A DNA stretch of 33,166 nt from Spartobacteria bacterium (GTDB taxonomy: Bacteria > Verrucomicrobiota > Verrucomicrobiia > Chthoniobacterales > UBA10450): positions 1-33,166 of the forward strand of contig PMSN01000007.1 of NCBI GenBank assembly GCA_003167555.1. Direction: 5' to 3'. The position numbers and the translations under genes are program-made. The notes under the pieces are model-generated. The model was not told the DNA's origin. It saw only the letters and a program-made list of their open reading frames with translations, and did not search any database. Position 1 is the stretch's first letter; every line of letters begins with the position of its first letter. Positions 1-33,166 of this stretch are shown piece by piece.

Positions 1-2103
1 GCCGATGCCGGTCGTGCCGCCGGCGCCACTCATGATCGCCGTGTAATTGCCCGGCTGGAGCGTCGCGATGATCGCGGATTCTTTCGGATCGGAGGGCGGA
101 ATGGTGCTGTCGATGATCTGCTGTTTCTGCGCGCTGTTCATCCAATCGTCGTTGGCGGCGAGCGAGTTTCCGGCGCCATCGAACAAACTTAGCGTGGGAT
201 CGTTCAGCCGCCCCGGCAGCGGCTGGCCGTTGATCATGAGCGAAGGTCCGATCGCGCGCAGCATTACTTTCTTCGGCGCGCTGCCGGTGAGAATAAATCC
301 GCCGATGAGGACTTTGTCGCCCACCTGCACGCGCAACCGCGTCGAGATATTCACTAGCGCGGAAGTGGCCGGCGCCGGCACGAGTTTCAAAACCTGGCCG
401 CCCGTGCCGGATGGCCCGATGTTCGTGCTCGCGAGGGCATAAATCTCACCGCTCAGGTCCCGGCCGAATCCTCTTAGGAAGAGCCCGAACTGGCGTTCGT
501 CGTTTCCAATGCGCAGCTCTTTGATCGTGCTCGAGGTGAGATCATCGAGATAAAAGAGCCGGCCCTTCGGAGCGGTGAACCCCGTCGAGAGATCGCCAAA
601 AACATATTTCCCTGTGAGCGCTGGAATCGCCGTGCCCCGGTAAATGTAACCTCCGAGGACCGCAATGCCATCGGAGTGGCTGTACTCCGCGATGGGATTA
701 GTGAGTGCAGGATCGGGCGAAGGATCGGGCGACGCATCGCCGGTGGCGGGATCGAAGAGAAAGGTCCCTTCTTTCCGATGCCAGCCGTAATTCTTGCCCG
801 GCTCGACCACGTCAATCTCCTCGATGTGATCTTGTCCTACATCGCCGACAATCAATTTATCCGACGGTGCATCGAAGCTAAACCGGAACGGATTGCGAAG
901 ACCGTATGCAAAAATTTCCGCCACTCTGTTCGGAGGCGTGAGCGTGGCCACGAACGGATTTGAAGCCGGCACCCGGTATTTTCCATTGGCGCTTACGGCG
1001 TCGTTGCTGCTCGGTTTGAGCGAAGGATCAACCGGATCGATTCGCAAAATCTTTCCCAGCACCGTGGTGAGATCCTGCCCATTCCCCGTGACCGGGTTAT
1101 GGCCGGCGCCGACATCATTCGCGGCCCCGCCGTCGCCTAACGAGATGTAGAGATACTGATCGCTTGGCCGGAATGCGATCTGGCCGCCGTTGTGATTGCT
1201 CTGCGGTTTATCGATCCGCATGATTTCGCGGCGCGTGTTCGGGTCGACTAAATCCGGATTTGCGTCCGAGACCTTCCATTCGGCAAGGACGCTCTGACAA
1301 TCGAATGGAGACGCGTCCGGGACGGTGAAATCCGCAGCGCCAGCGACCGGCTCGCTCGTAAAGGTGTAGAGTTTATGGAAGCCCGGGCTGTTCGCGTCGT
1401 TGAAGCCAGGATGGAAGGCGAGGCCGAGCAATCCTCGTTCGTCATAATTCGGTGAGAGCGTAACGAGCCGACTCGATACATCGAGAAATGCGGTCGCCGA
1501 CACCTGCCCGTTGTTCAGAATCAAGATCCGGCCTTTTTGATCGACGATAAACAATCGGCCGCTTCCGTCGTTTACCGCCACGAAATCGGTTGGCGAGATC
1601 AGGCCGGTGGCGACCGCTTGCAACTCGATTCGGACAGGTCCTTTGCCTATGAGCGGAAGCAATGGAGTGGGGCTGGGCGTTGGGGTCGGTGACGGCGTCG
1701 GTGTTGGCGTTGGCGTTGGTGTCGGTGTCGGTGTCGGTGTCGGTGTGGCCGATGCGCTGACCTCGACTGAGCTGCTCATTATGGCTCCGTGATACTGGCA
1801 ATAATAAGGAAAACTGCCGGCAGTCGGGAACGTATGCGAAAAGTTGAATGGAGCGTTGTGAATACCGGAGTCGAAATCGCTCGTGGGATGCTGGGCGGTT
1901 CCGGAAGTGACGCTATGAGGCGACGAACCCCAAGCCCATTGAACGGTGTCGCCGGCATTGATCGTCACAGGGTCGGGCGAAAAGGACATGCTTCCATTTG
2001 GGCCGACTGACACGAACACCGTCGCTGCCTTTGACTCGGATGAAAGAAGCGGAATTGAAATCAACAGGCTCAACAGACAAAAGATCAGCATTCCTCGCTT
2101 CAT
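1..2103 (-). CDS. Exported cupredoxin + PQQ-type glucose/sorbosone dehydrogenase fusion (3' end missing)
   Basis: The frame is open from an ATG at 2103 to the left window edge (701 codons, no stop). A strong AAAGGAG lies 8 nt before the ATG. Residues 1-27 form a Sec signal peptide. Residues 28-115 look like a plastocyanin/cupredoxin domain with candidate type-1 copper ligands His63, Cys102, His105 and Met109 (HSVTSG and YYCQYHGAIM). A Thr-Pro linker follows (about 119-145). Next comes a beta-propeller typical of the glucose/sorbosone dehydrogenase family, with motifs such as DERGLLGLAFHP, NHNGGQIAF, YGLRNPFRFSFD and GDVGQDHIEEID. The C-terminal part (LVNISTRLRVQ, IGGFILTG, MLRAIGPSL, AIIATLQPGNYTAIMSGAGG) resembles a repeat domain common in exported verrucomicrobial proteins. 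It probably oxidises a sugar outside the cytoplasm, possibly passing electrons to its own copper domain; that coupling is inference. It is divergent from lpxC. Confidence 0.85.
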   Translation of the reverse strand, partial: MKRGMLIFCLLSLLISIPLLSSESKAATVFVSVGPNGSMSFSPDPVTINAGDTVQWAWGSSPHSVTSGTAQHPTSDFDSGIHNAPFNFSHTFPTAGSFPYYCQYHGAIMSSSVEVSASATPTPTPTPTPTPTPTPTPSPTPTPSPTPLLPLIGKGPVRIELQAVATGLISPTDFVAVNDGSGRLFIVDQKGRILILNNGQVSATAFLDVSSRLVTLSPNYDERGLLGLAFHPGFNDANSPGFHKLYTFTSEPVAGAADFTVPDASPFDCQSVLAEWKVSDANPDLVDPNTRREIMRIDKPQSNHNGGQIAFRPSDQYLYISLGDGGAANDVGAGHNPVTGNGQDLTTVLGKILRIDPVDPSLKPSSNDAVSANGKYRVPASNPFVATLTPPNRVAEIFAYGLRNPFRFSFDAPSDKLIVGDVGQDHIEEIDVVEPGKNYGWHRKEGTFLFDPATGDASPDPSPDPALTNPIAEYSHSDGIAVLGGYIYRGTAIPALTGKYVFGDLSTGFTAPKGRLFYLDDLTSSTIKELRIGNDERQFGLFLRGFGRDLSGEIYALASTNIGPSGTGGQVLKLVPAPATSALVNISTRLRVQVGDKVLIGGFILTGSAPKKVMLRAIGPSLMINGQPLPGRLNDPTLSLFDGAGNSLAANDDWMNSAQKQQIIDSTIPPSDPKESAIIATLQPGNYTAIMSGAGGTTGIG
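1681..1747. repeat. Hexanucleotide-like microsatellite encoding a Thr-Pro linker
   Basis: A GGTGTC/GGCGTT-type hexamer repeat (plus strand) lies inside the minus-strand fusion gene and reads as repeated Thr-Pro dipeptides. It separates the cupredoxin from the propeller domain. Copy number could change in steps of two residues without breaking the frame. Confidence 0.8.
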
Positions 2104-2278
2104 AGACTTAACTCCTTTAGGTTGGCGCTCCACTGGGAAGGCCGTGAAACCAGTCTTGTGGGCTGCCGCCTTCACAGCCAGAGAGGAAAGGTAACGGCGC
2201 TGTTACTTTCGGTGCGCGGATAATTGCGGAGAGAGCGCACTGGTCACCGCGCGCAATCTTTGTTTAGTTAGTCGCCTT
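2104..2278. promoter_or_regulatory. Divergent intergenic region between the dehydrogenase fusion and lpxC
   Basis: These 175 bp must hold the promoters for both divergent genes. I see the AAAGGAG ribosome-binding site for the minus-strand gene (about 2111-2117) and a small inverted repeat (GTAAC..GTTAC) near 2192-2207. I could not identify convincing -35/-10 boxes or a clear Shine-Dalgarno for lpxC. Confidence 0.4.
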
Positions 2279-3598
2279 ATGTCTTCCGAGCTCCAGCAAA
2301 CTCTCGCCCGTAGCGCGACCGTCAGCGGCACGTCGCTCCATACCGGCGAAAAGGTGACGCTGAAGTTGCAGCCGGCGCCGGTTGACTCCGGAATCAAATT
2401 CAAGCGCCGAGATCTCCAGGACGAGCCAACGATCGATGCGCGGATCGAGAACCTGAAAACGGTCGAGCGCGCCACGACCATCGGAGAAGGCTCGATCCGC
2501 GTGCACACCGTCGAGCATGTGCTCTCGTCGCTTTCCGCCATGGGCGTCGATAACGCGGTCGTCGAGATGGACGCCAACGAGCCGCCCATCGGCGATGGGA
2601 GCGCGCAGCCCTACGTCGAATTGATCAAGAAGGCCGGCATCATCCCGCAGGAAACGCCGCGCCGTATTTTCGACGTGCGCGAGCCGATTCATATCGAATC
2701 CAAGACTGGCTCGCTCCTGGTGGTCCTGCCCGATCCAAAATTCCGGATTTCCTGCACACAGGTCGGACCCGGGGGGCAGTTCACGCAATTTCTTTCCACG
2801 GAAATCACGCCCGCCATTTACGAGCGCGAGATCGCGCCGGCCCGCACGTTTGTTTTTTACGAAGACGTCCAGGCGCTCATGGAAAAAAATCTCATCAAAG
2901 GCGGCAGCCTTGAAAACGCGATCGTCGTGCGCGGCGACGCCGTCCTGAGCAAGGAACCGTTGCGTTTCCCCGACGAATTCGTCCGGCACAAAATCATCGA
3001 TATCATCGGCGACCTCGCGCTTTTCGGGCAGCGCATCCGCGGCCATGTCGTTGCGGTGAAACCGGGCCACGGCGCGAACGCCGAGTTGGTCCGCGCGCTC
3101 GCGCGGCAATTTGCGCGCGCCACGCCGATCCTCCAGCCGCACGCTTTCCCGGCGGGGGAAGGCAGCCTCGATATCAACGGGGTCATGGCGCTCTTGCCGC
3201 ATCGCTATCCGTTTCTGATGGTCGATCGCATTCTCCGCTTCGACGGCGAAACGAAATGCATCGGCGTGAAATCGGTCTCGATCAACGAACCGTTTTTCGC
3301 CGGCCACTTCCCCGGCCATCCCGTCATGCCCGGCGTGTTGCAAATCGAAGCGATGGCGCAAGTCGCGAGCATCCTGATGTTGAAACTGACCAAGAGCGGG
3401 AGTGGACGGCTCGGTTATTTCGTGAGCGCCGATGAAGTAAAATTCCGGAAGCCGGTTTATCCCGGCGATACTCTCGTGATTTCCGCCGAACTGACGAAGA
3501 CGCGCGGCAAGCAACTGGCGCGGTTGAAATGCAGTTGCGCCGTAAACGATTCCGTCGTCTCGGAATGCGAGTTGATGTTGAGGCTCATGGATCAATGA
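2279..3598 (+). CDS. lpxC/fabZ: Bifunctional UDP-3-O-acyl-N-acetylglucosamine deacetylase / 3-hydroxyacyl-ACP dehydratase (LpxC-FabZ)
   Basis: A 439-residue fusion. The N-terminal LpxC part (about 1-290) removes the acetyl group in the committed step of lipid A synthesis. The C-terminal FabZ part (about 297-439) dehydrates 3-hydroxyacyl-ACP in fatty acid synthesis. LpxC zinc ligands are visible as His80 (HTVEH), His237 and Asp241 (FVRHKIIDIIGD), with catalytic His264 in KPGHGAN; this numbering nearly matches E. coli LpxC (79, 238, 242, 265). FabZ shows LLPHRYPFLMVDRI, then GHFPGHPVMPGV with catalytic His343, and Glu357 in LQIEAMAQ. Both active sites look complete. The stop TGA overlaps the lpxA start (ATGA), so the two are translationally coupled. 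The fusion is known from Bacteroidetes and related diderms; both parts act in the cytoplasm. Confidence 0.96.
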   Translation: MSSELQQTLARSATVSGTSLHTGEKVTLKLQPAPVDSGIKFKRRDLQDEPTIDARIENLKTVERATTIGEGSIRVHTVEHVLSSLSAMGVDNAVVEMDANEPPIGDGSAQPYVELIKKAGIIPQETPRRIFDVREPIHIESKTGSLLVVLPDPKFRISCTQVGPGGQFTQFLSTEITPAIYEREIAPARTFVFYEDVQALMEKNLIKGGSLENAIVVRGDAVLSKEPLRFPDEFVRHKIIDIIGDLALFGQRIRGHVVAVKPGHGANAELVRALARQFARATPILQPHAFPAGEGSLDINGVMALLPHRYPFLMVDRILRFDGETKCIGVKSVSINEPFFAGHFPGHPVMPGVLQIEAMAQVASILMLKLTKSGSGRLGYFVSADEVKFRKPVYPGDTLVISAELTKTRGKQLARLKCSCAVNDSVVSECELMLRLMDQ

Positions 3599-4374
3599 GC
3601 GACGTGCAGATCCATCCGACCGCGATCGTGGATTCGCAGGCGGAAATCGGCGCCGGCACAATCATCGGACCGTATTGCATCGTGCAGGCCGGCGTCGTGC
3701 TCGGGCCGGATTGCTGGCTGCAAAATCACGTCACCCTTTGTGGGCCGACGACCATCGGCGAGCGGAATAAATTTTTCGCCTACTGTTCGATCGGCCAGCA
3801 AACGCAGGATTTGAAATACACCGGCGAACCGACCTACCTCGAGATCGGCGACGAGAATTCATTCCGCGAATTCGTCACGGTCAATCGCAGCACGACCAGC
3901 GCGGGCAAAACGCGCATCGGCGATCGCGGAAATTTTTTGGCCTACAGCCATATCGGCCACGATTGCACGGTGGGCGACGCGGTTGTCTTTTCGAACAACG
4001 GAACGCTCGCGGGCCACGTCAAAGTCGACGATCACGCCATCATGGGAGGGCTGACGGCGGTCCATCAATTCTGCCGGATTGGCCGTTACGCGATCACGGG
4101 CGGCTGCTCAAAAATCGTGCAGGACATTCCGCCCTTCATGATCGCGGACGGGAACCCGGCCAAAGTGCGCGGCATCAATCTCGTCGGTCTCGAGCGAAGC
4201 GGATTTCCGCCCGAGAGCGTGCAGTGGATCAAAGAAGCGTTCCGCCTGATTTACCGCTCGAAGTACAACACGGGCCAGGCCGTTGCAGCGATCCGGAGCG
4301 AATTGCCCGCGACCGCCGAGATCAACCAGATCATCGAGTTCATCGAGAAAAGCGAGCGCGGCATCATTCGTTAG
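3595..4374 (+). CDS. lpxA: Acyl-ACP--UDP-N-acetylglucosamine O-acyltransferase (LpxA)
   Basis: Transfers a 3-hydroxyacyl chain from ACP to UDP-GlcNAc, the first step of lipid A synthesis, in the cytoplasm. The 259-residue length fits the family (about 260). Hexapeptide repeats of a left-handed beta-helix fill the N-terminal two thirds (IHPTAIVD, IGAGTIIGPYCIV, VTLCGPTTIGERN). Catalytic His122 sits in YSHIGHDCTVG. The C-terminus has the family signature IVQDIPPFMIADGNPAKVRG and the helical cap. I chose the ATG at 3595 because it overlaps the lpxC-fabZ stop and gives the correct N-terminus (MSDVQIHPTAIV); the frame is open further upstream, but that would add 22 residues encoded inside fabZ. 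Confidence 0.96.
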   Translation: MSDVQIHPTAIVDSQAEIGAGTIIGPYCIVQAGVVLGPDCWLQNHVTLCGPTTIGERNKFFAYCSIGQQTQDLKYTGEPTYLEIGDENSFREFVTVNRSTTSAGKTRIGDRGNFLAYSHIGHDCTVGDAVVFSNNGTLAGHVKVDDHAIMGGLTAVHQFCRIGRYAITGGCSKIVQDIPPFMIADGNPAKVRGINLVGLERSGFPPESVQWIKEAFRLIYRSKYNTGQAVAAIRSELPATAEINQIIEFIEKSERGIIR

Positions 4375-4390
4375 GCCGTCCGCGTTTTCT

Positions 4391-4467
4391 AGGTAGGGAC
4401 GGCGCGCTGCGCCGTCCGAGCGTCAAGCACAACCAAGAGCGGACACCGCAGCGCGGCGTCCCTACCT
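4391..4467. repeat. REP-like inverted repeat between convergent genes
   Basis: Arms at 4391-4411 and 4447-4467 are reverse complements over 21 bp with one mismatch (core GGTAGGGACGGCGCGCTGCG). Each end is hairpin-prone. The element lies between convergent lpxA and the TIGR03790 gene and could terminate both transcripts. Its right arm supplies the TAG stop codon of the minus-strand gene. Confidence 0.8.
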
Positions 4468-6030
4468 GTGATTTGCCATCGCGCGAAGCTCAATCTCGAG
4501 CTTCTTCAAAAGCGCCGCGGAGGGAGCGTCCGCGGAAATTCGCAGGACGCTGCCGATCAATTCGAGACCGCGTTTGGCTTTGCCCTGCTTGCCCAGCGCA
4601 TCGGCCTCGTGCAGCACCACGCGCAGAATGTCGTCGCGCTTGGTGTAGACCGCGCGGGCTTGCTGAAAAAAACTCGTCGCTCCCGCGAAATCTCCTTGGC
4701 CCACCGCTATCAAGCCGAGGTCTTCCATCATTGGGCCGTTGTGCGTGCGCAAGGCAAACTGCCGGGCGAGCGCCTGAAATTCCGGCCCGGGCCGCGCGCC
4801 GTTTTTCGTCGCGAACTCGTGATACGCTCGCCAATCCGACGCGCTCTTCTCGTCATCACCTTTCTCGTCGATTTGCAGCCATGCTCCGTAAGGCCGGTAA
4901 AGCGGATCGCCCACCATCACAGACATCCATGAGATAGCCGGCACCGACATGTAGGCGCTCTCGGCGAAAGTGAAACCGTGCAGCAGCCGATCGCTCAAGA
5001 TATTCAGATGCGCCGTCAGTTGAAGAAACGGTTCGTAGACATTTCCAATCGTCGCGGCCGCGCCTTTCGTCACGAGTGGTCCCACCCAGTTCGCGTTTTC
5101 ATTTCGCAGAGTGTTGGCGCTGAAGGAATGGATGTGGACCGCGACCGCGCCCGGCGTGAATTGGAAACCTGGTTGTGTGAACGGCCCGGCGACCGTGCCG
5201 GCGTACCAGCCGAAATAAAGCGCGCAGTCCGTCATCGGATAGCCGTCGGGAAAAATCGCGGGATCGTCGTCGTAGATCACCGGCACACCGGCCTTGCGAA
5301 GCTGCTCACGGATTTCCGCGAGCCAGGTGTCCCCCATCCCGAGGCCGGGGGAAGTATTGTGCGCGCCGTCAATGTAGGCCCGACCCCACAGCCCTTTTTT
5401 CTCCGTCTCGATGGAGTCGACGATCATGCGTCGCACCGTCGCCGCCGAGGGCGCGTCGAGACGGCAGACGAGCATCAGCGCCGGACCGTCGAACTCGGAG
5501 ATGCGGCGGTAACTCTGGAAGTACGGGTTCGATTGCCCGCCGGAAATCTGTTTCGAAAAAAATCCGAGACTGGCCAACTCCGAATCCACCGAAGCCTCGT
5601 TGTGATTCCCAGTCGGTCCGGCGGCCGGCTGGTCATCCCGGGATTCGCTGGCGGGTCGGATCTTCATCGGCACGCCCTTGATCAACGCCACGAAACGAAT
5701 CGAATTCGCGGTCACGGAGCTGCGTCCATCGGTCGATTCGTGCACCGTCCACCAGTTCCGCTCGCGGAAAACGATGCGCAACGGTTCCGCGATCGTGGCC
5801 TCGTACTCGTCGCGACTAATCTCTTCATTCGGCGAACAACTCAAGCCGACCAGGTGATCGTGCGCGATCCCGCGTTTCTGCGCATAAAATTTCGCGAGCT
5901 CGACGGACTCCGGGACATCGCGATTGAAAACGACAATCGTCGCAGGCGGCAGCGGAGTTTCGGCAGCGCAAATGAGCGCCGCCGCAAAAGTCAGGAAAAG
6001 TAACAGGGCCGCTTTTGGAAACAGCTTCAT
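4462..6030 (-). CDS. TIGR03790 family exported protein
   Basis: A 522-residue protein with a Sec signal peptide (about 1-22, hydrophobic run then CAAE). The body matches my memory of the TIGR03790 family, known mainly from Verrucomicrobia, Planctomycetes and Acidobacteria: PATIVVFNRDVPESVELAKF near the N-terminus, then VALIKGVPMKI, DYG-like GYPMTDCALYFGWYAG, and SVMVGDPLYRPYGAW. Its biochemical function is not known. After about residue 400 the sequence becomes helical and TPR-like (GDFAGATSFFQQARAVY, GLELIGSVLRI). The start ATG directly follows the stop of the upstream MBL hydrolase gene with no gap, so the two form an operon. The last codons run into the REP-like repeat at 4391-4467, which provides the TAG; the original C-terminus may have been different. 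Confidence 0.8.
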   Translation of the reverse strand: MKLFPKAALLLFLTFAAALICAAETPLPPATIVVFNRDVPESVELAKFYAQKRGIAHDHLVGLSCSPNEEISRDEYEATIAEPLRIVFRERNWWTVHESTDGRSSVTANSIRFVALIKGVPMKIRPASESRDDQPAAGPTGNHNEASVDSELASLGFFSKQISGGQSNPYFQSYRRISEFDGPALMLVCRLDAPSAATVRRMIVDSIETEKKGLWGRAYIDGAHNTSPGLGMGDTWLAEIREQLRKAGVPVIYDDDPAIFPDGYPMTDCALYFGWYAGTVAGPFTQPGFQFTPGAVAVHIHSFSANTLRNENANWVGPLVTKGAAATIGNVYEPFLQLTAHLNILSDRLLHGFTFAESAYMSVPAISWMSVMVGDPLYRPYGAWLQIDEKGDDEKSASDWRAYHEFATKNGARPGPEFQALARQFALRTHNGPMMEDLGLIAVGQGDFAGATSFFQQARAVYTKRDDILRVVLHEADALGKQGKAKRGLELIGSVLRISADAPSAALLKKLEIELRAMANHR

Positions 6031-6849
6031 CTAGAATTTCAACTTCAAGCCGTCGTAAGCAATGCCGACACCGGCCGGAAGGCCGGCTTCAGCCGACTGC
6101 GGCAGCTCATGAGAAATGTGCGTAAAGAGCGTCTGCGACGCTTGCACCTGCGACGCGACCTCCAACGCCTGGCTCACACTGAGATGCGTCGGATGCGGTT
6201 TGTGCCGGAGCGCGTCGATGACTAACGTCTTCACCTGCGCTATCTGCTCCACGATGCCGGCTGGAACCGCGCTGCAATCGCTGAGGTAAGCGACCAGCTT
6301 CTCGCCGTTCCGCGAGAACAAATAGCCGTTTACCATCGAGTTTCCGTGGGGGACCGGCAATGGCGTGATCAACGTTTTCCCCAGTTCAAACGGACCATCC
6401 ACTAAATGCGGCACCGGCTGCAAGTAACCCGGGAAACGATTGAGTCCATTGAACGCGAATTCGAAAACGCGCTCGAGGTCGCGCATCGTTTCTGCCGAGG
6501 CGTAGACCGGCATCGAGCCGAGCGCGTGCGAAAAACGCCGGAGATCATCGAACCCCATGACGTGATCGGTGTGCGAGTGCGTGAAGACGACCGCATCGAG
6601 CCGCCGGATATTCTCGCGCAGGACCTGCGTGCGAAAATCCGTGCCGGTATCGACGACCCAGGCGCATTCCGGCGTCTCGATGTAGACGGAAGAACGCAGC
6701 CGCTGGTCGCGCGGATCGGGCGAATAGCAGACCTCGCAATCGCAACCAATCATCGGCACGCCCTGCGAAGTGCCGGTGCCGAGGAAGGTAAGGCAAAATT
6801 GAGAGTTGCAAGTTGCGAGTTGAGAGTTTGAAACTTTCAAGCGCGGCAC
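6031..6849 (-). CDS. MBL-fold metallohydrolase, PhnP-like
   Basis: A 272-residue metallo-beta-lactamase-fold phosphodiesterase-type hydrolase. The metal motif HSHTDH is at 91-96, followed by GFDDLR. Further conserved points are TFLGTGTSQGVP (21-32), a CxCxxC cluster (Cys36, Cys38, Cys41) as in PhnP, DTGTDFRTQ, and LPVPHG. Related proteins cleave cyclic phosphate or other phosphodiester substrates; the substrate here is unknown. The conserved fold begins at about residue 20. The preceding residues are encoded by a heptanucleotide repeat, and no start codon lies closer to the fold, so the start is ATG at 6849 or TTG at 6840. It is divergent from recN by 42 bp and the first gene of an operon with the TIGR03790 gene. 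Confidence 0.85.
   Translation of the reverse strand: MPRLKVSNSQLATCNSQFCLTFLGTGTSQGVPMIGCDCEVCYSPDPRDQRLRSSVYIETPECAWVVDTGTDFRTQVLRENIRRLDAVVFTHSHTDHVMGFDDLRRFSHALGSMPVYASAETMRDLERVFEFAFNGLNRFPGYLQPVPHLVDGPFELGKTLITPLPVPHGNSMVNGYLFSRNGEKLVAYLSDCSAVPAGIVEQIAQVKTLVIDALRHKPHPTHLSVSQALEVASQVQASQTLFTHISHELPQSAEAGLPAGVGIAYDGLKLKF
6801..6828. repeat. Tandem heptamers (4 copies) inside the 5' end of the MBL gene
   Basis: Four 7-bp units read GAGAGTT, GCAAGTT, GCGAGTT, GAGAGTT on the plus strand. They encode residues 7-17 of the minus-strand PhnP-like protein. This is one of several period-7 loci in the window. Confidence 0.75.
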
Positions 6850-6858
6850 CTTCCGCTT

Positions 6859-6886
6859 TCATCCTTCATCTCTCAACCCTCAACCT
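6859..6886. repeat. Tandem heptamers (4 copies) upstream of recN
   Basis: Units TCATCCT, TCATCTC, TCAACCC, TCAACCT occupy most of the 42-bp gap between the divergent MBL and recN genes. They leave recN without a recognisable Shine-Dalgarno sequence. Confidence 0.7.
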
Positions 6887-6891
6887 TTCTA

Positions 6892-8556
6892 ATGCCCGCT
6901 GTCCTGACGCTCCTGCGAATAAAAAACCTGGCGCTGGTCGAGAACCTCGAGTGGCAACTCGCGCCGGGCTTCACCGCGATCACGGGCGAAACCGGCGCGG
7001 GCAAATCGATCATCATCGGGGCGCTGCAATTGTTGCTCGGTGAACGCGCGGACAAATCTTTGCTTCGCACCGGCGCGGAGGTCTGCGCGGTCGAAGCAGT
7101 TTTCGAAGGAGCGGAGCTGGAGAAACTCAATCCTCAATTGAGCGAAGCCGGCGTCGAGCTGTGCGACCGCGAACTGATTCTGAAGCGCAGTTTCTCGGCC
7201 GCGGGCGCAAACCGCCAGTTCATCAACGGATCGCCCACCACCCTGGCCGTATTGAAAAATCTCGGCGACGAGCTGGTCGATTTGCACGGGCCGCACGATC
7301 ACCAATCAATTCTCTCGCCCGACAAACAGCTCGCGTTGCTCGACGGATTCGCGCACGCCGAAGAAGCGCTCCGGGAATTCGCCGAGCGTTTCCGCACCCT
7401 GCAATCTTTGCGGGCCGAGCAAGCAGCGCTCAGCACCGCGGAATCGGCGAGAGAACAGGAGATCGATCTGCTGCGGCATCAAGTGAATGAAATCACGAGT
7501 GCGAATCTGTCGGCGAATGAAGAGGAAGAAATTTCCGCGCGCTACAAGCTCGCGGCCAACAGCAAACGCTTGATCGAGCTGGCCGGATCGATCGCGCGCC
7601 GCCTTTCCGATGCGGACGATGCCGTTCTCTCGCAACTGGCGGAGTGTCAGCGTCTCCTCCGCGAGCTGGAAAAGATCGATCCGTCGACGGGAACGCTGGC
7701 AGAGGCGCACGCCGCCAGCGTGGTCGAACTTTCCGAGATCGCCCGTTCGCTCAGCCATTATGCCGAGCAACTCGATCTCGATCCGGCACAGCTCGCCGCA
7801 CTCGAGGAACGCGTTTCGCTTTTCGAAACTTTGAAACGCAAATACGGCTCTTCGATCGCCGACGTGATTTCGTTTGGCGAGCGCGCCGCCGAGCGTCTTC
7901 GAAAAATCGAAGGACGCGACGCGGAACTCGATCGCCTGAACAAGGAGATCGAAGGGGTCCGCTCCGAAGTCGAGCGGAGCGGGCACGCCCTCCATAAGTT
8001 GCGGGCCAAGGCCGCGCCGAAATTGTCGGAAAATATTCGTGCGAATTTGCGCGACCTTGGTTTCCGGCAATCGGAATTCGAAGCGAAGGTGACTGCTCTC
8101 GAGGAAGCGCGCGGGACCGGCTTCGATGCGGTCGAGTTGCTCTTTTCTCCGAACCCGGGCGAGCCGCTCAAGCCGTTGCGCACAATCGCGTCGAGCGGCG
8201 AAATCTCCCGGCTCATGCTCGCGATCAAATCTTCGCTCGCCGCGCAGGATGCGATCCCGCTGCTGGTTTTCGATGAGATCGATGCCAATGTCGGCGGCGA
8301 AATCGCCAACGCGGTCGGCGAAAAAATGAGGAAGCTCGCGCGCGAACATCAGGTTCTTTGCATCACGCATTTGCCACAGGTCGCGGCCGCCGCCGCCACA
8401 CATTTTGTGGTCACGAAAGAAGTGACGGGCGGGCGAACATTCTCCCGGCTCGAGGAAGTGAAAGGCAAAGCGCGCCAGGAAGAAATCGCGCGCATGCTCG
8501 GCGGGAAAAGCGATTCGGCGCTCAAACACGCCGCGAGTTTGCTGAAGGACAGGTAG
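6892..8556 (+). CDS. recN: DNA repair protein RecN
   Basis: An SMC-like ATPase that acts early in double-strand break repair with RecA. The 554 residues match the family length. The N-terminal head starts LLRIKNLALVENLEW and carries Walker A GETGAGKS (32-39). The middle is a long, charged coiled coil (about 160-370). The C-terminal half of the head has the ABC signature SSGEISRLML (about 434-443), Walker B LLVFDEIDANVGG (about 456-468) and the switch ITHLPQVAAAA. All ATPase motifs are intact. The start ATG at 6892 gives the usual short N-terminus, although the upstream DNA is a heptamer repeat. The stop TAG runs into REP-like DNA. Confidence 0.95.
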   Translation: MPAVLTLLRIKNLALVENLEWQLAPGFTAITGETGAGKSIIIGALQLLLGERADKSLLRTGAEVCAVEAVFEGAELEKLNPQLSEAGVELCDRELILKRSFSAAGANRQFINGSPTTLAVLKNLGDELVDLHGPHDHQSILSPDKQLALLDGFAHAEEALREFAERFRTLQSLRAEQAALSTAESAREQEIDLLRHQVNEITSANLSANEEEEISARYKLAANSKRLIELAGSIARRLSDADDAVLSQLAECQRLLRELEKIDPSTGTLAEAHAASVVELSEIARSLSHYAEQLDLDPAQLAALEERVSLFETLKRKYGSSIADVISFGERAAERLRKIEGRDAELDRLNKEIEGVRSEVERSGHALHKLRAKAAPKLSENIRANLRDLGFRQSEFEAKVTALEEARGTGFDAVELLFSPNPGEPLKPLRTIASSGEISRLMLAIKSSLAAQDAIPLLVFDEIDANVGGEIANAVGEKMRKLAREHQVLCITHLPQVAAAAATHFVVTKEVTGGRTFSRLEEVKGKARQEEIARMLGGKSDSALKHAASLLKDR

Positions 8557-8570
8557 GGGCGATCCGCTCT

Positions 8571-8711
8571 GGGGAGCGCAGGCTGCCAGCCTGCAGTTGC
8601 CGGCAGCTTGCCGGCAACATCTCGGGACGCAATGAGCGTTGAAGCATGGTGAGTCGAACGCAGCGTCTCGGCAAGCTGCCGAGACGAGCAGGCTGGCAGC
8701 CTGCGCTCCCC
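8571..8711. repeat. Composite nested inverted repeat (REP/BIME-like)
   Basis: The outer arms 8571-8594 and 8688-8711 are perfect 24-bp reverse complements (core GGGAGCGCAGGCTGCCAGCC). Between them lie two separate hairpins: 8596-8618 (9-bp stem, loop AGCTT) and 8665-8685 (8-bp stem, loop AAGCT); the two loops are themselves complementary. The element fills most of the recN-spmAB gap. It has no coding potential I trust. Confidence 0.85.
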
Positions 8712-8760
8712 AAAATCAGGAAATCGCTTTTCGGCGACTCGAGGACTGCTATAAAAAATT

Positions 8761-10107
8761 GTGCTGAATTACATCTGGCTCGCGCTGGTTCTTCTCGCGG
8801 TCGCGATCGGCGGCTGGAACGATCGCCTGCCGGAGGTGACCGCGGGCGCGTTCGACGGCGCGAAAACCGCGGTGACGATCGCGCTCGGGTTAATCGGCGT
8901 GATGGCGCTTTGGCTCGGCGTGATGCGGCTGGCAGAGCGCGCCGGGCTCGTGCAACGAATCGCGCGCGGCCTCCGCCCGATCATGCGGCGTCTGTTTCCC
9001 GATGTGCCGCCGGAACATCCGGCCATGGGCTCGATGCTCATGAACATGGCGGCGAACATGCTCGGACTCGGCAACGCCGCCACACCGCTGGGATTGCGCG
9101 CGATGCGCGATCTCGAATCGCTCAATCCGCGGCCCGGCGTCGCTTCCAACGCGATGTGCACTTTTCTCGCGATCAACACCGCTTCGGTGCAATTGATTCC
9201 CACGACCGCGATCGCGCTCCTCGCCGCCGCCGGTTCCGCGCGGCCGACGGCAATTGTCGGCACCGCGTTGCTGGCGACATTGTGCGCCGCAACTGTCGCG
9301 ATCACGGCCGCAAAAACCCTGGAGAAGCTGCCGTTCTTTCGCTTGCGCGAAGCGCCGACGGCGAAACCAAATGAAGCGCCGGCGATCGCAGGAGCGAAAG
9401 AGAAATCCCGCGCGGAAGAAGATGTGCTGAGTCAGCCGCCCGCGCGAAAACGGCGATTATGGACCACCGCTCTGCTCGTTCTCCTCGCGCTCTTCTTCAT
9501 CGCGCTTTTCGTGCGGATGGTTTTTCCGGCGCTGTTCAATCTCCCGGCGGCCCCGAACACGGCGACGCAAAGCACTTTCGTGCGGAGCGTGAACGCGCTC
9601 TCGCTCCTCGCCATTCCATTTCTCCTCAGCTTTTTTCCCCTCTACGCCGCCACGCGCGGCGTGAAGGTGTATGAGGAATTCGTCGAGGGCGCCAAGGAAG
9701 GGTTCGGCGTCATCTTGAAAATCATTCCGTTTCTCGTCGCGATGCTCGTGGCCATCGGGATGTTTAAGGGTGCCGGTGGCATCGACCTGCTCACTCGCGC
9801 GCTCACGCCGGTGCTGGCGCCGCTCCATTTTCCGACTGATCTGCTGCCGCTCGCGCTCATGCGGCCACTGAGCGGCAGCGCGACGCTCGCGCTCCTCACC
9901 GATATCATCCATCGCCTGGGTCCGGACAATATTGTGAGCCTGATGGCAGCGACGATTTACGGAAGCACCGAGACGACATTTTACGTGGCCGCGGTCTACT
10001 TCGGATCGGTGAGCGTGAAACAAACGCGACACGCTATTCCAGCCGGTTTATTAGGCGACCTGGCAGGGGTCATCGCATCGGTCGCGATCTGCCGGGCGGT
10101 TTTTTGA
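8761..10107 (+). CDS. Nucleoside-recognition (Gate) domain membrane protein, SpmA-SpmB fusion
   Basis: A 448-residue polytopic inner-membrane protein starting at GTG 8761. The first half resembles Bacillus SpmA: LNYIWLALVLLAVAIGG, AFDGAKTAVTIALGLIGVMA, RRLFPDVPPEHPAMGSM, NMLGLGNAATPLGLRAM and NAMCTFLAINTASVQLIP. A charged hydrophilic linker (about 200-235) joins it to an SpmB-like half (EFVEGAKEGFGVILKIIPFLVAM, MRPLSGSATLALLTDI, IYGSTETTFYVAAVYFGSV). In Bacillus the two separate proteins affect spore maturation. Fused versions occur in many non-sporulating Gram-negatives, where the transported substrate is unknown. No sporulation genes are nearby. Confidence 0.88.
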   Translation: MLNYIWLALVLLAVAIGGWNDRLPEVTAGAFDGAKTAVTIALGLIGVMALWLGVMRLAERAGLVQRIARGLRPIMRRLFPDVPPEHPAMGSMLMNMAANMLGLGNAATPLGLRAMRDLESLNPRPGVASNAMCTFLAINTASVQLIPTTAIALLAAAGSARPTAIVGTALLATLCAATVAITAAKTLEKLPFFRLREAPTAKPNEAPAIAGAKEKSRAEEDVLSQPPARKRRLWTTALLVLLALFFIALFVRMVFPALFNLPAAPNTATQSTFVRSVNALSLLAIPFLLSFFPLYAATRGVKVYEEFVEGAKEGFGVILKIIPFLVAMLVAIGMFKGAGGIDLLTRALTPVLAPLHFPTDLLPLALMRPLSGSATLALLTDIIHRLGPDNIVSLMAATIYGSTETTFYVAAVYFGSVSVKQTRHAIPAGLLGDLAGVIASVAICRAVF

Positions 10108-10157
10108 GATTTGCCTCGCCAGCGGCCTAACGGATTTTCTATCGTCCGCATCTTCAC

Positions 10158-11339
10158 ATGATTCAGCGCGATTACATCATCATCGGAAGCGGCATCGGGG
10201 GCGGAAGCGCCTGCGAAAGCATCCGGAAATACGACAAAAAAGGTAGCGTGACCCTGATCGGCGCCGAGACCTACGCGCCTTACAAGCGCTGGATGCTCTC
10301 GAAGAGTTTCCTGCGCGACAAAATTCCGCCGCTGAAAAAACTGCCGCATCTCGAGGCGCATTGGTACGACACGCACAAAATCGAAACGCGCTTCGCGGCG
10401 ATGGTGACGCAGGTGAATATCGATCGCCGGCTCGCCGTGCTCGGGAACGGAGAGACGATCGAGTTCAACAAAGCCTGTCTCGCGATGGGCAGCCGGCCCT
10501 ATCGGCCACCGGTGGCGGGGGTGGGATTGGGCAACGTCATTTATCTGAGGACGATTCGCGATGCGCTCGCGTTGCGCGAGATGGCGTCGCTGGAGAAAAC
10601 GATTGTGGTGGTCGGCGGCGGATTGCTGGCGTGCGAGACGGCGGCGAGTCTGCGGCAGTTGAAATTCAAAGTCAGCATGATGCATCGCAACGCGTATCTG
10701 CTGAACCGCTATCTCGATCCGGAAACCGGCGCGTGGATCACCAGTTACTTTGAGAAGCACGGCATCACTTTGCTCCTGGGCGAAAGCCTGAACGGTTTCG
10801 AAGGCAAGACTGTTTTGCGAAACATTCAGACGAAAAGTGGCAACCGGATCGCGGCCGGAGTGGCGGTGGTCGCTTGTGGCGCGGAGCCAAACCTCGAATT
10901 GGTGCGGAACACGCCGCTCTCGGGCCCGCACGGCTCGCCCGTAAGTGAATACCTGGAGACGGAAGAGAAAGGGATCTACGCCATCGGCGATCTGGCGTTT
11001 TATCCGGACCGGATCATGGGAGGTGTGCGGCGGCAGACGCATTGGGAAAACGCGCGCGAGCAGGGACTCGTCGCGGGCGCCAACATGACCGGGAAGAAGC
11101 GGATTCGTTACGAACAGGTCCCTTATTTCTGGGCGGAAATGTTCGATCTGAAGCTGGATTTTGTGGGCGACTTCAGTCTGCAACCAACTCGAGTGAGTCT
11201 CAAAGGCGCCTACGCGAAGAAGAAATTCGTGGCGCGTTATTATCAGGGGGACAAACTGCGGGCCTTGTTGCTTTGTCACGCGGCCCCACGCGAGGTGGAC
11301 GCCGCGAAGGTGGAGCTGCGGACCGCGCTCGGGAAATAG
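10158..11339 (+). CDS. FAD-dependent NAD(P)H oxidoreductase (pyridine nucleotide-disulphide family fold)
   Basis: A 393-residue two-dinucleotide-fold flavoprotein. The FAD-binding motif YIIIGSGIGGGSACESI lies at 6-22, and a second nucleotide-binding motif VVVGGGLLACETA at about 151-163. The FAD-contacting segment is EEKGIYAIGDLAFYP (about 273-287). There is no CxxxxC redox-active disulphide, so it is not a disulphide reductase. It is more like ferredoxin/rubredoxin reductases or monodehydroascorbate reductase-like enzymes. The electron acceptor cannot be named, since no ferredoxin gene is adjacent. It is convergent with the small membrane-anchored protein gene at 11349. Confidence 0.82.
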   Translation: MIQRDYIIIGSGIGGGSACESIRKYDKKGSVTLIGAETYAPYKRWMLSKSFLRDKIPPLKKLPHLEAHWYDTHKIETRFAAMVTQVNIDRRLAVLGNGETIEFNKACLAMGSRPYRPPVAGVGLGNVIYLRTIRDALALREMASLEKTIVVVGGGLLACETAASLRQLKFKVSMMHRNAYLLNRYLDPETGAWITSYFEKHGITLLLGESLNGFEGKTVLRNIQTKSGNRIAAGVAVVACGAEPNLELVRNTPLSGPHGSPVSEYLETEEKGIYAIGDLAFYPDRIMGGVRRQTHWENAREQGLVAGANMTGKKRIRYEQVPYFWAEMFDLKLDFVGDFSLQPTRVSLKGAYAKKKFVARYYQGDKLRALLLCHAAPREVDAAKVELRTALGK

Positions 11340-11348
11340 AGACGGCGG

Positions 11349-11834
11349 CTACGGGCCGCTATCGGAAATTTCGCGCGCAGGATTATCCACCCGCACCAAT
11401 TTCCAATCCCACGGTTTGTTCGATCCGCGCCACCATTCCAGCTCGAACGGCACCGGGAGAGAATTCACTCGTTCCTCGATCACCGTAGCGAATTCACCCG
11501 TTCTCTTGATCGTGATCCGCGCGCGCCAGAAACCTTTCGCGGATTCCGCGCGGATACCCACGTCCTTCGCAGTGATCCGAGGATTTCCAACGTAACGGAA
11601 AACTTCACGGAGCCGTTCGAGGAGTGCAGTTCGATCATGTCCCCATCGGTCCTGGTAGCCGTCTCCAATGAACGCGGCGATACCGCTCCCATTTTTCTTT
11701 TCGATTTGGGCGAGAAGATGTGCGCTGTGCAGTTGCACCTGCCGCTCGGGCTGCCAAAGGCGCACCAGAAAAATTCCCACGATCGCGGCAAGAAGAAGGC
11801 CGGCGTAAAGGCCGTTGCGGAAATTGGGCGGCAC
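11349..11834 (-). CDS. Hypothetical membrane-anchored protein
   Basis: 161 residues starting at GTG 11834. One hydrophobic segment (about 8-25, GLYAGLLLAAIVGIFLV) is followed by a soluble domain rich in charged and aromatic residues (RDRW-like GYQDRWGHDR, FELEWWRGSNKPWDWKLVRV). The pattern suggests a bitopic protein with a periplasmic NTF2/cystatin-like domain, but that fold is a guess. No clear Shine-Dalgarno is visible, and a REP-like hairpin lies directly upstream. I do not recognise a family. Confidence 0.65.
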   Translation of the reverse strand: MPPNFRNGLYAGLLLAAIVGIFLVRLWQPERQVQLHSAHLLAQIEKKNGSGIAAFIGDGYQDRWGHDRTALLERLREVFRYVGNPRITAKDVGIRAESAKGFWRARITIKRTGEFATVIEERVNSLPVPFELEWWRGSNKPWDWKLVRVDNPAREISDSGP

Positions 11835-11838
11835 GTGG

Positions 11839-11870
11839 GATGGTAGCGCCCGCCGGTGGCGCCCGCCATC
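11839..11870. repeat. REP-like hairpin
   Basis: GATGG (11839-11843) pairs with CCATC (11866-11870), and GCGCC (11846-11850) with GGCGC (11858-11862). It sits just upstream of the minus-strand membrane protein start. Confidence 0.5.
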
Positions 11871-11946
11871 TCTTCTGTCGCAAAGCCCTCGTGAAAATCA
11901 CCGAGCTCGGGGCTGATTCGGGTTGACGGCGGCGGTTCGAGGGGGC

Positions 11947-12069
11947 ATGAACCGTGCTGACTTTCATCTCCATTTTTCTATGCTCACCATCGGTTCGTTC
12001 GCCCTTGCGATCTGCGCAGTCTTAGGTTGTGTCTTCTGGGCGTGTTTGAACGATCGCGACCAAACCTGA
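11947..12069 (+). CDS. Possible small single-span membrane protein (40 aa)
   Basis: A short frame from ATG 11947 (or ATG 11980, 29 aa) to TGA 12069, 15 nt before the receiver gene. It would encode one hydrophobic helix (MLTIGSFALAICAVLGCVFW) followed by a polar tail LNDRDQT. There is no Shine-Dalgarno and no recognised family. The clean transmembrane profile is the only support. Confidence 0.35.
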   Translation: MNRADFHLHFSMLTIGSFALAICAVLGCVFWACLNDRDQT

Positions 12070-12084
12070 GTCAAAATCCCTCCT

Positions 12085-12891
12085 ATGCTCGATCACGAAG
12101 ATCTAAAGTGGATCGCCACGACTTCGACCGAGCTGAACTCGATGCTCCAACAGATCTCGCGTTACGCGGATCTGGCCCGGCAGCATAAGGGCGAATACAA
12201 TTACATCGAGATGCTCGGCGAACGCGTCGAGCTCGCCTCGAAAACGGCCCAGTCCCTCTTCGATCGAATCACGTCGCGAATTCTGGAAGGAAGCGCGCCG
12301 AAAGGGAAAACGCCGGACCCATCGCAGCCGCCCCTTTTTACCGTCGTCGCGTCGCCCTCGGAGCCAACTGCCGGGCAGAGTAAAGGCAAGGCCGCGGGCG
12401 AGAAAACTCCCGCACGCGAAAAGGCCGCGGCCGCGCAAAATAAAAAAGCGCCGGCCAAGCCTTCAGCAATCCCGGCGGACATCACGGTGTTGAATCCAAA
12501 AGGAAATCGCGAGCTGATCCTGCTCGTCGATGACGAAATGGAAATCGCCGAACTCGCGGCCGCGATGCTTACGGACGAAGGCTACAAAGTTATCCTCGCG
12601 CACGACGGCTTCGAAGCTCTCCGAATCTATCAGCAAATCGCGAAGCAAATTCGCCTCGTGATCCTGGATTTCTTTCTTCCCGTCATGGATGGCGACGCCG
12701 TCTTCGATGAATTACGCGCCTTGAATCCGGACGTTGCCGTCGTCCTGAGCAGCGGCTTTGCGGAGCAGAGCAAATTGGGCAACATGCTGGCGCAAGGGTT
12801 ACGCGGCTTCATTCCCAAGCCGTACACGCGCGAAAAACTGCTCGAGCAAGTCCGCTCGACGCTGGACGCGACCCGGGATTCGGCGAGCTAA
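12085..12891 (+). CDS. Response-regulator receiver protein with degenerate DHp-like N-terminus
   Basis: 268 residues. Residues 1-68 resemble the dimerisation helices of a histidine kinase (STELNSMLQQISRYADLA), but Thr15 stands where the phospho-accepting histidine would be. A low-complexity Ala/Lys/Pro linker (about 70-135) follows. The C-terminal receiver domain (about 141-262) is complete: acidic pair Asp149-Asp150, phospho-acceptor Asp195 (LVILDFFLPVMDG), Ser222 at the Thr/Ser position and Lys245 (IPKPY). No DNA-binding output domain is present. The next genes are pilT homologues, so it probably takes part in control of twitching motility, perhaps by dimerisation; that role is inferred from context only. 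Confidence 0.82.
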   Translation: MLDHEDLKWIATTSTELNSMLQQISRYADLARQHKGEYNYIEMLGERVELASKTAQSLFDRITSRILEGSAPKGKTPDPSQPPLFTVVASPSEPTAGQSKGKAAGEKTPAREKAAAAQNKKAPAKPSAIPADITVLNPKGNRELILLVDDEMEIAELAAAMLTDEGYKVILAHDGFEALRIYQQIAKQIRLVILDFFLPVMDGDAVFDELRALNPDVAVVLSSGFAEQSKLGNMLAQGLRGFIPKPYTREKLLEQVRSTLDATRDSAS

Positions 12892-12986
12892 GGGCTCGCG
12901 GTCGCAGGCAGGCCGCAGACCCGCGCAGTTTCCACCGGGGAAAACCCGGGCCGGTGGCATCGATTTAGCTTTACCAAGGCAGCCCC

Positions 12987-14069
12987 ATGGCCCGCATCGA
13001 TTCATTCTTCAAGCTGATGGGAGAACAGAAGGCTTCCGACCTTCATCTCTCGACCAACAACCCACCCATGCTGCGCATCAACGGCGAGCTGGTCCGCGTC
13101 GATTACCCGCCACTCCAGAATGATGAGCTGAAGGCGATGGTTTACGAAATCGCGCCGGAAGGAAAAATCAAAATCTTCGAAGAAACTTCCGACATCGATT
13201 TCGGCTACGAAGTGCCTGGGATGGCGCGCTACCGAGCCAATTTCTTTCAACAGAAATACGGCATCTCCGCGGTCTTCCGCCTGATCCCATCGACTGTCCT
13301 GACCGTCGAAGATCTCAACCTCCCGCCGGTCCTGAAAAAATTTCCGATGTTAAAGAAGGGATTGGTCCTGGTGACCGGCCCGACCGGTTCCGGCAAGTCC
13401 ACGACTTTGGCGGCGATGATGGATTACGCCAATCTCCAGCGGCACGACCACATCATCACGGTGGAAGATCCGATTGAATTCGTGCACCGCAGCCAAAACT
13501 GCCTCGTGCAACATCGCGAAGTGGGCGTGCACACGCGCTCGTTCGCGTCGGCCTTGCGCGGCGCCTTGCGCGAAGACCCGGACATCCTGCTCGTGGGTGA
13601 AATGCGCGACCTGGAAACGATCGAGCTGGCCCTGACCGCGGCCGCCACTGGCCATCTGGTTTTCGGCACGCTCCACACTTCGAGCGCGTCAAAGGCGGTC
13701 GACCGCATCATCGACGTTTTCCCGACGGATCAACAAAACCAGATTCGCGCGACGCTCGCTGAGTCCCTCAAAGGCGTCATTGCGCAAAATCTTTTCAAAC
13801 GGATCGACAAGCCGGGACGGGTGGCCGCGCTCGAGATTCTCGTGGTGGACATAGCGATCGCCAACCTCGTGCGCGAAGGCAAGACGCACCAGATTCCGGG
13901 CATGATCCAGGTGGGCAAGAAGAAAGGGAACCAGCCGCTGGACGACGCGATCATGGACCATCTGCGCCATGCGCGCATTTCGCCAGAAGAAGCCTACGAC
14001 AAGGCGATCGACAAAAAGAAATTCCGGCCCTTCCTGAAAGAGCCGCCGCCCGATAACTACGACGAATAA
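12987..14069 (+). CDS. pilT: Type IV pilus retraction ATPase PilT
   Basis: A cytoplasmic hexameric ATPase that depolymerises type IV pili for twitching. The 360 residues fit PilT (about 345-370). Visible motifs are the N-terminal KASDLHLSTNNPPMLRINGE, Walker A GPTGSGKS (131-138), Asp box ITVEDPIEF (157-165), Walker B DPDILLVGEMRD (197-208) and His box ATGHLVFGTLHT (220-231). The AIRNLIRE-like C-terminal signature appears as DIAIANLVREGKTHQI. It is the first of three closely spaced plus-strand genes; the second PilT-family gene follows after 6 nt. Confidence 0.95.
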   Translation: MARIDSFFKLMGEQKASDLHLSTNNPPMLRINGELVRVDYPPLQNDELKAMVYEIAPEGKIKIFEETSDIDFGYEVPGMARYRANFFQQKYGISAVFRLIPSTVLTVEDLNLPPVLKKFPMLKKGLVLVTGPTGSGKSTTLAAMMDYANLQRHDHIITVEDPIEFVHRSQNCLVQHREVGVHTRSFASALRGALREDPDILLVGEMRDLETIELALTAAATGHLVFGTLHTSSASKAVDRIIDVFPTDQQNQIRATLAESLKGVIAQNLFKRIDKPGRVAALEILVVDIAIANLVREGKTHQIPGMIQVGKKKGNQPLDDAIMDHLRHARISPEEAYDKAIDKKKFRPFLKEPPPDNYDE

Positions 14070-14075
14070 AGCGCG

Positions 14076-15242
14076 ATGAGAATTCCCGATCTCGACAGGA
14101 TCTTATCCGCGATGCTGAAAACCTACGAAGGCATCTCGGACCTGAATTTTTCCGTGGGCCATCCGATGCAGGTGGAAGATTATGGCGAATTGAAGCCGGT
14201 CTATGTGGATCCGCCGATCGAAGCGTTGACGCCGTATCAGACGGAGCAGATCGCGATCACGCTCATGCAGGGAAATCGGCGCCTGATTTACGATTACCTC
14301 ACGGGCGGCTCCTGCGATTGCAGTTATTCTCTCGGCCACGAGGCGCGCTTTCGCGTGAACATTTTCCGGCAGCAGGGGCACTTCTCGATCGTGCTGCGAA
14401 AGCTCGAAGGCGAAATCCCGAGCGTGAAGAGCCTGGGATTGCCTTCTATCTTCGAAGAGATCGCGACTGAAAAAACCGGGCTCGTTCTGGTGACGGGCGC
14501 CACCGGCAGCGGCAAGACGACCACGCTGGCGGCGTTACTCAATGAGATCAACATCCACCAGGCCGTCCACGTCGTGACGCTGGAGGATCCGATCGAATTC
14601 GTGCATCCGGCGATGAAGGCCACCTTCAATCAACGCGAACTCGGCCACGATTTTAACAATTACCCGAACGGTCTCCGGGCCGCGCTCCGCCAGGCGCCGA
14701 AAGTGATTTTGGTCGGCGAAATGCGCGACCGCGCGACGGTGGAAGTGGCGCTGATGGCGGCGGAAACCGGGCACCTCGTGTTGAGCACGCTCCACACGGT
14801 CGACGCCGGGCAGGCTATCAACCGGATCCTCGGCCTCTTCTCTCTCGGCGAAGAACAACAGCTGCGCATCCGCCTGGCTGACACCATGCGTTACATCGTC
14901 AGCCAGCGGCTCGCGCCGAAAGTGGGCGGCGGCCGGCAATTGCTCACGGAAATTCTTGGAAACAATTTGCGCACGCGCGAAACGATCGCGCTGGGCGAAG
15001 GCGAACACCGCAGCTTCTACGAAATCATCGAGGCCAGCTCGCCCTTCGGCTGGCTGACCTTCGATCAATCGATCCTGAACGCCTACGAAAACGATCTCAT
15101 CACCGAAGAGACCGCCAGATTATTCGCCTCCCGCAAAGGCAAGGTGACCCGCGGCATCGATATCATCCAAAAAACACGCGGCGTGGACAACGATCTCGAC
15201 TCAGGCCTGCGCCTCGATCTGCCCGCAAACGCGTTCCGCTAA
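14076..15242 (+). CDS. Second PilT/PilU-family ATPase
   Basis: 388 residues with the same PilT architecture as the preceding gene, probably a PilU-like accessory retraction ATPase. Walker A GATGSGKT is at 141-148, the Asp box VVTLEDPIEF at 166-175, and the Walker B region KVILVGEMRD at 209-218 with catalytic Glu215. The usual DPD before Walker B reads APK here. The His box is AETGHLVLSTLHT. The N-terminal domain is unusual in having a CDC motif (Cys80, Cys82). The C-terminus extends past the core (KVTRGIDIIQKTRGVDNDLD). Three nucleotides separate its stop from the next gene, so all three are probably co-transcribed. Confidence 0.92.
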   Translation: MRIPDLDRILSAMLKTYEGISDLNFSVGHPMQVEDYGELKPVYVDPPIEALTPYQTEQIAITLMQGNRRLIYDYLTGGSCDCSYSLGHEARFRVNIFRQQGHFSIVLRKLEGEIPSVKSLGLPSIFEEIATEKTGLVLVTGATGSGKTTTLAALLNEINIHQAVHVVTLEDPIEFVHPAMKATFNQRELGHDFNNYPNGLRAALRQAPKVILVGEMRDRATVEVALMAAETGHLVLSTLHTVDAGQAINRILGLFSLGEEQQLRIRLADTMRYIVSQRLAPKVGGGRQLLTEILGNNLRTRETIALGEGEHRSFYEIIEASSPFGWLTFDQSILNAYENDLITEETARLFASRKGKVTRGIDIIQKTRGVDNDLDSGLRLDLPANAFR

Positions 15243-15245
15243 ACC

Positions 15246-15710
15246 ATGGAAGCACAAGATTCATCCTTCTTCGATCTCGGCGACAACACCGCGCTGGTCT
15301 GCATCGATCATCAGTCGTACCAAAAGCTGGTCGTGCCGCAGTTGATCGACATGACTTACAAGGTGCACCTCGGCTTGTTCGAGGAGGACGTGCTTCTGAA
15401 GTTGAAGACGTACAGCTACAACGTCGTGATCGTCTACGAGAATTTCAAAGGATCGACGCCGCAGAACAACCCGATCCTGCACGAACTGATCAAGCGCCCC
15501 GGCGCCGAGCGACGCGCGCATTTTGTCGTGCTCATCAGTCACCGTTTTGCGACGAACGATGCCATGAGCGCGTTCGTGCAAAGCGTGGACCAGATCATCA
15601 ACATCGCGGACCTGGCTAATTTCAAACCGGTCCTCCGGCGCGGTGTCGCGCAGCATCGCGAGCTCTACAATTCGTTCCACGAAACGCTCAAGGCCGTCCA
15701 GGCGATCTAG
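15246..15710 (+). CDS. Probable pseudo-receiver protein linked to pilT genes
   Basis: 154 residues, starting 3 nt after the second pilT stop. No family is recognised with certainty. The order of hydrophobic strands (TALVCIDH, YKVHLGLF, NVVIVYENFKG, HFVVLISHRFATND, QIINIADLANF) follows the alternating beta/alpha pattern of a CheY-like receiver. The N-terminal acidic pair is missing, and the phospho-acceptor position reads Glu or Asn in VIVYENFKG. It would therefore be a non-phosphorylatable receiver, possibly a docking partner for the retraction ATPases. The operon position supports a pilus role; the fold assignment is my inference. Confidence 0.6.
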   Translation: MEAQDSSFFDLGDNTALVCIDHQSYQKLVVPQLIDMTYKVHLGLFEEDVLLKLKTYSYNVVIVYENFKGSTPQNNPILHELIKRPGAERRAHFVVLISHRFATNDAMSAFVQSVDQIINIADLANFKPVLRRGVAQHRELYNSFHETLKAVQAI

Positions 15711-15810
15711 TCGAGCTCCGTCGCGCCACGGGCGGAGAAACTCCTCTTCGCGGCGTGTTTTTTCTAGAACGCGAGTTGCAGCCCGTGACGCTCGCACCAT
15801 ACTATTCGTG

Positions 15811-15816
15811 AGGAGG
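15811..15816 (+). promoter_or_regulatory. Shine-Dalgarno AGGAGG favouring TTG start at 15823
   Basis: The full consensus AGGAGG directly touches ATG 15817, too close for use, but is 6 nt from TTG 15823. It therefore argues for the TTG as the start of the acetyltransferase. Confidence 0.6.
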
Positions 15817-16341
15817 ATGAAGTTGAGCAATTGGATTCGATTTAGCTGGGACCTGACGAAGCTTCCGCAGTTCGATGCTGCGTTGCCGGAGCATTACGAG
15901 ATCGGCGCCGCCACCGCGGAGGACGAAAAGGAACTGCGTAAAGTTATTTCGAGCGCGTTTGTGCTCGATCCCGCCTGGAACCCGGCGACGCAGGAAGTGA
16001 TGGAGACGATCGACGCCTGGCTCGATGGCGCCCTTGCGGCCGAGAGCAAGTGCACCTGCCTGGCCTTGCGCCATGGATCGCGCATCATCGGCGCCGCGGT
16101 GGTTTCTCACAACGCCGCGGCGGAAGTCCACCTTTCCCCCGGCCCCTGTATCTCGGTGGAGTATCGCAACCGCGGCTTCGGCACGCGTTTGCTCGAACAC
16201 TCGCTCACCCGTTTGCGCGAAGGCGGACTTTCTGAAGCCATCGGCATCGCGATCGAAAGCGCGCCGGTGACGAAATTCCTTTACCCGAAATTCAACGGCA
16301 CGCCGTCGCCCCATGATTCCACGCCGTTGCTCGCGGCCTGA
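15817..16341 (+). CDS. GNAT family N-acetyltransferase
   Basis: 174 residues from ATG 15817. The acetyl-CoA binding region is visible as SVEYRNRGFGTRLLEHSLTR (the R/QxxGxG/A motif), preceded by the beta strands GSRIIGAAVVSH and VHLSPGPCISV. The acceptor substrate is unknown. A perfect AGGAGG at 15811-15816 abuts the ATG with no spacing. The in-frame TTG at 15823 has the normal 6-nt spacing and is the more likely start, giving 172 residues. It is flanked by unrelated genes. Confidence 0.8.
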   Translation: MKLSNWIRFSWDLTKLPQFDAALPEHYEIGAATAEDEKELRKVISSAFVLDPAWNPATQEVMETIDAWLDGALAAESKCTCLALRHGSRIIGAAVVSHNAAAEVHLSPGPCISVEYRNRGFGTRLLEHSLTRLREGGLSEAIGIAIESAPVTKFLYPKFNGTPSPHDSTPLLAA

Positions 16342-16437
16342 TCAAATTTCGTGCCGGGATTCCAGACGGCGTTCAAGGCGCTTAAGACTCTTTCGATTTC
16401 TGAATCCAAGTGATGCGAGCGCCGCATCTCACCTGAT

Positions 16438-19029
16438 ATGATCCAGGATCTTAAGTTCGCGCTCCGGCAACTTTGGAAGGCGCCGGGGTTCACCATCGCG
16501 GCTGTGATCGTTCTCGCGCTCGGCATCAGCACGAACACCGCCATCTTCAGTCTCGTCGACACGATGCTGTTCAAACCGCCCCATTACACGAACCCGACGG
16601 AGATCGTGCAGCTCTTTTCCCAGGACAAAAAGAATCCGAAGACGTTCCGTGAGTTTTCTTATCCCACCTACCGCGACATCCGCGAGCAGAACACGGTCTT
16701 CACCGATGTCCTCGCTCATAATCTGGGCATGATCGGGATCGGCCAAAAAGGCGATACACGACGCGCCTTCACCGATATCGTCAGCGCGAATTATTTCTCG
16801 GTGCTGGGTGTTTTCCCGATGCAAGGGCGCACCTTTACAGCCGAAGAGGAAACACCTGGGCGCAGCACCCCCGTGGCGATCGTCAGTTACAATTACTGGC
16901 TGAAACAAAACCGCAATCCATCGCTGATCGGCTCGGAAATTATTATCAACGGCCGGCCCTTCACCATCGTCGGCATCATGCCGAAGGGTTTCTCGGGGAC
17001 GATGCACATCTTCTCCGCCGAGGTCTGGCTGCCGCTGGGTGTCTACGACCAGGTCGTAAACGATTTCGCGACGGAGAGCCACAGCGCGCTCGGTGAACGC
17101 GGCGGCGCGCATCTCCTTCTCATCGGCCGTCTCAAGCCGGGCATGACCGCCGCTTCCGCTGACCCCGCGCTCAAAACGCTGGCCGCGAACTTGGAGAAGG
17201 CGTTTCCAGTCGAACAAAAGGACCAGACCTTCCTGACCGCGCCGCTCTCACGCTTTTCGACCAGTTCGAGTCCAACCGGCGACGGTGAAATCCAAAAAAT
17301 CGCCCCGCTTCTTTTCGGCATGGCCGTTGTTGTCTTGCTTGTCGCGTGTCTGAACCTCGCGAACATGTTGCTCGCGCGCGGCACGGCGCGGCGCAAGGAA
17401 ATCGCCATTCGTCTCGCGCTCGGCGGCAGCCGCGTCCGTATCGTCCGCCAGCTCCTCACCGAGGGTTTGGTCCTGGCGATTCTCGGCGGCGGCCTCGGAA
17501 TGTTTCTGGGTCTGTGGTCGTCCGATCTGCTCATTGCCTCCATCGGTAATCTCATTCCACTCGACCTCGTCTTCCTGAGCGGACCGAACCCTTCGATGCT
17601 CGCGGCGACCTTTGGCCTTTGCCTGCTCGGCACGCTTTGCTTCGCTCTCGGGCCTGCGGTAAAACTCTCCCGCACCGCCGTCATTACGGACTTGAAAGAG
17701 AACGCCGGTGAAGACGCGGTGAAACGCCGCTGGAAATTTCTCCCGCGCAATCCGCTCGTCGTGGTCCAGATCGCGTTCTCGCTCGCGCTCCTTACCGCCG
17801 CCGCGCTTTTCATTCGCGGCGCAATGAAGGCCGCCTCTCCCGACACGGGCCTCCAGGCGGACCGCACTTTTCTTCTCGAAGTCGACGCGAGTCTCGGCGG
17901 CTACGATCAGAAACGCGGGCAGGATCTTTACCGCAATCTCGGCGAACGGCTTGCCGCGCTGCCCGGAGTGGAACATGCCAGCCTCTCGGCCACGATCCCG
18001 TTTGGGATGATTTCGCTCAGCAAACCCGTGCAGCGGGCCGGGGTTAATCCCGCGCCGGACGCGAAACCAGCCACGGCCGCCGATGGACTCGCGTTTGACG
18101 CGACATGGGACAGCGTCGGCACAGATTATTTTGCCACGGTCGGTCTGCCGCTGCTGCGTGGGCGCGCTTTTACCACCGCTGAAGCCACGCAAAACAGCGG
18201 GCCGGCCGTCGCGATCATCGATGAAGCGCTCGCGAAAAAACTTTGGCCGGAAGGCGACGCGCTCGGCCAGCGGATCCAATATTCGCACGCCAACGCGCCG
18301 CGCGGAAAAGATGGCGGCAGTGCCGGAGTCGGCGTCAGACAGGATGGAAGCGGCGACATCAAACCCGGCGAATCGATTGAGATTGTCGGCATCGTTCCGG
18401 CGACGCGTCACGACCTTTTCGAGAAAGAAGCGCGCGGCGCGCTTTACGTGCCGTTTGGCCGCAGCTTTCAGAGCAACGCTTTCTTCTTCATCAAATTCAA
18501 CTCCCTCCCCCGCGGCAACGAAGTGGCGGCGGCCGACGTCATTCGCCGAACTGTGCGCGAAGTCGATGGAACGCTGCCGATTCTCTCGCTCAAGACTTTC
18601 GAGCGGCATCTCGACAGCAATCTCCAGCTCTGGATCGTGCGCGCGGGCGCGACGTTGTTCTCAGTTTTCGGCGGACTCGCGCTCGGTCTGGCCGTTGTGG
18701 GAGTTTACGGCGTGAAAGCGTACTCGGTGGCGCGGCGCACGCGTGAGATCGGCATTCGGATGGCGCTGGGCGCGCGGCGCGAGACCGTGCAGTGGATGAT
18801 CCTGCGCGAAGGATTCGTGATGCTCGCGAGCGGGATCGTCATCGGCCTGCTCCTCGCGGTGGTCACAGGGAAACTGGTCAGCACGATGCTCTACGAGGTC
18901 GGCGCGCTGGATCCGATCGCGTTTACGCTTGCGCCGCTCATTCTCGCCGCCGCCGCGATCGTCGCGACCTGGCTACCGGCCCGGCGCGCCACGCGCATCA
19001 GCCCGATGGCGGCTTTGCGAACTGAATAA
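16438..19029 (+). CDS. ABC transporter permease, ADOP-type MacB/FtsX duplicated protein
   Basis: An 863-residue inner-membrane protein made of two MacB-periplasmic-domain plus FtsX-like units. The N-terminus MIQDLKFALRQLWKAPGFT and first membrane helix (about 18-40) are typical. The first FtsX block (about 285-410) contains LVACLNLANMLLARGTARR and EIAIRLALGGSRVRIVRQ. A second membrane entry near 440-460 opens the second unit. Its FtsX block (about 725-855) contains AYSVARRTREIGIRMALGA and ends PARRATRISPMAALRTE. Such Acidobacterial-duplicated-orphan-permease proteins usually lack an ATPase partner in the same operon, and none is seen here. The substrate is unknown; MacB relatives work in efflux or lipoprotein-related tasks. 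It reads intact end to end. Confidence 0.9.
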   Translation: MIQDLKFALRQLWKAPGFTIAAVIVLALGISTNTAIFSLVDTMLFKPPHYTNPTEIVQLFSQDKKNPKTFREFSYPTYRDIREQNTVFTDVLAHNLGMIGIGQKGDTRRAFTDIVSANYFSVLGVFPMQGRTFTAEEETPGRSTPVAIVSYNYWLKQNRNPSLIGSEIIINGRPFTIVGIMPKGFSGTMHIFSAEVWLPLGVYDQVVNDFATESHSALGERGGAHLLLIGRLKPGMTAASADPALKTLAANLEKAFPVEQKDQTFLTAPLSRFSTSSSPTGDGEIQKIAPLLFGMAVVVLLVACLNLANMLLARGTARRKEIAIRLALGGSRVRIVRQLLTEGLVLAILGGGLGMFLGLWSSDLLIASIGNLIPLDLVFLSGPNPSMLAATFGLCLLGTLCFALGPAVKLSRTAVITDLKENAGEDAVKRRWKFLPRNPLVVVQIAFSLALLTAAALFIRGAMKAASPDTGLQADRTFLLEVDASLGGYDQKRGQDLYRNLGERLAALPGVEHASLSATIPFGMISLSKPVQRAGVNPAPDAKPATAADGLAFDATWDSVGTDYFATVGLPLLRGRAFTTAEATQNSGPAVAIIDEALAKKLWPEGDALGQRIQYSHANAPRGKDGGSAGVGVRQDGSGDIKPGESIEIVGIVPATRHDLFEKEARGALYVPFGRSFQSNAFFFIKFNSLPRGNEVAAADVIRRTVREVDGTLPILSLKTFERHLDSNLQLWIVRAGATLFSVFGGLALGLAVVGVYGVKAYSVARRTREIGIRMALGARRETVQWMILREGFVMLASGIVIGLLLAVVTGKLVSTMLYEVGALDPIAFTLAPLILAAAAIVATWLPARRATRISPMAALRTE

Positions 19030-19095
19030 GATTTGTTCGCGGAGCGGTGCCGCAAAGGTCTTGGCGATTAGAAAACCAATTGCTACCCTCGGCTC

Positions 19096-19722
19096 GTGAG
19101 TCCCGTTAGGTGCACGTCCATTCTCGCGGCGTTTGTCGCCTGTGGACTGGCGGCTTTCAACTCAATCGACGCGGCGCCGCCGGAATCGAAACCGACTTAT
19201 CCTCCAACGCTCCACGGCGGCGCGCCGTGCGGTTCGTGCATCGCACCGGCCGATCTTTCGTGGAAAACTGTCGTGACCTCCGCGAAAGAACCGGGCGAGC
19301 CCCTGATAATCTCCGGCACGATTCATCAGCCCGATGGCAAACCCGCGAACGGCGTTGTCCTCTTCATCTACCACACCGACGCCACCGGTTACTACAATGG
19401 GCAAGACGATGCGAGCCATCCGCGGCTCAAGGGCTGGATGAAAACAGGCGCCGATGGCCGCTACGAATTTCGCACGATCAAACCTGCTCCCTATCCGCAC
19501 CGAACGACACCGGCCCATATCCACGCGCATGTTTACGGGCCGGGGTATTCCGAGCGTTCGATCGATGATTACTGGTTCGAAGGCGATCCGTTCATTAACG
19601 CGCAAGCGCTCGCCAGAATGAAGGAGATGGGAGCGACGCCTGCCATCGTAGCTTTGAAACGCGATGGTGCAGGCGTGCTAAGAGGCCTGCGCGACATCAC
19701 CCTCAAGCCTGTCCAGAATTAG
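19096..19722 (+). CDS. Exported intradiol ring-cleavage dioxygenase-like protein
   Basis: 208 residues from GTG 19096, with a Sec signal peptide (cleavage near Ala27). The core matches the catechol/protocatechuate intradiol dioxygenase fold: GTIHQPDGKPANGVVLFIYH, TGADGRYEFRTIKPAPYP and TPAHIHAHVYGPGY. Candidate non-haem Fe(III) ligands by comparison with PcaH are Tyr92, Tyr133, His141 and His143, and all four are present. At about 180 mature residues it is shorter than cytoplasmic enzymes and is exported, as in a poorly characterised secreted subgroup. The substrate is unknown. It is followed by a cytoplasmic 3-hydroxyanthranilate dioxygenase gene, which may or may not be functionally linked. 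Confidence 0.82.
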   Translation: MSPVRCTSILAAFVACGLAAFNSIDAAPPESKPTYPPTLHGGAPCGSCIAPADLSWKTVVTSAKEPGEPLIISGTIHQPDGKPANGVVLFIYHTDATGYYNGQDDASHPRLKGWMKTGADGRYEFRTIKPAPYPHRTTPAHIHAHVYGPGYSERSIDDYWFEGDPFINAQALARMKEMGATPAIVALKRDGAGVLRGLRDITLKPVQN

Positions 19723-19781
19723 GAACCGTTTCGCCAAACGGCGTGTTTGACGCTGCGCGGGTAAAGAAATAGCCTCGCTCC

Positions 19782-20363
19782 ATGGCTAATCTTGTCGAGC
19801 CTCCACCGCTGTCGTCAGAAACCGCCGCCACCCCGAAAGTGCAGCCGCCGGTCAATCTCACCAACTGGATCGAAGAGAACCGGCACCTCTTTAAGCCGCC
19901 GGTCAGTAACCGTTACCTCTACGACGGGCGCGATTTTTTCGTAATGGTGATCGCCGGTCCGAACGCGCGGAACGACTTCCATCTGGTCGATTCGGAAGAA
20001 TATTTCTACCAACTCAAGGGCGACATCAAAGTGCGCATCCGCGAAGGCGAGCGGATCGTGGATCACCTCGTGCGCGAGGGAGAGACGTTCTTCATTCCGC
20101 CGAATGTGCCGCACGCGCCGGTGCGACCGCCGGACACGCTCGGCGTCGTCGTTGAGCGCCGCCGTCCGCCCGGCGAGAAGGAACACGTCATCTTCTATTG
20201 CCCGAATTGCGAGGCGCTGGTGGAAGACATTCAGTTCGACTGCGCGGACATCGTCGAGCATTTCAGCCAGGCCATGCTCGACTTCTGGAACGACGATGCG
20301 CGGCGCACCTGCAAGAAGTGCGGCACGAAAGTCGCCAAGCCGGAGCCAGTGAAGCCATTCTAG
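19782..20363 (+). CDS. nbaC: 3-hydroxyanthranilate 3,4-dioxygenase
   Basis: Opens the ring of 3-hydroxyanthranilate to 2-amino-3-carboxymuconate semialdehyde with Fe(II) and O2 (kynurenine or 2-nitrobenzoate pathway). The 193-residue cupin shows the Fe ligands His67, Glu73 and His111 (NDFHLVDSEEYFYQLKGD and PPNVPHAP), spaced as in the Cupriavidus enzyme. The C-terminus carries the bacterial rubredoxin-like metal site with two CxxC pairs: Cys140/Cys143 and Cys177/Cys180. The next plus-strand gene encodes the ACMSD-type decarboxylase that uses its product, so the pair is a functional module. Confidence 0.94.
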   Translation: MANLVEPPPLSSETAATPKVQPPVNLTNWIEENRHLFKPPVSNRYLYDGRDFFVMVIAGPNARNDFHLVDSEEYFYQLKGDIKVRIREGERIVDHLVREGETFFIPPNVPHAPVRPPDTLGVVVERRRPPGEKEHVIFYCPNCEALVEDIQFDCADIVEHFSQAMLDFWNDDARRTCKKCGTKVAKPEPVKPF

Positions 20364-20383
20364 TGGCAAGGATTAATTGTAGG

Positions 20384-20438
20384 GCGTTTCTGTGAAACGC
20401 TGTCGCCATATGGCAAGGTGGCGTCTGGCATAGACGCC
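20384..20438. repeat. REP-like double hairpin between nbaC and the ACMSD gene
   Basis: GCGTTTC (20384-20390) pairs with GAAACGC (20394-20400), and GGCGTCT (20420-20426) with AGACGCC (20432-20438). The 18-bp stretch at 20381-20398 recurs exactly at 25224-25241. The element ends 6 nt before the ACMSD start codon and could affect expression of the downstream gene. Confidence 0.75.
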
Positions 20439-20444
20439 AGGCAA

Positions 20445-21485
20445 ATGAAGATCGACCTGCACACGCACATCCTCCCGCACGATTGGCCCGATCTCGACGC
20501 GAAATACGGCTACAGTGGATTCGTTAGGCTGGAACATCATCAGCCGTGTTGCGCGCGAATGATGATTGGCGATCGCGTTTTTCGCGAGATCACCGACAAC
20601 GTGTGGGACCCCAGGCGCCGCATCGAGGAATGCGATCAAGCCGGCGTGACGATGCAGGTGCTTTCGACCGTGCCGGTGATGTTCAGCTATTGGGCGAAGC
20701 CGGCCGACGCGCTCGATCTTTCGCGGCGGTTAAACGATCACATTGCCGAAGTCGTGCGCGCTCATCCGGCGAGGTTCGCGGGCCTGGCGACGATTCCGTT
20801 GCAGGACCCGGAGATGGCGGCGCGCGAGTTGGAGCGCTGTGTCTCCGAGCTCGGCCTGCGCGGCGCGCAGATCGGCACGCACGTGGACGCGAACCCGCAT
20901 TTCGGCCGCATCGACACCTTGAACCTGGACAACGCGTCGCTCCAGCCGGTTTGGAGCGCAGCGGAACAGCTCGAGGCCGCGATCTTCGTTCATCCGTGGG
21001 ACATGCTCGGCAAGGAGCGCATGCCGAAATATTGGCTGCCGTGGCTAGTCGGCATGCCGGCTGAGACATCCCTCGCGATCTGCTCGATGATCTTCGGCGG
21101 CGTCTTCGAGCGTTTTCCAAAACTTCGCGTCGCCTTCGCGCACGGCGGCGGCGCGTTTCCTTTCACGATCGGCCGGATCGAACATGCCTTCCACGTCCGG
21201 CCGGATTTGTGCGCGACGGACAACAAGGCGAACCCGCGAAAATATCTCGCCGACGGCGACACACCCGCGCGGTTCTACGTCGACTCGCTCGTTCACGATC
21301 CCGACTCGCTGAAGTTGCTAATGAAGCTCTTCGGTGCACAACGTGTCGCGCTCGGCTCCGATTATCCGTTCCCGCTCGGCGAAGCACGGTCCGGCGAACT
21401 CATCGAGGGGATGAACGAGCTATCGCCGCAGGTGAAAACGCAACTGCTCTCCGGAACGGCGTGCGAGTTTCTTGGCCTCAAGTAG
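20445..21485 (+). CDS. nbaD: 2-amino-3-carboxymuconate-6-semialdehyde decarboxylase-type amidohydrolase
   Basis: A zinc-dependent decarboxylase of the ACMSD family that converts the NbaC product to 2-aminomuconate semialdehyde, diverting it from quinolinate. The 346 residues fit the family (about 335). Metal ligands are His6 and His8 (IDLHTHILP), His183 (FVHPWDM) and Asp306 (GSDYPFPLGE); His233 (AFAHGGGAFPF) is the likely catalytic base. FERFPKLRVAFAHGG is a typical signature. I chose ATG 20445 because it gives the standard MKIDLHTH start; the frame is open to 20418, but those codons lie in the upstream repeat. The call as ACMSD, not another amidohydrolase_2 enzyme, leans on the neighbour nbaC. 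Confidence 0.9.
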   Translation: MKIDLHTHILPHDWPDLDAKYGYSGFVRLEHHQPCCARMMIGDRVFREITDNVWDPRRRIEECDQAGVTMQVLSTVPVMFSYWAKPADALDLSRRLNDHIAEVVRAHPARFAGLATIPLQDPEMAARELERCVSELGLRGAQIGTHVDANPHFGRIDTLNLDNASLQPVWSAAEQLEAAIFVHPWDMLGKERMPKYWLPWLVGMPAETSLAICSMIFGGVFERFPKLRVAFAHGGGAFPFTIGRIEHAFHVRPDLCATDNKANPRKYLADGDTPARFYVDSLVHDPDSLKLLMKLFGAQRVALGSDYPFPLGEARSGELIEGMNELSPQVKTQLLSGTACEFLGLK

Positions 21486-21511
21486 ATTGGTGCGAAACAC
21501 AAACACTGCGC

Positions 21512-22018
21512 ATGAGCGACGAACCCGCGGCAATTCCATTAGCCGATATCCTCCGTGCGGCTAACGAATTGGTCGCATCAGGTTTGATTGAAGACCACGT
21601 CTTAGGAGGTGCGCTGGCCGCCATTTATTACGTCGAGCCCTTCACTACCTATGATGCTGACATCTTTTTCATCGCCGCCGACAAATCGCTCCGGGCGGGA
21701 ATTCCCGCCATCTATTCGCATCTTCAGTCAAAAGGCTGGCACGTCGAGCGCGAGCATCTGTTGATCAGAGATTTTCCGGTGCAGTTTCTGGCCGCGTCCG
21801 GGTTGACGGAAGAAGCCGTGCGCAAAGCGCGGCCCATCGAATACGAAGGTGTGGCAGCAAAAGTCTTTTCCCCGGAATACATCATTGCCATCGCCGCGAG
21901 TGTTGGCCGGCACAAAGATTGGGCCCGGATCGACCAACTCCAGGAACAAGCCGAGATCGACCGCAAGTTGCTGGACGATGTCTTGCGAAGGTATAATTTG
22001 AAGTTACCAAAGCCATGA
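21512..22018 (+). CDS. Nucleotidyltransferase-fold protein (MNT/AbiEii-like)
   Basis: 168 residues with features of a minimal polymerase-beta-type nucleotidyltransferase. It has a GGALA motif (32-36) and the metal-binding pair Asp48/Asp50 in TTYDADIFF. The position usually held by a third acidic residue reads Gln in FPVQFLAA, so catalysis is uncertain. It ends with an ATGA overlap to a 63-residue basic helical protein. Such two-gene arrangements often behave as toxin-antitoxin or phage-defence modules, but nothing here proves it. The start ATG at 21512 is 26 nt after the ACMSD stop. Confidence 0.7.
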   Translation: MSDEPAAIPLADILRAANELVASGLIEDHVLGGALAAIYYVEPFTTYDADIFFIAADKSLRAGIPAIYSHLQSKGWHVEREHLLIRDFPVQFLAASGLTEEAVRKARPIEYEGVAAKVFSPEYIIAIAASVGRHKDWARIDQLQEQAEIDRKLLDDVLRRYNLKLPKP

Positions 22019-22206
22019 CGCCAACGATGCGACGAGCGCTTGCCCGAGAAAGTTTTGCCAGCAAGATCGAGAAGGTCGGCCAACTCATTCGCCTTGCCAC
22101 CAAACTCAAAACCGCACGCGGTGAACCGAAGCGATCAACGGTTCAACCGACGAAGCGCAAGTATTCGCGGTCCCACGCGGCCGGAATATTTTCGCGGGGC
22201 GAATAG
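22015..22206 (+). CDS. Small basic protein overlapping the nucleotidyltransferase gene
   Basis: 63 residues; its start overlaps the preceding stop (ATGA), implying translational coupling. The N-terminal half is helical (RRALARESFASKIEKVGQLI). The second half is Lys/Arg/Ser-rich and overlaps the 3' end of the convergent Rieske gene by 64 nt, so it is probably unconstrained. It is a possible partner of the nucleotidyltransferase. I do not recognise a family. Confidence 0.5.
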   Translation: MTPTMRRALARESFASKIEKVGQLIRLATKLKTARGEPKRSTVQPTKRKYSRSHAAGIFSRGE

Positions 22207-23270
22207 GGGCCAGGTTGATAAGCGCGCGAGGCGATGCCTTGCTGGCTTAGCTCGCAGACGTGCCAGTCCTGCTTGTTGGTCATGTCCCAAAAGTCGATGG
22301 CGTCGTTCGGATGAAAATCAGAGCGATCGAAAGCTTCCGGATGGAAATACCAATCACACAGGATAAGTGTCCGTTCCGGCGATCGCGGCCAGAGTTGATG
22401 CACCATGACGTATTCAGGATGCATGCTCAGAAGCATGTTCGGGAAAATGGAATAATAGAAAACGCGCGCGTGGTCCTCAGCCTTGATGTCGCCCACCGGC
22501 AGCGCGCAAACGTTGCCGCTCATTGTCAGGCTTTTGCCGCTTGTAATCGGCATGAAGCCTCCAAGAAAAGGCCCTTCGCACAGATCGTTCTCCGCCAGGT
22601 CGTAGGGCGTCAGTTTCTGGAGCGCGGGATGAACTCCCGGGCAATGATAGCACTCCGAATAATTCTCGAAGATCAACTTCCAGTTCGCGCGGACATCATA
22701 CTCAATCCGTTTCGCTGAACGCAGCTTCGGTAGATTCCAGTGAGAAAATTTCCCGGCCAGCGGCGCAAACACTTCCTTCAGTGGCTTGGGCGCCTTCGCC
22801 AGATTCACGAAGATGAATCCTTCCCATATCGCCAGCTTCACCGCATGCAACGAATAGTCGGCCTTATCAAAGCCGTCCGCCTCGTCCATGTGCGGTGCGC
22901 CGATCAATCCTCCATCGAGCCCATAGGTCCAGGCGTGATACGGGCATTGAATCGCCGACAAGCGTCCCGTTTTCTCCTCGCACAATCGCGTCCCACGATG
23001 GCGGCAGACATTATAGAAGGCGCGCACCGTCGCTTCTCGATCGCGCACAACGATCAGGCTTTCCCGCGCCACTTCTTGAACGAAATAATCACCTGGCCTA
23101 CCGATCTGATTCTGGTGCCCGACCAAGGCCCATTGCTTGGAAAAGATCGCCGCCTGTTCTTCGGCAAAGATGTCCGGCGAAATGAAGTAACGCTGCGGCA
23201 GAGTCATCGCGCCCGCTCTGAAAGTGTCGGCCGTCTTACGAAATGAAGGTGTCACAGAGGTTTGAGCCAT
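22143..23270 (-). CDS. Rieske [2Fe-2S] aromatic-ring-hydroxylating-type oxygenase, alpha subunit
   Basis: A 375-residue oxygenase component from ATG 23270. A GGGGGA stretch 9 nt upstream supports this start over the TTG three codons earlier. The Rieske centre is CRH (Cys89, His91) and CPYH (Cys109, His112). The mononuclear iron motif NYSECYHCPGVHP gives His209 and His214; the third ligand, an Asp, should lie near WDMTNKQDW. The bridging position is Glu206 (ECYHC) where most dioxygenases have Asp, as in the carnitine monooxygenase CntA group, so an aliphatic or quaternary-amine substrate is possible. No reductase or small subunit is adjacent. The substrate is unknown. Its 3' end overlaps the convergent small gene at 22015. 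Confidence 0.9.
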   Translation of the reverse strand: MAQTSVTPSFRKTADTFRAGAMTLPQRYFISPDIFAEEQAAIFSKQWALVGHQNQIGRPGDYFVQEVARESLIVVRDREATVRAFYNVCRHRGTRLCEEKTGRLSAIQCPYHAWTYGLDGGLIGAPHMDEADGFDKADYSLHAVKLAIWEGFIFVNLAKAPKPLKEVFAPLAGKFSHWNLPKLRSAKRIEYDVRANWKLIFENYSECYHCPGVHPALQKLTPYDLAENDLCEGPFLGGFMPITSGKSLTMSGNVCALPVGDIKAEDHARVFYYSIFPNMLLSMHPEYVMVHQLWPRSPERTLILCDWYFHPEAFDRSDFHPNDAIDFWDMTNKQDWHVCELSQQGIASRAYQPGPYSPRENIPAAWDREYLRFVG

Positions 23271-23331
23271 TACTTGCAATCCCCCGATCTCTCAATCACC
23301 AGCTCACTCAATGCCCCGGCTCGCTCAATGC

Positions 23332-25125
23332 TTACGCCGCGACCGATGGCTGCTCCGGCTCTTGCCTTACCGAAATACGTTGCGACACGATCACCATGTC
23401 CGAGGCCTCTTCGCCGATCTGGAAGGTCTCTTCGAGCAGCGGCGCGTTAAACGACGCTTGCAGCTTTAGTCGGAAAAGCGATTCCGTCAGAGACTGACGC
23501 ACTTCGTAGAAGAGGCGATCGAAAGTATCGCCAAACTCAGAATCCAAACGCCCGCGAAACTCCTGCTGGGAATCCCCCAGCCGTTGCTTGAAATCGCGCA
23601 GGACACTCGATCGGCGCCAGAGCAATCCCACTGCGACCAGCAAAATGCCCGTGCCCAAAAATATTCCACCCGTGATATCGAGCCAAAGGATCGGAGAGAG
23701 CGCCGCGATGACGACTCCCAGGGCGGCGAGGAGGCTGCCGGCCAAGGCAAGTTTCCGCACATCCGTGGTCTCGGCCACTTTGCCCCGCAGAATGCTCTCG
23801 TCGATCTGGAGACCTTCCAGTTTCGATCGCAATTGTTCGAGCATTCCCAACTGCTCCCCGGCTTGCGGCAGCAGGACGCCGGCTCGCAGCCGTTCCTGTC
23901 GACGCGCGAGGGTTTGAGTTAGCTCGTCCATCATCGTCCGCATCTCGTTGAAAAGATCCTTCGACACCTGCGCCGCTTCGGCTTCGATTTCTTTCCGGGC
24001 GGACTTTTCGAAGTCGGCCTTCAAATCGGCTAGCCACGCTTCCGTGTTCTTGTCCCGGAGAAACGGAATCGCGCGCCGCAAGAGTTTTCCCACGCGAAGA
24101 CCTTTGGCAAACTCATCCTCCGACTGCCTGGCCAGGCTGTCGTAGGTGGCAGCGAGCTTGTCGACAATGAGTAGCTTTAACCCGTTCGCCTTCGCTTCGC
24201 GCGTATCTACTTTGCAAAGCAGGTTCTGGTAGAACGCGCGCTCCTCCTCCATCGCCGTCTTCTCGGCGCGGAGATGTGCCAGCAATCGCGTCATGACCGA
24301 TCGGATCGTTTGATACGATCCTTCCACTTTCATCCGCCACGCTTCTCCACAGGCGATGGTAGTTTGGAGGTAGGTCCGAAACTCCGAGAAGCCGCTCTCC
24401 GGCATTACTTCTATTTCTCGCTTGGCCGAGAGCGTGAACACGGTCGGGTTCTCGACCTGCCGATCACGCGCATACTGCCTCACGTGTTCCAGGTTCGTGG
24501 TCAGCTCCCATTGGCTGGCGCGGTCCGCCTGCTGGAGCACAAACACCATCTTTCGGTGCCACTGTTTGCTGATCAAAGTCAGAAGCTCCCAGGCCGATTT
24601 CGTATGCGGGTTCACCGCGGAAAAAACAAACACCACGAGATCGCTTTGCGGGATGTAGTTCTCCGTGATCGTCTGATGATCCTTCATGATCGAGTTGGTC
24701 CCCGGCGTATCGACCATCGAGATTTCTCGAAGCGCTTCCTTCGGCAGCGAAACACGCTGCCAGGCGTCGCCCAGGTTCTCTATCTTGCGTTCCACTCCAT
24801 AGACCAATTCCTGGATGCGGACCGTGCACGGCCCCGGCGCCACTTCGCAAACATCCTCGCGGAGCAGCGCATTAATGAAGCTGCTCTTGCCCGCCTTCAC
24901 TTCCCCCACGATGACGAGCAACGCCGCCGCCTGGAGATTCGTCAGCCGCGCCCGGAGAATTTGGGAGGCCTCAATGTCCGCGCACCTTTCCGCCAGCCAC
25001 AAAGCGCGTTGCAGCAAACTCCGGAGCGTCTCGAACTGCGCCTTCAATTCCGGACTTAAAATATGAGGCGTCATCGCTGGGTTCTGGCCGTCCGTTTCCG
25101 GTTGCCTTTGCTCCACTTGGCTCAT
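23332..25125 (-). CDS. Dynamin-like GTPase (bacterial dynamin family)
   Basis: 597 residues from ATG 25125; the frame extends up to 25218, and ATG 25074 is another option. The GTPase domain has P-loop GEVKAGKSS (74-82), Thr101 as the probable switch-I residue (PGPCTVRI) and DTPG (139-142). The G4 element reads QQAD (198-201) in place of the usual NKxD or T/QKxD. Long alpha-helical coiled-coil regions follow (about 270-450). A hydrophobic hairpin at about 458-503 (two helices, LAGSLLAALGVVIAALSPIL and GGIFLGTGILLVAVGLLW) would anchor it in the membrane. Such proteins remodel or protect membranes. It is a single gene here, whereas many bacterial dynamins come in pairs. Confidence 0.85.
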   Translation of the reverse strand: MSQVEQRQPETDGQNPAMTPHILSPELKAQFETLRSLLQRALWLAERCADIEASQILRARLTNLQAAALLVIVGEVKAGKSSFINALLREDVCEVAPGPCTVRIQELVYGVERKIENLGDAWQRVSLPKEALREISMVDTPGTNSIMKDHQTITENYIPQSDLVVFVFSAVNPHTKSAWELLTLISKQWHRKMVFVLQQADRASQWELTTNLEHVRQYARDRQVENPTVFTLSAKREIEVMPESGFSEFRTYLQTTIACGEAWRMKVEGSYQTIRSVMTRLLAHLRAEKTAMEEERAFYQNLLCKVDTREAKANGLKLLIVDKLAATYDSLARQSEDEFAKGLRVGKLLRRAIPFLRDKNTEAWLADLKADFEKSARKEIEAEAAQVSKDLFNEMRTMMDELTQTLARRQERLRAGVLLPQAGEQLGMLEQLRSKLEGLQIDESILRGKVAETTDVRKLALAGSLLAALGVVIAALSPILWLDITGGIFLGTGILLVAVGLLWRRSSVLRDFKQRLGDSQQEFRGRLDSEFGDTFDRLFYEVRQSLTESLFRLKLQASFNAPLLEETFQIGEEASDMVIVSQRISVRQEPEQPSVAA

Positions 25126-25225
25126 GCGCCGCCGATCATATCGCCCGACTTCTCCCCTGCCCATCTGAAATTTGAAGAATCCGCCAAAATCTCGCGACCG
25201 AGCGATCTTCCCTCGCATTTTGGAG

Positions 25226-25244
25226 GGCGTTTCTGTGAAACACC
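25226..25244. repeat. REP-like hairpin, second copy of the 20384 element
   Basis: GGCGTTTC pairs with GAAACACC (one mismatch) around a TGT loop. Eighteen bases, 25224-25241, are identical to 20381-20398. It lies upstream of the dynamin-like gene. Confidence 0.7.
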
Positions 25245-25261
25245 GCCGCTTCCGCCCCCAT

Positions 25262-25310
25262 CCTCTCCGCTATCCTCCGCCCTCCATCCTCGATTCTCGA
25301 TTCTCCACGT
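25262..25310. repeat. Degenerate tandem heptamers (about 7 units)
   Basis: Period-7 units CCTCTCC, GCTATCC, TCCGCCC, TCCATCC, TCGATTC, TCGATTC, TCCACGT lie in the gap between the dynamin-like gene and hflX. Confidence 0.65.
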
Positions 25311-25324
25311 CCCACCCCCACCCT

Positions 25325-25359
25325 CTCGTCACTCGTCACATGTCACATGTCACTCGTCA
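25325..25359. repeat. Tandem heptamers (5 units) upstream of hflX
   Basis: Units CTCGTCA, CTCGTCA, CATGTCA, CATGTCA, CTCGTCA are perfectly phased. They end 31 nt before the hflX start, so they lie in its leader or promoter. Confidence 0.8.
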
Positions 25360-25390
25360 CTTCTTCCGACCCTGCTAGATTGTGAATCCG

Positions 25391-26707
25391 ATGTTTGAGA
25401 TCAAGGCCAAAGACAAGATGGTCGAGCGCGCGCTTCTCCTCGGCGCGTACATCGATACCGGCAAGAAGGCCGAAGCGCAGAGTTTGCTCGAGGAACTCGA
25501 AGAACTTGTCGATACGCTCGGCATTCCCGTCGTCGAGCGGAAGCTGGTTTATCATCGCGAACAACATCCGCGCTACTTGATCGGCTCCGGCAAAGCCCAG
25601 GAGATTGTCGATCTCGCGAAGAAACTCGAGTGCGACGTCCTCGTTTTCGACAACGAGCTGAGCCCATCGCAGCAACGAAACTGGGAGGAGCTTGCCGGCA
25701 TGACCGTGGCCGATCGGCAGGAAATCATCCTCGATATTTTCGGCGCCCGCGCCCAAACCCGCGAAGCCCGTATCCAGGTGGACCTCGCCCGCATGTCGTA
25801 TTCGCTCCCGCGGCTCACCCGTGCCTGGAGTCACCTCGGACAACAAGGCGGCGGCATCGGCGCGAAAGGCGAAGGCGAAAGCCAGCTCGAGCAGGACAAA
25901 CGAAAAATCCGGTTGCAGATCGACCGGCTCAAGCGCGAGCTCGTCGTCGTCCGCAGCTCACGCGCCACGCAGCGGAAGGATCGGAAACGCGCTCCGGTGC
26001 CGAACGCAGCCATCGTCGGCTACACCAATACCGGCAAGTCCTCGCTCCTGCGCCGGCTCACGGGCGCGGACGTTCTCATCGAGAACAAACTCTTCGCCAC
26101 CCTCGATACCACCACGCGCAAGATCGCGCTCCCGAATAAGCAGCCGCTTCTCCTTACCGACACCGTCGGTTTCGTCCGGAAGCTGCCGCATCAACTCGTC
26201 GAAGCGTTCAACGCCACCCTCGAAGAAGCCGCGCTCTCCGACTTCCTCATCCACGTCCTCGACGCTTCGCAGCCCGAGGTCATGGAATTCTACAACACCA
26301 CCATGCGCGTCCTGACCGATCTCGGCGCCGACACGAAACAAATGCTGGTTGTCTTCAACAAGATCGACAAGTTGAGCGATCCCTCCGCGCTCTTCGCCTT
26401 GCGCCGGCATTTCCCCGACGCCGTTTCCGTCTCAGCCAAAACCGGCGAGGGCATGCCCGAGTTGATCGAACGCATTTCCGAATTCGTCGCCCGCGGCACA
26501 ATGACGATCGCGCTCCGCCTCCCCTCCGAGCGCGCCGATCTCCTCGCGCGCCTGCATCGCGAAGGTTCCGTGCACGACCTTCAATACGAGGAAGGCTTCA
26601 CCTCCGTCACCGCCACCATCCCCACGCGATCCCTCGAACTCTTCGCCCCCTTCCTCGCCGCCTCCGATCCTGCCGTCATCGACGAGCCGGTCCCTGCGTC
26701 CGACTAG
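25391..26707 (+). CDS. hflX: Ribosome-associated GTPase HflX
   Basis: A 438-residue GTPase that splits or rescues stalled ribosomes under stress. The N-terminal HflX domain contains HREQHPRYLIGSGKAQEI and NELSPSQQRNWE. The glycine-rich hinge is GGGIGAKGEGESQLEQDKR (153-171). The G domain has GYTNTGKS (210-217), DTVGFVRKLP (257-266), NKID (323-326) and SAK (348-350). I chose ATG 25391 (MFEIKAKDKMVERALLLG), which matches the usual N-terminus; GTG 25382 would add three residues. It is monocistronic. Confidence 0.95.
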   Translation: MFEIKAKDKMVERALLLGAYIDTGKKAEAQSLLEELEELVDTLGIPVVERKLVYHREQHPRYLIGSGKAQEIVDLAKKLECDVLVFDNELSPSQQRNWEELAGMTVADRQEIILDIFGARAQTREARIQVDLARMSYSLPRLTRAWSHLGQQGGGIGAKGEGESQLEQDKRKIRLQIDRLKRELVVVRSSRATQRKDRKRAPVPNAAIVGYTNTGKSSLLRRLTGADVLIENKLFATLDTTTRKIALPNKQPLLLTDTVGFVRKLPHQLVEAFNATLEEAALSDFLIHVLDASQPEVMEFYNTTMRVLTDLGADTKQMLVVFNKIDKLSDPSALFALRRHFPDAVSVSAKTGEGMPELIERISEFVARGTMTIALRLPSERADLLARLHREGSVHDLQYEEGFTSVTATIPTRSLELFAPFLAASDPAVIDEPVPASD

Positions 26708-26720
26708 AGAACTGACTGCT

Positions 26721-26806
26721 GCCCTCTACCCTCTGCCCTCCATTGTTTCCTACTTTCTACTTCCTACTTTCTACTTCTTCAGGCTACTTCCTACTTTCTA
26801 CTTTCC
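26721..26806. repeat. Tandem heptamers between hflX and the carbonic anhydrase gene
   Basis: Two blocks are present: GCCCTCT/ACCCTCT/GCCCTCC (26721-26741), and repeated CCTACTT/TCTACTT units (26749-26806). The second block runs into the minus-strand carbonic anhydrase gene and encodes its last residues (VESRK) and its TAG stop. Confidence 0.8.
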
Positions 26807-27446
26807 CCAACGCTCCTACCGCCTTTTCATAGACCGCAACCATTTGCGGAAAATCGCTCACGGTAACATTCAGATCTCTGAGCAGCCCATCCTTGAGCCC
26901 ATAGATCCAACCATGCACCGTTAACTCCTGGTCGCGCTCCCAGGCGTCGCGGGCAATCGTAGTCTGGCAGACGTTCACCACCTGCTCGACGACGTTCAAC
27001 TCACAAAGCCGGTCCGAAGCCTCCGACTCACCGCCCGCGCTCGCCAGCCACGTCTCATGCTTCCGCCGCACATCGTCCACATGGCGCAGCCAGTTATCGC
27101 TTAGGCCCAGCCGGTCGCGCCGAAGCGCAGCCCCCACGCCGCTGCATCCATAATGTCCGCAGACAATGATGTGGCGCACCTTCAAGAGATCCACCGCGAA
27201 CTCCATTACCGACAAACAATTGAGGTCCGTGTGCACCACCAGGTTGGCGAGATTGCGGTGGACGAACAATTCTCCCGGCGCCAATCCCACAATCTGATTG
27301 GCCGGCACCCGGCTGTCCGAGCAGCCGATCCAAAGATAGTTAGGCGATTGTTGTTGCGAAAGCCCGATAAAGAACTCCGGGTCCTGCTGCCGGATACGTC
27401 CGGCCCAAGCCTTGTTGCTCTCGAAAAGATGACTGAGCGTTTCCAT
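26784..27446 (-). CDS. can: Beta-class carbonic anhydrase
   Basis: Interconverts CO2 and bicarbonate in the cytoplasm. The 220 residues are typical. Zinc ligands are at the same positions as in E. coli Can: Cys42 and Asp44 (GCSDSRVPAN), His98 and Cys101 (VCGHYGCSGV). The bicarbonate-site region FVHRNLANLV and GWIYGLKDGLLRDL are conserved. The final five residues and the stop are encoded by an intergenic heptamer repeat, so the original end was probably a little different. Confidence 0.95.
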   Translation of the reverse strand: METLSHLFESNKAWAGRIRQQDPEFFIGLSQQQSPNYLWIGCSDSRVPANQIVGLAPGELFVHRNLANLVVHTDLNCLSVMEFAVDLLKVRHIIVCGHYGCSGVGAALRRDRLGLSDNWLRHVDDVRRKHETWLASAGGESEASDRLCELNVVEQVVNVCQTTIARDAWERDQELTVHGWIYGLKDGLLRDLNVTVSDFPQMVAVYEKAVGALGKVESRK

Positions 27447-27496
27447 GAGAAGTCCGCAGCCTACGCAGATTTCGCAGACAACAAAACGCCAATCCG

Positions 27497-27559
27497 TCCG
27501 CCCTCCGACCTTCTGCCCTCTCCGCTATCCTCTAGCCTCAATCCCTCCATCCTCGCCCC
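27497..27559. repeat. Degenerate tandem heptamers
   Basis: Pyrimidine-rich period-7 units (TCCGCCC, TCCGACC, TTCTGCC, CTCTCCG, CTATCCT, CTAGCCT and so on) lie in the gap between the carbonic anhydrase start and the DUF5069 gene end. Confidence 0.6.
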
Positions 27560-27581
27560 CATCCCCAGTCCTCCCGGGCAC

Positions 27582-27606
27582 GCCGTAGCCTTGGCGAAGG
27601 CGGCTA
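27582..27606. repeat. REP-like hairpin overlapping the DUF5069 stop codon
   Basis: GTAGCCTT and AAGGCGGCTAC form an imperfect stem around GGCG. The outer CTA (27604-27606) is the TAG stop of the minus-strand DUF5069 gene. Confidence 0.55.
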
Positions 27607-28047
27607 CTTCAGCACCGCCTGGTGGAACTCGTACCAGTCATCCAGATTGTTCAAGTTCACCGCGTCTCGTGGCGCGGCCGCATCGTCCGCCATGCCGCAA
27701 GAACCCAGCACACTCTTACGCGTTTCGTCATCGTGAATATACCCGCGCACCGAGGCGTTATGCTTCTCGATCGCCTCCGGTGTAAGCGTCTTGGCGTTCT
27801 TCTTCACCCACGCTTCAAATTCCGGGTAGGTCGGCTTCTTCTGCTTAATGAAATCCTTCACCGCCTGTTCCTCGAGCCCGAGCGCCGCGCAAGTCATCGC
27901 ATCGAACCCTCGACCGATGCCGGGATAACCCGCGGCGAGTTTACCCGCCGCTTCGAGAGAGACTTTCTGCCAAAGCCGCGGCAGGTGCAGAACGCCAAGT
28001 GGCCCGGCCGTGCCGGAACTGATTAGTGGAACGTAAGTGTTGCTCAT
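27604..28047 (-). CDS. DUF5069 domain-containing protein
   Basis: 147 residues. The pattern LGVLHLPRLWQKVSLEAAGKL, GIGRGFDAMTCAALGL, PTYPEFEAWVKKNA and NLDDWYEFHQAVL matches the DUF5069 family as I remember it, a cytoplasmic protein of unknown function common in Verrucomicrobia. It contains no catalytic motif I can name. The stop TAG lies in a REP-like hairpin. Confidence 0.82.
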   Translation of the reverse strand: MSNTYVPLISSGTAGPLGVLHLPRLWQKVSLEAAGKLAAGYPGIGRGFDAMTCAALGLEEQAVKDFIKQKKPTYPEFEAWVKKNAKTLTPEAIEKHNASVRGYIHDDETRKSVLGSCGMADDAAAPRDAVNLNNLDDWYEFHQAVLK

Positions 28048-28142
28048 AATGACGAGAGACTAGTGATTCCAAGGCGCGAACACAACAATTTGTCACGCCG
28101 GCTTTAGCGAAGATGGAAGCCTTCGTAATGGTGGATCCGTCT

Positions 28143-28170
28143 TCTACTTTCTAATTTAGACTTTCTACTT
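28143..28170. repeat. Tandem heptamers (4 units)
   Basis: Units TCTACTT, TCTAATT, TAGACTT, TCTACTT lie 3' of the CPBP protease gene. Confidence 0.65.
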
Positions 28171-28188
28171 TCTCGCTCGGATTCGAGC

Positions 28189-28932
28189 TCACCGTCCAAG
28201 TCTCCCGAGACCCTCAATGTAGCAGTTACCCAAGCCATGAAGAACACAAACAATGGCGAGATTGCCCGATCTCCTAAACAGCACCCCAAAGAACAACCCG
28301 GTCACAAAAATACCCGCGAACATGGGTAACGCCTGCCAGGGCGCACGACCCGAGAAGTGGTAGAAATGCAAGGGACCGAAAGTGAAGAATAAGTTGCTGA
28401 CGAGAATGCCCCAGGCAGAGCCCCAACGCCGCACGAGTTCCGTCTGCAGAATTCCGCGGTAGACGAGTTCCTGATGGAAACCCCAGACGAAGTTTGTAAA
28501 GACAACAATCGCCGCGGGGCGCCACCATGTGCCAGGGTCCGCTACGATCATTCGCAATCGGTCCGCGAAGAGAACGCCGAAGACAACGTTCCCGATGACG
28601 AACACCTGGATGAGGTAAGACTTCTCCGTCACATTCCAATTCCGCCAGGGATACAGACCGATCTGCGCCAGCCTCACTCCAGCGAAGAACCGGGTGAGGA
28701 CAATCGCCAAAACAAGCAAGACGGGGACGCGCAGCCAGGCAGGAGGGACAGGCAGTCCACCAAGGCTAAGGAGCCACAACCTGGGACCGATCACGCCTTC
28801 CAGCAAAACGAAGATCAGCAACAACCGAAGACCCGCAGCAGAATCGATTTCGGGCGGACGCTTATTCCCAAAAAGAAAAACGTGGCCCCGTAAATGGCAA
28901 GCCAACCACTCGCCCCAAGTTCGCGTCTTCAT
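28189..28932 (-). CDS. CPBP-family intramembrane metalloprotease
   Basis: A 247-residue polytopic membrane protein of the Abi/CAAX (CPBP) family. Motif 1 appears as HQELVYRG, with Gln where the first Glu of EExxxR normally stands. Motif 2 is FGPLHFYHF, and motif 3 is VLHGLGN. About six to seven hydrophobic segments are visible. Relatives process prenylated or bacteriocin-related peptides, or protect against them; the substrate is unknown. It is the leftmost gene of the minus-strand group whose spacers resemble integron attC sites. A degenerate site lies just upstream of its start, but I found no attC after its stop, so it may be the last cassette or a resident gene. Confidence 0.8.
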   Translation of the reverse strand: MKTRTWGEWLACHLRGHVFLFGNKRPPEIDSAAGLRLLLIFVLLEGVIGPRLWLLSLGGLPVPPAWLRVPVLLVLAIVLTRFFAGVRLAQIGLYPWRNWNVTEKSYLIQVFVIGNVVFGVLFADRLRMIVADPGTWWRPAAIVVFTNFVWGFHQELVYRGILQTELVRRWGSAWGILVSNLFFTFGPLHFYHFSGRAPWQALPMFAGIFVTGLFFGVLFRRSGNLAIVCVLHGLGNCYIEGLGRLGR

Positions 28933-28949
28933 GTGGTGTTACACTGCGA

Positions 28950-29036
28950 AAGTAATGAGGAAGAAACCAGCTACGTCTACCAAAAGCGAGCCGGAATGTC
29001 CTCTGTCCTCCGACCTCGACCTCTGGATGGTTAGAT
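28950..29036 (-). other. Degenerate attC-like site, membrane protein cassette / CPBP gene
   Basis: Read on the minus strand, the left box is a perfect RYYYAAC (ATCTAAC, 29036-29030) and contains the TAA stop of the 29031 gene. The inner right half (GGTAGACGTAGCTGG) matches the site at 29587-29696. The terminal right box has decayed to ATTACTT. Heptamers occupy the loop. It is probably a relic that is poor at recombination. Confidence 0.5.
28999..29026. repeat. Heptamers in the loop of the 28950 attC-like site
   Basis: TCCTCTG and TCCTCCG are followed by less regular ACCTC units. They sit between the two halves of the attC-like element. Confidence 0.5.
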
Positions 29037-29588
29037 GTTCTGTGGCCGACGGCGTGCGTATCCAAAAAAGAGCCCTCCAATCGACGCCAGAATCAAGGCG
29101 GCGACGAACCACTCGATGCCGTTCCTCTGGAGAGGAAACCAAGAGCCGCTCTGACGGAGGCCGGTCGCAGCAGCAATTAGGAAGCACAAGATGCCGAGTA
29201 TAGGAAAGATGAGAGCGAGCGCTTGAGCGCCTTCGCGCGAAAGCGACCGCCTTCTGGCGTGGGCCGTGCGCCATCCCTTGGATAGTTCCAGCGCCAAGCT
29301 GACTAGGTAGAGGAAGGCGCAGAAAAGTAGAGACGGGATCAGTAGAACCCAGAGCCAAAAGGGCTCCAATGCCTCCCTCGACCGCGCTCCGTAAAGGGCT
29401 ATCGCGCAAATCACGTTCGGAACCAAAGCAAATACGCTTAAGAACGCGAGCTCGTTGTATAGCCGGCCCAAGATGGAGATGTGCATGAAAAACCAAAACC
29501 GGCTCAGGAACCAGCAAGCAGGAGAAAAAAAGACGGGAACCAGCGGGAGAAATATCCACCACTTAACTGTGCGGAGATATTTTTTCAT
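29031..29588 (-). CDS. Hypothetical polytopic membrane protein (probable integron cassette gene)
   Basis: 185 residues with about four hydrophobic segments: WWIFLPLVPVFFSPACWFL, LAFLSVFALVPNVICAIAL, FWLWVLLIPSLLFCAFLYLV and ALALIFPILGILCFLIAAA, plus a possible fifth near the C-terminus. It has no recognised family. The start codon overlaps the upstream attC box (GTTAGATG), so there is no Shine-Dalgarno of its own. The stop TAA lies inside the RYYYAAC box of the next site. This packing of a single gene between two boxes is typical of integron cassettes. The base composition looks less GC-rich than in the core genes. Confidence 0.7.
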   Translation of the reverse strand: MKKYLRTVKWWIFLPLVPVFFSPACWFLSRFWFFMHISILGRLYNELAFLSVFALVPNVICAIALYGARSREALEPFWLWVLLIPSLLFCAFLYLVSLALELSKGWRTAHARRRSLSREGAQALALIFPILGILCFLIAAATGLRQSGSWFPLQRNGIEWFVAALILASIGGLFFGYARRRPQNI

Positions 29589-29696
29589 CTAACGAGAACA
29601 AGATCAGCTACGGCTACCGATAGCGAGCCAAAATGTGATCTGACTTCCGACCTCCGACTTGTGACTTCTGAGCTCTGCTGCATGGCTTGGTCAGGC
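29587..29696 (-). other. attC-like recombination site, 110 bp
   Basis: On the minus strand it begins GCCTGAC (one mismatch to RYYYAAC, 29696-29690) and ends with a perfect GTTRRRY box, GTTAGAT (29593-29587). The right half, 32 bp ending at that box, is 27/32 identical to the right half of the site at 32838-32960. The stop TGA of the 29691 gene is inside the left box, and the start of the 29031 gene overlaps the right box. The left arm pairs only partly with the right. Six heptamers fill the central loop. Confidence 0.65.
29639..29680. repeat. Tandem heptamers (6 units) inside an attC-like site
   Basis: Units TCTGACT, TCCGACC, TCCGACT, TGTGACT, TCTGAGC, TCTGCTG lie in the central loop between the two arms of the 29587-29696 site. 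Confidence 0.75.
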
Positions 29697-30325
29697 GGGC
29701 CTTCCACTCGGCGATTGCATCGATCGCTGCAGGGATAGATAAAGGCTTGATGTTGCTAACAGCGTGACTGGAAATGTGATGACTAGCCCCACGCCAAGGA
29801 GGGCAGCCCCGGCAAGATTCAGTAATAGGGCCATTAGCACGAAACCGCACACCGTCCACCACCGGCCATGCGAGAGCGCCGCAGCACCCCGCAGGGCCTC
29901 AAGAGCCGATGCGGGCCGTGTTGCAAGAATGTGCCCGAAGAGTGCATACCGAACAGCCACATAGATCCCAGGCACAACGAGAAGCACGAGACCGCCAGCT
30001 ACCGCTACTAAATAGATGCAGAAAGCGAGAAGAAAGCTTGGGCCCCGGTCGAGCAAAGCAGTCAGGTCAGTCAAGTTTGGCGCATTGCCATCTGCGGCCT
30101 TTAGGGCAATGCCATGACATCCCACGATGAGCCCGAAAACAGGAACAGGAAAACCAGGTGGAGAACAAGCCACACAACGAATCCAAATCGGTGAAGTCCC
30201 ACCACGGCCAACTCTAAAGCTACCCACGAGGCAAAAAGAATGAGCATCGACATGACAAAGACACGCGGACCTGAGTGAAATATCCTCCACGCAGTCCGAA
30301 AGCGCGGTGTGTCTTGATCAGTCAT
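29691..30325 (-). pseudogene. Frameshifted polytopic membrane protein (probable integron cassette gene)
   Basis: The first frame runs from ATG 30325 (MTDQDTPRFRTAWRIF, membrane helix, FGFVVWLVLHLVFLFLFSG). The natural continuation lies in another frame (FGLIVGCHGIALKAADG) down to TGA 29691. The break is at or near a four-A run (plus strand 30136-30139). Adding one base there gives one 211-residue frame with about four to five membrane helices (LLAFCIYLVAVAGGLVLLVV, WWTVCGFVLMALLLNLAGAA and others). The similarity to YIP1/DUF-type membrane proteins is vague. It could be a true pseudogene or a sequencing or assembly indel. The stop is inside the attC left box GCCTGAC; the start is 17 nt after the preceding attC. 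Confidence 0.65.
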
Positions 30326-30341
30326 CCGAAAAGAACATAGC

Positions 30342-30407
30342 GCCTAACGAAACACAAGAGCAACGACTGGTTAAGCGCTTGGCTGCCATCCAAGTCTGCG
30401 GTGAGGC
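30342..30407 (-). other. attC-like recombination site, 66 bp, well formed
   Basis: On the minus strand the left box is GCCTCAC (30407-30401, one mismatch) and the right box GTTAGGC (30348-30342, perfect). The inner arms GCAGACTTGG and CCAGTCGTTGC pair with a few unpaired bases, as expected of L boxes with extrahelical bases. A terminal stem CTTGG/CCAAG caps the loop. The length is within the classical attC range. The stop TGA of the exported Ig-like gene (30408-30410) abuts the left box. Confidence 0.7.
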
Positions 30408-30776
30408 TCAAGCTGATATCGGCGGTAACGACGCCATGGTGGTTCGGTCCTCGGGCGAAGGACAATCCGGATGTTGCGTGGAAATGGAGGGCGAATCCCG
30501 CCAATGAAGTCGCCGTGCAAGGCAAGGAGCCAATCGAGAGACGCTCGTTCGCAGGGTGAAGTCGCCGGCACTGTTAGTGTATGTCTCGCCAAGAGTTCCG
30601 TTCCAAGGCGGATTCCGGTGATCGTAGATTTCGATAAGCGGAACCTCATGAACCGCAAGAATCCGCGCTTTCGGTACGCTGCGATTTGCGCGATCGACGA
30701 CGCGACCGCGAATTGTGCCGGAGTACGCGCACTCGCAAAGTGCGAGAAAAATAACGACTGTGATTATGCGATACAC
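30408..30776 (-). CDS. Small exported protein with carboxypeptidase-regulatory-like (Ig-like) fold
   Basis: 122 residues. A signal peptide covers about 1-19 (IITVVIFLALCECAYSG). Then comes a short beta-sandwich pattern of the CarboxypepD_reg type: GTIRGRVVDRANRSVPKARI, then TYTNSAGDFTLRT. After residue 77 the composition changes to Arg/Pro/Ser-rich and the fold pattern is lost. A frameshift or an altered C-terminus is therefore possible; the other two frames are also open here. The TGA stop lies exactly against the left box of the following attC, which favours this frame. The role is unknown. Confidence 0.55.
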   Translation of the reverse strand: MYRIITVVIFLALCECAYSGTIRGRVVDRANRSVPKARILAVHEVPLIEIYDHRNPPWNGTLGETYTNSAGDFTLRTSVSRLAPCLARRLHWRDSPSISTQHPDCPSPEDRTTMASLPPISA

Positions 30777-31085
30777 GGGGACACCTAGCGAGAATGGAGC
30801 GGACTGCCAAGCCGTGACATAGACGGGAAGCCCGAAGGGTGAACGAGTAGCATGAGGTGAATAAATTGATCAGTTATGGCCGCCGAGAGCGAGCATAATC
30901 AGAGATCAGAGGACACAGGACAGAAATCAGTTTGGCGATAGAATGCTCGGTATTGTCTGACTTCCGACATTCTGGCCTCCGACCTCTGACAACCTCTAAC
31001 CTCTGCGCTGTACCTCCCTTCTATTTTCAACCTTCTAATTTTCATGCCGCCAAGCGGTACACAGCCTTGGGCGACACGATGGGAC
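30777..31085. other. Gene-free stretch with attC-type half sites and heptamers
   Basis: 309 bp between the DUF1036 gene and the small exported protein gene. It holds a box ACCTAGC (30783-30789, one mismatch to RYYYAAC) followed by sequence similar to other attC right halves. A second half-site (30867-30894, GATCAG..GGCCGCCGAGAGCGAGC) matches the 29587 site. There is also a block of heptamers (30956-31004) and an imperfect hairpin near 31043-31074. I read it as one or two decayed attC sites. I see no gene in it. Confidence 0.45.
30956..31004. repeat. Tandem heptamers (7 units)
   Basis: Units TCTGACT, TCCGACA, TTCTGGC, CTCCGAC, CTCTGAC, AACCTCT, AACCTCT hold a constant 7-bp period. They resemble those in the 29587-29696 site loop. 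Confidence 0.75.
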
Positions 31086-31433
31086 TTACGGAACTAGATT
31101 CAAGGTAAAGTCATCGTAATCTTCAATATCCAGTAACCGAAAGCCGACATCGCGCGAATCCGTGCTTCCCGTCCATTCGCACCAATCGTACGCCTGATGG
31201 GGCACCGCGCGGACATAAGGTCCCGCCCACACCACCCCATCAGCCGTGTGCGCGTAGTAACAAAAGTAGCGATTCACTTCGTCAAGGTCGCCTCCAAAGA
31301 CATTTGCGGCGTGTCCGGGGTCAATTTTCCACCAACCTGCCTTGGACCAATCGCCGCCGTCGGGGCAATTTGGGGTATACCACATAATGCTGACCCACAC
31401 TGTTCTCGGGTAATGATTACCTATAGTTAACAT
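31086..31433 (-). CDS. DUF1036 domain-containing protein
   Basis: 115 residues. The pattern YPRTVWVSIMWY, then WSKAGWWKIDPGHAANVFGG, then YYAHTADGVVWAGPY, matches the DUF1036 family as I remember it, a small domain of unknown function usually found in exported proteins. This copy has no signal peptide. A GGAAAGG Shine-Dalgarno precedes ATG 31433. It lies in the minus-strand cassette-like region, 35 nt downstream of the putative 66-residue gene. Confidence 0.75.
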   Translation of the reverse strand: MLTIGNHYPRTVWVSIMWYTPNCPDGGDWSKAGWWKIDPGHAANVFGGDLDEVNRYFCYYAHTADGVVWAGPYVRAVPHQAYDWCEWTGSTDSRDVGFRLLDIEDYDDFTLNLVP

Positions 31434-31468
31434 AAGTTTGCCTTTCCAGGGTTAAAGGGATTGCACCG

Positions 31469-31669
31469 TTAATCACAGGCTTGTCGTTGGAACGCGGGCA
31501 AGGAGTGCTTGGCCCGTTTCGCCACTTCGAGATGAACGGCATCGTAACGCCCAGCGCCATGCAGTGCAGTTCCCGCCGCTCGTTCGTTCACGCGCCTTCC
31601 TCCGCCTTTACCGGTCTCGCCGGAGGCAACGCGCCCACCTAATAGTTCCTTGCTTGTTGTTTTCTTCAT
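31469..31669 (-). CDS. Hypothetical small protein (66 aa)
   Basis: A short frame with a possible GAAAGG Shine-Dalgarno before ATG 31669. The protein is basic and Gly-rich at the N-terminus (KKTTSKELLGGRVASGETGK), with no membrane segment and no recognised family. It may be co-transcribed with the DUF1036 gene. It is plausible but could be a chance frame. Confidence 0.4.
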   Translation of the reverse strand: MKKTTSKELLGGRVASGETGKGGGRRVNERAAGTALHGAGRYDAVHLEVAKRAKHSLPAFQRQACD

Positions 31670-31894
31670 AGTGCCTTTCTTGCCTTATTCTTGCTAGTTG
31701 TTGACATCGGTTCGGATAAAAGACCGAAAATAAAGTGCCGACAAAGGCGGCTTTCGTTGGTTAAAACACCGTCCCGGCAGCGGGATCAGTTCGGGCGCTC
31801 ACATTGAGTCTTCGCCAGAGCTGCCCGGCTACGGCCGGATTCCCTCCCCCTGTGGACAATCTCTCCACACCAACTGAATACGACTTTTGCCGGC

Positions 31895-31915
31895 CGAAGT
31901 TTTAAAAAAACTTCG
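31895..31915. repeat. Hairpin, 9-bp stem
   Basis: CGAAGTTTT pairs with AAAACTTCG around AAA. AT-rich, with no following U-tract that would make it a standard terminator on the plus strand. Confidence 0.7.
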
Positions 31916-32006
31916 ATCAGCCAGTAGGAGAATTCCTACACCCCTTTGTCAGACGCGAACTTCGAGGGATCTAAGTTCCTCTTCCACCGATCGCATTGAT
32001 CAAATT

Positions 32007-32024
32007 GTCCCGCGCCTGCGGGAC
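32007..32024. repeat. Hairpin, 7-bp stem, enclosed by a 10-bp outer stem
   Basis: GTCCCGC pairs with GCGGGAC around GCCT. It lies inside the longer pairing 31976-31985 with 32069-32078. Confidence 0.65.
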
Positions 32025-32106
32025 GGATAGGAGTACGAGCCGCTGGAAAACAAAACCACTGAGCCAAAGGAAGAGGAAGCGCTCACGAAGAACCAATAAC
32101 CTACCA

Positions 32107-32181
32107 ACCCAACCTAAACCAATGAACTAAAAACCAACCCACACCCGCATCCACGCTTGACTCCCTACATAGGGGTTAGGT
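32107..32181 (-). other. Possible attC-like site downstream of the reductase cassette
   Basis: On the minus strand the left box ACCTAAC (32181-32175) is a perfect RYYYAAC and contains the TAA stop of the reductase gene. A GTTGGGT box (32113-32107) fits GTTRRRY, but the arms between are hardly complementary. The right end is therefore uncertain. Confidence 0.4.
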
Positions 32182-32778
32182 GGCGGCGTTTGGTGGCTCG
32201 CCGCCACGATGTCCTCGCACCTCGTAACAAAGCTCCACCATGCCGCTCTTATAGGCTTTGACCTCCGCCAGATGGAGAGCGATGTCTCTGTCGAGCTTCT
32301 CGAAGAACGGTATCCCATCGCCAATCAAGATCGGCAGGATCGAATAACGAACTTCGTCGGCCAGCCCGAGACGAAGGCATTCGCCGGAAACTACACCGCC
32401 TCCAACAAACCAGATGGTACGGAACCTGGACCGCAGGCGCCCATTCACGAACTGCGCAAGATCGCCTGAGTAGAACTCGACAGTATCCCGGGTTCGCGGC
32501 AGATCGCGACTAGTGAGGACGAAGGTGGGTTTGTCGCCGTACGACCACCCCAGTCCTTTGGCTTCAAAACTCAACGCGGTCTCATAGGTTCGCGACCCCA
32601 TGACGTAGCAGTCGATCGTCTTGAGGAAGGTCTCGACGAATCCTGGGTCCAGGGTGTCCCCGCCTGCGAATTCGTCTGAGGTTTCGAGCCAGTCGACGCG
32701 CCCGTCCTTTCGAGCGATGAAGCAGTCGAGGCTCGCCGCCATGTGAATCGTTACGCGAGAATCAGTGTTTGACATCAT
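32176..32778 (-). CDS. RibD C-terminal / dihydrofolate reductase-like protein (integron cassette gene)
   Basis: 200 residues from ATG 32778, which has AGGG five nt upstream; ATG 32775 and ATG 32829 are alternatives. The fold signatures are VTIHMAASLDCFIARKDG at the N-terminus (the family normally reads SLDGFIA; Gly is Cys here), VMGSRTYETAL, and WFVGGGVVSGECLRLGLADE near the NADPH site. Relatives include YyaP/YwjB-like proteins and are rarely true folate enzymes; the substrate is unknown. The stop TAA is inside an ACCTAAC box, and the best attC of the window lies directly upstream, so it is flanked as an integron cassette should be. Confidence 0.85.
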   Translation of the reverse strand: MMSNTDSRVTIHMAASLDCFIARKDGRVDWLETSDEFAGGDTLDPGFVETFLKTIDCYVMGSRTYETALSFEAKGLGWSYGDKPTFVLTSRDLPRTRDTVEFYSGDLAQFVNGRLRSRFRTIWFVGGGVVSGECLRLGLADEVRYSILPILIGDGIPFFEKLDRDIALHLAEVKAYKSGMVELCYEVRGHRGGEPPNAAT

Positions 32779-32837
32779 GTCGCCCTGTCGTGGAGTGCCA
32801 TGGCTCGCAGCATTGCTCGGTGCCGACATTTGAGTCC

Positions 32838-32960
32838 ACCTAACGAGAACAAGCTGAGCGACGGCCACCGGGAGCGCGCGTCGCTCGAAGCGAAAAGATT
32901 TTGGCCAGGCGAGATCTCAACGCGCAACGGGTGGCCGTTCGTTCCAGCGCTCGGTTAGGC
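32838..32960 (-). other. attC recombination site, 123 bp, best example
   Basis: On the minus strand the left box is GCCTAAC (32960-32954) and the right box GTTAGGT (32844-32838), both perfect to RYYYAAC and GTTRRRY. The inner arms ACGGCCACC and GGTGGCCGT form a 9-bp stem that continues outward past one unpaired A in the left arm, as expected for an extrahelical base. The central part (about 60 nt) could form a variable terminal structure. It stands 9 nt upstream of ATG 32829 of the reductase cassette. Confidence 0.75.
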
Positions 32961-33057
32961 CACGCGAATTCACAAACTAAGTGCAACACGACGGACGTGT
33001 GGAGGGAAAGGAAAAAGAAGAGTTTGGAAGGGGCCCAAGAGTGGCGGGAAGATGGGG
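32961..33057. mobile_element. Probable left end of an IS30-family insertion sequence
   Basis: This 97-bp stretch separates the attC from the transposase start. The sequence near 32966-32990 (CAAACTAAGTGCAACACG) is a candidate terminal inverted repeat; the other end is outside the window, so this cannot be confirmed. A purine-rich stretch (33001-33030) precedes the gene. Confidence 0.4.
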
Positions 33058-33166
33058 ATGAAGTATCGGCAACTCAATGGGGAAGAGCGGAGCGTGCTGG
33101 CGGCGTTGCGACTGGTGGGGCTCAAACCGGCGGAGATCGCGCGCGAGCTTGGGCGACATCGCAGCA
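33058..33166 (+). CDS. IS30-family transposase, N-terminal fragment (cut by window edge)
   Basis: An open frame from ATG 33058 to the window end, 36 codons. It reads KYRQLNGEERSVLAALRLVG then LKPAEIARELGRHRS, the N-terminal helix-turn-helix typical of IS30 transposases. The catalytic DDE domain would lie beyond the edge. The ATG follows a purine-rich stretch. It is oriented opposite to the cassette genes. Confidence 0.82.
   Translation, partial: MKYRQLNGEERSVLAALRLVGLKPAEIARELGRHRS

Follow-up and report, generated by a model that had tools for sequence, protein, structure and literature searches.

Near the right end of a contig from a soil bacterium, several short genes without common ancestry follow one another on the minus strand, and the question raised by this locus is whether they form an integron cassette array and, if so, what became of its integrase. 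The window analyzed here is that entire contig, C22, a 33-kb part (33,166 nucleotides) of a 4.2-Mb genome. The preliminary description had proposed an array of cassettes without integrase, lying in a verrucomicrobial chromosome, and had named as its alternative a CALIN, that is, an attC cluster with no integrase on the contig. Our main conclusion is that this region very probably represents the distal portion of a chromosomal array of integron cassettes, now decaying, and that, as no integrase lies on C22, it is a CALIN; the array adds one more example to a class of structures already known. Held-out covariance scoring, compensatory stem changes and the recurrence of one cassette in related genomes carry this conclusion. 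The features, in window coordinates, are these:

25372-28047, strand unassigned: chromosomal genes, namely a conserved gene, a carbonic anhydrase and a DUF5069 gene (homology to G006 and G003)
28189-28932, minus: CPBP/Rce1-like membrane protease ORF (PF02517, E 7.2e-14)
28950-29036, minus: attC, decayed, R'' intact, R' with three mismatches by eye (right-half matrix)
29031-29588, minus: ORF of 185 aa without family match, probable cassette gene (ORF list, Pfam)
29587-29696, minus: attC, right half intact, left half degenerate (model R2, 31.9 bits, E 7.5e-7)
29691-30325, minus: probable cassette gene, perhaps broken, with membrane-protein ORFs in two frames that overlap (YciC/UPF0259 below cut-off)
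30342-30407, minus: attC, degenerate, right end recognizable, left half poor (R2, 18.1 bits, E 0.0045 for 30342-30376)
30408-30776, minus: ORF of 122 aa, carboxypeptidase-regulatory-like below the Pfam cut-off, probable cassette gene
30783-30894, minus: apparent attC right half, interrupted between L' and R' by some 70 bp of inserted sequence (recurrence of the insert; matrix score 7.2)
31086-31433, minus: probable cassette gene, an ORF that matches DUF1036 weakly (PF06282 narrowly passes its cut-off, E 1.2e-5)
31973-32174, minus: IS110/IS1111-family remnant, non-coding end, directly behind an R'' box (copy comparison)
32175-32181, minus: R'' box ACCTAAC of the attC of the RibD_C cassette, rest of the site lost (G002 and G003 homologues)
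32176-32829, minus: RibD_C-domain (dihydrofolate-reductase-like) cassette gene (PF01872, E 2.2e-9)
32838-32960, minus: attC, intact, R''-L''-loop-L'-R' (R2, 107.3 bits, E 1.4e-27)
32963-33166, plus: IS30-family element, left 204 bp of 1,088 bp, cut by the contig end (complete G003 copy)

The attC sites were scored with a covariance model, R2, built from 13 attC on other contigs, the window site being excluded. Over the 14 sites taken together, 95.8% of stem cells pair, against at most 45.2% when the alignment is slid by one to three columns, and ten pairs are changed on both sides; the fold pairs R'' with R' and L'' with L', and has two extra-helical columns. The R2 scan of the whole window, taken up to E 10, returned 32838-32960, 29587-29696 and 30342-30376, and no other match. 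At least two attC therefore lie close together in one orientation, 32838-32960 and 29587-29696, with a third at E 0.0045.

Held-out weight matrices for the two halves of the site, controlled on 40 dinucleotide shuffles of the window, gave 32838-32960 a right-half score of 54.5 and a left-half score of 34.0, each reached by none of the shuffles. The left-half matrix backs this site only: at 29664-29696 its score of 7.5 is reached by 18 of the 40. Right halves fare better, with 51.4 at 29587, where the centre of the site has been replaced by simple-repeat-like sequence, and 17.7 at 28950-28991, both unequalled by any shuffle, while the score at 30342 is reached by ten. The site at 28950-29036 is moreover 77% identical over 65 nt to that at 29590; it fails covariance scoring (4.6 bits, E 8.5, for 28975-29036 on the minus strand, with model R1 run on 20001-33166 with filters off). 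The preliminary description is thus upheld on a right half shared by 32838, 29587 and 28950, and less firmly so for 30342; its statement that the sites begin with RYYYAAC and end with GTTRRRY with at most one mismatch breaks down at 28950, whose R' carries three. Of the sites that it had put forward for covariance scoring three match, whereas 28950-29036 and 32107-32181 do not. Four of the six boundaries (28950-29036, 30342, 30783-30894 and 32175-32181) are poor. Counting TAACGAGAACAAG in the window with three mismatches gave 8 occurrences where 5.6 are expected, so that such short-motif counts prove nothing.

A site overlooked earlier, 30783-30894, is recognized by its right half alone. Its matrix score, equalled by 2 of 40 shuffles, is obtained only in a register with one extra column, and the insert recurs at the identical position on contig C21, in two attC, and on C2 of genome G007, with an interrupted copy in C12.

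Beyond the window, R1 finds at least 25 attC in this genome at E <= 0.01, 14 of them training sites (scoring covered 150 of 2838 first-look candidates). It also has matches in 33 of the 39 genomes searched, this one included, among them all 25 that belong to its family (no more than 91 candidates were scored in any genome).

The minus-strand ORFs taken as cassette genes belong to unrelated Pfam families or to none. Nine overlapping plus-strand ORFs in the array region have no Pfam match, and the common minus orientation of short, unrelated genes therefore stands as first described. Each unit holds a single short gene in this orientation, several of these genes being only probable. The protease ORF at 28189-28932 is either the last unit of the array or the first chromosomal gene, and the membrane-protein ORFs have a homologue of 72% nucleotide identity on contig C51 of G002.

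The RibD_C gene (its PF01872 score was taken on ORF 32179-32868, from the upstream GTG) bears on mobility. The preliminary description had suggested comparing relatives for single cassettes, and this gene does recur, at 86-93% nucleotide identity, in four of seven congeners (G001, G002, G003 and G005). Its homologue directly adjoins an attC in G001, G002 and G003, standing between two of them in G003; in G005 the closest attC matches are some 1.5 kb away from it. A second unit common to G003 and G005 (92% nucleotide identity) is found on opposite sides of the RibD_C gene with its orientation kept, so the order of the two is reversed. Movement of a single cassette between places is seen for the RibD_C cassette only, and between species.

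In G002 and G003 the homologous RibD_C cassette runs on into a complete attC, of which the window retains the R'' box. What follows had been listed, less surely, as a spacer at 32107-32181; this is no attC, and we dropped it, as comparison of junctions among copies shows the end of an IS110/IS1111-family element next to that box. Eight distinct copies were compared, the window's included, and the junction reads CTAACC in seven and CTAACT in the eighth. The transposase of the copy on contig C8 has the DEDD_Tnp_IS110 and Transposase_20 domains. Tetu and Holmes reportedly described, in 2008, an IS1111-attC group of insertion sequences. The present family resembles that group in its IS110/IS1111-type transposase, in the non-coding region downstream of it and in insertion inside attC, while the window copy differs as a remnant of about 200 bp without transposase, assigned by features rather than phylogeny.

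On the left, all three chromosomal genes lie on one contig stretch of G006 (77-84% nucleotide identity) in a different order; the homologous G003 stretch has only the first (81%), the three sitting on three contigs in that genome. No attC was found in either stretch at E <= 1. Because gene order is not fixed there, the lack of an array in these relatives is weak evidence of a gain here. A search of the window with Rfam at gathering thresholds gave no match, and ARAGORN found none.

At its right end the array meets an IS30-family element, as first described; it starts at 32963, and the contig ends after 204 bases. Its tail in the window matches, at 97% identity, a complete copy found in G003 that is flanked by GAT on both sides. 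Reading the two contig-end motifs as two different IS was abandoned, since the G003 copy bears both ends on one element. The transposase, whose start codon is at 33052, matches HTH_38 (E 1.2e-12) and, just under the cut-off, rve; the terminal inverted repeats are identical at 13 of 26 end positions. IS30-family elements duplicate 2-3 bp of their target. Transposase, terminal repeats and the GAT duplication of the one complete copy place the element in this family. Positions 32960-32962 (TGG in cassette orientation) are presumed to be a 3-bp target duplication, and the R'' box of the attC is on this account intact. The cassette to which attC 32838-32960 belongs has its ORF beyond the IS30.

Since the IS30 adjoins the R'' box of an attC, in one register, at six of its ten known left ends, the data suggest that this element targets attC. 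Of the remaining left ends, two have no attC-like sequence beside them, and two show a resemblance by eye without model support; the flanks on C2 and in G003, once considered degenerate attC, gave no R1 match up to E 10 and are no longer counted. Hot-spot targeting is a trait of the IS30 family according to PMC9333248, and our element shares with the family described there a transposase combining HTH_38 with an rve-like core, imperfect terminal repeats, a short target duplication and a site preference; it differs in that it seems to prefer, as its site, the R'' box of an integron attC. Among the matches listed in our literature search, such a preference was not described.

As to the missing head of the array, a TIGR02249 search of this genome found no integrase on C22 at E <= 0.001, in agreement with the preliminary description, yet the contig ends 206 bases to the right of the last attC, inside the IS30 beyond which that description expected attI and intI. 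Two intact intI genes above the TIGR02249 cut-off are found on contigs C14 and C18 (472 and 465 bits), and behind each come an attI-like site and attC, in the usual divergent layout. The genome's integrase has its four best named relatives in Verrucomicrobia, the first of them in a Candidatus Udaeobacter MAG (77%), and other phyla follow at 67% and below; judged from these relatives, the verrucomicrobial host first proposed is likely. Both C14 and C18 end, after the second cassette and within about 1 kb of intI, in the right end of the IS30 whose left end closes C22, which makes them candidate joins. Linking C22 to either by target duplications failed: the TGG expected from a simple insertion at the window site is at no right-end IS30 flank found in the genome. 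Between the trinucleotides at eight left ends and those at nine right ends only CGA is common. The IS30 flanks are rearranged, or ends are missing.

Three other explanations have to be weighed. That there is no integron, and that ordinary chromosomal genes are here separated by dispersed palindromes of REP-like or terminator type, is barely credible. The window does contain dispersed repeats, among them intergenic runs that look like simple repeats, but against this explanation stand covariation with two extra-helical columns, the covariance result at 32838-32960, right-half identity shared by unrelated genes, a recurring RibD_C cassette and IntI genes adjoining sites of the same family. It is also improbable that the IS30 lacks target preference and owes its position at attC to IntI having moved cassettes in which IS copies were carried and multiplied. 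An IS lying between ORF and R'' would be part of the cassette and should travel along, and the four left ends without model support for an attC fit this explanation; however, the IS copies are not backed by one and the same attC, as the sites on C25 and C1 share 73-79% identity with that of the window along its length, and the sequences before the right ends differ too, whereas copies of one cassette would share both.

A CALIN founded in place by off-target (attG-type) insertion, with IntI acting in trans and never at an attI here, is rather unlikely, though the most substantial of the three. Its IntI genes would be those located elsewhere in the genome, off-target insertion is named as one origin of CALIN in PMC8618304, and the left-end flank in the window is matched by none of the right-end flanks found. 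Against it, seven of nine IS30 right ends (on C3, C4, C12, C14, C18, C21 and C23) lie downstream of an attI-like module or intI; of the other two, that on C20 is behind a weak attI-like match with three mismatches, and that on C17 behind none among the sites found. Headed arrays are therefore favored, and we infer that the present one was probably headed by attI and intI originally.

For the decaying array, the following history is very probable. Cassettes were added singly by an integron integrase recombining folded attC sites. Insertions and mutation since then, in an order that we infer, have left one attC intact, one with its right half intact and four boundaries as remnants, and the IS30, inserted where the R'' box in the first visible attC has its 5' boundary, separates the array from what lay upstream. 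Because this insertion leaves the R'' box whole, attC 32838-32960 should remain a substrate, in trans, for the two intact IntI encoded elsewhere. With the CALIN of PMC8618304 and PMC12444791, the array has in common several attC-bounded single-gene units in one orientation and integrase genes on other contigs of the genome; it differs in having a single fully intact attC, an IS30-family cap at that attC and attI-like modules scattered through the same genome.

Such modules occur in the genus, most of them without a detectable integrase nearby, and some congeners have dozens of attC and several attI-like modules with no detectable IntI. In G005, G002 and G020 the module follows the 3' end of intI. 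This resembles the Treponema integrons, whose intI is transcribed towards attI according to PMC3607928, in contrast to the divergent layout in which both intact intI of the present genome stand. For the module, two alternative folds, inseparable from each other, both exceed shuffles in paired cells and covariation score; for the second, the number of pairs changed on both sides is reached by 84 of 500 shuffles. These counts come from an alignment of 38 of 65 distinct stretches, picked for the long form. When five loci, of which four carry the module, were searched with Rfam at E <= 1, the only match was a tRNA.

Tentatively, and with somewhat more doubt than belief, the genus can be pictured as harboring a distributed integron, with many attI-like modules heading small arrays, few or no IntI acting in trans, and an R''-box IS30 scattering arrays. 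The modules, most of them lacking a detectable integrase nearby, would each head a small cassette array; the specialized IS30 would insert without destroying the site and ride inside cassettes, and recombination between its copies would scatter arrays around the chromosome. The apparently attC-targeting IS30 and the attI-like modules mostly without detectable integrase nearby may be novel, a literature search on lone attI having been little informative.

In a family with attC of this type in all 25 genomes searched, this one included, this case shows arrays losing their integrase and wearing down, with elements hitting attC at three different places in the site. If an IS spares the attC, it would act as a carrier of the site instead of its destroyer, and the congeners that have attC and attI-like modules but no detectable IntI make trans-acting or vanished integrases testable.

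The integron-array reading proposed in the preliminary description for the minus-strand segment 28950-32960 is supported by attC structure, by a held-out covariance model and by a recurring RibD_C cassette (32176-32829, minus strand). With no integron integrase on its contig, the array counts as a CALIN, a cluster of attC sites lacking an integron integrase. Thirteen complete sites from other contigs of the genome, found through a shared right half, were aligned with the window site 32838-32960. The alignment yields a single structure of 7 pairs between R'' and R' and 17 between L'' and L', with two unpaired columns in L''. In it, 95.8% of cells are paired and both sides have changed in 10 pairs; the covariation score is 0.367, against 0.126 in shuffles, and at most 45.2% of cells still pair when partners are slid. 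The covariance model built without the window site, run on the whole window up to E 10, matched three sites and no other:

32838-32960, minus strand, attC, 107.3 bits
29587-29696, minus strand, attC, 31.9 bits
30342-30376, minus strand, attC, 18.1 bits

When the model retaining that site was run with filters off on 20001-33166 only, 28975-29036 reached E 8.5 and 30783-30812 E 0.56. A held-out right-half weight matrix set 32838, 29587 and 28950 apart from 40 window shuffles; in the register with one extra column, the score of 30852-30894 was equalled in 2 of the 40 and that of 30342 in 10, and without that column 30853-30894 was equalled in 36. The left-half matrix supported 32838-32960 alone. 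On the covariance and weight-matrix scores, the array therefore comprises a single intact site, a second that is half intact, and remnants: among the spacers initially proposed as attC, 32838-32960 and 29587-29696 hold, 30342 is weak, and 28950 is retained for its right half only.

The segment 30783-30894 appears to be an attC right half in which some 70 bp separate L' from R'. The same insert, identically placed, occurs twice among the attC of contig C21 and once in contig C2 of the congener G007, and contig C12 bears it split by other sequence.

Window 30783-30894, ~70-bp insert between L' and R' of attC
L315:2396-2510 and L315:3948-4037, the same insert in another stretch

Runs resembling simple repeats, of the types TTCTGACTTCTGAC and TTCTACTTTCTAC, were also observed (window 28142-28172, 29639-29690 and 30950-31045; L001:1410-1500), lying between genes, downstream of intI on contig C18 and in the middle of decayed attC; they are possibly linked to attC decay.

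The fifth proposed spacer, 32107-32181, was rejected as such: it consists of the R'' box of the RibD_C cassette's attC followed by the end of an IS110/IS1111-family element. In the congeners G002 and G003 the RibD_C gene is continued by ACCTAAC and a complete attC. At 32175-32181 the window has ACCTAAC too, directly abutted there by some 200 bp of sequence found repeatedly in the genus. All eight distinct copies compared, the window's included, join this element to a CTAAC box (CTAACC in seven, CTAACT in one), and the six far ends listed run into GCGATG (four), ACGATG (one) or neither (one), the first two being the start of attC L''. The copy on contig C8 extends into a reading frame that is broken by one stop and matches DEDD_Tnp_IS110 (E 3.9e-11) and Transposase_20 (E 3.9e-17):

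L312:1410-2549, minus strand, IS110/IS1111-family transposase with one internal stop, within the cassette array of contig C8

The non-coding end sits 3' of the transposase gene, the arrangement described for IS1111-type elements, whose corresponding region yields the guide RNA (PMC11187229). The junctions at attC, the IS110-type transposase and the non-coding end thus indicate that the window retains a remnant end of an IS1111-attC-type element, which by analogy may once have encoded a guide RNA. By eye, the non-coding end of the L312 element contains an attC-like word, ATGCGAT, a possible guide match.

The last 204 bases of the window belong to an IS30-family element and match at 97% a complete copy:

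L248:9279-10366, complete 1,088-bp IS30-family element of the congener G003, with GAT on both sides

Its transposase (322 aa) matches HTH_38 (E 1.2e-12) and, barely under the cut-off, rve (E 1.4e-7). The opposite end is a motif found on nine contigs of this genome, three of which continue for 250-277 bp matching the element at 98%. Eight left-end flanks are known here, and G002 and G003 add one apiece. Six of these ten (contigs C22, the window's own, C25, C1, C8 and C11, and G002) show one arrangement: three bases, the last of which serves as the R of R'', lie between the IS end and YCTAACC, and a model-recognised attC comes next. The first 25 bases are identical in C1 and C8. The flanks of C2 and G003 resemble degenerate attC by eye and gave no model match up to E 10; those of C21 and C3 are not attC. 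Right-end flanks end in a purine in 11 of 12 cases (four genomes), which fits a break just after the first R'' base. Left-end register and purine right ends so suggest that the break made at attC falls at R^YYYAAC, where a 3-bp duplication would make the box whole again. In this genome the trinucleotides of left and right ends are mostly unmatched, CGA alone pairing, which points either to genome rearrangement by the IS30 copies or to missing contig ends; deletions, inversions and cointegrates are among the products described for IS30 (PMC9333248). Among the papers listed by literature searches in which subscription journals are poorly covered, none described an IS30 targeting attC.

The window is the entire contig C22 of its genome. 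That genome (4.2 Mb, 29 contigs, 98% complete) has two ORFs above the cut-off of the integrase profile TIGR02249, on C18 (472 bits) and C14 (465 bits), and an integrase remnant on C4. On both C14 and C18 a divergent intI, the usual layout, is accompanied by an attI-like site and two cassettes with a full attC between them, after which the contig terminates in an IS30 right end. A missing head of the window array, at a hypothetical place, is therefore plausible. The closest named relative of the integrase is from a Candidatus Udaeobacter MAG (77%), followed by three other Verrucomicrobia or Chthoniobacterales MAGs, with other phyla from 67% down; by the integrase gene alone, the host is likely verrucomicrobial.

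Of 39 genomes searched, this one included, 33 have sites of this attC type (genus 8/8, family 25/25); IntI at E <= 1e-60 is present in 29 of 58, again counting this one. At most 91 attC candidates were scored per genome, a number attained in G002, and site counts per genome are lower bounds. Four of seven congeners have the RibD_C gene: it is flanked by attC on both sides in G003, directly adjoins one attC in G002 and G001, and lies about 1.5 kb from the nearest attC matches in G005. A second unit (503 nt, 92%), in the same orientation in G003 and G005, follows the RibD_C gene in the former and precedes it in the latter. No further neighbour is common to the window and these congeners, or among the four (130 nt, E 1e-10), except attC, IS1111-remnant sequence and a further stretch of some 300 nt that G003 and G005 share at 73%. 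The genes at 25372-28047, to the left of the array, all recur within one 12-kb stretch of G006 in a different order, a G003 stretch contains just the first of them, and neither homologous stretch has an attC at E <= 1. The concern that gene order might be fixed in all relatives is thereby answered in part, as order varies across them. In another genome, G018, no complete IntI was found; an N-terminal integrase fragment (C9:24525-24725, 64 bits) lies about 2.3 kb from attC sites.

A module of roughly 55 bp, whose last bases are CGTCTAATTCTCGTTAGRY, occurs at nine places in this genome. In G005, G002 and G020 it stands behind the 3' end of an intI, hence the name attI-like. The ninth adjoins the C4 integrase remnant; beside the other eight, IntI similarity is absent within flanks of up to 2.5 kb per side, shorter at contig ends. 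A survey gave 71 sites in 18 genomes, one of which is really an attC and another, in this genome, without the hairpin part. Most occupy unrelated positions in the chromosome and have no IntI close by:

L318:4295-4354, attI-like module
L371:2467-2526, minus strand, attI-like module
L324:3611-3670, attI-like module
62 further distinct stretches, attI-like modules

With flanks under 2.5 kb for many loci, IntI similarity was near 8 of the 71, and a same-strand attC right half, by motif test, within 1.3 kb of 46. Nested inverted repeats covary in 38 long-form modules, with 89.4% of cells paired and a covariation of 0.230 (shuffles, 0.125). For the most part, the places have unrelated DNA upstream; in one G006/G007 pair, 1,080 bp on that side match at 79%, and no match was reported downstream. 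G006, G007 and G019 (95%, 97% and 100% complete) have at least 34, 38 and 25 attC matches and 7, 12 and 5 attI-like sites, and none has an IntI above 83 bits, scores up to which are in the range of ordinary Xer-type recombinases; their IntI may have been lost, missed in assembly, or act from elsewhere. In mobile integrons, cassettes ending in attI-like sites are described as recombining (PMC12901181), and by analogy this is a conceivable route for module spread. The CALIN of the window belongs to a known kind; most interest attaches to the IS30-family element with its apparent attC preference and to the lone attI-like modules.
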